A DNA stretch of 64,000 bases from Rhodococcus sp. CH91 (GTDB lineage: Bacteria; Actinomycetota; Actinomycetes; Mycobacteriales; Mycobacteriaceae), in assembly GCF_022554085.1 (NCBI RefSeq), contig NZ_JAKFYR010000013.1, forward strand, positions 1 through 64,000. The letters are read 5' to 3'. The notes beneath the pieces were generated by a model. That model was not told the origin of the DNA. It saw only the letters and a list, made by a program, of their open reading frames with translations, and made no database searches. Positions 1-64,000 of the stretch are shown in pieces. Both the position numbers and the translations under genes were made by a program. Position 1 is the first letter of the stretch, and every line of letters begins with the position of its first letter.

Positions 1-498
1 CTGGTCAGGGGTGTTGCGACGACCGGTTGAATCCGCCCAGTGCGCCTCGATCGTCGTGATGTTCACGATGCTCCCGCCGCGTCCGCCCTCCCGCATCCGG
101 GGAACTGCGAGCGAGCACGCCTGCAGCACGTGGGACAGGTTGGTACGCACGAGGGCATCCCAGCCTTTCGGCGAGGTGTCGACGAAGGGCGACCGGAAGG
201 TGCCGCCGACGATGTTCACCAGGATGTCGACGCGTCCCCACCGTTCGTCCACCGCGTCGAACAGGCCGGCCAGGACGGCAGGATCGCGGACGTCGCCGCA
301 GTGCACGAGACACTCGGTTCCCGCGGCGGCGAGATCGGAGCGGAGCGCTTCGGCGGCATCCGCGTCGATATCCAGAACGGCCGGGCGCACGCCGTTGGCC
401 GCGAGGTCCCGGACGATCGACTCCCCGAGCCCACCTGCGCCACCCGTGATCACGGCAACCGCCCCGGCGAGCCCCGCGCGTTCCTCGAACCACCCCAT
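1..498 (-). CDS. SDR-family NAD(P)-dependent oxidoreductase, partial
   Basis: Only the first 166 residues are in the window; the gene runs off the left edge. The N-terminus carries a Rossmann cofactor motif TGGAGGLG at residues 18-25, typical of classical short-chain dehydrogenases, followed by an acidic residue after beta-2 (VLDIDAD) that favours NAD(H) over NADP(H). A VNIVGG segment stands where the NNAG motif is usual, and VNITTIE begins the region holding the catalytic Ser. The catalytic Tyr-x3-Lys should lie outside the window. The ATG at 498 is preceded by a GGAG-like site. It sits 11 bases after the flavin-dependent oxidoreductase gene, so the two are probably co-transcribed. The substrate cannot be told. 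Confidence 0.85.
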   Translation of the reverse strand, partial: MGWFEERAGLAGAVAVITGGAGGLGESIVRDLAANGVRPAVLDIDADAAEALRSDLAAAGTECLVHCGDVRDPAVLAGLFDAVDERWGRVDILVNIVGGTFRSPFVDTSPKGWDALVRTNLSHVLQACSLAVPRMREGGRGGSIVNITTIEAHWADSTGRRNTPDQ

Positions 499-509
499 TG
501 CGGGCTCCT

Positions 510-1415
510 TCACGACAGATAGGTCGAGCCGAACGACTCGAGGAAATCGACTGTGGCCGACAGGCCCTCGATACGGCACGAGACGGACACCCAGTCGACC
601 CCGGCCTTCTCCAGCTCGGCGAACACCTCGCGGTGCCGGTCGGGTCCTGCGGTCGACGACATGAGTTCGGTGCCGTAGGAATACACGACGTCGATCCGGT
701 CCGTGCGGCCCGCAGCGAGTGCGCCGGATCGGACGTCGGCGATCTGCTCCCCCAGTTCTTCGAGGGGGCCGAGCGTGCGGGTACGAGCGGTGGCACTGAG
801 TTGCCCGCCTCCCGACATCGGCATCCATCCCTGCGCACGCTGTGCGACCCGCCGCCGCGTGAGCTTCGAATTCCCGCCGATCCAGATGGGTATCGGATCC
901 TGCACCGGCCGAGGCCGGGCGATGATGTCGCGGGCACTGAAGTGGCGGCCCCGGTAATCGAAAGGCTCACCGCGCCAATGGAGCGGAAGCACGTCGAGCG
1001 CTTCGTCGAAGAGGGCGTTGCGTTCGTCGAAATCGACGCCGAGCGCGTGGAACTCGCTCTTCTGGTAACCCACTCCGAGACCGAGCGTGAAACGCCCGCC
1101 CGAGAGCTTGTCCAGGCTGGCCGCAGCCTTGGCGAGGAGCATCGGATTCCGGTAGGGCGCGACCGCCAGGTAGGTCAGCAGACGCAGCCGCTCGGTCGCC
1201 CCGGCGACATATCCGAGTGCGACGAACGGGTCGAGGGTCTGGTGCCCTCCGGCCGAGAGCCATCGGGCACCGGGCGCAGGATGCTCGCTGAACGCGAACG
1301 CGTCGAATCCCGCTTTCTCGGCGGCGACGGCCACATCCCGGACGGGCCCGGGATCGAGCACGTCACCCTCGGGCCCGTTGATCTCCGGGTAGTGGAAGAT
1401 GAACCGCAACGTCAT
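510..1415 (-). CDS. LLM-class flavin-dependent oxidoreductase
   Basis: This is a 301-residue protein of the luciferase-like monooxygenase fold, most like the F420-dependent subgroup of actinobacteria. Recognisable segments are FSEHPAPG near residue 45, LTYLAVAPYRNPMLLAK, the LGVGYQKSEF loop and the PIPIWIGGNS strand that lines the flavin pocket. F420 use is inferred from family and host, not shown. I chose the ATG at 1415 because GAGAGG lies 8 bases upstream; an in-frame TTG at 1436 has no such site. It lies 80 bases after the Mce-associated gene on the same strand and just before the SDR gene, so it may be a tail of the mce transcript. Substrate unknown. Confidence 0.85.
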   Translation of the reverse strand: MTLRFIFHYPEINGPEGDVLDPGPVRDVAVAAEKAGFDAFAFSEHPAPGARWLSAGGHQTLDPFVALGYVAGATERLRLLTYLAVAPYRNPMLLAKAAASLDKLSGGRFTLGLGVGYQKSEFHALGVDFDERNALFDEALDVLPLHWRGEPFDYRGRHFSARDIIARPRPVQDPIPIWIGGNSKLTRRRVAQRAQGWMPMSGGGQLSATARTRTLGPLEELGEQIADVRSGALAAGRTDRIDVVYSYGTELMSSTAGPDRHREVFAELEKAGVDWVSVSCRIEGLSATVDFLESFGSTYLS

Positions 1416-1495
1416 TCGAAGAACCTCTCGCGACAATAAGACTTTCCGAAAAAGATAGTCTGATTCTCGAGATGTGCAACGCCGATCTTCGAGGA

Positions 1496-2065
1496 TCAGC
1501 GCGCGTCGGCTCCGTCGAGCAACCAGCGGCCGTCGATCCGCTTCAGGGTGATGAGGAAGCGGGTGGCGTCGGTACGCCCTTCCGGTACCACGACGTTCTT
1601 CACGTCCTGGTCGAGGAAGACCAGCACCGTGGCGACCTCGCCGTCGAAACTCTCGAGCCCGGCATGATCCGCTCGCGCCGTCGACGTACCCTCACCGTTC
1701 TCGACGAGTCCGCGCAGGTCGCCGGCCACACTGTCGTATCTGGCGGCGAACTCCTCGGTGGAGTTCGCGGTCACCGCGGCGAGATTGTCGTCGAAGGAAC
1801 GATAGTCGTATGTCCCGAGGACGACGGCGTATTCACGCGCCTCGGCGACGGCCTCCTCCCGCAGCGCGGCGTCCTGCTCGGCCTGCCACCACCGGAAGCC
1901 GAAGAACGCGGTGGCGGCGAGCAGTATCGCGATCACCGCGAGGGTGATCCACCCGGCCGCGCCCCCACGAGCCGGCGCATCCCGGGGGACCTCCGGTGGA
2001 GAGCCTGCCGAACCGGCGTCGGTCTCCTCGGCATCGTTCTCGGTCGGCACATCGGTGGGTGTCAT
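1496..2065 (-). CDS. Mce-associated membrane protein
   Basis: The 189-residue protein has an acidic, Pro-rich cytoplasmic N-terminus of about 37 residues, one membrane helix at about 38-57, and an outward domain of about 130 residues. This is the layout of the Mas proteins that follow mce operons in mycobacteria (Rv0175-Rv0178 type) and are thought to stabilise or accompany the Mce transporter. Its ATG overlaps the stop of mceF as ATGA, so translation is coupled. Only one mas gene follows here, whereas M. tuberculosis mce1 has four. The assignment is by position and topology more than by a sharp motif. Confidence 0.85.
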   Translation of the reverse strand: MTPTDVPTENDAEETDAGSAGSPPEVPRDAPARGGAAGWITLAVIAILLAATAFFGFRWWQAEQDAALREEAVAEAREYAVVLGTYDYRSFDDNLAAVTANSTEEFAARYDSVAGDLRGLVENGEGTSTARADHAGLESFDGEVATVLVFLDQDVKNVVVPEGRTDATRFLITLKRIDGRWLLDGADAR

Positions 2066-3273
2066 CCGCCCAGTCCTTCCAACAGCTTCTGCCAATAGTT
2101 CAACGCTTCCACTCCGGTCGGGATGAGCAGGGGATCGTCGGCCATGTCCGGACCGGTGACCTTGCCCGGAGTGGTGTAGTTCGCCAGTCCCGTCGCGTCC
2201 GGTCTCGGCGCCGTGTACGCACCGCGCTGACCGACGTCCTCACCGGGTGGGCAGTAGAGCGACAGATTCGCCTCGCGAGGACTCTCGTCGCCGATCATGC
2301 GGCGCTGCGTGTCGTAGTAGCAGACCGGCCCCTGCGTGGCGACGAGTGCGAAGTTGCCGCGATCCCCTTCGACGACGCTGGTCAGGTCCTTCATCGCCGC
2401 GGGCAGCGCGTCGAGTCCGGCACTCAGCGACGGGGCGCGAGGTCCGATCACCTCCCCGACCGTGACGAGATTCGTCAGCAGGACGCCGAAGTCGTCGCGC
2501 GTCGCGGCGAACAGTTCCTCGGTCCGCGCGAGCGCCTCGGGTGACCGGTCCACCAGGTAGACGAGCGAATCCCTGCTGCCCACCAGTTGGTCGGAGACGT
2601 CTCGCACCGCCCGCATCGATCCCGGGAAGGTGCCCGCGTTGTCGGCCATCGCATCGACGAGACCGAGACCCTCGTCGAGCAGGGACGCGATGGCCGGGGC
2701 ACGATCGGCCACCATGCGCGAGAGCGCGTCGGCATTCTCGAGCAGTGCCTGCAGTTCCGGTCCGGTGCCGTCCAGCGCCGTTCCCCACGTCTCGCCGAGA
2801 GTCACGATCGACTCCGCGTCCAGGCTCTCCACGAGCGCCGTCATGTCGACGAGCAACTGATCGAGGCGCAACCCCTGGTCCTCGGCCGGGACGAGCAGCG
2901 CGTCGCCGTCGCCGAGGAACGGCCCCTGGTCGGTATCGGGTTCGATGTCGACGCTCAGGATGCCGATCGCCGTCGCGGTGACGACCCGCCCGGTGCTCCC
3001 CGCAGGGATCTGCACCCCCGGATCGATGGAGAGGACGGCGTCGGATCCCCGCCCGCCAGGGGCGACCGACAGTGAAGCGACCTCTCCCACCTGGACACCG
3101 CGGTAGGTCACCGAGGTGCCGGATCCGATACCCCGTGCATCCTCGAGGTGAGCGTGCAGGTGGGTCGCGCCGCCGAGGCTCTGCGGCCCGAGCACGTACC
3201 GGACACCGACCACGGTGGTGACGATGCCGAGGGCGACGAAGACGATCACCTGGACGAGCACGGCGCGCTTCAT
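2062..3273 (-). CDS. mceF: MceF-type MCE family protein
   Basis: The 403-residue protein begins with a membrane anchor at residues 4-27, followed by an MCE/MlaD domain (HLEDARGIGSGTSVTYRGVQVGEV is the characteristic core, cited by its parts GIGSG and VTYRGVQVG), then a helical needle-like region and a C-terminal tail. MCE proteins A-F assemble into a hexameric tube through which lipids pass from the outer mycomembrane to the YrbE permease. The ATG at 3273 overlaps the stop of mceE by 4 bases. Position as sixth mce gene gives the letter F. The transported lipid is not shown by sequence; mce1-type systems import fatty or mycolic acids. Confidence 0.93.
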   Translation of the reverse strand: MKRAVLVQVIVFVALGIVTTVVGVRYVLGPQSLGGATHLHAHLEDARGIGSGTSVTYRGVQVGEVASLSVAPGGRGSDAVLSIDPGVQIPAGSTGRVVTATAIGILSVDIEPDTDQGPFLGDGDALLVPAEDQGLRLDQLLVDMTALVESLDAESIVTLGETWGTALDGTGPELQALLENADALSRMVADRAPAIASLLDEGLGLVDAMADNAGTFPGSMRAVRDVSDQLVGSRDSLVYLVDRSPEALARTEELFAATRDDFGVLLTNLVTVGEVIGPRAPSLSAGLDALPAAMKDLTSVVEGDRGNFALVATQGPVCYYDTQRRMIGDESPREANLSLYCPPGEDVGQRGAYTAPRPDATGLANYTTPGKVTGPDMADDPLLIPTGVEALNYWQKLLEGLGG

Positions 3274-4337
3274 CGCACACCTCCGAGAAGGAGTTCGGCG
3301 AGGCCGGCCGCGACGTCGGCCTGCGGCAACTCGACCGGAGGGCCGCCGTCGAGCGGCATCCCGCCGGTGAGGAGCAGATCGATGGCGCCGGGGATGTCGA
3401 GCGCACCGTCGAACAGCAGATAGTCGCCGCGCACCGACCTGTTGAAGCCGTCCACGAACTTGTTCACGTTCACCAGAGCCGCTTCCACGGTGTTGTTGAA
3501 ATCCCTGATGCCGGCGGTGATCTGCGCGAGATCGTCGATGCTGCCACCGATGGCCGACTGCTGTTCGGCCATCACGGTGTCGACCGACTCGACCACTGTG
3601 GCCGTGCTCGCGACCAGTGTTGCGAGATCCTGCTGCTGCGCCGCGAGCAGTTCCACCATCCGGGCACTGTCGACGATGCTGCGGTCGAGCACCTCCTGCT
3701 GCTGTGCCAGCCTCTCGGTGACGGAATCGGCTGCGGCGAGCGTCCGTTCGAAGCTCTCGCTGTTCTCGTCGGCCAACGCCATGGTGGTGTCCAAGCGGAC
3801 GAGCATATCGCGGATCTTCTCGCCGCGCCCTCCGAAGGCGTCGTCGAGTTCGGTGGTGATGGTGCGCATCTGGTCGAGCCCACTGCCGTTGACGATCTGT
3901 CCGAGCATCGCGAAGGTGGTCTCGACGTCGGGGCCGACTTCCGTCCGCTCGATACTGTCGCCATCCGTCAACAGCCCCGGCGAGGGATCCTCGGGCAGGT
4001 CGATCCGGACGAACGGACTGCCGAGCGCCGACGGCAACCGGACCGATGCGCCGACGTTCTCGGGGAACTGCACGGCGGCCGACATGCTCAGCCGGACATA
4101 GGCGCGACCGCCGTCGGTGCTCAGCGAACGCACCCGGCCGACGACGGCCTGGCCCGCCCGCACCTCGGCGCCGGGATCGATCCGGTCGGCACTGTCGAAG
4201 ACCGCCGTCACCTCGTAGGTGTCGCCGGGGCCACTGCGGCCGAGCGGTAGTTCCTGCAGGCTCAGGCCGCACCCACTCGTCAGTGCCGCGAGGCAGGTCA
4301 AGAGAGTGGCCGCACGCAGACGGGCGGGCGCAGTCAC
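3270..4337 (-). CDS. mceE: MceE-type MCE lipoprotein
   Basis: This 355-residue MCE protein is the lipoprotein of the set (LprK/LprN type). Its start is GTG at 4337, overlapping the mceD stop as GTGA. The N-terminus is a short signal peptide ending in LTSGC, with the lipidated Cys at residue 23. The MCE domain follows (DTYEVTAVFDSADRIDPGAEV onwards, seen in the segments FDSADRIDPG and VRAGQAVVGRV), then a long helical stretch rich in Gln, Val and Asp. The lipobox has Thr at -3 where Leu is usual, but the Cys, the hydrophobic run and the position in the operon all fit. Confidence 0.92.
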   Translation of the reverse strand: MTAPARLRAATLLTCLAALTSGCGLSLQELPLGRSGPGDTYEVTAVFDSADRIDPGAEVRAGQAVVGRVRSLSTDGGRAYVRLSMSAAVQFPENVGASVRLPSALGSPFVRIDLPEDPSPGLLTDGDSIERTEVGPDVETTFAMLGQIVNGSGLDQMRTITTELDDAFGGRGEKIRDMLVRLDTTMALADENSESFERTLAAADSVTERLAQQQEVLDRSIVDSARMVELLAAQQQDLATLVASTATVVESVDTVMAEQQSAIGGSIDDLAQITAGIRDFNNTVEAALVNVNKFVDGFNRSVRGDYLLFDGALDIPGAIDLLLTGGMPLDGGPPVELPQADVAAGLAELLLGGVR

Positions 4338-5449
4338 CGCGTCCCTCCCTGATTCAGCGCCCGGTCGAGCGATTCCGGAACGAGATCCTGCAACGGGTCG
4401 GCCAGGTCGAAGGGCACCGTGATCGGATTGGTGAATCCCGCTCCCGTACACAGCGGCAGTGGCTCGCGTTCGCACAGTTCTCGCGCCCGGGGGAACTGGC
4501 CGATCTGTGTCGACACGCTCAGACGGATCCGGGCACGTCCGTTCTCGCCGATCGCGTTGTCGATGTTCTGTGCGGTGAGCGGCAGAACATCGAAGATCTC
4601 GGCGAAGCCCACCTCGTGCGCGGCGAAGGTGTCGGTCAGTGTGCGGGCGTTCGCCATGATCCGGTCGATGTCGCCTCCGCGGTCGGCGAGCAGAACGTCG
4701 AGCCGGTCGAGGATCGCCGCGAGCTGATCGACCGGCCCGGCGACGTCGAGATTCTGCCGCTGCAGTTCTTCCCCGAGTTCCCCCATTCCCCGGACGAGTT
4801 CGGACAGGTCGCCTTCGCGGGACTCGATCGCTGCCAGGGCGACGGCGAGATCGTCGACGACCTGCCCGATGTCCTCGGACTTCACGCCCACCACCGAGGT
4901 GGCCTGGCTCAGTGCTGTGATGGCACGATTCATCTCCTCGCCCATCCCGTCGGTCGCGTCGGCGGCGACCTCCAGCGTGCGGCCGATCTCCCCGCCCTCC
5001 GGACCGAGTGCGGTGGCCAGCACATCGACGTTCTCGAGCAGCTCGTCCCAGTTGATCGGGGCGTGACTACGTTCGACGGGGATGACGTGACCGTCCTCGA
5101 AGGTCGGTCCCTCCCGGTAGGCCGGCCCGAGCTCGACGAAACGGTCGCTGATGACGGACGGATTCATCACGAAGGCCGACACTTCCGCCGGCAGGACGAT
5201 GTCGCGAGGAATGCTCATGCGTACCTCGACGACGCGACCGGCGGGTTTCACCTCCTCGACCGTGCCCACCGGCATACCGAGCACCGCGACGCTGCTGCCG
5301 GGATAGATGCCGTTGACCGACGCGAACTGCGCCACGATCGTGCGAGTGCGGTCCGGGCCCACCACGTACCAGAGCCCGGCCGCGCAGAGCGCGAGCACGA
5401 CGACGATCACGAATCCACGGATGGTCCAGGTCTTCGCGGTGGTACTCAA
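4334..5449 (-). CDS. mceD: MceD-type MCE family protein
   Basis: This protein of 371 residues has an N-terminal membrane helix at about 11-30 and an MCE domain marked by VNGIYPGSSVAVLGMPVGTV, with a long helical domain after it. The start is most likely TTG at 5449: GGAGG stands 7 bases upstream, and TTGA overlaps the mceC stop by 4 bases, the same coupling seen in the rest of the operon. A GTG 6 bases earlier would have no spacing to that site. The C-terminus carries Cys residues (ELCEREPLPLCTG) also typical of secreted Mce proteins. Confidence 0.92.
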   Translation of the reverse strand: MSTTAKTWTIRGFVIVVVLALCAAGLWYVVGPDRTRTIVAQFASVNGIYPGSSVAVLGMPVGTVEEVKPAGRVVEVRMSIPRDIVLPAEVSAFVMNPSVISDRFVELGPAYREGPTFEDGHVIPVERSHAPINWDELLENVDVLATALGPEGGEIGRTLEVAADATDGMGEEMNRAITALSQATSVVGVKSEDIGQVVDDLAVALAAIESREGDLSELVRGMGELGEELQRQNLDVAGPVDQLAAILDRLDVLLADRGGDIDRIMANARTLTDTFAAHEVGFAEIFDVLPLTAQNIDNAIGENGRARIRLSVSTQIGQFPRARELCEREPLPLCTGAGFTNPITVPFDLADPLQDLVPESLDRALNQGGTR

Positions 5450-6483
5450 TTGCACCCCTCCATCACTCCGACGGAGCACAGGAAGTTGTCGGGGAGCGGG
5501 CCGGCCGGTGCGTGCACATCGACCCAGTTGCCGTTACCGGATGCGTCGGCCGCTGCCCGCAGGGCCGCCGGGAACTTCGCGAGCACCTGGTCGATGTTGG
5601 CGGCATTGTCCTCGAGCGTTCCCGTCACCGATTCGAGATTCACGAGCAGGGCGTCGATGTCGGCCGAGTTGTCGGCGAGGAAACTCTCCGCCGTGGTGAG
5701 CAACTGCCGCAGGTCGTCGACGAGCAGTACGAGCGCTTCCTTCCGGGCCGCGAGGATCGACACGACCGCCGTACTGTTGCCCACCAGCCGGGCAACATCC
5801 TCGCTCTGCTCACCGACGATCGAACTCAGCGACTTCGCCGACCGGAGCAGCGAGGTGATCCGCTCGTCGTTGCGGACGATCATCCGGGAGGTGGCCTCGA
5901 CACCGGCGAGGGCGTCGGAGACCTGCTCGGAATTCGTCGGCATCGTCTCGGTAAGGGTCTTCATCATGGCCTCGAGCGCGTCGACGTCGAGGCCCTCCGC
6001 GATCCGCTGGGCGTCGGTCGTCAGCTCGTCGAGACTGTACGGAACCGTGGTGCGGGACAGGGGAATGCGATCGTCCGTGAGTTCACCCGCGCCTGCCGGG
6101 GTGACGGACAGATACCGCTTGCCGAGGATCGTCCTGAGCTTGACTTCCGCGGCGGTGCGGTCGCCGAGATCCTGCCCCCGGTCGACCCGGAACTTCACGA
6201 GAACGCGGTCGCCGGCGAGTTCCATGGTCTCGACGCGTCCGGCCGGAACACCGGCGACATAGACCGGATCGTTCGGCGCCAATCCGGCGGCGTTCGCGAA
6301 CTCTGCTGTGTACGAGCCGGTACGGATCAGATAACTCACTCGCGGAAGGGAGACCGCGACGAGCATGATCACCGCGACGAGCACCATGCCGACGATGCCG
6401 AGCGCGATCGGATCGGCATTGCGGTCGTGGCGTCCCGAGAAGATCGCCGCGACCGCATCCTTCGATTTCCGCACGACGTTCAC
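5446..6483 (-). CDS. mceC: MceC-type MCE family protein
   Basis: The protein has 345 residues, with a charged N-terminus, one membrane helix at about 26-46, then an MCE domain beginning near YTAEFANAAGLAPNDPVYV and a helical region. It ends in MEGCN, a short Cys-containing tail. GTG at 6483 is chosen because GGAGG lies 7 bases upstream and GTGA overlaps the mceB stop. It lacks the long Pro-rich C-terminal tail that many MceC proteins carry, so it is on the short side for the class. Third of six co-transcribed mce genes. Confidence 0.92.
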   Translation of the reverse strand: MNVVRKSKDAVAAIFSGRHDRNADPIALGIVGMVLVAVIMLVAVSLPRVSYLIRTGSYTAEFANAAGLAPNDPVYVAGVPAGRVETMELAGDRVLVKFRVDRGQDLGDRTAAEVKLRTILGKRYLSVTPAGAGELTDDRIPLSRTTVPYSLDELTTDAQRIAEGLDVDALEAMMKTLTETMPTNSEQVSDALAGVEATSRMIVRNDERITSLLRSAKSLSSIVGEQSEDVARLVGNSTAVVSILAARKEALVLLVDDLRQLLTTAESFLADNSADIDALLVNLESVTGTLEDNAANIDQVLAKFPAALRAAADASGNGNWVDVHAPAGPLPDNFLCSVGVMEGCN

Positions 6484-7502
6484 TTGCACACCTCCGTGTA
6501 CGCCGAACCGAAGAGATTCGCCTCGAAACCATCGGCCATGACGGTGAAGTTGCACATGTAGAGGTTGAGCCAGCCACCGTAATCGCCGACCCGGTTGATG
6601 CTGTCGGCCAACTGCGGCAGATTCGCCATCGCCCGGTCGAAGTGGTCGGTCTGCGGGATCCACGCATCGGTCATCGTGCGCAGGTCGGAAACCGCGGTTC
6701 CGAGCGGCGCGGCACCCCCGGACATGAGCGCGGCGGTCGCACGGACCGACGAAGCACCCCGGTCGACCAGTGTCGCCAGCCTGGCGGAATCGCCTGCGAG
6801 GGCTTCGCTCACGACACCCAGCCCGGAGATCAGCGACGCGACGTCCTCGTTCCGCCGGTCGACGACCGTGGCGAGTTGTTCGAGATTCGCGATGACCTCG
6901 TTGAACACCTGCTCCTGGTCGACGATGTCGGTGCTCACTGCAGCGACGTGCAGCAGAAGCGATTCGAGCGTGCCTCCCTGCCCCTGGAAGGCGTCGACAA
7001 CGGAGAGGGCGAGGGAGTTGACCCGGGCCGGGTCCATCGCCTCGAACAGCGGCTTGAATCCGTTCACGAGAGCGGTGAGATCCACCGGTGGCTGCGTCCG
7101 CTCGACCGGAATCGTCGCCCCCTCCTCGAGCGCACGCCCGGCCGAGTTCTCCGGCAGGCGGAGAGCGACGTAGCGCACTCCGATCATGTCGCCGTAGTTG
7201 ATCTTCGCGGTCACGTCGGTGGTCAGCGCGTGGACCGATTCGATCTCGAATTCGACACGGGCGCGGGAGGTTCCGTCGTCCTGCGGCTGGAAACGCACAT
7301 CGGCGACCCGCCCGACGCGCACACCCGCGAGCGTCACGTCACTGCCCGGAGTCAAACCTTCCACATCGGTGAACTCGGCCGCGTACTCGCGCGTCGCCCC
7401 ACGTACCGGCCGGTCGAGAGTGTTGCCGACGACGACCGCCGCCAGCACACCGAGGACACAGAACGCCGTCAAACGCAGGGCCGGCCACGTCGGTGCCCTC
7501 AC
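6480..7502 (-). CDS. mceB: MceB-type MCE family protein
   Basis: The protein has 340 residues. A membrane anchor covers about residues 8-27, followed by the MCE core (YAAEFTDVEGLTPGSDVTL, then VRVGRVADV), a long helical domain and a C-terminus with one Cys in LYMCNFTVM and a final Cys. The start is GTG at 7502, overlapping the stop of mceA as GTGA. In the known mycobacterial complex each Mce protein contributes one ring subunit and one helix of the lipid tube. Nothing in the sequence is degraded. Confidence 0.92.
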   Translation of the reverse strand: MRAPTWPALRLTAFCVLGVLAAVVVGNTLDRPVRGATREYAAEFTDVEGLTPGSDVTLAGVRVGRVADVRFQPQDDGTSRARVEFEIESVHALTTDVTAKINYGDMIGVRYVALRLPENSAGRALEEGATIPVERTQPPVDLTALVNGFKPLFEAMDPARVNSLALSVVDAFQGQGGTLESLLLHVAAVSTDIVDQEQVFNEVIANLEQLATVVDRRNEDVASLISGLGVVSEALAGDSARLATLVDRGASSVRATAALMSGGAAPLGTAVSDLRTMTDAWIPQTDHFDRAMANLPQLADSINRVGDYGGWLNLYMCNFTVMADGFEANLFGSAYTEVCK

Positions 7503-8788
7503 GGAATACTCACCTCCGCTCCACGGACGAACGGTGCGAGCAGGGTCGAGGCGGCGGTCGACGGGCCGGCATCCCGCGATGCCGGATCGTCCGGATCCGC
7601 TCCCCTGGCGATCTGCTCGAGAAAGCCGAGCGGACCGCGCTCGGCGTTCGCAGCGACGATCCGCCCGCCGGTCGCGGGCGAGGTCCGTACCGGATCACCG
7701 CAGTTGGACCCGGCCAACGGCCCGTAGCGAGGACAGTCCGCCGAGGTGTACGGCATGGGATCGGAGAAGTCCACCGCGGCGGTGATGTCGAAATGCCCCG
7801 TCTGGAAGACGCGCCCGCCCGCATCGCCGAAGATCGACAGATACCGCAGGGTGTCGTCGAGACCGGGGGTGTCGGCTGCGAACGCACCGAGAACCGGAGC
7901 ACCGTTGCGGACCACCGAGATGATGTTTCCGGTGTTGGCGGCGAACAGGTCTGCGCTCTGCTGCCCGAGCGACGCCCCGCCCGTCAGCAGACGGCGGATA
8001 CCGTCCTCGTTGCCGAGCGCGATCTGCGACAGTTCGGATGCGTTGCGCATCACGGCGATGACGTCGTCGGTGGCCGCGGACATCGACTCGGTGACAGCGG
8101 CAACCTGGGGTGCAGCGGCGATGCCGGCATCGACGAGCGGCCCCAGATCTTCCGACAACACGGCGATCCGGTCGATGGTCTCGCCGAGAGCGGCGCCACG
8201 TCCTTGCAGTGCCTGGCTCATCGCGTCGAGAGCGACCGCGAGTTGTTCGGGCCGCAACTGTTCCATGAGATCGGCGGCCCGGTAGTAGAGATTCGCGAGT
8301 TGAGCTGCTTCGGCCGAGGTGTCGGCAGGGATCTCGGTACCTGCCGCGAGCCTGGGACCGTATTCGGGATTCTCCGGCGGCACGAGTTCGAGGAAGACGT
8401 CCCCGAACAGTGTGCGGGGCACGACCCGCACACTCACCGCGGCGGGAATCTCGGCGAGCGCCTCGGGGTCGAGTTTCATCGTCACCCGCGAGGCGGTGAC
8501 GCCCGCGTCCATGGCGGACATGCTTCCGACGTGGACACCCTGATACTGCACACCGGCGGCACCGTAGATCAGCCCCGCGGAGGCGGGCAGATTCGCGGTG
8601 ATCTCCGGATCGCGCGAGAGCATGTCGGATCCGGAGGCCACGAGCAGGGCACCGGAGACGACGATGACCACGGTCGAGATCAGACCGATCACCGCGAGAG
8701 TGGCGCGACCGGGACCGGCCGCACGGTTCACGCGCCCCGGCCTCGTCCGGGAGGCCACGGGCGGTGGTTGCTGGTAGCCGGCGGTCAT
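7499..8788 (-). CDS. mceA: MceA-type MCE family protein
   Basis: This is the first mce gene of the operon, 429 residues. A cytoplasmic Pro/Arg-rich N-terminus leads into a membrane helix at about 30-52; the MCE domain follows (ITANLPASAGLIYGAAGVQYQG, seen in the parts LPASAGLIYG and VQYQGVHVG), then a PRTLFGDVFLELVPP strand that is highly typical of MceA, and a helical domain. The ATG at 8788 overlaps the yrbEB stop by 4 bases. MceA is the family defined by the mycobacterial cell-entry protein; the entry role itself is not implied here, since the family works in lipid import. Confidence 0.94.
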   Translation of the reverse strand: MTAGYQQPPPVASRTRPGRVNRAAGPGRATLAVIGLISTVVIVVSGALLVASGSDMLSRDPEITANLPASAGLIYGAAGVQYQGVHVGSMSAMDAGVTASRVTMKLDPEALAEIPAAVSVRVVPRTLFGDVFLELVPPENPEYGPRLAAGTEIPADTSAEAAQLANLYYRAADLMEQLRPEQLAVALDAMSQALQGRGAALGETIDRIAVLSEDLGPLVDAGIAAAPQVAAVTESMSAATDDVIAVMRNASELSQIALGNEDGIRRLLTGGASLGQQSADLFAANTGNIISVVRNGAPVLGAFAADTPGLDDTLRYLSIFGDAGGRVFQTGHFDITAAVDFSDPMPYTSADCPRYGPLAGSNCGDPVRTSPATGGRIVAANAERGPLGFLEQIARGADPDDPASRDAGPSTAASTLLAPFVRGAEVSIP

Positions 8789-9648
8789 GACAAGCCGACC
8801 CCCGGGATGGTCGGGACGAGCCCCCACAGGGCGAAGGTCAGTACGACGTCGGTGACACCGATCGCGAGAATGCTCGTCCGCAGCGCTCGTCCGGCTGCAC
8901 GCCCCACCCCCTCGGGTCCGCCGGAGGCGTAGAAACCGTAGGAGCAGTGGACGACCGCGACGATCATGGCGAACACCACGGCCTTCGTGAGCGAGTACCA
9001 CAGATCCGACGGCGAGAGCGCGAGATGGAAGTAGTAGTCGTACGTTCCGGCCGAGTTGCCCTGGAAGTTCACGACGATCAGACGTGTGGCCACGTACGAG
9101 GCGAGCAGGCCGACCATGTAGATCGGGATCACGCACACCGCGGAGGCGACGAGCCGCGTGCTCGCGAGGAACGGGATGGAGCGCACCGCCATCGCGTCGA
9201 GTGCGTCGATCTCGTCGGAGATGCGCATCGCGCCGAGCTGAGCGGTGAAGCCGGTTCCCACTTTGGCGGCGAGAGCGATGGAGGCGACGACGGGAGCGAG
9301 TTCGCGGGTGTTGGCGATGGCCGAGAGCATGCCCGACAGCGATGTCATGCCGATCAGTTCGAGTCCGCGCTGGGTCTCGACGCCGACCATCATCGCCGCG
9401 ACGGCGGACATCGCGAACACGATGCCGATCGTTCCGCCGCCGGCGAGCAGAGAGGCGTAGCCGAAACTCACGTCACCGATGTGGAACATGACGTGCTTGA
9501 AATACCGTCGGAGGGCGGTGGGGACGCCGGCGATCGCCTTGCATCCGAAGACGACGTGGCGGCCGATCGCCGCGAAGCCGTCGACGGTGGCGGCGACCGG
9601 CCTGCGAGTGGCCGAGCGCGCACGTTCGAAAGTGGTGTAGGAGATCAT
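8785..9648 (-). CDS. yrbEB: YrbEB, MlaE-family permease of the Mce transporter
   Basis: This permease of 287 residues carries the MlaE (DUF140) fold: several membrane helices and the conserved signature around RISDEIDALDAMAVRSIPFLASTR, of which EIDALDAMAVRSI is the key part. With YrbEA it forms the membrane core of the ABC importer that the MlaF/Mkl-type ATPase drives; that ATPase gene is not in this window, as is usual for actinobacterial mce loci. The ATG at 9648 shares one base with the stop of yrbEA (TGATG), so the two permease genes are translationally coupled. Start supported by close match in length to family members. Confidence 0.93.
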   Translation of the reverse strand: MISYTTFERARSATRRPVAATVDGFAAIGRHVVFGCKAIAGVPTALRRYFKHVMFHIGDVSFGYASLLAGGGTIGIVFAMSAVAAMMVGVETQRGLELIGMTSLSGMLSAIANTRELAPVVASIALAAKVGTGFTAQLGAMRISDEIDALDAMAVRSIPFLASTRLVASAVCVIPIYMVGLLASYVATRLIVVNFQGNSAGTYDYYFHLALSPSDLWYSLTKAVVFAMIVAVVHCSYGFYASGGPEGVGRAAGRALRTSILAIGVTDVVLTFALWGLVPTIPGVGLS

Positions 9649-10457
9649 CAGTACGTACCGACCGCCGGAACCATGACCGTGTAGAGCTGGGACAGCACGG
9701 TATTGACGACGAAGACCATGACGAACGCGAGCACCACACCTTCGTTGACGGCATCGGCGACGCCGCTCGGTCCTCCCTTCGCGTGCAGTCCCTTGAAGGA
9801 CGCGATGAGCGCGGAGGTGATGCCGAAGCACGCGGATTTGACCATGGCGGTGGCGAAATCGGACAAGCGCCCGTATTCGCCGAGCGTCCGCAGGAACGCA
9901 CCCCCCGAACCGTCGTTCAGGTAGATCTCGTAGAGATAGCACGCGGTGACACCGACGAGGGTCACCAGCGAACACAGCATGAGCGAGACGAGAACCGAGG
10001 CGAGCAGGCGCGGGACGACGAGCCGCTCGATGACGTCGAGTCCCATCACCTCCATCGCCTCGATCTCCTCACGGATCGTCCGTGAGCCGAGATCGGCGCA
10101 GATCGCCGATCCGCCGACCCCGGCGAGCATGAGCGCACACACCAGCGCCGCAGCCTGCCCGACGACGACGAACGAGACGATCGCCCCGGAATAGGCGCCC
10201 GCGCCGAGCTGGCCCGCCAGTGAGCCGACCGACACCGCGATCAGCACACCGACGGGCAGCATGAGCAGCAGGGCCGGTCCGCTGCACACCTTTGCGATGA
10301 ACAGCGCCTGAGTGATCGTCTCGCCCAGTGACAGGCGACGCCGGACGAGGACCCGGACCGCGGCCACGAGGGTTTCGAGAGAGAAGCCGACGAGTGCGCC
10401 GACCTGGATGGCCAGGTCGTGTACCGGCCCTTTCGCCTTGGGCAGTTCGAACGTCAC
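9648..10457 (-). CDS. yrbEA: YrbEA, MlaE-family permease of the Mce transporter
   Basis: This is the first permease gene, 269 residues. It shows the MlaE signature in RTIREEIEAMEVMGLDVIERL (core EEIEAMEVMG) and five or so hydrophobic helices. The start is GTG at 10457 with GGAGG 8 bases upstream. It lies 62 bases downstream of the acyl-CoA ligase gene on the same strand, the order known from the mycobacterial mce1 locus (fadD5-yrbE1A-yrbE1B-mce1A). The heterodimer with YrbEB is the expected channel for the incoming lipid. Function by family; substrate by analogy only. Confidence 0.93.
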   Translation of the reverse strand: MTFELPKAKGPVHDLAIQVGALVGFSLETLVAAVRVLVRRRLSLGETITQALFIAKVCSGPALLLMLPVGVLIAVSVGSLAGQLGAGAYSGAIVSFVVVGQAAALVCALMLAGVGGSAICADLGSRTIREEIEAMEVMGLDVIERLVVPRLLASVLVSLMLCSLVTLVGVTACYLYEIYLNDGSGGAFLRTLGEYGRLSDFATAMVKSACFGITSALIASFKGLHAKGGPSGVADAVNEGVVLAFVMVFVVNTVLSQLYTVMVPAVGTY

Positions 10458-10519
10458 CGGCCACCCCTCCTACGCGATTGCCCCGGTCCGGTCCCCATCG
10501 CGCGATGTTGCGCGCGAGA

Positions 10520-12118
10520 TCAGCCCTGAGTGACGGCAGGCAGACCGCCGCGGAGCTCACCCTTGACGACCTTGCCGCTGGCGTTGCGCGGCAGGGCCTC
10601 GACGATCACGATTTCCTTGGGATGCTTGTACCGAGCGAGGTGCTCGTTCAGATAGGGCTGCAGTTCCTCGATGCTGAGGTCGTCGTGGCCGGGCTTCAGC
10701 GCGACGACGGCGACGGGCACCTCGCCCCACTTCGAGTCCGGGCGGCCGATGACCGCGGCTTCGAGCACCTTGGAATGTCCGAAGAGCACGTTCTCGACCT
10801 CGGCGCAGTAGATGTTCTCTCCACCCGAGATGATCATGTCCTTCTTGCGGTCCACGACGTAGACGAAACCTTCGTCGTCGACGCGCACGAGGTCGCCGGA
10901 GTGGAACCACCCGCCGTAGAACGCCTCGCTCGTGGCCGTGGGGTTGTTCCAGTACTCGCGCATCATCGTGGGGCCTCGATAGACGATCTCGCCGACCTCA
11001 CCGGGTGCGACGTCGTTCATCTCGTCGTCGACGACGCGCGCTTGGATGGTGGGGATGACCCGGCCCACGGAACCGAGCTTGCGGATGGCGTCGTCACCGT
11101 CGAGAACGCATGTGATGGGCGACATCTCGGTCTGCCCGAAGACCGCCACGTTGAAGGCGTCGGGGAAGGTCTCCGCCATGGCCTGCAGGATGGTGTCCGA
11201 GCTCGGAGCGGCTCCCCAGGAGATGTTGCGCAGCTTCAGTTTCCGGGGATTCGCCTGCTGTGCCGCGCACATCGCCTGCCACTGCACCGGGACGAGGAAC
11301 AGACTGGTGACGTTCTCGGCTTCGAGGACGTCGAGCAGTTCGTTCGGATCGAACGCACCGACCGGATGGATCACCGTGGGCGTACCGAGCATCAGGCTCG
11401 GGGCGATCGAGCCGAGGGCCGCGATGTGGAACATCGGCGACGCACAGAAACCGATGCCGGATTCGTCGAACAACCGGAAGGCGCGGATACAGGTGAGCGA
11501 TTGGGCTTCCAGGTTGGAATGGGTGAGCACTGCGCCCTTGGGCCGGCCCGTCGTGCCGGAGGTGTACATGATGAGGGCCGGGGTGTCGTTCGGGATCGGC
11601 GCATGCGGGTGCGGTTCGCCCTCTTCGGCGACGAGCGCCTCGTACGCGAGGGAGTCGCCCTGCGGATCGACCCCGACCGTGATGGAGAGTTCGAGCCCCT
11701 CGGCCTGGGCACGCGCGGCATCGGCGAGCGGAACGAGAGGGCCCTCCGCGACGATCGCCTTCGCGCCGGAATCCGACACGAGGAACGCCACTTCGGGTGC
11801 CGTGAGACGGAAGTTCACCGGCACCGCGATCGCGCCGAGGGCATTGGCGGCGAGCACGATCTCGATGTACTCGGGCCGGTTGAGCATCAGGATGATCACG
11901 CGGTCGCCGAAGCCGATACCACGGCGCGAGAGCGCATCTGCGAGCTTCTCGACACGCGTGTCCAGCTGCGACCAGGTGATGCTCTCACCGCGGAACCGGA
12001 ATGCCGTGCGCTCGGGAATCATCAGGGCGTGACGAGCCAGCTGATTGTTCCAGTTGTTGCTACGGAAGCGGGCGGCTTCGTTACCGACCGCTTCGGAAAC
12101 GACAGAGGGGGGAACCAT
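10520..12118 (-). CDS. fadD5: Fatty-acid-CoA ligase of the mce operon (FadD5-like)
   Basis: The protein has 532 residues and belongs to the ANL adenylating superfamily. The P-loop motif YTSGTTGRPKG is at 185-195, the FGQTEM and YGGWFHSGDL motifs follow, and the C-terminal domain ends with NASGKVVKGELR containing the catalytic Lys. It should activate fatty acids to acyl-CoA with ATP at the inner face of the membrane, trapping lipid that the Mce system brings in. In M. tuberculosis fadD5 is the first gene of the mce1 operon, and this gene holds the same place. The ATG at 12118 has AGAGG 7 bases upstream. The 293 bases upstream should hold the operon promoter. Confidence 0.92.
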   Translation of the reverse strand: MVPPSVVSEAVGNEAARFRSNNWNNQLARHALMIPERTAFRFRGESITWSQLDTRVEKLADALSRRGIGFGDRVIILMLNRPEYIEIVLAANALGAIAVPVNFRLTAPEVAFLVSDSGAKAIVAEGPLVPLADAARAQAEGLELSITVGVDPQGDSLAYEALVAEEGEPHPHAPIPNDTPALIMYTSGTTGRPKGAVLTHSNLEAQSLTCIRAFRLFDESGIGFCASPMFHIAALGSIAPSLMLGTPTVIHPVGAFDPNELLDVLEAENVTSLFLVPVQWQAMCAAQQANPRKLKLRNISWGAAPSSDTILQAMAETFPDAFNVAVFGQTEMSPITCVLDGDDAIRKLGSVGRVIPTIQARVVDDEMNDVAPGEVGEIVYRGPTMMREYWNNPTATSEAFYGGWFHSGDLVRVDDEGFVYVVDRKKDMIISGGENIYCAEVENVLFGHSKVLEAAVIGRPDSKWGEVPVAVVALKPGHDDLSIEELQPYLNEHLARYKHPKEIVIVEALPRNASGKVVKGELRGGLPAVTQG

Positions 12119-12411
12119 CGATGATCCTCTCGTGACGGGGCAGGAGTGCGGACACGGCCGGTGCCGAGCCGTCGATGTGTGAGGCACATTACAGGCCCGG
12201 GTAGGTTTAGGCCAGAGGTTTTGTTAACGAAGATTCCGCGATTCGCGCATCAGATCGTCACGGCGTGGTCACGAGACGTCGATGCGTCGGCGAGCGCCGT
12301 AAATGGTGCTCGAGCATGGAATTCACCGGACGGGAGCGCATGCTCCGGCGACAGGGCCGGGCATCGGCTCCCGCCCGGGAAGTGCATTGTCAATCCCGGC
12401 GGAGGCCGCCC
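12119..12411. promoter_or_regulatory. Upstream region of the fadD5-mce operon
   Basis: These 293 bases have no convincing gene. They must hold the promoter of the fadD5-mce operon, since the next gene upstream (enoyl-CoA hydratase) ends at 12412 on the same strand. An AT-rich patch with TTTTGTTAACGAAG lies at about 12220-12233. A small hairpin GGAGC-GCAT-GCTCC at 12333-12346 could end the upstream transcript but has no T-run. No Mce1R operator could be assigned with confidence. Confidence 0.4.
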
Positions 12412-14231
<1,820 letters not shown>

Positions 14232-14431
14232 TCAGCGGTGACGCGGTTGAAGAATTGGTGTTAACTTTGCTGGCTGGGTCCTGGTTTGTCAATACGTTCT
14301 GTCCTGCAGTTTTACCCTTTCTTACTCGAAAGTAGTGTTTCTGCACGGAGGGTGCGGCTGTTACCTTTGAGTCCGACGAACATCCGCTGCGACATCACGA
14401 CCCGCGGCAGGACCCAGGACGAGGAGGCACG

Positions 14432-15724
14432 GTGCCCGAACAAGCGCAGGTCGGGGCTCGAACGGTCACGAGAACCGAGTCCCCTGCCCCCGCCGTGCGG
14501 CGCCGGCCGAAGAACCGCAAGGCGCAGATCGCCGCGGTCGCGGCCGAGGCCTTCAGCGAACGCGGCTACCACGGTGTGAGCATCGACGAGATCGCCACGG
14601 CCGTCGGTATCTCGGGCCCGGCCCTCTACCGGCACTTCCCGAACAAGTACGCACTGTTCCACCACGCCGTGGTCACCCTGGCCGATGCTCTCGGAAGCGC
14701 TTTGGCCGAGTTCGACGAGCACGGTGTGCAGGGCGAGGGCAGCGGCGGGAGGGCACCGCTCGATCCTGCCGGGGAACTCGACCGCAAACTGCTCGCCCTC
14801 GTTCGCACCACGATCGACAACCGCCGTACGGGCGGGTTGTACCGCTGGGAACGTCGCTATCTCACCGACGAGGACCGCGGCGAGATCCGCACGAAGATGA
14901 AGGCACTGAACCGTCATCTCGCCCGCACTCTCGCCCGGTTGCGCCCCGACCTCGCCGACGCCGACTACGTGCTCCTGAGCAGTGCGATGCTCAGCGTCAT
15001 CGGATCGATCACGACCCACCGGGCGCCACTGTCCAACCGGCGCCTGCAGCAGTTGCTGCTCGAGGCGTGCCGGGCGGTCGCGGCGACCGAACTCGTACCC
15101 GACGTCGGCGAGCCCACACAGCTCCCCGAACGACGGGGCCTACCGGTGGCGAACAAACGCGAGGTCCTGCTCCACGAAGCCGTCCTCCTGTTCGATGCAC
15201 GCGGCTATCACGAGGTGAGCATCGAGGAGATCGGCGCGGCAGCAGGTATCAACGCCTCCGGTGTCTATCGGCACTTCCCGAGCAAGGCCGACCTGCTCGC
15301 GGCCGCCTTCCACCGGGCCGGCGATCGCGTCGCGATGATCGTCGCGGAGGCACTCGCCGAATCGACCACCCCGGCGCAGGCTCTCGACGTTCTCACCGAC
15401 GTCTACGTGCGTCTGTCGTTCGAGCACAGTGAACTGATGTCGGTCTATTTCGCGGAGGTCGGCAATCTTCCCGCGCACCACCGCAGCGATCTGCGGAACA
15501 TCCAGCGACTCAACATCGAGGAGTGGGCCCGCCTCGTCGGCGAATTGCGGCCCGAACTGTCCGCCGTCGAATGTCGTTTCCTCGTCCACGGCGCCCTCAA
15601 CCTCGTCCTCGACACGGGAAGTCTCCTGCGCTTCCTGCCCACCGAGTCCCGGCAACGCCGGATGCAGCAACTGATGCTCGCGGTGCTGCTCGGAGAGGCC
15701 GGAGCGCAGGGGCAGACGCGATGA
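14432..15724 (+). CDS. Tandem (fused double) TetR-family regulator
   Basis: The 430-residue protein is two TetR regulators in one chain. The first DNA-binding domain spans about residues 28-75 and the second about 242-288. Both have the TetR helix-turn-helix order, with VSIDEIATAVGIS and VSIEEIGAAAGIN as recognition regions and the signature YRHFP in each. Each is followed by its own ligand-binding helical domain, so the length is double the usual 200 residues. GTG at 14432 has GGAGG 4 bases upstream. The stop overlaps the ATG of the alcohol dehydrogenase, so it probably regulates that operon and itself. The 254-base divergent gap at 14178-14431 should contain its operator. Ligand unknown. 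Confidence 0.92.
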   Translation: MPEQAQVGARTVTRTESPAPAVRRRPKNRKAQIAAVAAEAFSERGYHGVSIDEIATAVGISGPALYRHFPNKYALFHHAVVTLADALGSALAEFDEHGVQGEGSGGRAPLDPAGELDRKLLALVRTTIDNRRTGGLYRWERRYLTDEDRGEIRTKMKALNRHLARTLARLRPDLADADYVLLSSAMLSVIGSITTHRAPLSNRRLQQLLLEACRAVAATELVPDVGEPTQLPERRGLPVANKREVLLHEAVLLFDARGYHEVSIEEIGAAAGINASGVYRHFPSKADLLAAAFHRAGDRVAMIVAEALAESTTPAQALDVLTDVYVRLSFEHSELMSVYFAEVGNLPAHHRSDLRNIQRLNIEEWARLVGELRPELSAVECRFLVHGALNLVLDTGSLLRFLPTESRQRRMQQLMLAVLLGEAGAQGQTR

Positions 15725-16833
15725 CACGCACCGCCACCGCGGCGGTACTCCGCGAGTACGGCTCCCCCCTGCGCCTCGAAAAGGTGACCGTCCCCGAACT
15801 GCGCGACGACGAAGTGCTCGTGCGAATCCACGGGGTGGGTATCTGTCACACCGATCTCACCGCCGCGGCGGGAGGTGTTCCCATTCCCACTCCTGCTGTG
15901 CTCGGTCACGAAGGTGCCGGAGTGGTCGACGAAGTCGGTTCGGCCGTGACGGATCTCGCGGTCGGGGATCGGGTCGTTCTGGGGTTCGATTCGTGCCGGA
16001 CGTGCCGCAACTGCGCACGGGGCCGACACGCCTACTGCACACATTTCGCCCCGCTCAACTACGGCGGTGTGCGGAACGATGGGACGACCGTCCTCCGCGA
16101 TGCCGCCGGTGCTCCGGTGCACGGCAACTGGTTCGGGCAGTCGTCGTTCTCGTCGCTGGTCGTAGCCACCGAACGCAATGCCGTGCGGTTACCGGCGGAC
16201 GTTCCGGTGACGATCGCGGGTCCGCTGGGGTGCGGTATCGCGACAGGCGCCGGAACCGTACTGCGGGTACTGCGGCCCGAATCCGGTTCGTCCGTCGTCG
16301 TATTCGGGCTCGGCGCCGTGGGGATGGCGGCGATCATGGCGGCGCGTATCGCCGAGTGCGCGACCGTCGTCGGCGTCGACCCCAACCCGCGCAGGCACGA
16401 CCTCGCGCGGAGACTGGGTGCCACCGAAGTGCTCTCGCCTCACGACGAGCAGGACATCGGACGCCGCGTACGCCGGCTCACGGGCGGTGGTGCCGACTAC
16501 GCCGTCGAGTCCGTGGGCACCGAAGCCGTCATCCGGCAAGCGCTGTCGGCTCTCGCCAGCCCCGGAGTGTGTGCCACGCTCGGCTTGAGGGCCGGTCGTA
16601 ATCCCGTCTCCGTCGACCAGACCCATCTGCTGTCCGGTCGCACCCTGACCGGGGTCATCGAGGGCGACGCCGATCCCCAGCGGTTCCTTCCCGAACTGGC
16701 TGCACTGTGGCGCGACGGGCGTTTTCCCGTCGACGAACTCGTGCAGACCTTCGACTTCACGAAACTCGACGACGCCCTGTCGGCCGTCACCTCCGGCGAG
16801 GTCGTCAAGGCAGTACTCACCTTCGACATCTAG
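15721..16833 (+). CDS. Zn-dependent alcohol dehydrogenase (AdhE1-like)
   Basis: The protein has 370 residues and belongs to the medium-chain dehydrogenases. Catalytic zinc ligands are Cys42 (in ICHTD) and His63-Glu64 (in GHEGAG), with a third Cys in PLGCG near 170. The structural zinc lobe has Cys92, Cys95, Cys98 and Cys106. The Rossmann motif GLGAVG and the following GVDPN point to NAD. Class III/aryl-alcohol-type dehydrogenases are the nearest group. In M. tuberculosis adhE1 (Rv0162c) lies close to mce1, so the neighbourhood is shared. ATG overlaps the TetR stop as ATGA. It likely oxidises a long-chain or aryl alcohol to the aldehyde. Confidence 0.92.
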   Translation: MTRTATAAVLREYGSPLRLEKVTVPELRDDEVLVRIHGVGICHTDLTAAAGGVPIPTPAVLGHEGAGVVDEVGSAVTDLAVGDRVVLGFDSCRTCRNCARGRHAYCTHFAPLNYGGVRNDGTTVLRDAAGAPVHGNWFGQSSFSSLVVATERNAVRLPADVPVTIAGPLGCGIATGAGTVLRVLRPESGSSVVVFGLGAVGMAAIMAARIAECATVVGVDPNPRRHDLARRLGATEVLSPHDEQDIGRRVRRLTGGGADYAVESVGTEAVIRQALSALASPGVCATLGLRAGRNPVSVDQTHLLSGRTLTGVIEGDADPQRFLPELAALWRDGRFPVDELVQTFDFTKLDDALSAVTSGEVVKAVLTFDI

Positions 16834-16841
16834 GGGAACAC

Positions 16842-17318
16842 ATGGACATCGTCCAGCGACTCTCGGACCTGCGTGCTCGTACCGATCGGATCGATCCTCG
16901 TGAGCTCGATTCCCTCTGGGACCGGCTCACTCCTGCCCGCATCGAGGACCTCGTCGGATACCGGTGGCGCGGATTCAGTTTCGACACCGGCCACCGGACC
17001 CACGACCTGCTCGGCAAGTCCCGCTGGTACGGGAAGACTTTCGTCTCCGCGTCCGAGGTGCAGCCGCTCGTGTGCTACGACGAGGACGGACAACTGTTCT
17101 CCGACAAGAAGACCGGCAGGGGCGAGGCGAGTCTGTGGGAGGTCGTCTTCCGCGGCGAGGTGACGGCGACGATGGTCTACGACGGAATGCCCGTCTTCGA
17201 CCATTTCAAGAAGGTCGAAGACAACACCGTGATCGGGGTGATGAACGGCAAGGGTCCGTTGGTGTTCGACGGCGGTGAGCATTACTGGTTCGGTCTCGAA
17301 CGAGACACCGCCGTGTGA
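16842..17318 (+). CDS. DUF4334 / GXWXG-type protein
   Basis: This small protein of 158 residues has an N-terminal GXWXG-like segment (VGYRWRGFSFDTGH near residue 42) and a C-terminal DUF4334 region with KKVEDNTVIGVMNGKG. Function is not known for this family. It starts 8 bases after the alcohol dehydrogenase stop, so it belongs to the same operon as the tandem TetR and dehydrogenase. A conserved hypothetical gene (Rv0163) follows adhE1 in M. tuberculosis, and this may be its counterpart, which I infer from order and size. No signal peptide or membrane helix is seen. Confidence 0.85.
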   Translation: MDIVQRLSDLRARTDRIDPRELDSLWDRLTPARIEDLVGYRWRGFSFDTGHRTHDLLGKSRWYGKTFVSASEVQPLVCYDEDGQLFSDKKTGRGEASLWEVVFRGEVTATMVYDGMPVFDHFKKVEDNTVIGVMNGKGPLVFDGGEHYWFGLERDTAV

Positions 17319-17338
17319 TCGGATCGGCGCAGGACACG

Positions 17339-17369
17339 GACGTGGCCGGACCTCGGATCCGGCCACGTC
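17339..17369. terminator. Hairpin between convergent genes
   Basis: A perfect 12-base inverted repeat, GACGTGGCCGGA and TCCGGCCACGTC, is separated by 7 bases. It lies between the DUF4334 gene (plus) and the MpaB-like gene (minus), which converge. There is no T-run, as is common in actinobacteria, so it could serve both strands. Confidence 0.6.
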
Positions 17370-17384
17370 GTCGTGCGTGGGGCG

Positions 17385-18266
17385 TCAGATGACTCGCCCG
17401 TGCGCCTTCATCCGGCGACGCATGTCGCGCAGGTAATAGGTGGCCGAGAGCTGACGGATCGGCTTGGGGACCGCGCGGTAGATCGGCGGCACGACCTTCC
17501 AGAACAGGTCGAACCGGCGCTGGTCGCGTGGGGTCCAGGGCAGGGCGAACTCGTCGCGCATGCGCTGCGGGAGTAGGCCGATGGTCATGAAGCGCTGCAA
17601 GGGCATGAGCGCCCGGACGGGCAGTGGGGAATCGCCGCCGGTGAGCAGGTTGCGCGTGAAGGAACGCACCTCGGCGTCGACCTCGAAGGTCGAGATCATC
17701 TCGTCCCAGTACTCGTCGAACTCCTCACGCGTGCGGGGCCACATGTCCTCCTTGACCTGCAGGGCATTGCCGTAGACGGCGGACTGGTGGTAGAGCCGTT
17801 CGATGTCGGCATCGGTGAGCGGCCCGAACATCCGCTGGTACATCTCGACGCCGTTGCGGTACAGCGTTGCCGCGACCCACAATTGGAGCTCGGGATCGAA
17901 GGCGTTGTAGGTCTCGGAACGCACCGGGACGTGCGCTTTGTTGACCATCCGGACGATCTGCTTCTTCTCCTCCGGGGTACCGAGGGTGACGGCGTAGACG
18001 TAGGTCATCGTGGTGCGCAGCCGGTCCAGGGGACGCTGGAGTGTGGTGCTGTGATCGGCGACGCCGTGCCCCACGCCGGGGGAGGCGAGTTGCAGGAGCA
18101 CGGTCGCGCCGGCGCCGAGCAGGAGCATCGACTCACCGACGAAATCGGCCAGGTCGACCGATCCTGCCGCAGAGGACACCGCGACGCCCGGGTCGCGCTC
18201 CTCGAGCTCGGCACCCGAGTCGGGCGCGGCGGCGCTCGATGCGAGGTCTTCGGCGTGGGTCGTCAT
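17385..18266 (-). CDS. Oxygenase MpaB family protein (DUF2236)
   Basis: The protein has 293 residues and belongs to DUF2236, the family that holds rubber oxygenase Lcp, fungal MpaB and many uncharacterised actinobacterial proteins; Lcp is a b-type haem enzyme. Segments that fit are GVGHGVADHSTTLQRPLDRLRTTMTYVYAVTLGT (core ADHSTTLQRPLDRLR), MVNKAHVPV, and the WVAATLYRNGVEMYQRMFG helix. His residues in GVGHGVADH and NKAHV are candidates for haem contacts. ATG at 18266 has AGGAG 8 bases upstream. It is read toward the DUF4334 gene and lies 80 bases from the GntR regulator gene on the same strand. Substrate unknown. Confidence 0.85.
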   Translation of the reverse strand: MTTHAEDLASSAAAPDSGAELEERDPGVAVSSAAGSVDLADFVGESMLLLGAGATVLLQLASPGVGHGVADHSTTLQRPLDRLRTTMTYVYAVTLGTPEEKKQIVRMVNKAHVPVRSETYNAFDPELQLWVAATLYRNGVEMYQRMFGPLTDADIERLYHQSAVYGNALQVKEDMWPRTREEFDEYWDEMISTFEVDAEVRSFTRNLLTGGDSPLPVRALMPLQRFMTIGLLPQRMRDEFALPWTPRDQRRFDLFWKVVPPIYRAVPKPIRQLSATYYLRDMRRRMKAHGRVI

Positions 18267-18346
18267 GGGAGATCTCCTGACGGTGAAAGTACGGATGCAG
18301 CACTGTCCTTCGAATTGTGCACACCCGTACTCAGATAGGCAAGTGC

Positions 18347-19096
18347 CTATCCCTCCGGGAGGTCGGCGCCGGTCTTCTTCCGATGGGCGACCAGGCGTGC
18401 GGCAGCGTCCTCGAACTGGACGAGCGTCTGCGAGATCACCTCGCAGTGGTCCTGCGCACCGATCGCCTCGATCAATTTCGTGTGCGACCGAACGGCCAGC
18501 GTGCCCCATTCCACGTCGCGGGCGTAGAGACGATACGGAATCGTGCGCGAGGCGGTGTTGAGGAACCACGCCAGTTTCGGACTGTCGGCCACGCGGTTGA
18601 GTTCGCGATGGAAGTCGAACTCCGCATCGGCGATCCGTTCGACGTCGGGCGTCACCCCGCCCGGGAGGACGACGAGCATGCGCAGCCGCTCGTTGAGCTC
18701 GGTGAGCCGTGCGAGATCGGCCGGCGTGGCCCGATCGACCGCCCGGAGCGCGAGCTCGACGGCGATCTGCCCCTGCAGCCAGAAGATGTCGTCGATGTCG
18801 CCGCGTGTGAGCGGCGAGACGCGATACCCCCGGTTCGGAGCGGATTCCACCATTCCTTCACCGCGCAGCGTCAGCAAGGCCTCCCGCACGGGAGTGACGC
18901 TCACGCCGAGCTCGACGGCGGTCTCGTCGAGCCGGATGAAATCCCCGGGACGCAACGCACCGGACATGATCGACGCGCGAAGATGGCCTGCCACCTCGTC
19001 GGAAAGCTGCGGACGGCGCCGCATCGGGCCTTCCGAACGTCGGGGTGCCGCAGCACGATCCGTCGCGATCCCCGGGGTGTGTGTCGGTGCCGCCAT
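18347..19096 (-). CDS. FadR-type GntR regulator
   Basis: The protein has 249 residues. A winged helix at about residues 28-95 includes GDFIRLDETAVELGVSVTPVREALL, whose core TPVREALL is the GntR signature, and RGYRVSPL is the wing. The FCD ligand-binding domain follows with an FHRELNRVADSP segment bearing a metal-binding His. FadR-type regulators sense acyl-CoAs, fatty acids or other acids. The M. tuberculosis Mce1R is of this kind and sits near fadD5, so a link to the mce operon is possible though it is 6 kb away here. It diverges from the aldehyde dehydrogenase gene across a 130-base gap with inverted repeats. ATG at 19096 follows AGGAG. Confidence 0.88.
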   Translation of the reverse strand: MAAPTHTPGIATDRAAAPRRSEGPMRRRPQLSDEVAGHLRASIMSGALRPGDFIRLDETAVELGVSVTPVREALLTLRGEGMVESAPNRGYRVSPLTRGDIDDIFWLQGQIAVELALRAVDRATPADLARLTELNERLRMLVVLPGGVTPDVERIADAEFDFHRELNRVADSPKLAWFLNTASRTIPYRLYARDVEWGTLAVRSHTKLIEAIGAQDHCEVISQTLVQFEDAAARLVAHRKKTGADLPEG

Positions 19097-19162
19097 CGTG
19101 TCTCCTGTAGGAATCCGGACAACTGCGCACGGGGGTTGTCCAATCGACCCGCGAGCGCCTAA

Positions 19163-19205
19163 TGTGATGTCCACTACAGTTATCACATCAAATATATGTG
19201 ATGTG
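19163..19205. promoter_or_regulatory. Putative GntR operator with repeated TGATGT boxes
   Basis: The divergent gap holds TGTGATGT at 19163-19170, then an inverted pair CACATCA (19184-19190) and TGATGTG (19199-19205) with an 8-base AT-rich spacer. The same six bases TGATGT occur three times counting both strands. The site lies between the GntR gene and the aldehyde dehydrogenase gene and suits control of both. Confidence 0.55.
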
Positions 19206-19226
19206 GTCCACCAGGAAGTGTCGAAC

Positions 19227-20762
19227 ATGACCCAGAACCTCACCAGTCCGAAGAAGGCGAAGAAGCCCTCGGACAAGGCATCCGTGGCGGCGACCAGCGA
19301 CACCTTCGCCAGCCTCGATCCCCGCAACGGGGAGGTGATCGCCGAGTATCCGATCGCCGACGAAGCAGCCGTGCGTGCTGCCGTCGAGCGGGCCCGCGTC
19401 GCCGCTCGGTGGTGGGAGGCGCAGGAGTTCCGCGGTCGCCGCGAGTGGCTGCTCGAGTTCAAGAAAGCCATCGCATCCGATGCCACCTCGCTCGCATCGG
19501 TGGTGTCCAAGGAGACCGGCAAGCCCTTCGGCGACGCCTTCCTCGAAGTGATGCTCGCCGTCGAGCATCTCGACTGGGCCGCCAAGAACGCGAAGAAGGT
19601 TCTCAAGCCGCGAAAGGTCCCCTCGGGCATCGCGAGCTTCAATCAGGCCGCCACCCTCGAATACAAGCCGCTCGGCGTCATCGGCGTGATCGGCCCCTGG
19701 AACTACCCGGTCTACACCCCGATGGGGTCGATCGCCTACTCCCTCGCAGCCGGCAACGCCGTCGTGTTCAAGCCGAGCGAACTCACTCCGGGTGTCGCGA
19801 AGTGGCTCGAGGACAAGTGGAATTCGATCGCTCCCACCCAGCCCGTCTTCCAGGTGATCACCGGCCTGGGCGAGACGGGTGCCGCGCTCGTCCGCTCGGG
19901 CGTCGACAAGGTCGCGTTCACCGGTTCCGGCCCCACCGCCCGCAAGGTCATGGCGGTGTGCGCCGAGTCGCTCACCCCGCTCGTCGCCGAGTGCGGCGGC
20001 AAGGACGCGATGATCGTCGCGGCCGACGCGAACATCGACGAAGCCGTCGAGTTCGCCGCCTTCGGCGCCTTCGGCAACGCCGGCCAGACCTGCGCGGGTG
20101 TCGAACGCATCTACGTCGAGGATCCGGTCTACCGCGAGTTCCTCGACAAGCTCACCGCGACCGTCCGGCGCGCCGAACCGGGCGGCGACGAGAACTCGGC
20201 CTACGGCCCCATGACGCTCCCCCGTCAGGTCGACATCGTGCGCAGCCACATCGAGGACGCGCTCGCCTCCGGTGGCACGGCCGTGCTCGGCGGGATCGAG
20301 TCGGTGCAGGAGCGGGTCATCGAACCCGTGATCCTCACCGATGTGCCCGAGACCTCGAGCGCGGTGTGCGAGGAGACCTTCGGCCCGACGGTCGTCGTCA
20401 ACAGGGTCCGCGATCTCGACGAGGCCGTCGAACGCGCCAACGGCACCACCTACGGGCTCGGTGCGTCGATCTTCACGCGCGACAAGAAGAAGGGCCGTCA
20501 GCTCGCGGAGCGTCTGCGCAACGGCATGGTGTCGGTCAACTCGGTGCTCGGCTTCGCCGCCATCGCGTCACTGCCGTTCGGTGGCATCGGAGAGTCCGGC
20601 TTCGGCCGGATCCACGGCGCCGACGGCCTGCGCGAGTTCAGCCGGCCCAAGTCCGTCACCGTCGCCAAGTTCAGCTCGCCGCTCAAGCTCATGAGCCTCG
20701 AACGTCCGGAGCGCGACCTGAAGATCTCGCAGCTCATGCTCAAGTACATGCACGGAAGGTGA
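19227..20762 (+). CDS. Aldehyde dehydrogenase family protein
   Basis: The protein has 511 residues. The family marks are PWNYP at 157-161, FKPSELTP, the glycine motif FTGSGPTA at 231-238, catalytic Glu255 in AECGGKD and nucleophile Cys289 in GQTCAG. The PWNYP form and overall pattern match fatty or long-chain aldehyde and succinate-semialdehyde dehydrogenases of actinobacteria. It probably oxidises an aldehyde to the acid with NAD(P). It is followed after 4 bases by the second MpaB-like gene, so the two are co-transcribed, and it diverges from the GntR regulator that probably controls it. Confidence 0.92.
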   Translation: MTQNLTSPKKAKKPSDKASVAATSDTFASLDPRNGEVIAEYPIADEAAVRAAVERARVAARWWEAQEFRGRREWLLEFKKAIASDATSLASVVSKETGKPFGDAFLEVMLAVEHLDWAAKNAKKVLKPRKVPSGIASFNQAATLEYKPLGVIGVIGPWNYPVYTPMGSIAYSLAAGNAVVFKPSELTPGVAKWLEDKWNSIAPTQPVFQVITGLGETGAALVRSGVDKVAFTGSGPTARKVMAVCAESLTPLVAECGGKDAMIVAADANIDEAVEFAAFGAFGNAGQTCAGVERIYVEDPVYREFLDKLTATVRRAEPGGDENSAYGPMTLPRQVDIVRSHIEDALASGGTAVLGGIESVQERVIEPVILTDVPETSSAVCEETFGPTVVVNRVRDLDEAVERANGTTYGLGASIFTRDKKKGRQLAERLRNGMVSVNSVLGFAAIASLPFGGIGESGFGRIHGADGLREFSRPKSVTVAKFSSPLKLMSLERPERDLKISQLMLKYMHGR

Positions 20763-20766
20763 CGCG

Positions 20767-21732
20767 ATGACGACCACTCCCCCGCGCATCCGCAGCCGCA
20801 AGCCGGCCGTCGTCGCCGCTCCCGAGGCACGTGTCGAGAAGGCCGCCTCGTTCCCTCCCCCGAACCGGGATCCGCGCCCGAAACGGGGCCGGATGGGCTG
20901 GGTCAAGGTCATCGAAGAGCTCGACCCGGTCACGCAGCACCAGGACATCGTGCGCATCACCGCCGGTTACGAGTTCCCGTGGGACTACCAGCGATCGCTC
21001 GAGTTCGCACTCTTCCGCACGTACTGCGTCCCGACCGTCTCGGAGTTGCTGGCCCGTACCGGGGAGTTCGAGAAGCGGCCGCAGAAGCGGTACGACGACA
21101 CCGCGCTGCTCATGGCCGAACTCGTCGAGCACGGATACGACGCCGAACGCGGCCGGGAGTCGCTGCGCACCATCAACCGGATGCACGGCAAGTACTCGAT
21201 CGACAACGACGACATGCTGTACGTGCTGTCGACCTTCATCTACGACCCGCTCGACTGGATCGACCGTTACGGCTGGCGCCGCCTGCACCCGAACGAGCGG
21301 CTGGCGTCGTTCCACTTCTATCGCCAGGTCGGTATCCGCATGGGCATCAAGGACATCCCGGAGTCGTTCCAGGAGTTCCATCGCTTCAAGCTCGAGTACG
21401 AGCGCGAGAAGTTCACCTACACCGACGACAACCACGCGATCGGCACCTACACGCTGAGACTGTTCCAGTCGTGGTATCCGCAGGTGCTGAGCAGGGGCAT
21501 CGAGAAGGTCGTCTTCGCACTCATCGACGACCGTATGGCCTCGGCGTTCGGTTTCCCCAAGAGTTCGCCGCAGATGACGGCGATCACCGAGGGGGCGCTG
21601 CGAGCACGGTCCGCCTTCGTGCGGCGCCTGCCGAAGCGGCGGGTGTCGCTCTCGGCCGGTAACGCGACGAATCGGACGTATCCGGGTTACCCCCTCGGAT
21701 ACCGTCCGAGCGATCTCGGTGTGGAGCACTGA
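20767..21732 (+). CDS. Oxygenase MpaB family protein, second copy
   Basis: The protein has 321 residues and a basic N-terminal stretch of about 40. Its core (YEFPWDYQRSLEFALFRTY near residue 68, INRMHGKYSIDNDD near 140, STFIYDPLDWIDRYGWR near 158) fits the MpaB/rubber-oxygenase group, though it diverges strongly from the copy at 17385-18266. The family includes haem-dependent dioxygenases, and fungal MpaB cleaves a farnesyl chain in mycophenolic acid synthesis. It starts 4 bases after the aldehyde dehydrogenase stop. An oxygenase that makes an aldehyde by C=C cleavage next to an aldehyde dehydrogenase would make sense, but this is inference. Confidence 0.82.
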   Translation: MTTTPPRIRSRKPAVVAAPEARVEKAASFPPPNRDPRPKRGRMGWVKVIEELDPVTQHQDIVRITAGYEFPWDYQRSLEFALFRTYCVPTVSELLARTGEFEKRPQKRYDDTALLMAELVEHGYDAERGRESLRTINRMHGKYSIDNDDMLYVLSTFIYDPLDWIDRYGWRRLHPNERLASFHFYRQVGIRMGIKDIPESFQEFHRFKLEYEREKFTYTDDNHAIGTYTLRLFQSWYPQVLSRGIEKVVFALIDDRMASAFGFPKSSPQMTAITEGALRARSAFVRRLPKRRVSLSAGNATNRTYPGYPLGYRPSDLGVEH

Positions 21733-21767
21733 CGACCGCACCCGATACCTGGGGGGACAGGAGATTC

Positions 21768-21804
21768 GGCCCCGCACTCCGGTTCACGACCGGGGCGCGG
21801 GGCC
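21768..21804. terminator. Hairpin between convergent genes
   Basis: GGCCCCGC at 21768-21775 pairs with GCGGGGCC at 21797-21804, and an inner CCGG/CCGG pair lies between them. It stands in the 105-base gap where the second MpaB-like gene and the MFS gene converge. No T-run is present. Confidence 0.5.
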
Positions 21805-21837
21805 GGAACTGTCGCGGCGGCGGAGTACCGGAAGGGG

Positions 21838-23325
21838 TCACTCGGCGACGGGACGCATGGCCTGACGGGAGGGCAGCGCGAAGCCGGAGACGAACACGAT
21901 CACGGCGCATCCCGCACACACCAGATAGGCCATGACGAATCCGGCGGTCCCGATCCCGAGTCCACCTCCGAGGGTGTGGGCCGCGAGCACGGAGGCGACC
22001 ACCGCGCTGCACACCGTGCTGCCCACGGTGCGGAGCAGAACGTTGACGCCGTTGGCGGCCGCGTTCTGCGACAGCGGCACGGCTCCGAGCAGCAGTACCG
22101 GCAGCGTGCAGTACACGAGCGACGTCCCGATCGCCGCGACGAAGATCGCGGCCACCACGATCCACAGCGGCTTGGCGGGCACGGCGTGGACACAGTAGCC
22201 GGCGAGCAGGAAGACCGCCCCCGTCATGATCGTGACCTTGGGGCCGAAGCGCTCGGTGATGCGGGAGGCCACGATCGCGAAGATCATCATCGCAACGCTG
22301 GCGGCGAGCTGGCATGCCGCGGCCTGGAGGATGGTCAGATCGTATCCGGCGCCGTGTTCGGACGAGGCCTGCAGCAACTGTGTCGTGATGAGGGTGTTGC
22401 CGTAGAAGGCGAATCCGACGAGTAGCGCCGACAGGTGCGGGGCGAGAACGGATCGGCGCACCGAGACACGGAGGTCGACGAGGGGGTTGCGGTTGCGCAG
22501 CTGCTGCACGCCCCAGAGCGCGAACAGCACCACCGATGCCGCGAACGTCAGGAGCACCGCGGGACTCGTCCAGCCCCACGTGCTGCCCTGGGTGATGGGC
22601 ACGAGCAGGCACACGAGCGCGGCCGACAGGCCTGCCGCTCCCACGGTGTCGAAGCGGCCTCCGGTACGAGTGCGCGATTCCGGGATGACGAACCACGCTG
22701 CGAGTGCCACACCGGCCCCGATGGCGGCGGTGATCCAGAAGAGCAGATGCCAATCCGCGAACTGGACGATGGCGGCCGCGAACGGGATGCCGATCGCGGT
22801 GCCGATCCCGAGGGTCGAACTGAGCACCGCGATCGATCGATCCACCCGGTCACGCGGCAGTACCTCGCGCAGGACCGCCATGCCGATCGGCAGCACCGCC
22901 GCACCGGCACCCTGCAGTCCACGGGCGAGGATGAGCAGGCCGATGTCGGAGGTCGAGGCGCAGACGATCGAACCGAGCGTCATGAGCGAGAACGCGATGA
23001 GGAGCATCCTCTTCTTGCCGATCATGTCGGCGAGACGGCCGAAGATCGGCGTCATCACCGCTCCGACGAGGAGGGTGCTCGTCACCAGCCACGAGACTGC
23101 AGTGGGGCCTGCGCCGGTGAATTCCGGCATGCTCGGCAGGAGCGGCACCATGACGGTCTGCATGATGGCCTGGAAGACTGCGCCCACTGCGAGGACGGGG
23201 AAGACGAGATGCCGGAGGTCGCGTGGCGTCTTCTCTGCTGCCCGGCCGCCAGGATGCGCCGGGGCGGAACTGGACGATCTACCCGGTACGTGCAGGCGCA
23301 GAGGGAGCGAAATCGACACCGGCAC
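21838..23325 (-). CDS. MFS transporter, DHA2/EmrB-like
   Basis: The 495-residue protein has about 14 hydrophobic helices, as in drug:H+ antiporters of the DHA2 group. MFS motif A is seen as GRLADMIGKKRML after helix 2, and motif C-like GIGTAIGIPFAAAI follows in helix 5. It should export drugs or other toxic organic molecules. The GTG at 23325 sits right after an AGGAGG-rich stretch; a second GTG 6 bases on has better spacing. A perfect 17-base inverted repeat lies just upstream, and a TetR gene lies beyond it on the same strand, so repression by that TetR is the natural model. Confidence 0.9.
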   Translation of the reverse strand: MPVSISLPLRLHVPGRSSSSAPAHPGGRAAEKTPRDLRHLVFPVLAVGAVFQAIMQTVMVPLLPSMPEFTGAGPTAVSWLVTSTLLVGAVMTPIFGRLADMIGKKRMLLIAFSLMTLGSIVCASTSDIGLLILARGLQGAGAAVLPIGMAVLREVLPRDRVDRSIAVLSSTLGIGTAIGIPFAAAIVQFADWHLLFWITAAIGAGVALAAWFVIPESRTRTGGRFDTVGAAGLSAALVCLLVPITQGSTWGWTSPAVLLTFAASVVLFALWGVQQLRNRNPLVDLRVSVRRSVLAPHLSALLVGFAFYGNTLITTQLLQASSEHGAGYDLTILQAAACQLAASVAMMIFAIVASRITERFGPKVTIMTGAVFLLAGYCVHAVPAKPLWIVVAAIFVAAIGTSLVYCTLPVLLLGAVPLSQNAAANGVNVLLRTVGSTVCSAVVASVLAAHTLGGGLGIGTAGFVMAYLVCAGCAVIVFVSGFALPSRQAMRPVAE

Positions 23326-23340
23326 CCTCCCTCCTCATAG

Positions 23341-23381
23341 GTAAACAGCCGTTCACCCACATTAGGTGAACGGCTGTTTAC
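23341..23381. promoter_or_regulatory. Perfect palindromic operator (TetR type) upstream of the MFS gene
   Basis: GTAAACAGCCGTTCACC at 23341-23357 is repeated in perfect inverted form at 23365-23381 with 7 bases between. Each arm is itself an imperfect palindrome of the form GTRAAC-N4-GTTYAC, so two TetR dimers could bind side by side. It begins 16 bases upstream of the MFS start codon and lies 22 bases past the TetR stop. Confidence 0.8.
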
Positions 23382-23402
23382 CCTCAAGAGGAGTGATGGA
23401 TC

Positions 23403-24014
23403 TCATTCGCTGTGCGAAGTAGTGTCCCCGTCGAGCAAGGCCTGCACCAACGGCGCGTACAGCGCCACCACCTCGTCGATCGTGCCGGTCGCTCGTTCCT
23501 GCATCATGCGTCGCCGCATGATCGCAAGACCCATCACCGCCGACATCGCCAGCTCCGCCCGCAGGCGGGCGTCCGGGCCGGAGAGCCGGGCCGCGAGCGC
23601 GTCGATCATCTGCGTCGAGTAGTTGTCACGGAGCATGCGGTTGCTCTCCTCGCTGCCCCCGCTCATGAAGAGGATGTTCATCGACAACGGCTTGTAGGGC
23701 TCGAGCGGACGGGCGAGCATCGCCACCATCCGCTCCCCCAGGCTCTCCAGCGGCCCGTCGAACAGCACCTGGGCGCCGTACTGGAAGTCGACGAGTTCCT
23801 CGTACAACTGCTCCTTGGACCCGAAATACTTGATGATCAACGGGGCGCTGACGCCCGCTTCCTCGGCGATGTCCTTGAGGGTGATGTCGCGGTAGGGACG
23901 CGTCGCGAACGCCTTCCCGGCGGCGTCGAGGATCAGTTGCCTCGTCTCCTCCGAGGTCCGGCGACGCCTCTCGGGCTCACCCCGATCGGCCGGGTCCCCG
24001 CCGCGCACCGTCAC
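23403..24014 (-). CDS. TetR-family regulator
   Basis: The protein has 203 residues. The HTH lies near residues 20-68 with [27 protein letters not shown], where KYFGSKEQL is the family mark. The C-terminal helical domain has the look of the TetR_C group with [14 protein letters not shown] at 24014 overlaps the recR stop as GTGA, so this regulator is made from the ybaB-recR transcript rather than from its own promoter. It lies just upstream of the palindromic operator and the MFS exporter, which it probably represses. Ligand unknown. Confidence 0.9.
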
Positions 24015-24619
24015 ATCGCCCGTCTACCCGACAGCGCGCGACCGAGAGTCAGCTCGTCGGCGAACTCGAGGTCACCGCCCATCGGCAGACCCGACGCCAG
24101 GCGGGTCACGCTCAGGCCCGGGAAGTCCCGGAGCATCCGCACGAGATAGGTGGCCGTCGCCTCGCCCTCGGTGTTCGGGTCGGTCGCGATGATCACCTCG
24201 GAGACGTCGACGCCGTCCTCCTGATTGCCGATCCGGGTGAGAAGTTCCCGGATGCGCAGCTGATCGGGTCCGACGCCGTTGAGCGGGTCGAGCGCACCAC
24301 CGAGCACGTGGTAGCGCCCCCGGAACTCACGGGTGCGTTCGATCGCCTGCACGTCCTTGGGTTCCTCGACCACACAGATCACCGTGCGGTCGCGTCGGGG
24401 ATCGGAGCAGATGCGGCACCGCTGCTGGTCCGAGACGGTCCCGCACACCTCACAGAACTGCACGCCGTCGCGGATCTTCTGCAACGCCGCCTGCAGGCGA
24501 TCGATGTCGGGCGGCTCGACCGACAGCAGGTGGAACGCGATGCGTTGCGCACTCTTCGGGCCGACGCCCGGAAGTTTGCCCAGTTCGTCGATGAGGTCCT
24601 GTACCGGTCCTTCGTACAA
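24011..24619 (-). CDS. recR: Recombination protein RecR
   Basis: The protein has 202 residues and matches RecR over its length. The N-terminal helix-hairpin-helix holds [12 protein letters not shown]; the zinc finger has Cys56, Cys59, Cys68 and Cys71; the Toprim domain includes [11 protein letters not shown] and the [12 protein letters not shown] motif. RecR with RecO and RecF loads RecA at gaps during recombinational repair. The start is TTG at 24619, matching the N-terminus [14 protein letters not shown] known for the family, with AGAGG 6 bases upstream. It lies 9 bases after ybaB, the common bacterial pair. Confidence 0.97.
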
Positions 24620-24628
24620 GGCCGACCT

Positions 24629-24967
24629 CTAGAAACCGGGCAGGCCGGGGATTCCGCCACCGAGGCCGCCCGCGAGCGGTCCGAGCTTCTCGGCTGCGAT
24701 CTCCTGTGCCTTCGCCGACGCATCGGCGATCGCACCGACCACGAGATCCTGCAGGGTCTCGACGTCGTCCGGGTCGACGACCTTCGGATCGATGTTCACG
24801 GATACGACCTCACCCGTGCCCTTCACCGTCGCCGTGACGAGACCACCGCCGGCCTGGCCGGTGACCTCGGCCTGCGCCATCTCGTTCTGCGCCGCGACGA
24901 GCTGCTGCTGCATCTGCTGGGCCTGGGCAAGGAGTTGCTGCATGTCGGGCATTCCACCGGGTTGCAC
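24629..24967 (-). CDS. ybaB: YbaB/EbfC family nucleoid-associated protein
   Basis: This small protein is about 112 residues long. A Met/Gln-rich coiled N-terminus ([15 protein letters not shown]) is followed by [21 protein letters not shown] and [17 protein letters not shown], both typical of YbaB. It binds DNA as a dimer and is nearly always next to recR. I chose GTG at 24967, since AAAGGA lies 7-8 bases upstream; GTG at 24973 would leave almost no spacing. The C-terminus is Gly/Pro-rich ([13 protein letters not shown]), as in mycobacterial homologues but shorter. Confidence 0.93.
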
Positions 24968-25085
24968 GGACACGTCCTTTCTGCACGTTGTTTGCCAGCC
25001 TAGTCTCCGCGCACCGCGGTCGACGCGACTGTTCGGGATGCTTGCCGGCCTTCGATGAGGATCGTGGCCGACGCGACCGGCGATG

Positions 25086-25520
25086 TCAGCCGATCTCCTT
25101 CTTCAGATTCTCGAGCATCTGCTGCTGGATCTTCTTCAGGCCCAGCGGTGCGAACGTCTTCTCGAAGAAGCCCTTCACACCCCCGGCGCCCGTCCACTGC
25201 GTCAGGACGACGACCGTCGAGCCCGTCCCGTTCGGCACCACACTCCACGTGGTCACGAGCGACGAGTTCGCGTCGGTCTCGGTGAGAGTACTGCCCTTCA
25301 CCGACACCGTGGCCTGCACATCGCGCTGACGCTTCTGGGTGGCCTGCAGGATCCAGTGCACCACCGTGCCCTCCCCGCGCCCACCGGAAACGACTCGATA
25401 GTCGCGGTAGTGCTCGGTCAGGATGCGCGGCCGCACGGTCTCGTAATCGGCCAGCGCGGTGATCACCGCCTCCGGGGCGGCCGTCAACTGGATCGAACTG
25501 CTTGCGCTGACCTGTGCCAT
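25086..25520 (-). CDS. SRPBCC family protein
   Basis: The protein has 144 residues and the START/SRPBCC helix-grip pattern: [20 protein letters not shown] at the start, [12 protein letters not shown] and [19 protein letters not shown] as beta strands, and a long C-terminal helix [20 protein letters not shown] (core [14 protein letters not shown]). Such proteins bind a hydrophobic ligand in a deep cavity. ATG at 25520 has GGGAG 7 bases upstream. In M. tuberculosis the gene in this place (Rv3718c) is of the same type, between ybaB and the divergent FAD oxidoreductase. Ligand unknown. Confidence 0.88.
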
Positions 25521-25658
25521 GGAACTACTCCCTCTGCCTTCTCCGAGCCCGAATGTGTCCGATACGCCTCGTCCCATCCTGCCTTGTCGGTCCCGGGACG
25601 GACACGACCGCCGGGTCTATTGTGGACGTGCCAACGATGCGCCGCTCCGAGGAGTCGA

Positions 25659-27119
25659 ATGCAGATGCCGAGATCGTCAGGTGTGAAGGGCCCGTACGGG
25701 GATGCTGTTCACCGGGAGGGTGTCGAGCGACTGCTGAGCTCGTACCGCGCGATTCCGGACGACGCCCCTGTGCGGCTCGCGAAGAAGACCTCGAATCTCT
25801 TCCGCGCCCGCGCCGCGGTGAACACACCGGGGCTCGACGTCTCCGGTCTCGGCGGTGTCATCTCCGTCGACCCGCAGTCGCGCACCGCCGATGTCGCCGG
25901 CATGTGCACCTATGAGGATCTCGTCGATGCGACGCTGCCCTACGGCCTCGCCCCGCTCGTCGTACCGCAGCTCAAGACCATCACGCTGGGCGGCGCCGTC
26001 ACCGGACTCGGCATCGAATCCACGTCCTTCCGCAACGGCCTGCCCCACGAATCCGTACTGGAGATGGACATCCTCACCGGAGGCGGCGAGATCGTCACCG
26101 CACGACAGGACGGCGAGCACGCCGACCTGTTCCGCGGATTCCCCAATTCCTACGGATCCCTGGGGTACGCGACTCGACTGCGTATCGAACTCGAGCCGGT
26201 GCAGCCGTACGTCCGGTTGCGCCATCTGCGGTTCGACACGATCACCGAACTGCAGAACGCTCTCGCCCGGATCGTCGACACCCGTGTCTGGGCGGGTGTG
26301 CCGGTGGATTATCTGGACGGGGTGGTCTTCTCCCCGGGTGAGAGCTATCTGACGCTCGGGACCCGGACCTCCGAGCCGGGGCCCGTGAGCGACTACACCG
26401 GGCAGGACATCTACTACCGGTCGATCCAGCACGTCTCGGTCAATCATCCCAAGCACGACCGGCTCACGATCCGCGACTATCTCTGGCGCTGGGACACCGA
26501 TTGGTTCTGGTGCTCCCGGGCGTTCGGCGCACAGAATCCCCGGATCCGCCGTATATGGCCGAAACGGCTGCTGCGCAGCAGCTTCTACTGGAAACTCATC
26601 GCCCTCGACCACAAGTACTCGGTGGCCGATCGCCTCGAGGCACGCAAGGGCAATCCGCCCCGCGAGCGGGTCGTGCAGGACATCGAGGTGCCGCTCGAAC
26701 GGACGCAGGAATTCGTCGAGTGGTTTCTCGAGGAGATTCCGATCGAGCCGATCTGGTTGTGCCCCTTGAAGTTGCGCGACACAGGATCGTCATCGGACGG
26801 ACGGCACGCCGCGTCGTGGGATGCCGAGCGGCCGTGGCCGCTGTATCCGCTCGAACCCAAACGCACCTACGTCAACGTCGGGTTCTGGTCGTCGGTTCCC
26901 GTCGTGCCCGGCGCCGAGGATGGCGCAGCCAACCGGCTGATCGAGCAGAAGGTCGCCGAACTCGACGGACACAAGTCGCTCTACTCGGATTCGTTCTATT
27001 CCCGGGACGAATTCGAGAAGTTGTACTACGGCGGGGGCACGTACCCCGAGCTGAAGAAGAAATACGACCCGCGGTCCCGTCTACTGGACCTCTTCTCGAA
27101 GGCGGTGCAACGCAAATGA
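25659..27119 (+). CDS. FAD-binding oxidoreductase (Rv3719-like, TmsA/BfaA type)
   Basis: The protein has 486 residues with an FAD_binding_4 domain at the N-terminus: TPGLDVSGLGGVISVDPQSRT leads to the pyrophosphate loop and LVVPQLKTITLGGAVTGLGIES (core TLGGAVTGLGIES) is the family mark. A large C-terminal part is Trp/Tyr-rich. The next gene is a cyclopropane-synthase-type methyltransferase that overlaps it by 4 bases. The same pair makes 10-methyl branched fatty acids in actinobacteria (TmsA/TmsB or BfaA/BfaB): the methyltransferase adds a methylene at the double bond of oleoyl lipid and the flavoprotein reduces it. ATG at 25659 has GAGGAG upstream. The role is inferred from the pair. Confidence 0.88.
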   Translation: MQMPRSSGVKGPYGDAVHREGVERLLSSYRAIPDDAPVRLAKKTSNLFRARAAVNTPGLDVSGLGGVISVDPQSRTADVAGMCTYEDLVDATLPYGLAPLVVPQLKTITLGGAVTGLGIESTSFRNGLPHESVLEMDILTGGGEIVTARQDGEHADLFRGFPNSYGSLGYATRLRIELEPVQPYVRLRHLRFDTITELQNALARIVDTRVWAGVPVDYLDGVVFSPGESYLTLGTRTSEPGPVSDYTGQDIYYRSIQHVSVNHPKHDRLTIRDYLWRWDTDWFWCSRAFGAQNPRIRRIWPKRLLRSSFYWKLIALDHKYSVADRLEARKGNPPRERVVQDIEVPLERTQEFVEWFLEEIPIEPIWLCPLKLRDTGSSSDGRHAASWDAERPWPLYPLEPKRTYVNVGFWSSVPVVPGAEDGAANRLIEQKVAELDGHKSLYSDSFYSRDEFEKLYYGGGTYPELKKKYDPRSRLLDLFSKAVQRK

Positions 27120-28423
27120 CCCTGTTGAAGACCGAGCGGACCCGGTCCGCCGAGGAAAAGCTCACGCTCGCACAGATCGTCGAGATCGTCACCGGTGGCG
27201 AGATGCCGTTGAGGTTCACCGCATACGACGGTTCGTCCGCCGGTCCCGAGACTTCCCCTTACGGACTGCATCTCGCCACCCCGAAGGGGGCGACGTACAT
27301 CGCGACGGCTCCCGGCGATCTCGGCATGGCGCGGGCGTACATCTCGGGCGACCTGCAGACCGACGGAGTACACCCGGGCAACCCGTACGCGCTCCTCGCG
27401 GCGCTCGGCGACCTCCACTTCGAACGCCCACCGGCCCGCGTACTCGCCCACATCGCACGGTCGCTCGGGACCGAACTCCTCAAGCCGATCGCGCCGCCGC
27501 CGCAGGAGCATCTGCCGCGCTGGCGCCGGATCGCCGAAGGTCTGAGGCACTCGAAGGCGCGCGACGCCGAGGTCATCCACCACCACTACGACGTGTCGAA
27601 CGAGTTCTACGAGTACGTGCTCGGACCGTCGATGACGTACACCTGTGCGGTCTTCGACTCCGAGAGCCAGAGCCTCGAAGACGCCCAGGAGAACAAGTAC
27701 CGCCTGGTGTTCGAGAAGTTGCGGCTGCGGCCGGGCGATCGGCTGCTCGACATCGGCTGCGGCTGGGGCGGGATGGTGCGCTATGCCGCACGGCGCGGCG
27801 TGAAGGCGCTCGGCGTGACGCTCTCACGAGAGCAGGCGGAATGGGCGCAGAAGGCCATCGTCGAGGAAGGCCTGAGCGATCTGGCCGAGATCCGGCATTC
27901 GGACTATCGCGACGTGCCCGAAGGGGGGTTCGACGCGATCTCGTCGATCGGATTGACCGAACACATCGGTGTCGCCAACTATCCCGCCTATTTCGGCTTC
28001 CTGCACGACAAGCTCCGCGACGGTGGTCTGCTGCTCAACCACTGCATCACCCGTCCGACGAACCGAGGCCGGGTCAAGGCCGGGGGCTTCATCGACCGGT
28101 ATGTCTTCCCCGACGGGGAGCTCACCGGTTCCGGCCGGATCATCACCGAAGCCCAGGACGTCGGTTTCGAAGTCGTGCACGAGGAGAACCTCCGGGAACA
28201 CTACGCCCTGACATTGAAGGGCTGGTGCGAATACCTCGAGAAGCACTGGGATGCCTGCGTCGCCGAAGTCGGTGAGGGCACCGCCCGGTTGTGGGGGCTG
28301 TACATGGCCGGCTCCCGTCTCGGTTTCGAACGCAATGTCGTGCAGTTGCACCAAGTGCTCGGCGTCAAGCTCGCCAAGGACAAGGCTCCCGCAGTTCCTC
28401 TGCGCCCCTGGTGGGTCGCCTAG
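27116..28423 (+). CDS. Cyclopropane-fatty-acid-synthase-type methyltransferase (Rv3720-like)
   Basis: The protein has 435 residues. The C-terminal two thirds is a class I SAM methyltransferase: HHYDVSNEFY at 156-165, the SAM loop LLDIGCGWGG at 210-219, and the FDAISSIGLTEHIG segment whose Glu-His is typical of CFA/mycolic acid synthases. The first 130 residues form the extra N-terminal domain of bacterial CFA synthases. It should use SAM to add a methylene to the double bond of unsaturated fatty acyl chains of phospholipids, giving a cyclopropane or, with the upstream flavoprotein, a 10-methyl branch. ATG overlaps the upstream stop as ATGA. Confidence 0.9.
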   Translation: MTLLKTERTRSAEEKLTLAQIVEIVTGGEMPLRFTAYDGSSAGPETSPYGLHLATPKGATYIATAPGDLGMARAYISGDLQTDGVHPGNPYALLAALGDLHFERPPARVLAHIARSLGTELLKPIAPPPQEHLPRWRRIAEGLRHSKARDAEVIHHHYDVSNEFYEYVLGPSMTYTCAVFDSESQSLEDAQENKYRLVFEKLRLRPGDRLLDIGCGWGGMVRYAARRGVKALGVTLSREQAEWAQKAIVEEGLSDLAEIRHSDYRDVPEGGFDAISSIGLTEHIGVANYPAYFGFLHDKLRDGGLLLNHCITRPTNRGRVKAGGFIDRYVFPDGELTGSGRIITEAQDVGFEVVHEENLREHYALTLKGWCEYLEKHWDACVAEVGEGTARLWGLYMAGSRLGFERNVVQLHQVLGVKLAKDKAPAVPLRPWWVA

Positions 28424-28453
28424 AGGACGAGCTGCTCTCACCAGCCGAACGGG

Positions 28454-28488
28454 AAGGGCTCCCGACGCAGGATGCGTCGGGAGCCCTT
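28454..28488. terminator. Strong bidirectional hairpin terminator
   Basis: A perfect 15-base stem (AAGGGCTCCCGACGC paired with GCGTCGGGAGCCCTT) encloses a 5-base loop. It lies between the convergent methyltransferase and fadB genes; the A/T ends give a short T-run on either strand. Confidence 0.88.
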
Positions 28489-28504
28489 CGTCGAACCGTG
28501 GGTG

Positions 28505-30652
28505 TCAGCTACGCAGCGATGCCGGCGGGGTGAAGCGCTCGCCGTACTTGGCCGCGAGCTCCTCGGCGCGCTTGACGAAGCCTTCCTTGCCACCCGGGTA
28601 ACCGGTGACGAACTGGGCGACGCCACCGGTCCAGGCCGGGAAGCCGATACCGAGGATCGAGCCTATGTTGGCGTCGGCGGTGGTCTCGAGAACACCCTCG
28701 TCGAAGCACTTCTGGGTCTCGATCGCCTCGGCGAAGAGCATACGGTCGATCAGATCCTGCAGCGGCACGTCGAGCGTCGCCCGGGTCTTGTAGTGGTCGC
28801 GCACGCCCTGCCAGATGCCGAGACGCTTGCCGTTCTCGTCGTACTCGTAGAAACCGGCCTTCTCGAGACGGCCGGGGCGGCCCTGCTCGATCATCCAGTC
28901 CACCACGTCGAGCGCGGGATGCCGCGTGGCGCCGAGCTTGGTGTCGCCCTGCTTGGCGGCCTCCTCGGTCTCCTTCGCGATCTTCTGCATGAGCTTCATG
29001 TTCAGCTCGTCGGTCAGCTGCAGCGGCGGTGCCGGGTAACCGGCCTGCGAGCCGGCCTGCTCGATCGTCGCGGGCTCGATGCCCTCGCCGAGCATGGCGA
29101 TGGCCTCGTTCACGAAGGTGCCGATCACGCGCGAGGTGAAGAAACCGCGGCTGTCGTTGACGACGATCGGGGTCTTGCGGATCGCGAGCGTGTAATCGAA
29201 CACCCGGGCCAGCGCCTCGTCGGAGGTCTTCTCACCCTTGATGATCTCGACGAGCGGCATCTTGTCGACCGGCGAGAAGAAGTGGATACCGATGAAGTCC
29301 TCGGGACGCTTGACGCCGGTCGCGAGACCGGTGATCGGCAGCGTCGAGGTGTTCGAGCCGAGCAGCGCGTCGGGATCGACGATGTCCTCGATCTCCTGGA
29401 AGACCTTGTGCTTGAGCTCGGTGTTCTCGAAGACGGCCTCGATGACGAAGTCGACACCGGCGAAGTCGGCCGCGTCGGCGGTCGGCGTGATGCGGTCGAG
29501 GAGAGCCTTCGACTTCTCCTCGGTGGTCTTGCCACGCGAGAGTGCCTTGGCCTCGATCTTCTCCGAGTAGTTCTTGCCACGCTCGGCGGCCTCGAGAGTG
29601 ACGTCCTTGAGGACGACCTCGAAACCGGCGCGGGCGGAGACGTATGCGATACCGGCGCCCATCATGCCTGCACCGAGAACGCCGACCTTCTTGATCTCAC
29701 GCTTGGGCACGTCCTTCGGACGCGAGGCACCCGAGTTGATGGACTGCATGTCGAAGAAGAACGCCTGGATCATGTTCTTCGCGACCTGGCCGGTGGCGAG
29801 CTCGACGAAGTACCGCGACTCGATGGTCGAGGCGTTGTCGAAGTCCACCTGCGAGCCCTCGACGGCGGCGGCCATGATGGCGCGCGGAGCCGGCATCGGA
29901 GCACCCTTGATCTGCTTGCGCAGGTTCGCGGGGAAGGCCGGGAGGTTCGCAGCGAACGCCGGGCTGGAGGGGGTGCCGCCGGGGATCTTGTAGCCCTTGA
30001 CATCCCACGGCTGGACGCCGCCCTCGGGGTTGGCCTTGATCCATTCCTTGGCGGCCGGGACGAGTTCCTCGACGCTGCCCACGACGTCGTGGATCAGGCC
30101 GATCTCCTTGGCCTTGACGGCGTTGTACTTGTTGCCCTGCAGCAGAACCGAGAGCAGAGCCGTCTGGATGCCGAGCAGGCGCACGGTGCGGGTGATACCG
30201 CCGCCACCGGGGAGCAGGCCCAGGCTGGCCTCGGGCAGGCCGATCTGGACACCCTTGACGTCGGCCGCGATCCGGTGATGGGTCGCGAGAGCGATCTCGA
30301 GGCCACCGCCGAGGGCGGCACCGTTGATGGCGGCGACGACGGGCTTACCGAGGGTCTCGAGGCGACGCAGGTCGGCCTTGATGCCCTGGACCTCGTCGAA
30401 CGCGGCCTGCGCGTCGTCGGGGCCGATCTCGATGATGTTGCGCAGATCGCCGCCGGCGAAGAAGGTCTTCTTCGCGGAGGTGATCACCACACCGGTGATG
30501 GAGTCCTGCTCCTCGTACAGGCGGTCGACGGTGGCCTTCATCGACGCCTTGTACAGCTCGTTCATCGTGTTGGCGCCCTGGTTGGGGTCGTCGAGGGTCA
30601 GCACGACGATGCCGTCGGCGTCCTTCTCCCAGGAAATCATGTTGTCGCTCAC
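28505..30652 (-). CDS. fadB: Trifunctional fatty-acid oxidation protein FadB/FadJ
   Basis: The protein has 715 residues. Residues 1-200 are a crotonase domain (AINGAALGGGLEIALA oxyanion region, LPEASLGLLPGGGG with the catalytic Glu). The 3-hydroxyacyl-CoA dehydrogenase part begins near 330 with the NAD motif VGVLGAGMMGAG and carries the catalytic His in IGIHFFSPVDKMPLVE. It performs hydration and NAD-dependent oxidation of beta-oxidation intermediates and works with FadA. GTG at 30652 is chosen since the N-terminus then reads SDNMISWEKDADG, close to the mycobacterial FadB (Rv0860) N-terminus. It lies 23 bases after fadA on the same strand. Confidence 0.96.
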   Translation of the reverse strand: MSDNMISWEKDADGIVVLTLDDPNQGANTMNELYKASMKATVDRLYEEQDSITGVVITSAKKTFFAGGDLRNIIEIGPDDAQAAFDEVQGIKADLRRLETLGKPVVAAINGAALGGGLEIALATHHRIAADVKGVQIGLPEASLGLLPGGGGITRTVRLLGIQTALLSVLLQGNKYNAVKAKEIGLIHDVVGSVEELVPAAKEWIKANPEGGVQPWDVKGYKIPGGTPSSPAFAANLPAFPANLRKQIKGAPMPAPRAIMAAAVEGSQVDFDNASTIESRYFVELATGQVAKNMIQAFFFDMQSINSGASRPKDVPKREIKKVGVLGAGMMGAGIAYVSARAGFEVVLKDVTLEAAERGKNYSEKIEAKALSRGKTTEEKSKALLDRITPTADAADFAGVDFVIEAVFENTELKHKVFQEIEDIVDPDALLGSNTSTLPITGLATGVKRPEDFIGIHFFSPVDKMPLVEIIKGEKTSDEALARVFDYTLAIRKTPIVVNDSRGFFTSRVIGTFVNEAIAMLGEGIEPATIEQAGSQAGYPAPPLQLTDELNMKLMQKIAKETEEAAKQGDTKLGATRHPALDVVDWMIEQGRPGRLEKAGFYEYDENGKRLGIWQGVRDHYKTRATLDVPLQDLIDRMLFAEAIETQKCFDEGVLETTADANIGSILGIGFPAWTGGVAQFVTGYPGGKEGFVKRAEELAAKYGERFTPPASLRS

Positions 30653-30675
30653 TGTTTTTCGAATTCCTTCCGGTG

Positions 30676-31890
30676 TCAGACGCGCTCGATGATGGTGGCC
30701 ACACCCATGCCGCCACCGATGCACAGGGTGACGAGGGCGCGCTTGGCTCCGCGGCGCTCGAGCTCGTCGATCATCGTGCCGGTGATCATGGCGCCGGTGG
30801 CGCCGAGCGGGTGGCCCATCGCGATGGCGCCGCCGTTGACGTTGAGCTTCTCGTCCGGGATGTTCAGGTCCTTCTGGAACTTCAGGACGACGGAGGCGAA
30901 CGCCTCGTTGATCTCGAACAGGTCGATGTCGTCGACCGTCAGGCCCGCCGCGGCGAGAACCTTGTGCGCGGCCGGTGTGGGGCCGGTGAGCATGATCGTC
31001 GAGTCGGCACCGGAGGTGGCCGTGGCGACGACGCGGGCACGCGGGGTCAGGCCGAGATCCTTGCCGGCCTGCTCGGAACCGACGAGCACGAGTGCCGCGC
31101 CGTCGACGATGCCCGAGCTGTTGCCGCCGTGGTGGACGTGGTTGATCTTCTCGACGAAGTGGTACTTCTGCTGCGCCACGGCGTCGAAGCCGCCCATCTC
31201 ACCGACGGTCGCGAACGACGGCTGCAGCTTGGCCAGGCCCTCGAGGGTGGTGTCGGGGCGCATGTGCTCGTCGTGATCGAGGATCGTCAGACCGTTCTGG
31301 TCCTTGACCGGGACGACCGACTTGGAGAAGTAACCGCCGGACCAGGCTGCGGCCGCGAGCTGCTGCGAGCGCAGTGCGTAGGCGTCGACGTCCTCGCGGG
31401 TGAAGCCCTCGATGGTCGCGATGAGGTCGGCAGAGATGCCCTGGGGCACCAGGTAGCTGTCGTAGTTGGTGGCGGGATCGAGCATCCACGCGCCACCGTC
31501 GGAACCCATGGGGACACGCGACATGGACTCGACGCCACCGGCGAGAACGAGCTCGTCCCAGCCGGAGCGGACCTTCTGCGCAGCCATGTTGACGGCCTCG
31601 AGGCCGGACGCGCAGAAGCGGTTGATCTGGACGCCACCGGTGGTGACGGGCAGGTTGGCGATGGTGACGGCGGTGCGGGCGATGTCGGCACCCTGATCAC
31701 CGACGGGGCCCACGACACCGAGGATCAGGTCGGAGATCCGGTTCTCGTCGAGGTCGGGGAAGCGGACACGCAGCTCGTCGATCAGGCCCGTAACCAGGGA
31801 GATCGGCTTGACGGAGTGCAGCGAGCCCGTCTTCTTGCCTCGGCCGCGTGGTGTTCGGATGGCTTCATAGATGAATGCCTCGGTGGTCAC
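30676..31890 (-). CDS. fadA: Acetyl-CoA acyltransferase FadA (thiolase)
   Basis: The protein has 404 residues and is a complete thiolase: acyl-accepting Cys93 in [11 protein letters not shown], the His motif [15 protein letters not shown] and the second Cys in LCIGGGMG near the C-terminus. It cleaves 3-ketoacyl-CoA to acetyl-CoA and a shortened acyl-CoA, the last step of beta-oxidation, partner to FadB. GTG at 31890 gives the family N-terminus [17 protein letters not shown], with GGAAGGA about 11 bases upstream. It is the first gene of a fadA-fadB operon; the 161 bases upstream hold the promoter, where I see no clear operator. Confidence 0.96.
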
Positions 31891-32051
31891 AGTGCGCAGG
31901 TTCCTTCCCGTGCTTGCGGAGCGACGGCACCCACGGCCCTGCAGAGGGCCGCCGTGCCCAACCTCCCCTACGTTAGGAGCGGACGCCCCACAGCGGTAAG
32001 GACCGAAGCGATCGGTGTCCGTGACCGAACCGAACCTGCCCCGCTCGGTGT

Positions 32052-33038
32052 CTACGGCCTCACGGCCGCACGCAGCGCCGGTCCGGGGCGTGCGACCTGC
32101 TCCAGTGCCTCGAGCGGGACGGGGTCCTCGACGAGTTCGTCCCAGGGATAGACGGCGACCGTGCGGGTGAGAAATGCCACGGCGGCGTGCAGGTGGGCAG
32201 GTTCGTAGTTGTGGACACCGCTGATCGTGAGCCATCCCCGCACGATCGCCTCCGGGTCCACAGCGACGGCGGGGCCGGGTGCGACCGATCCCGCCAGGAC
32301 GAGGTGACCGCCCACGTCGAGGCGTGGCACGAGCGAGGCGATCGCCTCCGCCGAACCCGAGAAGTCGAGGGCGACGTCGACGGGACCGCTGTCGTCCGCG
32401 ACCGCCCCGAACCGCTCGGCGCGGGCCGCGCGCTCCGGGGCGACGTCCACGATCGACACGTCGGCGCCGGCCTCCGCACACATGGCCACGGCGGCGATGC
32501 CGAGCATCCCCGCGCCGCACACCACGACCCGCCGGCCGGCGAGATCACCCGCGACACCGATCGCGGCGGCAGCCGTCGCGGTCGCGCACGACGCCGGAGC
32601 GGCGACGACGTCGGGCAGCGCATCCGGAACGGGCACGATCGTCGCACCTGCGGGCAGAACGATGTACCGGGAGTAGGTTCCCGACAACGGCCACGGCCCG
32701 GTGAACGGTTCGTGCCCGACCTTCGTCACCGAGCGGCACTTGGCGGTGCGCCCGGCCCGGCACCGATCGCAGTCGTGGCACGCGCACGTCACGCTCCACA
32801 CGATCCGCTCCCCCACGGCCGCGACGGCGTGCGGGCCGGCCGCGACGATCTGCCCGACTCCTTCGTGCCCGAGCACCGAGGGCACCGGCCCGGAGCGCCG
32901 CCCGGACAGGGTGTGCAGGTCGCTCCCGCACACCGTGGCGAGGTCGACACGCACGAGCAGTTCGCGGTGGCCGAGTGCCGGTATCGGCACGTCCCGTATC
33001 TCGATGCCCGTCCCCGTCCACACCGCTGTGCGGCTCAC
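32052..33038 (-). CDS. Zn alcohol dehydrogenase associated with phosphonate catabolism
   Basis: The protein has 328 residues and the medium-chain dehydrogenase fold. Catalytic zinc ligands appear in [10 protein letters not shown] and LGHEGVG; the structural zinc lobe is [17 protein letters not shown]. The Rossmann loop is CGAGMLG. It is like the dehydrogenase class found beside phosphonate ABC cassettes (TIGR03366 type), and it follows phnE here with its GTG at 33038 overlapping the phnE stop as GTGA. An ATG at 33059 with AAAGGG upstream is a second possible start. It might oxidise a hydroxyalkylphosphonate or an alcohol released from one; the substrate is inferred from context only. Confidence 0.87.
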
Positions 33039-34624
33039 ACGACCTTCGAGCGGATCCATCCCGACACCCTTTCGATGGCGTAGACGACAGCGAACACGAT
33101 GAGCACGATCGCGCCTGCGAACTCGAAGTTCAGCGTCCGGACCGCCTCGAACAGAAGGAATCCCACACCACCTGCACCGACGACCCCGAGCACGGTCGAG
33201 GTGCGGATGTTGACGTCGAGCAGGTAGAGCGTCGATCCGACGACCGACGGGACCATCTGGGGGATCACGGCGGCGAAGAGGGTCTTCCACCATCCACCAC
33301 CGACGGCACGGACCGCATCGAGCGGACCGGTGTCGATCTCCTCGGCGGCATCGGCGACGAGTTTGCCGAGGAATCCGACGGATCCGACGGCGAGCGCGCA
33401 CGCCCCGGCGACGGGACCGAGCCCGATGGCGGCCACGAAGACCACCGCGAGGATGAGTTCGGGGATCGCGCGGACGACGAGGATCACGCTCCGAGCAGCC
33501 GCATAGACGGTGGGATGCGGTGACAGGTTGCTCGCTGCCAGGATGCCGAACGGAAGCGAGAGCACCGCGCCGACGGCGGTGGCGACCGCGCCGATCGCGA
33601 GGGTCTGCAGCACCGCGTCGACGAGATCCGGCCCCACCGCGGTGAAGTCCGGTGGGACGAGCCGCGTGAAGACCTCCAGGGACGGTCCGATCCACGTGAC
33701 CAGATCGAGCGGGTCGATGCGGAGCGTGATCAGCGCGAGCAGGCTGGCACCGACGACGGTTCCGGAGAAGGCGACGCGCGAGATCCTTTCGCGTCCAGGT
33801 GCGTTCGTGGACGGAGTGAGCAGGGCACGCCGGAGGAGAACGGCGACGACTTCCATCGCGGCGATGATCACCAGGATCACGCACACGATTCCCAGTGCGC
33901 GCGGATAGACCAGCCCTCGCAGCGCGTCCTGCAGCGCGAACCCGATTCCGCCGGCTCCGACGAAGCCGAGGACGACGGAGGTCCGCAGATTGATGTCGAT
34001 CCGGTAGACGAAGTTGGCGGCCCAGGACGGAACGACCTGCGGCAGAACCGCATTGATCATTTCGCGGAAGTACCCGGCTCCGGTGCTGCGTACGGCTTCC
34101 CGCGGGCCGGCGTCGGTCTGCTCGATCGCGTCGGCGAACAGCTTGCCGAGCATGCCGATCGAGTGGAGCGCCAACGCGAGCACACCCGGCAGGACACCGA
34201 TACCGAGAGCGCGGACGAACAACACCGCGAACAGCAGGTCGGGCATGGCGCGGCAGAACGTGATGATCGCGCGGGAGGCGCGGTACAGCACCGGGTGCGG
34301 TGTCGTGTTGCGCGCCGCCGTGAATGCCAGCGGTACGGACACGATCGCCGCCAGGACGGTGCCCAGGACCGCCATGAGCAGTGTTTCGAGGGCGAGCACG
34401 CCGATCCGGCCCGGGTCGTCGAGCCGCGGAGGCAGCATGCGTTCGATGAGCCCGGCGGTCGCGTCGAACCCGTCGAGCAGCGTCGCGGGAGCGAAGTCGA
34501 TATAGGCGGCGGAGCCGAACACCGTGATCGCGACGACGATCCATCCGGCGGTGATCGCGCGTCGGCGAGCCAAGTGGGTGCCGTGAGCACTCGTCTCCGC
34601 GCGGGACGGGGCGAGGAGGCTCAT
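33035..34624 (-). CDS. phnE: Fused phosphonate ABC permease PhnE-PhnE
   Basis: The protein has 529 residues, twice the usual PhnE length. It is two permease modules joined: residues about 1-265 and 270-529. Each has its own loop that contacts the ATPase (GPREAVRSTGAGYFREMINAVLPQ and GPLDAVRAVGGGWWKTLFAAVIPQ, given by the shared core DAVRA-GGG/AVRSTGAG) and a matching NIRTS/NLRTSVVLG segment. So both halves of the membrane channel are on one chain. ATG at 34624 overlaps the phnC stop as ATGA. With PhnC and PhnD it forms a phosphonate or phosphite importer of the inner membrane. Confidence 0.93.
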   Translation of the reverse strand: MSLLAPSRAETSAHGTHLARRRAITAGWIVVAITVFGSAAYIDFAPATLLDGFDATAGLIERMLPPRLDDPGRIGVLALETLLMAVLGTVLAAIVSVPLAFTAARNTTPHPVLYRASRAIITFCRAMPDLLFAVLFVRALGIGVLPGVLALALHSIGMLGKLFADAIEQTDAGPREAVRSTGAGYFREMINAVLPQVVPSWAANFVYRIDINLRTSVVLGFVGAGGIGFALQDALRGLVYPRALGIVCVILVIIAAMEVVAVLLRRALLTPSTNAPGRERISRVAFSGTVVGASLLALITLRIDPLDLVTWIGPSLEVFTRLVPPDFTAVGPDLVDAVLQTLAIGAVATAVGAVLSLPFGILAASNLSPHPTVYAAARSVILVVRAIPELILAVVFVAAIGLGPVAGACALAVGSVGFLGKLVADAAEEIDTGPLDAVRAVGGGWWKTLFAAVIPQMVPSVVGSTLYLLDVNIRTSTVLGVVGAGGVGFLLFEAVRTLNFEFAGAIVLIVFAVVYAIERVSGWIRSKVV

Positions 34625-35433
34625 GGCGACCGGGCTCCGAGTGGATCGGCGACGGGTTCGACGCGCTGGTAGATCTCCATGGCTTCGTCCCGGGACAATC
34701 CGACCGCCGGCCGGTCCAGCACCTTGCGTCCCTCCCGCAGTCCGACGATGCGGTGCGCCCAGCCGAGCGCGAGATCGACCTGGTGGAGCGTGCACACGAC
34801 CGTGAGCTTGTCCTCCATGCACACCCGGAACAGCAGGTCCATGACCACTCCGGCGTTCTCCGGGTCGAGGGAGGCGACGGGTTCGTCGGCGAGCAGCACC
34901 GCGGGCCGCTGCATGAGGGTCCGGGCGATGGCGACGCGCTGCTGCTGGCCGCCGGAGAGCGTGTCGGCACGGCGATCGGCGAGGTCGGCGAGCCCGACCC
35001 GGTCGAGATGTTCCCGTGCCTCGGTGCGCATGGCCTTCGGGTAGCTGAGCGCACCGTAGCGGGGCAGCGACAACCTGCCGAGACCGCCGACGAGTACGTT
35101 CTCGAGGCAGCTCAGGCGTCCGACGAGGTTGAACTGCTGGAAGACGAATCCGACCCCCCGTCTCAGCGATCGCAGGTCGCGGCGCGACGCGAGGTCGACG
35201 CGTGTCCCGGAGAGCTCGATGCTGCCCTCGGTGACGGAGTGCAGGCCGTTCAGGCAGCGCAGGAAGGTCGACTTCCCCGAGCCCGACAGGCCCAGCAGGA
35301 CGACGAGCTCACTGCGGTGCACATCGAGGTCGACGCCGGACAGTGCCGTGGTGGCACCGAATTTCTTGGTGACGCCGCGGGCCGAGACGACGAGGTCGTC
35401 ACCGGCGACCTGGTGGGTGGGATCGGTGATCAT
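34621..35433 (-). CDS. phnC: Phosphonate ABC transporter ATPase PhnC
   Basis: The protein has 270 residues. The Walker A loop GLSGSGKST is near 48-56, the ABC signature LSGGQQQRVAIART near 160 and Walker B VLLADEP with the D-loop ASLDPENAG follow, then the switch His in TLHQVDLAL. The PhnC-type stretch VGFVFQQFNLVGRLS is present. It powers the PhnE permease. The ATG at 35433 lies 2 bases after the phnD stop, with AAGGGC upstream. Order phnD-phnC-phnE is the mycobacterial one. Confidence 0.96.
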   Translation of the reverse strand: MITDPTHQVAGDDLVVSARGVTKKFGATTALSGVDLDVHRSELVVLLGLSGSGKSTFLRCLNGLHSVTEGSIELSGTRVDLASRRDLRSLRRGVGFVFQQFNLVGRLSCLENVLVGGLGRLSLPRYGALSYPKAMRTEAREHLDRVGLADLADRRADTLSGGQQQRVAIARTLMQRPAVLLADEPVASLDPENAGVVMDLLFRVCMEDKLTVVCTLHQVDLALGWAHRIVGLREGRKVLDRPAVGLSRDEAMEIYQRVEPVADPLGARSP

Positions 35434-35435
35434 GG

Positions 35436-36407
35436 TCAGCCCTTGCACTTCTCGGATCCGGTGACCTCGCAGACGTGACGGACACCGTCGTAGTCGGCAT
35501 CGCTCGCGGGCACGACACCCCAGGCACGCTCGTCGGTGATCCGGCATTCGCCGTCGCAGTAGCCGTGCGCACGCAGGTAGTCGGCGTTGCCCTTCTCCGT
35601 CAGGATGGTGCCGAGCTTCTCGACGACCTCGTTGCCGAGCGAGTTGTCGGCGACGAACAGTGATCCGGCGATCGTCTCGGATTCCCAGACCTTCTTCAGC
35701 TCGCCTTCCTCGAGGTCACCACTCTCGATCATGGTCTTGTCGACCATGCTGTCGAAGGCGAATCCGGCGTCGCAGTCCCCCGCCGCGATCGCCAGCGCGG
35801 ACGCGTCGTGGCCGCCCGCGTAGACGGGGGTCAGACCGGCCACGAGATCCTGCTCGGTACCGGAGTCGACGACCCCGGCCTCGATGAGACCCGCCGAGGG
35901 GTACAGGAATCCGGACGTCGAACCGGGATCGACGAAACACACGTCCTTACCGGCGAAATCCTCGATGCTGCCGATCTCGGAGTTGCCGGACCGTGTCAGA
36001 CCGTAGGAGCGGTAACCGGGCTCGGTGCCCGGATCCTGCACGACGGCCCCGAGCGGGGTGGTGTCGGCACCGTTGATCTGCGCGACGACATACGCGAACG
36101 GTCCGAAGAAGGCGAGATCGACGTTGTCGGCGATCATGCCTTCGACCACACCCGCGTAGTCGGACGCCTGGACGAACTCGACGGTGGAGCCGGTCTCGTC
36201 CTCGAGCATCTTCAGCAACGGCTCGTAGCTGGATTTCAGGTCGGAGGAGTTCTCGGCGGGAATCGCACCGAGCGTGAGGGTTTCGGGAAAACCTCGATCG
36301 GTGAGGGTTTCGCTCTCCGAACTCCCTCCGCAGGCGGTCAGAGCGAGTGTGAGGCCGGCGGCGAGACCGGCCGAGACGACAGTGCGGCGATACGACAGGG
36401 AACGCAT
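35436..36407 (-). CDS. phnD: Phosphonate ABC transporter substrate-binding lipoprotein PhnD
   Basis: The protein has 323 residues with a lipoprotein signal: an Arg-rich start, a hydrophobic run and LTAC with the lipid-bearing Cys at residue 26. The mature part is a PhnD-type periplasmic-binding fold: LGAIPAENSSDL near 48, ASDYAGVVEGM and DLAFFGPFAYV forming the phosphonate/phosphate anion pocket, and DPGSTSGFLYPSAGL. It captures phosphonate (or phosphite/phosphate) outside the membrane. ATG at 36407 has AAGGA 8 bases upstream. It is preceded by a PhnX-like hydrolase gene. Confidence 0.94.
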   Translation of the reverse strand: MRSLSYRRTVVSAGLAAGLTLALTACGGSSESETLTDRGFPETLTLGAIPAENSSDLKSSYEPLLKMLEDETGSTVEFVQASDYAGVVEGMIADNVDLAFFGPFAYVVAQINGADTTPLGAVVQDPGTEPGYRSYGLTRSGNSEIGSIEDFAGKDVCFVDPGSTSGFLYPSAGLIEAGVVDSGTEQDLVAGLTPVYAGGHDASALAIAAGDCDAGFAFDSMVDKTMIESGDLEEGELKKVWESETIAGSLFVADNSLGNEVVEKLGTILTEKGNADYLRAHGYCDGECRITDERAWGVVPASDADYDGVRHVCEVTGSEKCKG

Positions 36408-36430
36408 GGGGGTGTCCTTCGTGTCGGGAG

Positions 36431-37105
36431 TCAGGTGAGGATCAGTGCCGGCAGGTCGGCGATCGAGCCCAGGATGTGGGTTGCGCCCGCGTCGCGGAGC
36501 GTCGCCTCGTCGTGCGCTCCGGTGAGCGTTCCGGCGACGACCGATGCGCCGGCCCGACGGCCCGAGAGCACATCGCCCGCGGTGTCGCCCACCACCGCGA
36601 CCTCACGCACGTCGTCCGTTCCGGTGCGAAGCAGTGCGGTGAGGATCATGTCCGGATACGGCCGGCCACGACCGGCGTCGGCGGGCGTCAGCGCGAGGTC
36701 CGCGAGGTCGGTCCATCCCAGAGCAGCGAGAAGCCGGTCCTGGGTGGACCGGCTGAACCCGGTCGTCAGCGCGACCGCGATGTTCGCCTCGCGCAGGAGT
36801 GTGATCGCTTTCTCCGCACCCGGAATCGCGGTGACGTCTCCGGCGTCGACGAAGCGCTCGTAGGCGCGTTCGAACGCCTCGTTGGCGACCCTGGCACGTT
36901 CGTCGCTGCCGAACAGTGCGCGGAAGACGACGATCTTCGACTGCCCCATGGTGTCGAGTACGTATCGGCGTGCGTCGTCTCGTTCGGGTCCGCTCCCGGG
37001 GAGTCCCACGGCCGTGGCCGCCTCGTCGAAAGCGCGGACGACGAGACCGTCGTCCGCGACGGTGGTACCTGCCATGTCGAGCACGGCGAGTCGGATGGTG
37101 GTCAT
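36431..37105 (-). CDS. Phosphonatase-like HAD hydrolase (PhnX-like)
   Basis: The protein has 224 residues in the HAD superfamily. The nucleophile motif is VLDMAGTTV with Asp10. The cap holds MGQSKIVVFRAL with Lys57, in the place of the Schiff-base Lys of phosphonoacetaldehyde hydrolase PhnX. Motif II is ALTTGFS and the acidic motif is VAVVGDTAGDV. This is the PhnX-like class found beside phosphonate importers (TIGR03351 type), shorter than true PhnX. It should break the C-P bond of phosphonoacetaldehyde or a close relative, giving phosphate and an aldehyde. It lies between the FAD oxidase gene and phnD on one strand. Confidence 0.9.
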   Translation of the reverse strand: MTTIRLAVLDMAGTTVADDGLVVRAFDEAATAVGLPGSGPERDDARRYVLDTMGQSKIVVFRALFGSDERARVANEAFERAYERFVDAGDVTAIPGAEKAITLLREANIAVALTTGFSRSTQDRLLAALGWTDLADLALTPADAGRGRPYPDMILTALLRTGTDDVREVAVVGDTAGDVLSGRRAGASVVAGTLTGAHDEATLRDAGATHILGSIADLPALILT

Positions 37106-37137
37106 GATCGATGCTCCGATGGGTTCGTGGAAGTTGT

Positions 37138-38268
37138 TCAGAGTCCGAGAAGTTCGGCGGTCTCTTCGCCGAGACAGGGTCCGAGCGTCATGCCGCGGCC
37201 GCCCGGACCCGCGATCACCCACACGTCCTCGTCGGCCTTCGCGCGGTGCACGAGCGCCGTCGGGTCGACGCACTGGCTGTAGACCCCTGCCCAGCGCCGG
37301 ACGACGGGCGGCAGACGGCGACCGAGGAGTTCTTCCGTGACGGCAGTGAGATGGTCGTAGGGTTCCTCGTCGACGTCGAAGTCGAACGGCTCGTCGTAGG
37401 CGTGGGTGTCGCCGATGGTCAGGCCGCCGTGCAGCCGCTGGACGCACAGCAACTGCATCCGGTGCCGCGCCGCGACCGGCCGCTGTTCTTCGCTCGCGAT
37501 GAGCCCGTCGAGGGCGGTACCGGCGAATCCCGGGTAGTAGCGCAGGCTGTCGCCGTCGGCGATCGAGGTGGTGAGCGGTTCACCGAGCGGCGCGGTCTGC
37601 ATCATCTGCAGCCGGACCCGGCGCAGGGGTAGATCTCCGGCGAGGTCGCGGGCCAGGCCGCCGAGTGTCGCACCGGGGCAGACGAGGACGAGATCGACCT
37701 CGTGCACGGCGCCGTGATCGTCGCGCACGCGGACGGTCCCGTGCGGGGTGCGGGTGACATCCCGGGCCTCGGTGGAGGGAAGGAACCGATAGCGACCGGA
37801 AGTGGTGAGATGTTGCCGGATCGCCGGGAGTGCGATGCGGGATTCGACGGTGGCATCGGTGCTGCAGTGCAGTGCGGCGAGGAACTTTCCACGCAGTGCC
37901 GGGTTGAGGCGACGTGCGTCGTCTGCGCCGAGCAGGGTGAAACCTCGCCGTTCGGCATCGTCGCGGGCGACCGCGTCCTCGGCGACGGCGATCTCGGCAT
38001 CGGTGCGCAGGAGGGTCAGCGAGCCGTTCGCCCGGAAGCCGACGCCGGGAACCCGGGCGCCGAGGTCCTCCCACAACTCGCGGGACCGGAGGGTGGCGTC
38101 GAGTTCGCCTCGTGTGCGGCCGGACACCCACACGAGCCCGAAATTGCGCACGGTCGCGCCACGCGCCTCGGGTTCGCGCTCGAGATGCAGGACGTCGTGT
38201 CCGCGACGGACGGCAGCGTCGGCGTGAGCTGTGCCGAGGATGCCACCACCGATGATCAGGATTCGCAT
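37138..38268 (-). CDS. FAD-dependent oxidoreductase of the phosphonate cluster
   Basis: The protein has 376 residues in the D-amino-acid oxidase (DAO) fold. The FAD loop GGGILG is right at the N-terminus, followed by VLHLERE and the ATVRNFGLVW segment; GPGGRGMTLGP closes the FAD site at the C-terminus. It is like the FAD oxidases in phosphonate clusters (TIGR03364, PbfC/PbfD class) that oxidise 2-aminoethylphosphonate or its N-methyl or hydroxy derivatives. Its product would be phosphonoacetaldehyde, the substrate of the next gene. I place the start at 38268, because an ATG at 38286 falls inside a PhnF-type palindrome; the longer form cannot be excluded. Confidence 0.88.
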   Translation of the reverse strand: MRILIIGGGILGTAHADAAVRRGHDVLHLEREPEARGATVRNFGLVWVSGRTRGELDATLRSRELWEDLGARVPGVGFRANGSLTLLRTDAEIAVAEDAVARDDAERRGFTLLGADDARRLNPALRGKFLAALHCSTDATVESRIALPAIRQHLTTSGRYRFLPSTEARDVTRTPHGTVRVRDDHGAVHEVDLVLVCPGATLGGLARDLAGDLPLRRVRLQMMQTAPLGEPLTTSIADGDSLRYYPGFAGTALDGLIASEEQRPVAARHRMQLLCVQRLHGGLTIGDTHAYDEPFDFDVDEEPYDHLTAVTEELLGRRLPPVVRRWAGVYSQCVDPTALVHRAKADEDVWVIAGPGGRGMTLGPCLGEETAELLGL

Positions 38269-38285
38269 GCCCCCACGCTGACTCA

Positions 38286-38297
38286 TGGTCTAGACCA
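38286..38297. promoter_or_regulatory. phnF: PhnF-type operator, site 1
   Basis: TGGTCTAGACCA is a perfect 12-base palindrome just upstream of the FAD oxidase gene. It differs by one base from the site TGGTATAGACCA known for the mycobacterial regulator PhnF, and it overlaps a possible -10 (TCTAGA, 16 bases from TTGCCG) of the phosphonate operon. Confidence 0.8.
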
Positions 38298-38332
38298 GCA
38301 GTGAGCGTCTCGGCAAACAGACGGTGAACAGT

Positions 38333-38343
38333 TGGTATAGACC
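38333..38343. promoter_or_regulatory. phnF: PhnF-type operator, site 2
   Basis: TGGTATAGACC matches 11 of the 12 bases of the mycobacterial PhnF site. It overlaps the likely -35 (TTGGTA) of the phnF gene, with TACGCT as -10 at 38354-38359. Two sites in one divergent gap suggest that PhnF represses both itself and the phn operon. Confidence 0.8.
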
Positions 38344-38365
38344 GGAATTCGGTTACGCTGTAGGA

Positions 38366-39082
38366 GTGTCCACCGTCGTTCGTGAAGCGCGGACCCTCAA
38401 GCACCAGGTCGTGCGTCGCCAGGTCGAGTGCCTCCTCGATCAGCTCACCGTGGGAGATCACGTGCCGTCCGAACGTGAGCTCGCCACCCGATTCGACGTG
38501 GCCCGCGAAACCGTGCGGCAGGCACTACGGGAACTGCTCGTCGACGGCCGGATCGAACGCCGCGGACGCAGCACCGTCGTCGCCGGTCCCAAGATCGTCC
38601 AGCCACTCGTCATCGGCTCCTACACCGAAGCCGCACTCCTCGAAGGGCGGAGCGCGGGGCGAGTGCTCGTCGCGTGGACCGAACTCGTCGCCGACGACGA
38701 ACTCGCCGCCCACCTCGGGCTCGAAACCGGAGATCCTGTCCTCGAACTCGAACGAATCCTGCTCACCGACGAGGTACGCGTCGGGCTCGAACGCACCCGG
38801 CTTCCCGCCCGGCGCTTCCCGGATCTCCGCCGGACATTGGACCCGGCGTCCTCGCTCTACGCTGCGATCCGCGACCGCGGGATCACCTTCGCGCGCGCCG
38901 TCGAGAGAATCGAGACCACGCTCCCCGACGCACGCGAAGCGGCGCTGCTCGATGCCGACACCCGCACTCCCATGCTGTTGCTCGACCGGATCTCCTACGA
39001 CGAGAACGACGTCCCGATCGAACACCGCCGCTCGCTCTATCGGGGCGACCGGATGTCGTTCGTCACGACGGTGACGGCCTGA
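38366..39082 (+). CDS. phnF: GntR/HutC-family regulator PhnF
   Basis: The protein has 238 residues. A winged helix occupies the first 75 residues with VPSERELATRFDVARETVRQAL (core RETVRQAL), and a UTRA ligand-binding domain follows (LELERILLTDEVRVGLERTRLP, core LELERILL). It is divergent from the phosphonate operon, and both PhnF-type palindromes lie in the gap. The likely start is GTG at 38366: the -10 TACGCT ends 6 bases before it, which makes a leaderless mRNA probable, as AGGAG touches the start codon and could not act as a normal ribosome site. In mycobacteria PhnF responds to phosphate supply. Confidence 0.9.
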   Translation: MSTVVREARTLKHQVVRRQVECLLDQLTVGDHVPSERELATRFDVARETVRQALRELLVDGRIERRGRSTVVAGPKIVQPLVIGSYTEAALLEGRSAGRVLVAWTELVADDELAAHLGLETGDPVLELERILLTDEVRVGLERTRLPARRFPDLRRTLDPASSLYAAIRDRGITFARAVERIETTLPDAREAALLDADTRTPMLLLDRISYDENDVPIEHRRSLYRGDRMSFVTTVTA

Positions 39083-39090
39083 ACGGCATC

Positions 39091-39741
39091 TCAGTCGATT
39101 CCCAGTCCCGCATCCCGCGCCCGCACGATCGCCGTCGCCCGGTCGGACGCACCGATCTTGCCCAGAATGTTCGACACGTAGTTCCGTACCGTCTTCTGGC
39201 TGAGTACCAGTCTGCGGGAGATCGCGGAGTTGTCGAGTCCGCGCGCCACGAGGTCCAGAATTTCCCGTTCACGGTCGGTCAGATCCGGGAATGCCGCAGA
39301 CGTGTTACGAGACGCAGCCACCGCCGCAAGCGCTTTCGCCGCCACAGCGGCGCCGACGATCATCTCCCCGTCCGCGACCGCCCGGATCGCACGTTCGACC
39401 CCCGACGGATCCGCCCCCTTGACGAGATAACCGGATGCGCCGGCACGGATGGACGCGACCAGGATGTCCTCGTCCTCGTGCATCGTGACCATGAGGATCC
39501 GTGTGCCCGGCGACTGCCGGACGATAGTGCGAGTGGCGTCGATCCCCGAACCGTCACCGAGTTCGATGTCCATGAGCACCACATCGACGTCCGCGGTCAC
39601 GACCTCGAGCGCCTCGCGTGCCGAACTGGCCTGACACACCACCTCGATCCCGTCGAGGGTGCCGAGCAACGCCGTCATACCGAGCCGGAAGACGGGATGG
39701 TCATCGACGACCGCAACGCGTATCCCCCTGTTGTCGATCAT
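39091..39741 (-). CDS. NarL/LuxR-type response regulator
   Basis: The protein has 216 residues. The receiver has Asp13 and Asp14 in VVDDHP, the phospho-acceptor Asp58 in VLMDIELGDGSG and the Lys in GYLVKG. A LuxR-type HTH fills the C-terminus (LTDREREILDLVARGLDNSAISRRL, core LTDREREIL). It regulates transcription after phosphorylation by the kinase encoded just upstream, whose stop it overlaps by 4 bases. It converges with phnF across 8 bases. Target genes unknown; the adjacent membrane protein gene is a candidate partner. Confidence 0.93.
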   Translation of the reverse strand: MIDNRGIRVAVVDDHPVFRLGMTALLGTLDGIEVVCQASSAREALEVVTADVDVVLMDIELGDGSGIDATRTIVRQSPGTRILMVTMHEDEDILVASIRAGASGYLVKGADPSGVERAIRAVADGEMIVGAAVAAKALAAVAASRNTSAAFPDLTDREREILDLVARGLDNSAISRRLVLSQKTVRNYVSNILGKIGASDRATAIVRARDAGLGID

Positions 39742-41684
39742 GATTCGTGCCAGGGTAGTCGCGCGCGTACCACGACTCCGTGCGGGTCGCCGGATTCGAT
39801 ACCGACGGTTCCGCCGACCTCCCGGGCTCGTTCGCGCATGCTCTGCGTGCCCACGCCGACACGCGCTTCGGCGGCGAGCCCCGTTCCGTCGTCGGCGATC
39901 TCGAGAGCGAGCACGCCGTCGTCCGCCGCGACCCGCACCGTGCACTCGGCGGCACCGGAATGCCGCCGCGCGTTGATGACCGCTTCGGACGCGATGCCGT
40001 AGGCGGCCCACGCGACCGGTCCGGACATCCCGGCGGGAAGGTCCGCCTGCAGATCGACCCGGAATCCGGCTCGGGCATGCGTGATCACGAGTTCGTCGAG
40101 CGCGGCGGTGAGGCCGAGTTCGTCGAGTACCGGTGGCAGGAGGCTGCGCGACAGCTCACGAACACCGTCCACCTGCCGGTCGAGTTCGCGGAGCAGCTCG
40201 TCGACCAGCTCCGCCGCGGCATCCGGATCCGTCGTGACGAGATTGCGTGCGCCCTGCAGACCGAGCCGCACCCCTGCGAGTGACGGGCCGAGCCCGTCGT
40301 GCAGTTCGCGGCGGACGGTGCGACGTTCCTCGAGCCGGACCTCGGTGAGCCGGCGCCGGGCCTCCTCGAGCTCTTCGGCGGACCGCAGCACCACGAGACC
40401 CGCCTCCACGACCGTCGCGAGTTCGATGAGCGCCCGTCGGCTGCGTGCGCCGAGGGTTTCGCCCGGGGGCGCCGAGACGACGAGGGTGGCCGGACCGGAA
40501 CCGACCGGCACCACGTCGACGGGCCCCGAAGCGACCCCCCACCGTGCGAGCACCTCGTCTCCGCGGCGCACTTCCACCGATTCGAGGCGCAGGGCGGTAC
40601 CGATACCGGCCGCGAGTTCACCCAACAACAGGTCGGGCGAATCGGCACCGGCGAAGTGCCGACCGAGGATCCGCACCGCGCGTACCGGATCGACACCGTC
40701 GCCGTAGACGAGGCGGTGCACCCGCCGGCCGAGCCACACACGCGCCGGTTGCACGGCCAGGGCGACAGCGGTGGCGGCAACCGCCTGCGCGAAGACGGAT
40801 TCGTTGGGCAGGACCAGTGAGATCACCACCGTCACCGCGAGATAGCAGGTGACGAGCACGGCGGTGAGGCTGCCGGCGAGTGCCGCGCGGCCGACCGCGA
40901 GGTCGATGCCCCACAGCCGTTGCCGCAGTACGACTGCGAGGATGGCGACCGGGTAGAACGCCTGCGTCACGAGGTGGAGCAGGGGCGTGAGCATCCACGG
41001 CACATCCGGTACCGCCAGCGGGATGTACGACGCCGTCATCAGCGCGCCACCGAGTGCGAGCCATCCCGTCCCGGACCGTTCATCCACCGGCCCGCGACGG
41101 CGGTGCCACGCCACGCGGGCGGCCGTGGCGAAACCGACAGCCACCACGGGACCGACGAACCACACATCGGCGATGTCGGTGAACGTGCGTGCCCAGAAGA
41201 ACCACGCGGTCGCGACGGTTCCGGCGACGACACCCGCACGAACGACCGTGTCGCTCGCACGGTCCCGCACGAGCCACGGCACCACGAGGAACAACGCGAG
41301 AGTTCCCGGGATCCAGGCGGTGTTCTGCAGTGGTCCGAGGATTCCGACGGGCAGGTCGGGTCGCATTGCGGCGAGCCGGGTCCAGCTGTACGAGAGAGCG
41401 GCAAGACCCACACCGATCGATGCGACGGCGAGCAGGATCGGAACGGCCTGCACACTGCGCGCGAGGATCACACCGGCGACCGTCCCGTAGACGGCGGCAC
41501 CGACCACATCCACGAGAAAGAACAACTGATCGGAATCGAGCTCGGGGCGGGCCGCGAGAAACACGACGACGGCCGTGACGGCAAGGAACCAGGACGTCAC
41601 GGCCACCACGGCGGCGGGTACCGGAGCTCCGGTACCCGCCGTCCCGTTCGTCGCGTCGGTGTCCCTGATGCGGTGAGTATGCAC
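39738..41684 (-). CDS. Sensor histidine kinase, HisKA_3 type with multi-helix membrane domain
   Basis: The protein has about 648 residues. The first 310 form eight to nine membrane helices with no large outside domain, so the signal may be sensed in the membrane. A linker of about 100 residues resembling a worn GAF domain follows, then the HisKA_3 dimer helix with His462 in RRELHDGLGP and an HATPase domain with NARRHSGA (N box) and DDGTGL. I chose GTG at 41684, 22 bases past the preceding gene; a TTG at 41735 would overlap that gene. It pairs with the LuxR-type regulator it overlaps. Confidence 0.9.
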   Translation of the reverse strand: MHTHRIRDTDATNGTAGTGAPVPAAVVAVTSWFLAVTAVVVFLAARPELDSDQLFFLVDVVGAAVYGTVAGVILARSVQAVPILLAVASIGVGLAALSYSWTRLAAMRPDLPVGILGPLQNTAWIPGTLALFLVVPWLVRDRASDTVVRAGVVAGTVATAWFFWARTFTDIADVWFVGPVVAVGFATAARVAWHRRRGPVDERSGTGWLALGGALMTASYIPLAVPDVPWMLTPLLHLVTQAFYPVAILAVVLRQRLWGIDLAVGRAALAGSLTAVLVTCYLAVTVVISLVLPNESVFAQAVAATAVALAVQPARVWLGRRVHRLVYGDGVDPVRAVRILGRHFAGADSPDLLLGELAAGIGTALRLESVEVRRGDEVLARWGVASGPVDVVPVGSGPATLVVSAPPGETLGARSRRALIELATVVEAGLVVLRSAEELEEARRRLTEVRLEERRTVRRELHDGLGPSLAGVRLGLQGARNLVTTDPDAAAELVDELLRELDRQVDGVRELSRSLLPPVLDELGLTAALDELVITHARAGFRVDLQADLPAGMSGPVAWAAYGIASEAVINARRHSGAAECTVRVAADDGVLALEIADDGTGLAAEARVGVGTQSMRERAREVGGTVGIESGDPHGVVVRARLPWHES

Positions 41685-41706
41685 CGCCGGACTGTCCGTC
41701 GCGGAT

Positions 41707-42402
41707 CTAACGAGATCGCCGATCCGCGAGAGCAAATCCCAGGCCCGTCACCAGCACCCAGACGGGACCGGTGAAACCGGCCATGTACTGCAGCGGGGAA
41801 ACACCCAGAAGCAGTGTCGCTCCTCCGAGAACGACACCGGCCCAACCCATCCATCGAGGCGCCGCACGGTGCCGCAGTGCCGCCACCGCGACCGCGACAC
41901 CGCTCACTCCCGCGCCGACCCACAGCCACGGGATGGTGCCCATCCAGTGCGAGGCGAACACCGCCACCTCCGGAACCATCCGGTCGGTGTTCCCGAGTCC
42001 GAAGAGCAATTCGGTGTCGAGCCCGGTCCCCATGAGAGTCGCGACCGAGGTCAGCACGAGCCCGAAAGCCGCGACCGTGGGCGTGAGGCCGTATTCCGGC
42101 ACGCCCGCCCGCAGGCGTCGCTGCAGACCGGCTGCGAATACGAGAAGAAGTGCGGTGGAGACCATCAGCGTCAGATGCATCACCAGCATGGCGGTGCGTT
42201 GCCCGGCGAATTCGGTCATGATCGCCACCGCGTCGCCGGCGGTCTGCTCGTTGTACGCCGCCCCCATCGCCATGCTCGCCTGGATGCCGACGATGCCGGT
42301 CAGCCCGGCCGCGGCTCCTGCCCATGCCCAGATCGAGCCGGGCCCGGCGTGGTCCGAGGTGAGTGTCGTGAGCGGTTCGGTCTCTGTGCCGAGTGTGTTC
42401 AT
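41707..42402 (-). CDS. Integral membrane protein, hypothetical
   Basis: The protein has 231 residues and about six hydrophobic helices: near 25-45, 70-90, 110-128, 150-170, 185-200 and 208-225. I recognise no catalytic motif. ATG at 42402 has AAGGGA 6 bases upstream. It is the first gene of a run with the sensor kinase and response regulator, so it may be the membrane partner of that kinase or its earliest target. No homologue could be named from the sequence alone. Confidence 0.8.
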   Translation of the reverse strand: MNTLGTETEPLTTLTSDHAGPGSIWAWAGAAAGLTGIVGIQASMAMGAAYNEQTAGDAVAIMTEFAGQRTAMLVMHLTLMVSTALLLVFAAGLQRRLRAGVPEYGLTPTVAAFGLVLTSVATLMGTGLDTELLFGLGNTDRMVPEVAVFASHWMGTIPWLWVGAGVSGVAVAVAALRHRAAPRWMGWAGVVLGGATLLLGVSPLQYMAGFTGPVWVLVTGLGFALADRRSR

Positions 42403-42548
42403 CGCGGTCCCTTCGGTCGACCGGCGCCCGTGCGCCGTGAAGGGAACGATCCGGTGCCCGGTGTCCCGGCCGGAAGGGACCGGTGTCCCGAATCGCCGGG
42501 CACCCCCGGAGGTCGTCCACCCTCGCGCAGACGAACTCGGCACCGGTT

Positions 42549-43145
42549 TCACTCGTGCGATGCGACTCGTATCTCGTCGAACATCCGGCCGGCCCGCCGC
42601 CAGCGGATCCAGGCCAGATACCAGAATGCGACGACCATGATCACATCGGCGACGATCGCGACCCATTCGAGACGCACAACTCGCGCCAGAGGAAACGCCA
42701 CAGCGGCGATGCACAGCAGTATCGACGCCCATCGTGGTGCCGAATCCGTGAACCAGTACAGGATTCCGAGAACTCCGATGGCGAGCGGGAAGATCGGTCC
42801 CGCTACCAGCAGGACGACGCTGATGGGCGGATAGTCCTCGAAGGCATTCAAGGCGGCGCGGTGCGTGACACCGAAGACACCCTCGAAGAATCCTTGCAGT
42901 CCGAAAGCGATACTCCCGAACATTCCGACCAGCAGGAGAAGCAGCCACAACCCGGCGACGACGGGTAGCGGCCTGCGTAGTCTCTCGTACTCCCCGATCA
43001 GACCGTAGACCCAGGGAACCATCGATACAGCGATCAGGATGCCACCGGCAATGCCGTAGTGGCCGTCGGTCCAGAAGATCGGCGAGAGCGCGAAGAGCAC
43101 CGGCCCCAAGGCGAGTCCGAGTGCGTGCAACCGCTGAATCGCCAT
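42549..43145 (-). CDS. Integral membrane protein, hypothetical
   Basis: The protein has 198 residues with about six hydrophobic segments and a Trp-rich C-terminus (YLAWIRWRRAGRMF). The opening MAIQRLHALGLALGPVLFAL looks like a first membrane helix. No family could be named. ATG at 43145 has no strong ribosome site; an in-frame GTG at 43178 is possible. It lies 146 bases upstream of the previous membrane protein gene, so it probably has its own promoter. Confidence 0.72.
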   Translation of the reverse strand: MAIQRLHALGLALGPVLFALSPIFWTDGHYGIAGGILIAVSMVPWVYGLIGEYERLRRPLPVVAGLWLLLLLVGMFGSIAFGLQGFFEGVFGVTHRAALNAFEDYPPISVVLLVAGPIFPLAIGVLGILYWFTDSAPRWASILLCIAAVAFPLARVVRLEWVAIVADVIMVVAFWYLAWIRWRRAGRMFDEIRVASHE

Positions 43146-43347
43146 GGGGAAATGATAGTGAGCCGCGACGGACGGCACCGTGTGATGACGAGATGCCCAC
43201 GAAGTCGCTCCCGGAGGGTGCCGATAGTTCCCACTCGCGGATCGGCGCGCCTCCACCGTCACTCCCCCGCACGGGGTTAACGTGCCCTGCAACGTTCTCA
43301 TCCCGACAGTGGTCCCCGATCGGCTTCGCGCACGAAGGGAACAACAC

Positions 43348-43530
43348 ATGGAATTCGACGAACAGTTGCATCACACGGCGTGGCGGATGCATCACGATGG
43401 CCACACGTGGAGCGATATCGGCCGTGAACTCGGCTGCGACGAGACCGTCGCCCGCGCGATGGCCGACCGCTACCGACAGGACCTCGAAACCGACGCGCAC
43501 GCAGCGCAATTCTCACTGTTCGAACTGTAG
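43348..43530 (+). CDS. Small HTH-like protein
   Basis: This 60-residue protein reads as a small homeodomain-like helix-turn-helix: WRMHHDGHTWSDIGRELGCDETVARAM is the helical core, where HTWSDIGRELGCDE resembles the turn of HTH_23/resolvase-like domains. ATG at 43348 has GAAGGGA 7 bases upstream, which supports it strongly. It has no close neighbour on its strand; 202 bases lie before it. It may be a small DNA-binding protein. Function not known. Confidence 0.75.
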   Translation: MEFDEQLHHTAWRMHHDGHTWSDIGRELGCDETVARAMADRYRQDLETDAHAAQFSLFEL

Positions 43531-43629
43531 TGCGCTGACCTCGGGCGGGCAGCCCTGCGGATCCGATCTCTTGTTCCGGTAACGAAAAGTAGGGCAAGCC
43601 GGATCATTCCGGCATGAGCATTCGCGTCC

Positions 43630-43989
43630 TTGTCGCCGTCACCGGCACCGGCCGCCGCTACCCTCGCTCCCGCGGTCGCCCCCGCTCCGGCCCAGCCGCA
43701 GAGCACCTCCGGTCAACGCAACGCCGCCCGCTCCGCCCAGCAGTACATCGACATGATCGCCTTCTCCCGCAGCGGGCTGATCGATCAACTCGAATTCGAC
43801 GGTTTCTCCACCGACGATGCGACGTATGCGGTGGACCGGCTGAACGTGGACTGGAACATTCAGGCTGCGCGAAGCGCCGAGCAGTACGTCGAGATGATGT
43901 CGTTCTCCCTGTCGGGGCTGGTCGAACAGCTGGAATTCGACGGCTTCATCCGCCCTCAGGCCGAATACGGAGCCAACGCAGCGTACTGA
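43630..43989 (+). CDS. Ltp-repeat protein, 5' end probably frameshifted
   Basis: The reading frame from TTG at 43630 codes 119 residues. Residues 28-115 are two Ltp repeats (Pfam Lipoprotein_Ltp) of about 45 residues: AARSAQQYIDMIAFSRSGLI and AARSAEQYVEMMSFSLSGLV are the matching starts, each followed by QLEFDGF. Ltp of Streptococcus phage TP-J34 blocks DNA entry of other phages; most bacterial members are surface proteins of unknown role. The N-terminus lacks a proper signal, but an ATG at 43614 one frame off reads MSIRVLVAVTGTG, which would complete a signal peptide with AAATLAPAVA if one base were removed near 43644-43660. No lipobox Cys is seen. Confidence 0.7.
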   Translation: MSPSPAPAAATLAPAVAPAPAQPQSTSGQRNAARSAQQYIDMIAFSRSGLIDQLEFDGFSTDDATYAVDRLNVDWNIQAARSAEQYVEMMSFSLSGLVEQLEFDGFIRPQAEYGANAAY

Positions 43990-44059
43990 CCCGTCCGCAC
44001 TTGCCCGGATGCATCCCGAGATCGCCGGTCCTGTACTGATCGTGCGCCGATGAACGTGC

Positions 44060-44950
44060 TCACGCGCCCTCGTAGGGGGTACGGATGCCGTCGATGATCC
44101 GAGTCCAGTTGTCACCCCCGTGACCGTCCCCGATCGCTCGGAGGTAATGGCGCTGGACCGCGCGGGGCAGGGCGAGATCGACGCCGGCCTTCTCGCTCGC
44201 CTCGACGATGTGGTCGGCAGTCGCGCCCATCATGGTCACGGTGCTGAGATCCCCCGGGTGTTCGCCGGCGTCGATCTGCGCAGCCGGGCTCTCACCCGTC
44301 GCCAGCATGGCCGGTATGCCGGCCAGGGTCGGCATCAGCTCCGGGAGGGCATCACTCGCGTTCAGCCCTGCCGACTGCAGCAGTGCAACAGCATGCGCCA
44401 GTGAAGACAAGGCAGTGAGGAACACGTCGAGGTTGGCCAGGTACATCAGTTGGGCCAGTCCGGGATCCTCTCCGAGGTAGCGCGGCGTCCCGATCGCCGC
44501 GAGTGTCCCGCTGTGCCGCTCCATCACGTCCTCGGGGCCGCTGTAGTACACATACGCGGCCTCGGTGCCGACCAGCGGTGCCGGCACCATGACACCACCG
44601 GCGAGGAACGCCGCCCCGTGCACAGCGGCCCATGCCGCGGCGTCGCGGGTGCGGTCCGGAGTGTCGGAGCTCAGATTGACCAGGGTGCGGCCGGGCAGAG
44701 ACGCTGTCGTGCCACCGAGAACGTCCCGCATCGCCCGGTAGTCGGTCAGGCTGAGGATGGTCGGGTCACCGGCCGCCAGAGCCTCGGACGGCGTCGCTGC
44801 ACGGCGTGCCCCGGCCGCCACAACGCCTTCGGCGCGACGGGGAGTGCGGTTCCAGACTGTGACCGGGTGCCCGGCGTGCAGCAGGGTCCGAGCCATTGCC
44901 TGGCCCATCGGCCCCAAACCGAGCACGGAAACCGGAGAGCGAGTGGACAT
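44060..44950 (-). CDS. NAD(P)-binding imine-reductase/6PGDH-like protein
   Basis: The protein has 296 residues. The Rossmann motif VLGLGPMGQAMA starts near residue 9, followed by VTVWNRTPRRAEG with an Asn-Arg pair that favours NADPH. A second helical domain follows (LAQLMYLANLDVFLTALSSLAHAVAL), as in beta-hydroxyacid dehydrogenases and imine reductases. The layout suits the imine reductase group, which reduces cyclic imines. I chose ATG at 44950 because GAAGGAG has 6 bases of spacing to it; ATG at 44956 touches that site. It has no clear operon partner. Confidence 0.85.
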   Translation of the reverse strand: MSTRSPVSVLGLGPMGQAMARTLLHAGHPVTVWNRTPRRAEGVVAAGARRAATPSEALAAGDPTILSLTDYRAMRDVLGGTTASLPGRTLVNLSSDTPDRTRDAAAWAAVHGAAFLAGGVMVPAPLVGTEAAYVYYSGPEDVMERHSGTLAAIGTPRYLGEDPGLAQLMYLANLDVFLTALSSLAHAVALLQSAGLNASDALPELMPTLAGIPAMLATGESPAAQIDAGEHPGDLSTVTMMGATADHIVEASEKAGVDLALPRAVQRHYLRAIGDGHGGDNWTRIIDGIRTPYEGA

Positions 44951-45127
44951 GTGCATCTCCTTCGGAGACGGTGAGTTCGGTCGTGTTGGTGGCCGGTCCC
45001 GTCACTGCCACTGTCGAACGGAATACCCGCCGGCTGTCTCTCGAGATAGCGCGCCGGGCCCCGGGCCCGAGACGTTCGGACGAGGGTCGATGACAGACGA
45101 TCGTTCGCAGAGCTCGAGCCCTCGGCC

Positions 45128-45499
45128 CTACCGGAAGCGCGCCCACGCAGCCAGCCAACCGGCTTCCATCGCCGCGTCGAGCAGGTAGGTCTTGGGAATG
45201 CGGCCGGAGGGGACGTAGATCAGATCGATGGCGAGCAGAGTCGTCGCAGTCACCACGCCGACACGACGGGCATGCCGCCGGCCCTCGGCGGTGTCGGCCG
45301 CGAGCAACTGCACCACACCGTTGCCGGTGAGCAGTCCCGCAACGGTGTACTGCAGCCAGCGGTCCTGTTTGCGTCCGAAGATCGCCTCGAAACTACGGCG
45401 ATGCACCAGCGGCCACAATCCCCCGACGACATTGAAGACACCGTGGGCTCGCGCCGTGGCAGCACCGTCGACGACATGGTCGGTCGTGTCGACACTCAT
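45128..45499 (-). CDS. Small membrane protein, hypothetical
   Basis: The protein has 123 residues with three or four weak hydrophobic helices (FNVVGGLWPLVH, YTVAGLLTGNGVVQLLAA, GVVTATTLLAIDLIYV). GLWPLVHRRSFEAIFGRKQDRWLQ (core RRSFEAIFGRK) suggests a soluble loop. ATG at 45499 has GAGG 3-4 bases upstream. It resembles small actinobacterial membrane proteins of unknown function. It lies alone on the minus strand, divergent from nhaA. Confidence 0.75.
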   Translation of the reverse strand: MSVDTTDHVVDGAATARAHGVFNVVGGLWPLVHRRSFEAIFGRKQDRWLQYTVAGLLTGNGVVQLLAADTAEGRRHARRVGVVTATTLLAIDLIYVPSGRIPKTYLLDAAMEAGWLAAWARFR

Positions 45500-45899
45500 A
45501 TACCTCGGCTACCCACCGAGGTGTCGTTCACACCATCTCCCGGGCGGGCTCCCACGTCCTCGTATGTCCTTCCTGCGCGGAGTGAGGTGCACAGCGGCCG
45601 GGTGTTCTCCGGGAACGGACGCGACGATGCGATAGGGTCGCATTCGGTGTGCCGGGAAGTCTGGTCGGCGAAGTACGTGATGTCGTAGTCGACCCGGAGG
45701 ACCATCGTGAGTGTGCCGATCTGTCTTGTCTTCACCCGTCCCGGACACCACGACGCACCGCCGACGCAGTGAACGCGACGCTTCCGCTCGAACTTCGCCG
45801 AGTGATCATCGCCCTCGTCGGGCGCACGAGGTTCCCACGGGCGACGTCCGTTCAGCGACCCGGGCGACCGGCCGCCGGTCACGATTTCGAGGACATGTG
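45500..45899. other. 400-base divergent gap upstream of nhaA
   Basis: No gene is supported here: open frames on both strands lack ribosome sites and family marks. It holds short hairpins: CCTCGG/CCGAGG near 45506-45524 and ATGCGA/TCGCAT near 45630-45645. The leader of nhaA may carry regulation, but I recognise no riboswitch. Confidence 0.5.
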
Positions 45900-47189
45900 A
45901 TGTCGAGTATCTTCTCCGGCCGCCCGTTCCTGTCCCGCGGATCGTGGGAGGAATCCCGCCGCGTCGCGGAGATTCTCCGCAAGGAAACCGTCGGTGGCGT
46001 GCTGCTGCTGATCGGCGCGCTCGCGGCCTTGATCTGGGCCAACACCGCCTGGTCCGAGTCCTACCACGCGTTGCGGGACACCACTGTCGGCCCGTCTGCC
46101 CTGCACCTGGATCTGACGCTCGGCGCGTGGGCAGCCGACGGGCTGCTGGCGGTGTTCTTCTTCGTCGTCGGCGTCGAACTCAAACGCGAGTTCGTCGAAG
46201 GCAGTCTCCGGGATCTGCGGCGCGCCGCGATGCCGGTGACCGCGGCACTCGGCGGAATGGTGGTTCCGGCCGTGATCTTCGTGGCCGTCAATCTTCGCGG
46301 CGGCGCGGAGGCGCTGAACGGCTGGGCGGTGCCCACCGCCACCGATATCGCATTCGCGGTGGCGATCCTCGCCGTGATCGGCAGCCACCTTCCGTCGGCC
46401 CTGCGCACCTTCCTCCTCACCCTGGCGGTCGTCGACGATCTGCTCGCGGTGACCGTGATCGCCGTCTTCTACACCGACGAACTGAACCTGCTGTATCTGG
46501 GTGCGGCGCTACTTCCGCTGCTGGCCTTCGGCATCGCGTTGCAACGCGGGGCAGGTCGATGGTGGCTGCTGATTCCCCTGGCCGTCCTCACCTGGTGGCT
46601 GGTACACGAGTCGGGTGTGCACGCCACCATCGCCGGGGTGCTGCTCGGTTTCGCCGTACCCGTCGCCCGTCGGGTCGGCAACACCTCGATCCCGGTCGCC
46701 GAGCACATCGAACACCGGGTCCGGCCGTTGTCCGCGGGCTTCGCGGTGCCGGTGTTCGCGTTCTTCGCGGCCGGTGTCACCGTCGGCGGGATCACCGGCC
46801 TGAGCAACGCACTCACCGACCCCATCTCCATCGGGGTGATCGCAGGTCTCGTGCTCGGCAAGGTCACCGGCATCTTCGGAGTCAGCTATCTGGTGGCGCG
46901 GTTCACCCGCGCCCGGCTGGACGACGAACTGCGGTGGGTCGACGTGCTCGGAGTCTCCCTGCTCGGGGGAATCGGCTTCACGGTGTCGCTGCTCATCGGC
47001 GATCTCGCCTACGGGCCGGGGACGGAGGCCGCCGACCACGTGAAGGTCGCGGTGCTGTGCGGGTCGTTGCTCAGTGCCGTGCTCGCCGCGATCGTGCTCG
47101 TCGCCCGCAACCGCACCTACCGCGCGATCACCGCCGCCGAGCAGAGAGACGAGGACGGCGACGGGATCCCCGACGTCTATCAGCAGTGA
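45900..47189 (+). CDS. nhaA: Na+/H+ antiporter NhaA
   Basis: The protein has 429 residues and the full NhaA pattern. KETVGGVLLLIGALAALIWANT opens it (core GGVLLLIG), FFFVVGVELKREF is the helix 2 region, PTATDIAFA has Asp149 (equivalent to Asp133 in E. coli) and VVDDLLAV has the paired Asp179-Asp180 that bind Na+ or H+. It exports Na+ or Li+ for 2 H+ and controls pH at high salt. The end carries an acidic EQRDEDGDGIPDVYQQ tail. ATG at 45900 has GAGGAC 7 bases upstream. It is 58 bases before the stress protein gene, so they likely form an operon. Confidence 0.95.
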   Translation: MSSIFSGRPFLSRGSWEESRRVAEILRKETVGGVLLLIGALAALIWANTAWSESYHALRDTTVGPSALHLDLTLGAWAADGLLAVFFFVVGVELKREFVEGSLRDLRRAAMPVTAALGGMVVPAVIFVAVNLRGGAEALNGWAVPTATDIAFAVAILAVIGSHLPSALRTFLLTLAVVDDLLAVTVIAVFYTDELNLLYLGAALLPLLAFGIALQRGAGRWWLLIPLAVLTWWLVHESGVHATIAGVLLGFAVPVARRVGNTSIPVAEHIEHRVRPLSAGFAVPVFAFFAAGVTVGGITGLSNALTDPISIGVIAGLVLGKVTGIFGVSYLVARFTRARLDDELRWVDVLGVSLLGGIGFTVSLLIGDLAYGPGTEAADHVKVAVLCGSLLSAVLAAIVLVARNRTYRAITAAEQRDEDGDGIPDVYQQ

Positions 47190-47247
47190 TGACCGACCCG
47201 TCCGTCTCCGAACGTTCCCGTACGGGGCCGCCTCCGAGGAGAAGAAT

Positions 47248-47958
47248 GTGAACTGGACCGTCTTTGCCGTCTTCGTCGCCGTGTGGGTGCTGTCCGGACT
47301 GGTCACCGGTCTGTGGATGGCCCGGCGCGGACACGACCCCCGCTGGACCCTCATCGCGGTGATTCTCGGGCCGTTGTTCGTGCCCATCGCCTTCGAACGC
47401 ATCGAACGCACACCCCGCCCGGTGGAAACGGTGCCGGTCGCCCGATGGGGAGCCGATGCCTCCGATGCCGGCAGCCTTCGTGTGATGGTCGGTTACGACG
47501 GCTCGACGGAAGCCCGCCATGCCCTGAAGTCGGCGCTCCACCTGTTCGGATCTGCCGGAGCCGTGATCGAGCTCGTGGCCGTGGTCTCCTACGACGACGG
47601 AACCGATCCGGACTCGGCCGTACTCGACCAGGTGAAACGGAAACTGGCCGACGCCGCGGCCACCGTGGGGGACGTCGCGGTCGGTTACGCCGTGCTCGCC
47701 GGACCGCCCGGGCCGTGTCTGCGATGGTTCGCTCAGGAGCACGGCGCCGACACCCTGGTGGTGGGCAAGCGGGGGCGCGGCATGTCCACCCGCATGCTCG
47801 GCAACGTCGCCGAACATCTCACCGCCCACTGTCCCGTCCCCGTTCTCGTCGTCGATCCCACGACCACCTCGAATCCGCCCCTCTCGCCGTCCCCCGCGGT
47901 GGCGGCGCGAGTACCCGCAGACGCTCCCGCCGACAGCGGTGGCGACCGGCCGAGCTGA
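47248..47958 (+). CDS. Membrane-tethered universal stress protein
   Basis: The protein has 236 residues. A membrane helix at about 5-25 (FAVFVAVWVLSGLVTGLWMA) and a second one near 33-48 precede a single UspA domain from about 75 (LRVMVGYDGSTEARHAL). The ATP-binding end reads VVGKRGRGMSTRMLGNVAEHL; its G-x2-G then 8 residues then G-N differs slightly from the usual 9 residues and G-S, so nucleotide binding may be weak. GTG at 47248 has GAGGAG 6 bases upstream. Lying after nhaA, it may sense or modulate ion or pH stress at the membrane; this is inference. Confidence 0.87.
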   Translation: MNWTVFAVFVAVWVLSGLVTGLWMARRGHDPRWTLIAVILGPLFVPIAFERIERTPRPVETVPVARWGADASDAGSLRVMVGYDGSTEARHALKSALHLFGSAGAVIELVAVVSYDDGTDPDSAVLDQVKRKLADAAATVGDVAVGYAVLAGPPGPCLRWFAQEHGADTLVVGKRGRGMSTRMLGNVAEHLTAHCPVPVLVVDPTTTSNPPLSPSPAVAARVPADAPADSGGDRPS

Positions 47959-48015
47959 CCCGTCGGTGGTCTCGATCGAGTGTTGTGCCGGCCCGGATTC
48001 GGGAGCTGTCCGTCA

Positions 48016-49608
48016 TCAGAACACGAGTACCGCGAAGACGGTGGAGAGGACCAGTCCGGCCATCACCGGCAGGAAGCACTTCCGGGCGAGATCCAGCACG
48101 GGCACCCGGGCGAAGCCGGCCACGGCGACCAGCGAGGACCAGGCGATGATGACGCCACCACCCGACCAGATGTTGCCCATCTGGCCGATCGCCGCGAGAG
48201 TCGACGGATCGACGTCGACGGCGGGGCCGAGTGCCCCCGAGAGCGCACCGGTGAGCGGGAGGCCACTGAAGCCGGAGCCGTCGAGCCCGGCGACCACGCC
48301 GATGAGCAGAATCCCGAACGAGGTGACGAAGGCGTTCTGTGGCAGGTGCGCCTGAACCGAGGTCACGAGATCGAACAGGATCGCCGGCCCCGCGGCATCG
48401 GCGGACAGGCCGAGGATCGGACCCGCGAAATCCGGGTTGCCGATGAAGAAGAAGCCGGCGATCGGCAGCACGCAGCCCATCGCCTTGAACGCGAAGACCA
48501 GGCCGTCGACGAGATGGTCGGAAGTGGTCTCGAGGAAACTCGCCCGGTCGGTCGAGGCGGCCGCGGCGAACAGGATGAGGGCCGCGATCCCGCCGACGAT
48601 CGCGGCGGCTTCCCCGCCCTGTAGAGGGGGCACGACCTCGGTGAACTTACCCAGCATCAGGTAGACGATGAAGGCGAGATAGGCCAGCGGCACGAGCATC
48701 GCGAATGCTTTCGCGGTACCGCGGCGCTCCTTCTCCGCCTCGGCATCGTGACGATCGGAGGGGTCGGCGACAGGATCCGACGGAGCGACGAGCACCGCTG
48801 TGGCTGCAGCCGTCTGTTCGCCACCCCCGAGAGGGCCACCGGCCGGTTCCGGACGCGGAGTGCGGGAACCGCTGTCACCACCGCCCGACGGAGCGCCGCC
48901 GCCACGGGCGTCGCCGATTCCGCGGTCGGCCTCCGCCTCCCATTCGACGAGCAGATCGGGGGACGGCGTCCGCCAATGTCGTTTCTGCACCAGATAGGTG
49001 ATCACCAAAGCCGTGCCGCCGACGATCAGCGAGAGGACCAGAGCCTTGTCGGCCACGGCATCCGCTTCGACGCCTGCCGCTGCCGCCGAGATGCCCGGGG
49101 CGACCTTGATGATGTAGTCCGACGACAGCGCCATACCCTGACCGCAGATCGCGATGACCATGCCCACCGACAGCGGGGACATGCCGGCACGGATCGCGAC
49201 GGGGATGAGCACCGCGCCGACGAGGGGCACGGCCGGGGTGGGCCAGAAGAACAGCGAGATCACGTAGGTGACGGCGGCGAGGACGAGGAAGCTGCTGGTG
49301 CCCGCGCGCATGACGCGCCGGAAGGGGGCGACCATCATCCGGTCGGCGCCGAGTTGGCGCAGCGCGCCGAGCATGGCCGTGACCATCGCGATGATGAGGA
49401 AGATGTTGAACAGTTCCTTCGCCGCGACGAGGCTCGCGTTGAAGATGGAGGACAGTCCCGTGACGATGCTGCCCGAGAACGTCAGGGCGGTCAGGAACGT
49501 GGCGACGACTGCCGGAACGACGATGTTCTTGCGCAGGGCCATGGTGACCAGGATGACGAGGATGCCGGCCAGATAGACCCAGTGCGCGGCGGTGAGTTGT
49601 ACGTCCAA
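48016..49608 (-). CDS. Ion-transporter-superfamily permease (GntP/DcuC-like)
   Basis: The protein has 530 residues and about 12 hydrophobic helices, with ALRKNIVVPAVVATFLTA near the start and a repeated inner structure typical of the ion-transporter superfamily (C4-dicarboxylate, gluconate, citrate carriers). A polar Gly/Asp/Glu-rich loop of about 75 residues lies in the middle (near 230-305), unusual in length. The substrate is probably an organic acid, which I infer from fold only. The start is TTG at 49608 with GAAGGAAG 7 bases upstream. It diverges from the MFS gene, and the upstream gap holds a 12-mer also found before the PucR regulator, so it likely imports the substrate of that pathway. 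Confidence 0.85.
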   Translation of the reverse strand: MDVQLTAAHWVYLAGILVILVTMALRKNIVVPAVVATFLTALTFSGSIVTGLSSIFNASLVAAKELFNIFLIIAMVTAMLGALRQLGADRMMVAPFRRVMRAGTSSFLVLAAVTYVISLFFWPTPAVPLVGAVLIPVAIRAGMSPLSVGMVIAICGQGMALSSDYIIKVAPGISAAAAGVEADAVADKALVLSLIVGGTALVITYLVQKRHWRTPSPDLLVEWEAEADRGIGDARGGGAPSGGGDSGSRTPRPEPAGGPLGGGEQTAAATAVLVAPSDPVADPSDRHDAEAEKERRGTAKAFAMLVPLAYLAFIVYLMLGKFTEVVPPLQGGEAAAIVGGIAALILFAAAASTDRASFLETTSDHLVDGLVFAFKAMGCVLPIAGFFFIGNPDFAGPILGLSADAAGPAILFDLVTSVQAHLPQNAFVTSFGILLIGVVAGLDGSGFSGLPLTGALSGALGPAVDVDPSTLAAIGQMGNIWSGGGVIIAWSSLVAVAGFARVPVLDLARKCFLPVMAGLVLSTVFAVLVF

Positions 49609-49996
49609 GGCGCTTCCTTCGACAGGAGGTGGAACGAGTCGGGCTGTTTCGCAGACGGTGACTTTCGGAACTCGATGTAGTGGAGGAACTTTCCGTATCG
49701 CGTCGTGCCCGGTCAACGAGAACCGTGCACAGTGACCGTCACGCTAGCTGTGCACTGTGTTCTTCTTTTGCGATTTCGTGTCGTCAGCTCGATCGGATGT
49801 GACAAATTGCTACGAACATGTGTCGCGCGCCCGGCGCCGGCCCCGGACGATCGGTGAATGTGCACCCTGCACCGGATCGCACGTGATCGGTGTGCATGTT
49901 GTCCGCGGGACGGCGATGCATCCGGCGGTGTCGCAGTGCGACAGTGGGTCGACGGCACGAACCGTGCCGCCAGATTCCGAGGTTCCGGGGAGTTCG
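49609..49996. other. 388-base divergent regulatory gap
   Basis: This gap lies between the permease (minus) and the MFS transporter (plus) and holds no gene I can support. Its left half has GTGCACAG at 49725-49732, CTGTGCAC at 49748-49755 and the 12-mer TGTGCACTGTGT at 49749-49760, an inverted pair around a 15-base spacer. A T/C-rich tract (TTCTTCTTTT) follows. These are candidate PucR sites. Confidence 0.55.
49749..49760. promoter_or_regulatory. Candidate PucR site TGTGCACTGTGT, copy 1
   Basis: This 12-mer occurs again at 53161-53172 in the PucR/GlcG gap. Here it lies about 140 bases upstream of the permease start and 237 bases upstream of the MFS start. A partly inverted copy (GTGCACAG) stands 17 bases to its left. 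Confidence 0.55.
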
Positions 49997-51406
49997 ATGA
50001 CCACTCGCACCGATGTTCCGGCAGCGCCCGTCGCCGAGACCGACACGGGCACTCCTCTGGCGCTGTCGGCCCTGCTCGCCGGGACCCTGGTCGGGACGCT
50101 GAGCAACAACATTCTCAATGTTCCTCTACCGCAAATACTTTCCCATTTCGATGCGAGCCTGGAAGACGGCGCGCTGCTCGCCGTGGGTTTCCTTCTGACG
50201 TTCGCCGCGTCGATGCCCCTCGCGGGGTACATCGGTGATCGTTACGGTCGGCGCCGTGTCTACTGCGGAGCCCTGCTCGGCACCGCGATCTGCGCGGCCG
50301 GGGCTGCGACGGCACCGACCCTCGAGATCCTCGTGGCCTGGAGGGCACTCGGAGGGCTCGCCGCCGCGGCCTTCGCGCCGGCCGTCATGGGATTGATCGC
50401 CTGGCTGTTCGGTGCCCGCCGGCGCGCACGCGCGGTGGGCGCGTGGGCCACCGTGAACGGACTCGGCCAGGCGATCGGCCCGACGCTGGGCGGTTTCGTT
50501 GCGGGACAATGGGGCTGGCGGTGGGTCTTCGTCCCGATGATTCCGATCGCTCTCGTCGGCCTCGCCGGGACCCTGCGCTGGATCCCGGTCTTTCCCGGGC
50601 GGCCGATGAACCTCGACGTGCCGGGTGCGGTCACGCTCACCGCCGGTTCCGCCGGGATCGTACTGGGATTGAGCATGTTCGGGCAGGCAGGCGTTCCCCC
50701 GTCCGCCGCGGGCATCGTGCTGGCGGTGTCGGTGGCCGTCCTCGTCGGGTTCGTCGTGCACTGCCGTCGTGCGACCGAGCCGTTCGTCGAAGTACGACTG
50801 CTGGTCGAGAGCCGATTCGCACGAAGTGCGGTCGCCGCGTTCGCCCAGATGTTCTGCCTGGGTGCGGCCTTGCTGGCCGTCCCACTGCGCCTGCACTCCA
50901 CGGGCGCGACCACCGCCACGGCCGGTGCGATCCTGTTCGCTCTTCCCGCGGTCATGGCCGCCCTCGCGCCGCTCGTCGGCCGCACCGTCGATCGCGTGGG
51001 CGGGCGGCGGATGCTGCGCGCAGGTCTGGTGATCCTGCTGTTCGGTCAGATCGCGCTCGCCGTCGTGCTCGCTGCGGACCGGCCGCGACTGTGGCTGGTC
51101 GCGGCGATCCTGGCCGTGACCGGCGCCGGTATCGCCGCGGTACAGACACCCGCTGCCGCAGGATCGACGCGTTCTCCCGCGGGCGAACGCGGGACGGGGC
51201 TGGGGATGTTCAATCTCGTCCGTTTCGGCGGCTCCGCCGTCGGGGCGGCGTGGGTGACGGTGGCATTCGGGACGTGGACCGTCGGGCCGCTCTTCGTGGT
51301 GTGTGCCGTGGTCGTGGGCGCGGGTCTGGCCGCGTCGTTCCTCGGTTCGGATCCGGAGGAGCACACCGGATCGGAGTCCCGCTCGACCGCCCTCAGCGAT
51401 AGTTGA
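49997..51406 (+). CDS. MFS transporter
   Basis: The protein has 469 residues and about 12-14 helices of the major facilitator fold. Motif A is seen as GYIGDRYGRRRVY after helix 2; NGLGQAIGPTLGGF is the motif C-like part of helix 5. It may export or import a small organic compound. ATG at 49997 has GGGGAG 4 bases upstream. Its stop overlaps the stop of the PucR gene by 14 bases, the two genes converging. The shared regulatory motif upstream links it to the catabolic cluster at 53323-60085. Confidence 0.88.
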   Translation: MTTRTDVPAAPVAETDTGTPLALSALLAGTLVGTLSNNILNVPLPQILSHFDASLEDGALLAVGFLLTFAASMPLAGYIGDRYGRRRVYCGALLGTAICAAGAATAPTLEILVAWRALGGLAAAAFAPAVMGLIAWLFGARRRARAVGAWATVNGLGQAIGPTLGGFVAGQWGWRWVFVPMIPIALVGLAGTLRWIPVFPGRPMNLDVPGAVTLTAGSAGIVLGLSMFGQAGVPPSAAGIVLAVSVAVLVGFVVHCRRATEPFVEVRLLVESRFARSAVAAFAQMFCLGAALLAVPLRLHSTGATTATAGAILFALPAVMAALAPLVGRTVDRVGGRRMLRAGLVILLFGQIALAVVLAADRPRLWLVAAILAVTGAGIAAVQTPAAAGSTRSPAGERGTGLGMFNLVRFGGSAVGAAWVTVAFGTWTVGPLFVVCAVVVGAGLAASFLGSDPEEHTGSESRSTALSDS

Positions 51407-53045
51407 TCTCGTTCTCCACCGAGGTGCGCAGGCGATCGAGAAGTTCGAGCCTGATGGCGAGCCACGCGGTGAACTGGTTCTCGGGCAGTCGGACATCCAT
51501 CGCCATCGCACGGGAGATCCGGTCGATCTTCGACAGCATCGTGTTGCGGTGCACCGACAACTCCCGCGCCGCCGCATTGACGTTTCCGCCGGCGGAGAGA
51601 TACGCCAGCAGCGTGTCGTACAGATCGGTCCCGGGCTTGAGCGCTCCGAGCACATCCCCGACGAACCGGCGGCTGCGGTCGGTGTCGGCGACCAGCTCGA
51701 GCACCCCGTAACCCCGCAGATCCCGGTAGGCCACCGATCCCGACATCCCGAGCCGCTGCCCGATCCCGAGCGCCACGCGGGCCTGGCGGTAACTCTCCCG
51801 GATCTGGTCTGCTCCGACGGCGGGAGCACCGTGTGCCACAGGCACCGGGCGTACCCGCCGGCGGGACAGATCCTGCGAGACCGCATCCGCATACTCGCTG
51901 ATCTCGAGCTCGATGTCGCGCGGGTCGCGGTACCGGAGCGAACGCACCACCACCAGGACGTCACCGATCACGGTGACATACGAACGTACCGACGGATGGG
52001 GCAGGACGCTGGCCGCGTATCGGGCCAGCCGCAACAGGCCGCCCGCCTCCTCACCACCGGAGCGCACGGGATTCTCGCCGTAACCGGGGGCCACGAACAC
52101 CGCGAATGTCGACGTGAGGTCGATGTCGTGGTACTCGGCACGAGCCTGCATGTCGTGCGCACTCGTGAAGCTCCCGTGCACCAGTGCCTGGACGAAATCG
52201 CCACGAGCCCGTTCCTCGGCCTCGTCGACGCTGCGTTGCCGCAGCATCTCCGAACCGATGATCGCTGTGGCCTGGTCGGTGACGACCGCGTGCTGCGCCA
52301 GTTCGTGCGGGCCCGGACACGCTCCCGAGGCGAGTACCACGACCCAGCCCTCGAATCGTTTGCCGAGCCGGATGATGCTCGCCGTGCATGTCCAGTGCGT
52401 GCCGCCCACGATCTCCTGTACCACGCGGGTGTCGTGGTGGGCGTGACGATCGGCGGCGGTCGCGGTCGACAACTGCTTGTGCAGCACCTCCGAGATCTCT
52501 TCCGCCTGGACCGCATTCACTCCGTGGAAGGCCACGGCGTGACCGCGCGCGTCGAGCGCCACCGCGGGATGCTGGGCGAGGGCGGCGACCTCCTTGACCA
52601 GCAGGGTCAGTCCCGCACCGCGGTGCAGCAGACCGGCGAGCGTCGAGTGCACGTGCGCGGAATAGCGCATGACGTGGACTTCCTGCATCAGCGACCGTTC
52701 GGCGAGCAGGCGGTTCAGTGCCGCGAATCCGACGGGCAGGTCGAGTTCGATCACGACGAGCCCCGGGGGCCACGCCATTCCGGCGGGTACCGCGCCGTCC
52801 ACGAGCAGTGCTGCTGCGTCGCGGGCGGCGAGCGACGGCAGGGCGTGCGCGCCCTCGGCGAGCGATTCCGGCCGTATGTAGACGGCAACGGCCGTCAGAT
52901 CGTCGAATCGGCCGATGACCTCGCCGAACGGCAGCACCCAGGTGAGTGCTCTGTCGAGCTCCACCTCCCGGCGCACCACCCGGGCGCCGGCCATGAGCGG
53001 TTCGTCGAGCAACCCTCGGACGGTCAGGCGTGGACTCGGTTCCAT
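51393..53045 (-). CDS. PucR-type transcriptional regulator
   Basis: The protein has 550 residues. The N-terminal PucR domain (PRLTVRGLLDEPLMAGARVV onwards) covers the first 130 residues. A middle part holds a CdaR/GGDEF-like region (FAVFVAPGYGENPV, VTVIGDVLVVV). The C-terminal HTH_30 domain has LSAGGNVNAAARELSVHRNTMLSKIDRI (core VNAAARELSVHRNT). PucR regulators control purine, amine and amino-acid-derivative catabolism, often as activators. ATG at 53045 has AGGTCC upstream. It diverges from the GlcG-HDO operon, with a near-perfect 17-base palindrome in the gap, and probably controls that operon. Confidence 0.9.
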   Translation of the reverse strand: MEPSPRLTVRGLLDEPLMAGARVVRREVELDRALTWVLPFGEVIGRFDDLTAVAVYIRPESLAEGAHALPSLAARDAAALLVDGAVPAGMAWPPGLVVIELDLPVGFAALNRLLAERSLMQEVHVMRYSAHVHSTLAGLLHRGAGLTLLVKEVAALAQHPAVALDARGHAVAFHGVNAVQAEEISEVLHKQLSTATAADRHAHHDTRVVQEIVGGTHWTCTASIIRLGKRFEGWVVVLASGACPGPHELAQHAVVTDQATAIIGSEMLRQRSVDEAEERARGDFVQALVHGSFTSAHDMQARAEYHDIDLTSTFAVFVAPGYGENPVRSGGEEAGGLLRLARYAASVLPHPSVRSYVTVIGDVLVVVRSLRYRDPRDIELEISEYADAVSQDLSRRRVRPVPVAHGAPAVGADQIRESYRQARVALGIGQRLGMSGSVAYRDLRGYGVLELVADTDRSRRFVGDVLGALKPGTDLYDTLLAYLSAGGNVNAAARELSVHRNTMLSKIDRISRAMAMDVRLPENQFTAWLAIRLELLDRLRTSVENEINYR

Positions 53046-53159
53046 AGGGACCTGCTTCCCTCGGGAGCGTCGGCGGCGGCCCCGCACGAGACGGGTCCAC
53101 CGACACCCTGGCGGTGTGCACTTTCTACATCAGTTACCAGAGTCATGAGTCCCTCGCAC

Positions 53160-53176
53160 ATGTGCACTGTGTACAT
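53160..53176. promoter_or_regulatory. Candidate PucR operator, palindrome with copy 2 of the 12-mer
   Basis: ATGTGCAC-T-GTGTACAT is a 17-base palindrome with one mismatch. It contains TGTGCACTGTGT, the 12-mer also found at 49749. A related TGTGCACT lies at 53115-53122. A second inverted repeat, GACGGT/ACCGTC around TGATCA, follows at 53191-53209. Confidence 0.6.
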
Positions 53177-53322
53177 CCGAGGTCCGAAACGACGGTGATC
53201 ATGACCGTCCCCATCCGTCGCCCGCCCTGTTAGAAATGAGCCCACGCCGGTCGCACCACTTCCTCCGGCCCCGGCGCAGCGAATCGACAGCGTCCCCCAT
53301 CCGACCTCGAAAGTGGAGACCA

Positions 53323-53772
53323 ATGCATCGAATCCACCGCATCACCCTCGACGACGCGCTCCCCCTGCTCGCCGCCGGCCGCGCCAAGGCCGAGGAGATC
53401 GGCGTCAAGCAGACCCTGTGTGTCTGCGACGAGAGCGCGAATGTGATTGCTCTGCACCGGCTTCCCGGCGCGCGTCTCACCGGCGTCGAGATCGCCATGG
53501 CCAAGGCGTTCACCGCTGCCGGCCACGAGCGGGCGACGCACCTGTTCAACGAGGGCCCGAACGGGCCGGCACTGCCCGGCAACGAGGCATTCGGCATCAG
53601 CCACATGCTCCCCGGCAAGTTCGCGATCTTCGTCGGTGGCTTCCCGCTCGTCTACGACGGACAGATCGTCGGGGCCGTCGGCATCAGTGGGGGCAACGGC
53701 GAGCAGGACAAGGCGGTCGGCGCCGCCATGATCGCCGAATTCGAAGCCCTCACCTCCTCGATCAACGCCTGA
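53323..53772 (+). CDS. GlcG/HbpS (DUF336) family protein
   Basis: The protein has 149 residues and matches the GlcG/HbpS (DUF336) fold: ITLDDALPLLAAGRAKAEEIG at the start, VCDESANVIALHRLPGARLTGVEIAMAKAFTA in the middle, and FVGGFPLVYDGQIVGAVGISGG at the end. Members bind haem or cobalamin-related cofactors or assist enzymes in catabolic operons; what it binds here is unknown. ATG at 53323 has GGAG 4-5 bases upstream. It is the first gene of the operon opposite PucR and lies 38 bases before the di-iron enzyme gene. Confidence 0.88.
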   Translation: MHRIHRITLDDALPLLAAGRAKAEEIGVKQTLCVCDESANVIALHRLPGARLTGVEIAMAKAFTAAGHERATHLFNEGPNGPALPGNEAFGISHMLPGKFAIFVGGFPLVYDGQIVGAVGISGGNGEQDKAVGAAMIAEFEALTSSINA

Positions 53773-53810
53773 TCCGTTCCGCACGAACCTCCTCATCGAA
53801 AGGCATCATC

Positions 53811-54530
53811 ATGACCGAACTGCTCGGACGCGACGAGTTCCGCGCCGCACTCGAAGACGCCATCAAGGGACGCGAGGCGAAGAACGCATCCTTCAGCAAG
53901 GCATGGGCCGAGGGCAAACTCGAGAAGCACCACTTCGCCCGCTGGGCCGAGAACCACTACCACTACGTCGGGCCCTTCGCCGACTATCTGGCGAACATCT
54001 ATTCCAATACGCCCGATCACTACACCGACGCCAAGGACTTCACCCTCCAGAACATGTACGAGGAGGAACTGGCCGACATCCGGCACACCGACCTGCTCAT
54101 CAAGTTCGCCGAGGCGTGCGGAACCACCAAGGAACGCGTCGAGGATCCGAACAACATGAATGCCGTCACCCGCGGACTGCAGGCGTGGTGCTACGCGGTG
54201 TCCCAGCGGGAACACTTCGTCGTCGCCACCGCAGCGCTGGTCGTGGGCCTCGAATCGCAGGTGCCGAGCATCTACAAGAAGCAGATCGTCCCGCTGCGCG
54301 AGGTGTACGGATTCACCGAGGACGAGATCGAGTTCTTCGACCTGCACATCACCTCCGATGTGGTGCACGGTGAACGCGGTTACCAGATCGTCCTGGACTG
54401 CGCGGACACTCCCGAACTGCAGCAGCGCTGCCTGCAGCTCGTCCGCTGGGGAGCGGAGATGCGCTACTCGTACACCAAGGGCCTGTACGACACCTACGTC
54501 GCTCCCGATCTGGAGCTGGCGTCCGCCTGA
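53811..54530 (+). CDS. Haem-oxygenase-like di-iron oxidase/oxygenase (HDO, TenA/PqqC fold)
   Basis: The protein has 239 residues and an all-helical fold of the TenA/PqqC/haem-oxygenase group. Its sequence has the six metal ligands of HDO enzymes such as CADD, UndA and BesC: Glu85 and His92 (E-x6-H), Glu148, and His179-x3-Asp183-x2-His186. The thiaminase Cys and Asp of TenA are absent, so thiamine salvage is unlikely. HDO enzymes use two irons and O2 for oxidative C-C cleavage, N-oxygenation or desaturation. The next genes code a Rieske ferredoxin and a reductase, which could feed it electrons. ATG at 53811 follows GAAAGG. Substrate unknown. Confidence 0.9.
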   Translation: MTELLGRDEFRAALEDAIKGREAKNASFSKAWAEGKLEKHHFARWAENHYHYVGPFADYLANIYSNTPDHYTDAKDFTLQNMYEEELADIRHTDLLIKFAEACGTTKERVEDPNNMNAVTRGLQAWCYAVSQREHFVVATAALVVGLESQVPSIYKKQIVPLREVYGFTEDEIEFFDLHITSDVVHGERGYQIVLDCADTPELQQRCLQLVRWGAEMRYSYTKGLYDTYVAPDLELASA

Positions 54531-54598
54531 TCCGTTGCGGGGGAGCCGAAATCGAGCGAGATTTCCGCTCCCCCGCCGCACACGAGCGAAGGAGAAGC

Positions 54599-54991
54599 AT
54601 GTCCACCGAAATCATGGGCAGCGGGACCACCGGCACCGGCGCCGCAACGGAGTCCCCGGCCTGGGTCGCCGTCGCCACGGTGAAAGAGGTGACCCGCCGC
54701 CGCAAGCTCCGCGTGGAGGTCGACGGCCTCGCGATCGCACTGTTCCATGCGAACGACCGCATCTACGCCTTCGCCGACCTGTGCATCCACCAGGACCGTT
54801 CCCTCGCGAAAGGCACGCTCCTGCACGGACGTGTCATCTGCCCCGGCCACCAGTGGCGCTTCGATCTCGAAACCGGATACGAAGAGGACCAGGACCTCTG
54901 CCAGCCGGTCTATCCCGTCCTGGTACGCGACGAGACCGTCCACATCGATCCCACCCCACGTCCCGCCTCCGGAAAGGAGTGCACGGCATGA
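54599..54991 (+). CDS. Rieske-type ferredoxin
   Basis: The protein has 130 residues. The 2Fe-2S cluster is bound by Cys62-x-His64 and Cys81-x2-His84, the ligands of a Rieske cluster (CIH and CPGH). It has no oxygenase domain, so it is an electron carrier. The N-terminus is a flexible 20-residue tail. ATG at 54599 has GAAGGAG just upstream. Its stop overlaps the start of the reductase gene by 4 bases. Together they form a two-part chain from NAD(P)H to an oxygenase, most likely the HDO encoded before it. Confidence 0.92.
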   Translation: MSTEIMGSGTTGTGAATESPAWVAVATVKEVTRRRKLRVEVDGLAIALFHANDRIYAFADLCIHQDRSLAKGTLLHGRVICPGHQWRFDLETGYEEDQDLCQPVYPVLVRDETVHIDPTPRPASGKECTA

Positions 54992-56214
54992 CCGTTCGCA
55001 CCGTGGTCACAGTCGGTGCCGGCCAGGTGGCGGCCGTCGCCGCACGTACACTGCGCCGGCGCGGCTTCGACGGACGCATCGTCCTGCTCGGCGACGAGCC
55101 GTACGCACCCTATCAGCGCCCGCCTCTGTCCAAGGAGTTCCTCGCCGGTCGCGAAGGAGTCGGATCCCTGGCTCTGCTGACGCCGAAGTGGCTCGACGCC
55201 AACGACATCGACATCCGTACCGGTGTGCAGGTGCAACGCATCGACACCGCGCGCCGCACCGTCGAGTTCGACGGTGGCGAGATCGCGGCCGACGCGATCG
55301 TCCTCGCGACGGGTGGACGCCCCCGCACCCTCCCCACCACCGGATCCCGCCCCGATCTCGTGCACTACCTGCGCACGCTCGACGACGCGACCGCACTCGC
55401 GGCACGGCTGACCCCGGGATCGACTCTCGCGATCGTCGGCGGAGGCTTCATCGGGCTGGAGATCGCCGCCACCGCACGCTCACTCGGTGTGACGGTGACG
55501 GTCGTCGAGCAGGCGGGCCACCTGCTCGGGGGCATCCTCGGCGAGCAGGTCGGACGCTACTGCGCCGATCTGCACCGCCGCAACGGAGTGGACCTGCGCA
55601 CCGGCACCGGTGTCGCCTCGGTGACCACCTCCGAGAGCGGCGTCCGGATCACGACCACCGGTGGTGACATCATCGACGCCGACGCCGTGGTGGTCGGTAT
55701 CGGCATCGTGCCCAACACCGACATCGCGACGACGAGCGGACTGACCGTCGACGGTGGGGTCGTGGTCGATTCCACCGGACGTACCTCGGTCGAGAACATC
55801 TACGCGGCAGGTGATGTCGCGAAGCGATTCTCCCCGCGGGAAGGCCGGCACGTCCGCGTCGAGCACTTCGACAATGCGAACCGGCAGGCGGCCGTCGTCG
55901 CCGACACGATCGTCGGCCGGCAGTCGCTCTCCGACGACCCGCACTGGTTCTGGTCGGATCAATACGACACCAATATCCAGTTCGCCGGATCAGCCTCCGG
56001 AACAACAGAACTCGTCGTCCGCGGCGATACCGACAGTGGAGAGTTCTCCGTCTTCTATCTCGCGGGAGACGTACTGGCCGCCGCCTTCGCGATGGACCGC
56101 GGCGAGGACATCATGGCGGCGCGCGAACTCGTCGGACGCAGAGTCGACGCGGCGCTGCTCGCCGACGAGGACACCGATCTGTGGGAGATGTACGAGGAGG
56201 TCGAGCCGGCATGA
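54988..56214 (+). CDS. FAD-dependent ferredoxin reductase
   Basis: The protein has 408 residues of the BenC/ThcD-type ferredoxin reductases. The FAD loop VGAGQVAAVAA begins near residue 9, YQRPPLSKE is the conserved substrate-side motif near 44, and the NAD loop IVGGGFIGLEIA lies near 150. The second FAD segment ENIYAAGDVA and the C-terminal ferredoxin-reductase domain (WFWSDQYDTNIQFAG) complete it. It passes electrons from NAD(P)H to the Rieske ferredoxin. ATG overlaps the ferredoxin stop as ATGA, and its own stop overlaps the dehydrogenase gene. Confidence 0.94.
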   Translation: MTVRTVVTVGAGQVAAVAARTLRRRGFDGRIVLLGDEPYAPYQRPPLSKEFLAGREGVGSLALLTPKWLDANDIDIRTGVQVQRIDTARRTVEFDGGEIAADAIVLATGGRPRTLPTTGSRPDLVHYLRTLDDATALAARLTPGSTLAIVGGGFIGLEIAATARSLGVTVTVVEQAGHLLGGILGEQVGRYCADLHRRNGVDLRTGTGVASVTTSESGVRITTTGGDIIDADAVVVGIGIVPNTDIATTSGLTVDGGVVVDSTGRTSVENIYAAGDVAKRFSPREGRHVRVEHFDNANRQAAVVADTIVGRQSLSDDPHWFWSDQYDTNIQFAGSASGTTELVVRGDTDSGEFSVFYLAGDVLAAAFAMDRGEDIMAARELVGRRVDAALLADEDTDLWEMYEEVEPA

Positions 56215-57665
56215 CGATCATCGGTCTGAACCACATCGACGGAGACTGGGTACCGGCGGCTTCCGGAGCCGTCTTCGAACGGCGCAATCCCGCCGACGAA
56301 TCCGACCTGATCGGCACCTTCCCGGATTCCGATGCACTCGACGTCCGCAACGCCGTCGACGCACTCGACAAGGCCGCGCCCGACTGGGCGTCCACCCCGC
56401 CGGAGCGCCGGGCCGCGATTCTCGAAGCGGCGGCCGAGCATCTCGCCGCACACTCGGCCGAACTCGTCGACGAACTCGTCCGCGAGGAAGGCAAGACCCG
56501 GGCCGAAGCGTCGATGGAGGTGAGCCGCACGCCCATGAACCTGCGGTTCTACGCGGGTGAAGCGCTGCGCTCCACCGGTGCGACCTTCCCCTCCCCCGGT
56601 TCGACGACGATCTACACCCTGCGCGAACCGATCGGGGTCGTCGGGGCGATCACGCCGTGGAACTTCCCCCTCAACATTCCCTCCCGCAAGCTCGGGCCCG
56701 CGCTGGCCGCCGGCAACACCGTGCTGTTCAAGCCGTCCGAGATCACCCCGCTGATGGGGCAGCGGCTCGTCGAAGCGCTGCTGGCCGGCGGTCTGCCACC
56801 CGGAGCCGTCGCTCTCGTCCACGGCGACGGCAAGGCCGGTGCCGCGGTGGCCGCCGACGAGCGGGTCGCGGCGGTCACGTTCACAGGATCGACCGAGGTC
56901 GGGCGGGCCATCCACCGCAGCGTCGGCCCCGACCGGCGCGTCCAGCTCGAAATGGGTGGGAAGAACCCGGTGGTGGTCCTCGCCGACGCGGACCTCGACG
57001 CCGCGGCCGCGCTCGTCGTCAAGGGCGCATTCGGACTGTCGGGCCAGGCCTGCACCGGCACCAGCCGGGTCGTCGCCGTGGACGCGATCCACGATGCGCT
57101 GCTCGAGAAGGTCGCCGAGCGCACCCGCGCACTGCGGGTGGGCCCCGGTTCGGGTGCGAAGGTCGATCTGGGGCCGCTCGCGAGTCGCGGGCAGCTCGAC
57201 AAGTTCCTCGAGTACGTCGCCATCGGCACGGACGAGGGCGCACGCCTCGTGTGCGGCGGCGTGCGGTGCGACGACGAGGAACTGCGCAACGGATTCTTCG
57301 TGCGGCCCACCGTGTTCGCGGACACCGCTCCGGGGATGCGCCTGCTGACCGACGAGATCTTCGGCCCGGTCCTGGCCTTCCAACGAGCCGCCTCCTTCGA
57401 CGAGGCCCTCGCCCTGGCGAACGACACCGCCTTCGGCCTCAGCGCCTCCGTCGTCACGAGAAGCCTCGCCGACGCACATCGTTTCGTCGCCGGATCCCGG
57501 ACCGGACTCGTGAAGGTCAATCAGCCCACGACCGGAATGGCCATGAACGCACCGTTCGGCGGTTACAAGCAGTCGAGCACCCAGACGTTCAAGGAACAGG
57601 CCGGCCCCACACTGATGCAGTTCTACCAATCCGAGAAGACCGTCTACCTCTCCCCCGACGCCTGA
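56211..57665 (+). CDS. Aldehyde dehydrogenase family protein
   Basis: The protein has 484 residues. TPWNFP near 149-153, FKPSEITP, FTGSTEVG at 224-231, catalytic Glu247 in LEMGGKN and Cys281 in GQACTG are all present. It resembles the alpha-ketoglutaric-semialdehyde and succinate-semialdehyde dehydrogenase branch, which oxidises dicarbonyl or semialdehyde substrates with NAD(P). ATG at 56211 overlaps the reductase stop by 4 bases. It would oxidise an aldehyde released by the oxygenase step. Exact substrate unknown. Confidence 0.92.
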   Translation: MTIIGLNHIDGDWVPAASGAVFERRNPADESDLIGTFPDSDALDVRNAVDALDKAAPDWASTPPERRAAILEAAAEHLAAHSAELVDELVREEGKTRAEASMEVSRTPMNLRFYAGEALRSTGATFPSPGSTTIYTLREPIGVVGAITPWNFPLNIPSRKLGPALAAGNTVLFKPSEITPLMGQRLVEALLAGGLPPGAVALVHGDGKAGAAVAADERVAAVTFTGSTEVGRAIHRSVGPDRRVQLEMGGKNPVVVLADADLDAAAALVVKGAFGLSGQACTGTSRVVAVDAIHDALLEKVAERTRALRVGPGSGAKVDLGPLASRGQLDKFLEYVAIGTDEGARLVCGGVRCDDEELRNGFFVRPTVFADTAPGMRLLTDEIFGPVLAFQRAASFDEALALANDTAFGLSASVVTRSLADAHRFVAGSRTGLVKVNQPTTGMAMNAPFGGYKQSSTQTFKEQAGPTLMQFYQSEKTVYLSPDA

Positions 57666-57703
57666 TCGTCGAGCAGACCTCACACATGCCTGGAGGAAAG
57701 ACC

Positions 57704-58060
57704 ATGGAGTTCAAGCGAGTGGCCCGATCCGGGCAGGTGCCCGAAGGCATCGTCCGCCGGTTCTATGCGGACGACTACGAGTTCGCCATTTCCCGACTGG
57801 ACGGCAAGGCGTATGCGACGTCCAACTACTGCTCGCATCTGGACTGCCTGCTCTCGTCGGGCAAGCTGGTCCAGGACGGCATCGGATGTTCCTGCCACGG
57901 AAGCGCATTCGATCTGGAGACCGGCGAACCGATCTGCCCTCCGGCGACCGAACCGATCAAGACGTACCCGTGCGAGGAGCGCGACGGCGAGATCTTCGTC
58001 GGGATCGATCCGGCCGAGCCTCCGGAGGGCCCGCGCCGGCGCCGGATGCGATCGGCATGA
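57704..58060 (+). CDS. Second Rieske 2Fe-2S protein
   Basis: The protein has 118 residues. Rieske ligands are Cys43-x-His45 (CSH) and Cys62-x2-His65 (CSCH). It has a longer C-terminus ending in a basic RRRRMRSA. It differs clearly from the first ferredoxin (which starts 3 kb before), so the operon codes two distinct carriers. ATG at 57704 has GGAGG 7 bases upstream. Its stop overlaps the Ntn-hydrolase start as ATGA. It might serve a second oxidation step or act as a domain that docks to the HDO. Confidence 0.9.
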   Translation: MEFKRVARSGQVPEGIVRRFYADDYEFAISRLDGKAYATSNYCSHLDCLLSSGKLVQDGIGCSCHGSAFDLETGEPICPPATEPIKTYPCEERDGEIFVGIDPAEPPEGPRRRRMRSA

Positions 58061-59652
58061 GGCGGCGCACCACTCGACCGGCCACGCTCGCGACCGGCGG
58101 CATGGTCGCGTCGAGTCATCCGCTCGCGAGCCAGGCCGGGGCGCGCGTCCTGGCCGAGGGTGGCAACGCGGTGGACGCGGCCCTGACGATGGCGGCGATC
58201 ACCTGGCTGACGCTGCCCGGGCAGTGCGGGATCGGCGGTGATGCGTTCGCGGTGGTGCGCGAGCCGGACGGGTCCGTCTGGACGGTCAACGGCAGTGGTT
58301 ACGGACCCGACGGCGGCACACCGGGCTTCTACCGTGACCGGGGACTGGGTGCGATTCCCCTCGACGGCGCTCTCGCCGTGACCGTGCCGGGTGCGCCCGC
58401 CGCGCTCGCGGAACTGCACCGGCACGGGGCGAGCAGGCCACTGCCCGACCTGTGGGCACCCGCCGTGCGCATCGCCGAACGCGGGCTGCCGTGTTCGGCG
58501 AAGACCCGCACGGACGTGCAGACGGCACTGCAGGCGATCCGCACCGACGCCGGGCTGGCCTCGGTGTTCGCTCCGGGCGGCCGGCTTCCCCGCGTCGGCG
58601 AAGTGCTCGCCCAACCCGACCTCGCCCGCACGATCCGATCTCTGGCCCACGATCCGCACGCCTTCTACACCGGCACACTCGCCGAGCGGTGCGTGGATGC
58701 CCTGCAGGAGGGCGGGGCACCGTTCTCGGGTGACGAATGGCAGGCCGGGGCGTCGGTGGAGGCGGAAGCCGCACTGACCGGCACGTACTCGGGGCACACG
58801 GTGCACCAGACCCCGCTCCCCACACCGGGGTGGATGGTGCTGCACCAGGCAGCCCTGTGCGACGGAACGCTCCGGACGCATCCCGTGCTCGGAGCAGCGG
58901 CGATCGACCGGATGGCCCGCGCAGCCGGCCTCGCCTTCGAGGACAGGCTCCGCTGGTGCGCATCGGACAACGACGGCGTCACCCGGGTGCTCGACGACAC
59001 CAACATCGCCGCCGGGCACGCCCGGATCACCGAGCGTGCGCCGGTGGGGACGTTCGCTGTGGCAGGCGGGGACACGACGTCCTTCGTCGCGGTGGACGCG
59101 GACGGGCGAGCGGTCTCGTTCATCCATTCGCTGGCGTTCACCTTCGGTGCGAAACTCACCGTCCCGGGCACGGGAATCGTGCTCAACAACCGACTCGGCC
59201 GCGGTGCCTATCTGATCGAAGGCCACCCGAACGAGATAGCGCCGCGCCGGAAACCCCTGCACACCCTCAACGCGTGGATCGTCACCGATGCGGCGGGCGA
59301 GTTGCGGCATGTGGGCAACACCCCCGGTGGCGACGGCCAGGTGCAGTGGAACATGCAGTTGCTGTCCCACCTGCTCGATCACGGTCTAGACCCTCAGGAG
59401 GCGGTATCGGCGCCGCGGTTCACCGTCTTCCCCGGATCGGATGCGAACGTGCTCGGCGAACCCACCGTGCTGCGCATCGAAGCGGATGTGGCAGAGGGTG
59501 TGCCCCACGCGCTGACCGAGCTGGGCCACCGCGTGGAAGTACTCGAACCGCTGAGCGCCGACGGGAGCGCTCAGGTGATCTCGCTCGACGAGGACGGGGT
59601 GCTGCGCGGAGGCAGCGACCCGCGACAGGAAGGAATCGCTCTCGGTGTCTGA
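58057..59652 (+). CDS. Gamma-glutamyltransferase-like Ntn hydrolase
   Basis: The protein has 531 residues of the gamma-glutamyltransferase family. GGNAVDAALTMA near 35 and the processing site GGDTTSFVAVD with the nucleophile Thr340 are present, the latter taking the place of NTTHYS. There is no signal peptide, so it acts in the cytoplasm. The Arg that binds the gamma-glutamyl carboxylate in E. coli GGT (in DFREMAP) is not seen in the matching stretch, NGSGYGPDG, so another amide, such as an N-acyl or oxamate-type one, may be the substrate. ATG overlaps the Rieske stop by 4 bases. Confidence 0.9.
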   Translation: MRRRTTRPATLATGGMVASSHPLASQAGARVLAEGGNAVDAALTMAAITWLTLPGQCGIGGDAFAVVREPDGSVWTVNGSGYGPDGGTPGFYRDRGLGAIPLDGALAVTVPGAPAALAELHRHGASRPLPDLWAPAVRIAERGLPCSAKTRTDVQTALQAIRTDAGLASVFAPGGRLPRVGEVLAQPDLARTIRSLAHDPHAFYTGTLAERCVDALQEGGAPFSGDEWQAGASVEAEAALTGTYSGHTVHQTPLPTPGWMVLHQAALCDGTLRTHPVLGAAAIDRMARAAGLAFEDRLRWCASDNDGVTRVLDDTNIAAGHARITERAPVGTFAVAGGDTTSFVAVDADGRAVSFIHSLAFTFGAKLTVPGTGIVLNNRLGRGAYLIEGHPNEIAPRRKPLHTLNAWIVTDAAGELRHVGNTPGGDGQVQWNMQLLSHLLDHGLDPQEAVSAPRFTVFPGSDANVLGEPTVLRIEADVAEGVPHALTELGHRVEVLEPLSADGSAQVISLDEDGVLRGGSDPRQEGIALGV

Positions 59653-60085
59653 TCACAGTGCTGCACCCACGATTGCACCTCGCCCCCAGGGCCGGTACGT
59701 GCCCGCGGTTCTGGCCGGCGACACCGTCCGCACGGCAGGGATGACACCGCGGCGCGACGGCACCCTGATCCTCACCGGACGAGTCGGCGCCGAGGTCACC
59801 GTCGACGAGGCGCGCACGGCAGCCGCGCTGGCCGTGGACAACGCGCTGGCGGCGATCCGCTCGACGCTCCGGGACGGAACGACCTTCCGGCCCGTCGAGA
59901 TGATCGTCTACATCGCCACCGCACCCGGCTTCACCGACCTGTCGGTGGTCGCGGACGGCGCGTCGGCCGTGATCGAGCGCGAACTCGGGCCGGACGCCTT
60001 GCCCGCTCGCACCGCTGTGGGTGTCCACACCCTGCCCGGTGCGGCGCCCCTCGAAATCGCGCTGACCGCCGTCCTCACCACCTGA
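59645..60085 (+). CDS. RidA family protein
   Basis: The protein has 146 residues and the RidA fold: GRYVPAVLAGDTVRTAGMTP at the start, and ARTAVGVHTLPGAAPLEIALTAV at the end with Arg122 and Glu137 that position the imine in RidA. It would hydrolyse reactive imines or enamines. That fits an operon that oxidises an amine or amide. GTG at 59645 overlaps the hydrolase stop by 8 bases. It ends the operon, and the next gene converges 11 bases away. Confidence 0.92.
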   Translation: MSDHSAAPTIAPRPQGRYVPAVLAGDTVRTAGMTPRRDGTLILTGRVGAEVTVDEARTAAALAVDNALAAIRSTLRDGTTFRPVEMIVYIATAPGFTDLSVVADGASAVIERELGPDALPARTAVGVHTLPGAAPLEIALTAVLTT

Positions 60086-60096
60086 CCGCGAACGGT

Positions 60097-60672
60097 TCAG
60101 TTCCGCAACGCGACGTTCTCGAGTTCGGCTGCGAGATCGATGCTCTCGGAGGGTCGCTGCCAGCGATACACTCCACCGCCCAGGGCGTAGGAGAGGTGAC
60201 CGCCGAGAGCACCACCCACGCCGACGGCACCGAGACCGAGGAGTGTCCACACCGTCCCCGCCCGGTCACGGCGGGCGCGGCGCTCCCGATACGAGGTCGC
60301 GAGACATACCGCCCCGATCGCGTTGGACACGGCGTGCACCGCCCCGACCCGGCGCTGGGGAACATCGAGGGCGGAGAAGTCGGCCCAGCCGGTGACCACG
60401 GTCGGAACGGTCGCGGCCAGTCCGAGGGCGACGAGTTTCCGGGATGCCTCCCGCTGCCCGGGCACGGCGTCCAGCACCGCTGCGGACACCCACGACCCGA
60501 TCGGGAGGGTGACGAGCAGAGGATGGACGGGGTGCCCGAGCCAGGAACCGCGGAGCAGGCGATCGACGGCAGAGCCGTCGAGGACTCGTCGTATGCGCTG
60601 CGCGACGCGCTCGGCGGGTCGATCCACCGCGTCGAAGGATTCGACGGCGCGCAGAAGTTCGTGCAGATTCAT
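60097..60672 (-). CDS. DUF2231 membrane protein
   Basis: The protein has 191 residues with about four membrane helices. LGHPVHPLLVTLPIGSWVSA near residue 45 is the DUF2231 mark, with the two His residues of the HPxHP motif (GHPVHP). GWADFSAL and VGAVHAVSNAIG are also typical. Function is not known; a haem or redox role has been guessed from conserved His. ATG at 60672 has a weak ribosome site. It lies 40 bases past the dnaX stop, so it may be read from the dnaX transcript. Confidence 0.87.
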   Translation of the reverse strand: MNLHELLRAVESFDAVDRPAERVAQRIRRVLDGSAVDRLLRGSWLGHPVHPLLVTLPIGSWVSAAVLDAVPGQREASRKLVALGLAATVPTVVTGWADFSALDVPQRRVGAVHAVSNAIGAVCLATSYRERRARRDRAGTVWTLLGLGAVGVGGALGGHLSYALGGGVYRWQRPSESIDLAAELENVALRN

Positions 60673-60712
60673 ACAGAGGCGATACCCGGCCGCAGCAGGT
60701 GCGAATCGCCGG

Positions 60713-62926
60713 CTACTTCTCGTCGAGCGGCTTCGCGCCCAGCATGTCCTTGAGCAGTTCGATCGCGACGTCCTCCGGATCGCGGCGTGTCGACGGATCA
60801 CCGGGCGTAGCGGCCTCGGCGAACATCTCCTCGACGTCCGCCTCCGTCATCTGCGACGGATCGGGCGGTGTCGGATCGTCGTAGACGGGATCCGGCCCCG
60901 GGTCGTCCGGCAGGTCGGGCGCTTCGGGCGGCGGGATGTCGTCGGCGCTCTCGACCGAGGGACGGGTGAACGTCGGGGCCACGGTAGCCGCCTGCCGTTG
61001 CGGTGCAGCGGGGGTTTCGGCGGGCGCGGCCGGCGGGACGTTCTTGGCCTGACTCGGGCGGGAGAAACGTGGCTGACCCGACGGACGCGAGTTCTTCTCC
61101 GGTGCCTGGGTCTTCACGGGCGCTTCGGCGGCCGAGCCGTGGACGCAGGTGACCTCGAATTCCGCACCGAACACCGCGTGCAGCGCGTCGGCGATCACTG
61201 CGGCGTTACGCGGATCGGCGAGCCTTTTGGCCAGCGGAGCGGAATCGTGGACGAGCACGACCCGGCTGCCCTCGACCGAGCGCACGGTGGCGCCCGAGAG
61301 CATGACCTCCACGGTACGACTGCGCTCGCGGACCTTCGTGCGCACTTCCGACCACACGCCACGCATCTGGGCGGCGTCGGGGCCCGCGGCGGCCGGGATG
61401 GCGGGTTCGATGGGCGGTGCAGACTGCTCCTCGACGGGCGCCGCCCGCTCCTCGACGCGCACAACCTCCGGTGCGGGAGGTGGAACTTCCTGCACGGCAA
61501 CCTCTTCGATCGCAGGAGCGCTCTGCGGCCGTGAAGCGTCCGACTCGACGGGAGGTTCCGGCGCAGGTGGCTGCGGGGCGGCAGAGGGTTGCGGGGTAGC
61601 AGGGGGCTGCGGAGCCGGAGCTTCCTCGTGCACGGGCGCGACGGGAGGCGCCTCCTCGGCGCGACGTCGGGAGGGCCGCTGGAAACGAGCCGCAGGTTCG
61701 TCGGGCGAGATGGGCGGCGCGGCCGGTGCCGCAGCACTCGGCGCCGGCCTCGAGACCGCGCCACCGGGCGCAGCGACGATCCCCTGTTCGAGACGTTCGA
61801 GTCGTTGCAGCACAGCGGTTTCCGCTTCGGAAGCGGCGGGGAGCAACATGCGCGCACACATCACTTCGAGCAACAGCCGCGGCGACGTGGCTCCACGCAT
61901 CTCCCCCAGCCCCGCGTGCACGATCTCGGCATAGCGGGTGAGGGTGGCAGGGCCGAGGCGGGTCGCTTCGTCGCGCATCCGTTCGAGCACGTCGCCGGGC
62001 GCGTCGACGAGGCCGCGCTCGGCGGCGTCGGGGACCGATTTCACGAGGATGAGATCGCGGAGGCGCTCGAGGAGATCGACGGCGAAACGACGCGGGTCGT
62101 GCCCGGCGTCCATGACCTTCTCGACGGTGCCGAACAGTGCCGCACCGTCGCCCGCTGCGAGCGAATCGACCGCTTCGTCGATGAGGGCGACGTCGGTGAC
62201 ACCGAGCAGCGACAGGGCTCGGTCGTAGGTGACGCCTTCCGGACCGGCACCGGCGAGGAGCTGATCCATCACCGACAGCGAGTCGCGGGGAGAACCGCCG
62301 CCGGCGCGGATGACCAGCGGATAGACGGCATCCTCGACCGGCACGTTCTCCTGCCCGCAGATCTGTTCGAGCAGACCCCGCATCGCGGTGGGTGCGAGCA
62401 GCCGGAACGGATAGTGGTGCGTGCGTGACCGGATGGTGGGCAGCACCTTCTCGGGTTCGGTGGTCGCGAAGACGAAGATGAGATGCTCCGGCGGCTCCTC
62501 CACGATCTTGAGCAGGGCGTTGAAACCCTGCGTGGTGACCATGTGCGCCTCGTCGATGATGAAGATGCGGTAGCGCGATTCGGCAGGTGCGTAGAACGCG
62601 CGGTCGCGCAGTTCGCGGGTGTCGTCCACACCACCGTGGCTCGCGGCGTCGAGTTCGGTGACGTCGAGGTTGCCCCCACCACCCGGCCCCAGCGACAGGC
62701 AGGACCGGCATGTCCCGCACGGGGTCGATGTGGGGCCGCTCTCGCAGTTGAGCGAGCGGGCGAGAATACGGGCCGAGGAGGTCTTGCCGCACCCACGGGG
62801 CCCCGAGAAGAGGTAGGCGTGGTTGATGCGGCCCGTGTCGAGTGCCGTGCTGAGGGGCACGGTGACGTGCTCCTGGCCCACCACCTCAGCGAAGGTCGCA
62901 GGTCGATACTTCCGGTACAGAGCCAC
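60713..62926 (-). CDS. dnaX: DNA polymerase III subunits gamma/tau (DnaX)
   Basis: The protein has 737 residues. The AAA+ clamp-loader part has Walker A GPRGCGKTS near 42, the four zinc Cys residues, Walker B IIDEAHM and the sensor TTEPEKVLPTIRSR. A long Pro/Ala/Glu linker fills about 420-540, then a second conserved domain (RSRTVEVMLSGATVR) typical of the mycobacterial protein. GTG at 62926 gives the expected N-terminus ALYRKYRPATFAEVVGQ. No Shine-Dalgarno site is seen before it, so the mRNA may be leaderless. In M. tuberculosis dnaX follows Rv3720; here it is 32 kb apart from that block. Confidence 0.96.
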   Translation of the reverse strand: MALYRKYRPATFAEVVGQEHVTVPLSTALDTGRINHAYLFSGPRGCGKTSSARILARSLNCESGPTSTPCGTCRSCLSLGPGGGGNLDVTELDAASHGGVDDTRELRDRAFYAPAESRYRIFIIDEAHMVTTQGFNALLKIVEEPPEHLIFVFATTEPEKVLPTIRSRTHHYPFRLLAPTAMRGLLEQICGQENVPVEDAVYPLVIRAGGGSPRDSLSVMDQLLAGAGPEGVTYDRALSLLGVTDVALIDEAVDSLAAGDGAALFGTVEKVMDAGHDPRRFAVDLLERLRDLILVKSVPDAAERGLVDAPGDVLERMRDEATRLGPATLTRYAEIVHAGLGEMRGATSPRLLLEVMCARMLLPAASEAETAVLQRLERLEQGIVAAPGGAVSRPAPSAAAPAAPPISPDEPAARFQRPSRRRAEEAPPVAPVHEEAPAPQPPATPQPSAAPQPPAPEPPVESDASRPQSAPAIEEVAVQEVPPPAPEVVRVEERAAPVEEQSAPPIEPAIPAAAGPDAAQMRGVWSEVRTKVRERSRTVEVMLSGATVRSVEGSRVVLVHDSAPLAKRLADPRNAAVIADALHAVFGAEFEVTCVHGSAAEAPVKTQAPEKNSRPSGQPRFSRPSQAKNVPPAAPAETPAAPQRQAATVAPTFTRPSVESADDIPPPEAPDLPDDPGPDPVYDDPTPPDPSQMTEADVEEMFAEAATPGDPSTRRDPEDVAIELLKDMLGAKPLDEK

Positions 62927-63052
62927 GGGCCGAGCGTACCGGCGGTGGCCGACATGCAAGGAGGTCGGCCCACCCGGGCCACGTACCCCACCGTCCACGC
63001 CCGGTACGGCCCGGATTCGCCGGCCCTGTGGCCGAACCCACCCTTGCATTAA

Positions 63053-63062
63053 CGATATATCG
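63053..63062. promoter_or_regulatory. Palindrome upstream of the PadR gene
   Basis: CGATATATCG is a perfect 10-base palindrome 40 bases upstream of the PadR start, followed by TATCG and ATATCG copies at 63069-63093. PadR proteins usually bind such AT-centred palindromes near their own promoter, so autoregulation is likely. Confidence 0.5.
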
Positions 63063-63102
63063 CGTTCTATCGTGAGAATATCGACAGAAAAGGAGAACGC
63101 AC

Positions 63103-63729
63103 ATGCGAACCCATGAACATCACCGCGGACCTCGCCGCGGAGGACACGATCGGAATCTCCCCGGCGGCCCGTTCCGGGCGGACGGACCGCACCGCAGGGG
63201 GCATCACGGGCCCCGCGACGAGTACGGCCCGCACCCGCACCGAGGTGGCGGACCGCGAGGCCGAGGCGGCCGAGCGCAACGCGGCGACGTCCGCGCGGCG
63301 GTCCTGCGCCTGCTCGCCACGGAGCCGATGCACGGCTACCAGCTCATGGAGGCGATCGCCGAACGAACGGGCGGCGCCTGGCGCCCGAGCCCGGGGGCGA
63401 TCTACCCCACGATCTCCCAGCTCGAGGACGAGGGACTCGTCACGGTCGAGAAGGAGGGTGGACGGAAACTGGCTTCACTGACCGACCTCGGCCGCGCCTT
63501 CCTCGAGGACCCGCAGAACGAGTCGAGCGACCCGTTCGCCGGCCACGACCGGGAGTCGGGCACGCCCGACCTGCGGCTCGCCCTCCGCGAACTCCAGGGC
63601 GCGGCACGTTCGGTGGCGATGAGCGGTTCCGACGCCGAGGTCACCGCCGCACACGCGGTCCTGACCGAGGCGAAGAAATCCCTGTACCGGATCCTCGCAG
63701 GCGACACCGAGACGCCCGGCGAGGAGTGA
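63103..63729 (+). CDS. PadR-family regulator with His/Gly/Arg-rich N-terminus
   Basis: The protein has 208 residues. The first 60 are low complexity with repeated HRG, GGP and HPH units (about ten His residues), which could bind metal or nucleic acid. The PadR winged helix follows: LRLLATEPMHGYQLMEAIAERTGG, then SPGAIYPTISQLEDEGLV (core GAIYPTISQLE). The C-terminal part is a dimerisation helix. ATG at 63103 has AGGAG 7 bases upstream. It diverges from dnaX across 176 bases with an AT-rich palindrome. Ligand and targets unknown. Confidence 0.9.
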   Translation: MRTHEHHRGPRRGGHDRNLPGGPFRADGPHRRGHHGPRDEYGPHPHRGGGPRGRGGRAQRGDVRAAVLRLLATEPMHGYQLMEAIAERTGGAWRPSPGAIYPTISQLEDEGLVTVEKEGGRKLASLTDLGRAFLEDPQNESSDPFAGHDRESGTPDLRLALRELQGAARSVAMSGSDAEVTAAHAVLTEAKKSLYRILAGDTETPGEE

Positions 63730-63736
63730 GAACAGC

Positions 63737-64000
63737 TCAGCCGCGGGCGAACAGGCGGATACGCTGCTCGCGGCTGCGCTCGAGATGCGCGCGCATGTGC
63801 TCCCGGGCCGCGGTCTCGTTCCGCGCCCGGAGTGCATCGAGGATCTGCGCGTGTTCGTCGTTGAGCAGGTCGGGTTCGCCGTAATTGGACGGCGGACCGG
63901 AATCGTAGATCCGTAGCTGGGTGGTCAGCCGCACCAGCAGTGTCGTGATCGTCGTGTTGTGCGCGGCCTGCCACAGGGCTTCGTGGAACCGGAAGTTGCC
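63737..64000 (-). CDS. GntR-family regulator (FCD domain), partial
   Basis: Only the C-terminal 87 residues lie in the window; the start is past the right edge. The part seen is the end of an FCD ligand domain: FRFHEALWQAAHNTTI has the metal-binding His, and DEHAQILDALRARNETAAREHMRAHLERS carries the second His-rich helix (core AREHMRAHL). FadR-type regulators of this kind sense organic acids. It converges with PadR 7 bases away. The target is not visible. Confidence 0.85.
   Translation of the reverse strand, partial: GNFRFHEALWQAAHNTTITTLLVRLTTQLRIYDSGPPSNYGEPDLLNDEHAQILDALRARNETAAREHMRAHLERSREQRIRLFARG

Follow-up and report, generated by a model that had tools for sequence, protein, structure and literature searches.

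The DNA analyzed here, termed the window, is a 64,000-nucleotide stretch of a 108-kb contig of the soil bacterium Rhodococcus sp. CH91. Eight genes between 53323 and 60085 were all encoded on the plus strand, with intergene gaps of 38, 68, −4, −4, 38, −4, and −8 bases, that is, with three overlaps of 4 bases and one of 8. This agrees with the eight same-strand genes and several 4-base overlaps described in an earlier, sequence-only reading. In order, the run encoded an HbpS/GlcG/DUF336-like protein (53323..53772; PF03928, 1.5e-31), a haem-oxygenase-like dimetal oxidase/oxygenase (HDO; 53811..54530; PF14518 Haem_oxygenas_2, 1.9e-36), Rieske ferredoxin 1 (54599..54991; PF00355, 2.7e-14; C62-x-H...C-x-x-H), an HcaD/AndAa-like FAD-dependent NAD(P)H:ferredoxin reductase (54988..56214; Pyr_redox_2, 1.8e-66; Reductase_C, 3.5e-26), an aldehyde dehydrogenase (ALDH; 56211..57665; PF00171 Aldedh, 3e-148; GQAC at 278 and LEMGG at 246), Rieske ferredoxin 2 (57704..58060; PF00355, 6.3e-18; C43-x-H...C-x-x-H), a GGT-like Ntn hydrolase (58057..59652; PF01019 G_glu_transpept, 1.1e-94), and a Rid-family protein (RidA; 59645..60085; PF01042 Ribonuc_L-PSP, 2.3e-12). 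The run was adjoined by a PucR-type regulator gene divergent from the operon (51393..53087, minus strand; HTH_30, 1.7e-14; GGDEF_2, 4.5e-12), an MFS transporter gene (49757..51406, plus strand, with an uncertain start at 49757 or later; MFS_1, 8.1e-57, in a domain search that used 50000 as the start), and a gene for a membrane transporter-like protein (48016..49716, minus strand). Pfam thus agreed with the gene identities given earlier, including PucR and two transporters alongside, except that the 48016..49716 protein had no Pfam or NCBIfam match at E ≤ 0.001. This protein contained 13 hydrophobic stretches; its start is uncertain, and its conserved part began near 49608.

The HDO scored 126 bits against PF14518, for which the cut-off is 28.9. 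Its 3-His/3-carboxylate ligand set (E85, H92, E148, H179, D183, and H186) did not vary across alignments of 10 and of 28 sequences, and all six positions aligned with the ligands of the CADD structure 1rcw. The closest solved chains were 4-aminobenzoate synthases, and the best NCBIfam matches were CADD (TIGR04305, 96 bits) and PqqC (TIGR02111, 48 bits), which would be expected if the protein were a self-sacrificing p-aminobenzoate synthase of the CADD/NePabS type, or a PqqC-like enzyme, with unrelated neighbours. However, both scores were far under the respective cut-offs of 200 and 240. The positions of the sacrificial Tyr27 and Lys152 of CADD were occupied by Ser29 and Gln158, both invariant in the two alignments, and HDO identity in a phylum sample was bimodal, at 76% or at ≤31%. 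A p-aminobenzoate synthase identity was rejected on the replaced residues and the CADD score and a PqqC identity on its score, leaving this reading extremely improbable. We propose that the HDO is the putative catalytic component of the operon. According to a 2026 review (PMC13108848), functional validation exists for only about a dozen HDOs, and those described in its available text make natural products or cofactors.

The HDO was found in 37 of 401 genomes of the same family, and the GGT-like gene was found in 38, namely the 37 HDO genomes plus one; in genome G134, the GGT-like gene had no other cluster gene within 12 kb. Gene content was counted in 61 actinobacterial loci spanning 20 kb or more, drawn from the best 80 of 506 relatives by HDO identity, so that the loci are all close and the apparent conservation of the HDO is inflated. 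Each of the other ten genes occurred in 47 to 61 of these loci: both Rieske genes and the reductase in all 61; ALDH, PucR, and RidA in 60 each; and the HbpS-like gene, the GGT-like gene, the MFS gene, and the 48016..49716 transporter in 59, 58, 57, and 47, respectively. Among the exceptions, L113 had neither GGT nor RidA within 20 kb, and L089 and L097 were without GGT. The median identity across the 61 loci was 79.5% for Rieske ferredoxin 2 versus 67.3% for Rieske ferredoxin 1. Around a 76% identical HDO in another actinobacterial genome lay Rieske, Fer2 ferredoxin, GGT-like, ornithine-cyclodeaminase (OCD), HbpS, ALDH, and SDR genes. Because the gene set recurs in other actinobacterial genera, it is more than a chance arrangement, and it is widely conserved and apparently unstudied. 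Recurrent neighbours beyond the eleven genes comprised DUF1275 proteins (24 and 14 loci) and lineage-specific flanks; no substrate-naming gene was found among them.

The best NCBIfam match of the reductase was HcaD, at 363.9 bits, under the cut-off of 450. On the 108-kb contig, the only two Rieske domains (PF00355) were those of the short ferredoxins, and Ring_hydroxyl_A (PF00848) and P450 (PF00067) gave no match. A nearby Rieske oxygenase or P450 as the ferredoxin client was rejected on these searches, which makes the HDO the strongest candidate for that role. The other contigs of the genome held 5 Ring_hydroxyl_A and 24 P450 match places, and several HDOs run on ascorbate or mediators in vitro according to the available text of PMC13185094; the Rieske proteins and reductase could accordingly serve an oxygenase elsewhere in the genome, with the HDO working without them. 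This is quite improbable, given that both Rieske genes and the reductase stood beside the HDO in all 61 long loci and that the HDO neighbour in Burkholderiaceae is a reductase of another type in their place. These findings favor the earlier suggestion that the HDO has its own Rieske chain, and the HDO would then draw its electrons from the proteins encoded next to it. The accompanying generalization that most studied HDOs lack a dedicated Rieske partner has to be qualified, since a dedicated redox partner has precedent in MboB, as described in the available text of PMC13185094.

In six Burkholderiaceae records, the HDO was 67–70% identical to that of the window, and gene content was examined in three loci out of 7 plasmid matches. 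The HDO, ALDH, HbpS-like protein, and transporter were kept in all three, the relatives of the 48016..49716 transporter showing 47–50% identity. In the same three loci, a BenC-like reductase replaced the Rieske and reductase genes, and an OCD relative replaced GGT and RidA. The reductase of C. metallidurans, which adjoins the HDO, showed Fer2, FAD_binding_6, and NAD_binding_1 in a domain search. Thus, the expectation that the Rieske, reductase, Ntn hydrolase, and PucR genes stay with the HDO held in actinobacteria (58–61 of 61 loci) but not in the three Burkholderiaceae loci. Because Rieske, GGT-like, and RidA genes are missing from these loci, neither the hydrolysis of an amide nor the removal of an imine is a universal step. 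The replacements suggest that the function may have been retained while the electron module and the nitrogen-handling genes were swapped, as does the finding that the ALDHs accompanying the HDO formed three distinct groups with approximately 39–50% identity between groups. With the electron module exchanged around a strongly conserved HDO, the way in which the HDO is reduced in the cell becomes a directly testable question.

Thr340 of the GGT-like protein aligned with the small-subunit N-terminal Thr nucleophile of GGT. In true GGT, an Arg holds the gamma-glutamyl carboxylate, and a Ser-Ser motif is also present. The window protein has Ser80 at the position of the E. coli-type Arg114 and H402-T403 at the Ser-Ser pair, and it scored 244.7 against the equivalog TIGR00066 (cut-off 357.85), suggesting that it is probably an amidase rather than a gamma-glutamyltransferase. 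Two findings led us to set aside a Puu-like gamma-glutamylation route: the carboxylate-binding Arg is absent, and no glutamine-synthetase-like gene was found among the recurrent neighbours examined. RidA retained R122 and E137, and a conserved Arg and Glu are the mark of active Rid proteins. Its score of 21.6 against TIGR00004 was far under the cut-off of 106.25, indicating a divergent Rid, and the protein is probably an enamine/imine deaminase. An oxygenase beside an amide-cleaving enzyme also calls to mind a Dirammox-like N-oxygenation, in which the HDO would hydroxylate the nitrogen of an amide or amine, leaving a hydroxamate for the Ntn hydrolase to split. The same logic is found in the diiron oxygenase DnfA, the NADH-dependent 2Fe-2S reductase DnfB, and the glutamine amidotransferase DnfC, as far as the available texts describe them (PMC9136411, PMC12575085), and some HDOs are N-oxygenases (PMC13108848, available text). 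Such a route would have no need for ALDH or RidA, both of which are conserved, and the GGT-like hydrolase was absent from all three Burkholderiaceae loci examined; we therefore consider it unlikely.

In the HbpS-like protein, K61, S122, and D129 aligned with K57, S114, and D121 of EfgA. Since these residues are largely conserved across DUF336, as stated in the available text of PMC8153426, they do not prove an EfgA function, and an aldehyde-binding or helper role may be suggested for this protein. The 48016..49716 protein likely serves substrate uptake. The best NCBIfam match of the MFS protein was the EmrB efflux model, at 153.4 bits and below the cut-off of 230.2; given its resemblance to drug exporters, export fits as well as uptake. 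This nearness to efflux models, together with the roles of HDOs in natural-product biosynthesis covered in the available text of PMC13108848, would suit a biosynthetic operon whose HDO, like most characterized HDOs, produces a small natural product or a cofactor for export by the MFS protein. However, no carrier, ligase, or assembly-line gene was found among the recurrent neighbour families examined; a second conserved transporter together with ALDH, an amide hydrolase, and RidA is in keeping with a degradative operon; and the spread of the HDO is very wide yet patchy, as the count within the family indicates. On this evidence, a biosynthetic role was given a low probability.

Operator-like TGTGCA sites were located between the two transporter genes (49726..49904; sites at 49726, 49749, 49859, and 49891) and between the PucR and HbpS-like genes (53115..53174; sites at 53115 and 53161). 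Three of the four sites in the first region fit TGTGCANNNTGNNC, as did the site at 53161. TGTGCA was present between the transporters in 41 of 41 intergenic regions (176 sites versus a shuffle mean of 17.65) and upstream of the HbpS-like gene in 39 of 44 regions (versus a shuffle mean of 6.33). The motif pattern had 46 matches genome-wide versus 24 for the reversed control, and the pattern alone is therefore not specific. An operator-like motif common to both promoter regions fits one regulator, consistent with the role assigned to PucR in the sequence-only reading, and PucR may use a TGTGCA-containing site to control both the operon and the transporters.

We somewhat favor the interpretation that 53323–60085 is a catabolic operon built around a multi-component dimetal oxygenase acting on an imported nitrogen compound. 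The oxidative operon proposed earlier is upheld in part, as regards synteny in actinobacteria, the Rieske partner, and the regulator motif, and not as regards the universality of the partner genes. For the substrate class and the order of steps, we infer the following. The conserved transporter would bring in a nitrogen-containing organic compound, and electrons would pass from NAD(P)H through the FAD reductase and the Rieske ferredoxin, whose genes and motifs are present, to the HDO. With O2 at its 3-His/3-carboxylate site, the HDO would oxidize the carbon adjoining the nitrogen, acting as a monooxygenase or by oxidative C-N or C-C cleavage, and would release an aldehyde and an amide or imine fragment. 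Judging from their families, ALDH would then oxidize the aldehyde, the GGT-like Ntn hydrolase would split the amide, RidA would hydrolyze the enamine or imine, and the HbpS-like protein would bind or sense the aldehyde. PucR would act on the operon and the transporters through the TGTGCA site.

No description of the HDO/Rieske/GGT/RidA gene set was found in full-text searches of the open-access literature, in line with the earlier remark that no such pathway had been described; the available text of a transposon-fitness paper does not mention the HDO (PMC9007349). There is an even chance, in our estimation, that the operon specifies a soluble multi-component oxygenase of a new, catabolic class with the HDO as its oxygenase component. 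In such a class, the HDO fold would stand in for Rieske oxygenases or for diiron monooxygenases of the ferritin-like type, and exchangeable chains would supply its electrons (Rieske ferredoxin and FAD reductase in actinobacteria, a BenC-like reductase in Burkholderiaceae). If so, the HDO superfamily would gain its first catabolic branch, which would add a degradative role to the family and provide a genetically testable system with natural electron donors. Such a branch would also reveal a new route for the breakdown of a nitrogen compound common in soils, and with it a step of soil organic-nitrogen turnover that has so far gone unrecognized.

Several known systems resemble parts of the operon. 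The Rieske ferredoxin and FAD reductase are like HcaC/HcaD and AndAb/AndAa of three-component Rieske oxygenases, but no alpha subunit was found on the window contig, and the HDO stands in the place of the oxygenase. The Rut pyrimidine pathway likewise combines an oxygenase, an amide hydrolase, a Rid deaminase, and a transporter in one operon; it differs in that RutA is a flavin oxygenase and in having no HDO, Rieske chain, or such ALDH. The K/S/D residues lining the formaldehyde pocket of EfgA are kept in the HbpS-like protein, whereas efgA has no conserved context in the available description (PMC8153426) and the HbpS-like gene is tied to one operon. CADD/NePabS are the nearest solved sequence relatives of the HDO and share its ligand positions (PMC13108848, available text), but their sacrificial residues are replaced in the HDO and the operon context is entirely different. 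Dirammox DnfABC shares a diiron oxygenase, an NADH-dependent 2Fe-2S reductase, and an amide-cleaving partner; its seven genes, in the available accounts (PMC9136411, PMC12575085), include no ALDH, RidA, or HbpS. The nearest precedent found is MboA/MboB of mangotoxin, an HDO acetylenase with a dedicated partner, in which, according to the available text of PMC13185094, the HDO adjoins its own NADH-dependent flavin/Fe2S2 reductase. The Cupriavidus HDO relatives are like MboA/MboB in having a reductase with the Fer2, FAD, and NAD layout. MboA/MboB, as described there, is biosynthetic and acts on a peptide substrate, whereas the window combines a Rieske ferredoxin and a separate FAD reductase with ALDH, a hydrolase, RidA, transporters, and PucR.

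Eight genes were confirmed to run on the + strand from 53323 to 60085, and their Pfam names matched those given in the sequence-only reading: an HbpS-like protein, the haem-oxygenase-like dimetal oxidase/oxygenase (HDO, 53811-54530), Rieske 1, an FAD reductase, an aldehyde dehydrogenase (ALDH), Rieske 2, a gamma-glutamyltransferase (GGT)-like protein and RidA. The 4-base overlaps that it had reported were also found (three, plus one of 8 bases), and the regulator and two transporters that it had placed beside the operon lie at 48016-53087: the regulator is of the PucR type, one transporter is an MFS protein and the other corresponds to a membrane protein (48016-49716, - strand) that neither Pfam nor NCBIfam models matched at E ≤ 0.001. 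This membrane protein belongs to a twelve-to-thirteen-segment family kept from Rhodococcus to Cupriavidus, and several loci hold a second copy (for example, L053 16333-17841, 44% identity). The cluster is flanked by an NhaA-type Na+/H+ antiporter gene (45711-47189; PF06965, 9.2e-133) and, on the other side, by a DnaX-like clamp-loader gene (60713-63049), with a DUF2231 gene (60097-60801) between the latter and the cluster. A second Haem_oxygenas_2 protein (PF14518, 2.4e-55) is encoded elsewhere in the genome (contig C38, 181276-181794).

In the same-family search of 401 genomes, the HDO was present in 37 (84-100% identity, E ≤ 1e-20), the 84% match being that of G017, whose entry shows one TGA; six same-genus genomes among those listed were without it. 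The GGT-like protein was found in 38 of the 401 genomes (E ≤ 1e-120), including all 37 with the HDO. In the single extra genome, G134, the other cluster genes were not found within the first 12 kb of the contig with the GGT-like gene.

The cluster is a real, conserved system. A scan of named genomes yielded 506 stretches encoding HDO relatives, and co-occurrence was counted in the 61 loci of at least 20 kb among the best 80 of the 506, chosen by HDO identity. The synteny proposed as a check in the sequence-only reading held in these loci: Rieske 1, the reductase and Rieske 2 each accompanied the HDO in 61/61, PucR in 60 (as did ALDH and RidA) and the GGT-like gene in 58. The HbpS-like gene was present in 59 loci and the MFS gene in 57; the transporter was counted in 47, some of those scored as absent extending past the locus end. 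Among the exceptions, judged within their stretches, L113 had neither GGT-like gene nor RidA, L089 and L097 had no GGT-like gene, and PucR, HbpS-like gene and ALDH were all absent from L092. One gene order is common to Rhodococcus, Gordonia, Nocardia and Mycolicibacterium, but the order is rearranged in Blastococcus, Nocardioides, Streptomyces, Actinomadura and Pseudonocardia, indicating that co-occurrence is more than inheritance of a single order. In the phylum sample, 26/396 genomes matched the HDO at E ≤ 1e-10. Apart from the window's own genome, one match had 76% identity and the other 24 had ≤31%, which sets the HDO clade off as a discrete one. Genes for DUF1275 membrane proteins are repeated neighbours of the cluster (24 loci in one group and 14 in another; for example, L074 3550-4374 and L088 9070-9921), and some loci carry an amidase-like gene, named by eye, between the regulator/operon and a transporter copy (L090 16725-18113, L107 18768-20138).

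The HDO was the best-conserved cluster protein (median 89.8% in the 61 loci, whose selection by HDO identity favours it), followed by the HbpS-like protein (85.1%) and Rieske 2 (79.5%). Alignments of 10 and of 28 sequences showed no variation at the six metal ligands that make up the 3-His/3-carboxylate set, nor at Ser29 and Gln158, which align with Tyr27 and Lys152 of CADD, residues that CADD itself consumes according to an HDO review (PMC13108848).

Seven plasmid records matched the HDO: one is a PqqC with 25% identity, and the other six, from Cupriavidus or Caballeronia, reach 67-70%. The proposed synteny did not extend to the three of them examined in detail: all three retained the HDO, ALDH, HbpS-like protein and transporter, and in all three a reductase gene, an ornithine-cyclodeaminase (OCD)-family gene and a GntR regulator replaced the Rieske, FAD reductase, GGT-like, RidA and PucR genes. 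The C. metallidurans reductase has Fer2, FAD_binding_6 and NAD_binding_1 domains, and the nearest solved chain to its OCD-family protein (L033 10916-11851) is 3hdj, a probable ornithine cyclodeaminase (3.5e-112). The HDO was the best-conserved protein here too: it was 69-70% identical in Cupriavidus, versus 45-54% for ALDH, HbpS-like protein and transporter, and 76% identical in genome G431, versus 30-52% for other matches to window genes. The G431 cluster is a mixture of the actinobacterial and Cupriavidus/Caballeronia layouts, its HDO having Rieske, Fer2 ferredoxin, GGT-like, OCD, HbpS-like, ALDH and short-chain dehydrogenase (SDR) genes as neighbours; the window's reductase, RidA, PucR, MFS and transporter as queries had no match at this locus. 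This version (L145 12975-13901, 16923-17693) includes a luciferase-like monooxygenase and an SDR, and a similar SDR, judged by eye, lies near the transporter in L096. ALDHs accompanying the HDO form three groups, with about 39-50% identity between groups. Fe-S and flavin electron supply, aldehyde oxidation and imine-like nitrogen handling are retained despite gene exchange, which is the main argument for the pathway proposed here.

Both Rieske proteins have complete cluster motifs, and profile searches of the 108-kb contig carrying the window found no further Rieske domain, no Ring_hydroxyl_A and no P450 match. The better conservation of Rieske 2 than of Rieske 1 hints that Rieske 2 may be the direct donor of the HDO. 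The GGT-like protein retains the Thr nucleophile, but Ser and His-Thr stand in place of the Arg and Ser-Ser that belong to the gamma-glutamyl site of GGT. RidA is divergent (TIGR00004, 21.6 bits) but retains the Arg and Glu conserved in active Rid proteins. The HbpS-like protein retains three formaldehyde-pocket residues of EfgA, which suggests, rather than proves, a small aldehyde as ligand, because these residues are described in the EfgA paper as largely conserved among DUF336 proteins (PMC8153426).

Of 44 Mycobacteriales regions upstream of the HbpS-like gene, 39 contained TGTGCA (shuffle mean 6.33); the gap between the two transporters contained it in 41/41 (176 sites; shuffle mean 17.65). 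These loci are mutually related, a kinship that the shuffle controls ignore. The longer pattern TGTGCANNNTGNNC had four window matches versus 0.41 expected, all in these two intergenic gaps; with 46 matches genome-wide versus 24 for the reversed control, it is unspecific by itself. Judging from gene position, PucR is the putative binder of the TGTGCA sites.

In the proposed pathway, substrate uptake would come first. Electrons would pass from NAD(P)H through the reductase and a Rieske protein to the HDO, which would catalyse an O2-dependent oxidation beside nitrogen to give an aldehyde; this would then be handled by ALDH, followed by amide hydrolysis and then imine hydrolysis. We infer the electron flow, chemistry, step order and substrate from the observed genes, motifs, co-occurrence and exchange.

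Consistent with the earlier statement that no described pathway has this set, the cluster was not found described in the full-text literature searched, which mostly excludes subscription papers, and it is apparently a system without earlier description. In the main text of the HDO review, "ferredoxin" is absent and "Rieske" occurs solely with Rieske dioxygenases (PMC13108848). According to an April 2026 paper, MboAB may be the first pair of an HDO and a dedicated redox partner to have been characterised (PMC13185094). Dirammox, as outlined in two papers (PMC9136411, PMC12575085), shares the logic of the cluster by combining a diiron oxygenase with a reductase and an amidotransferase.
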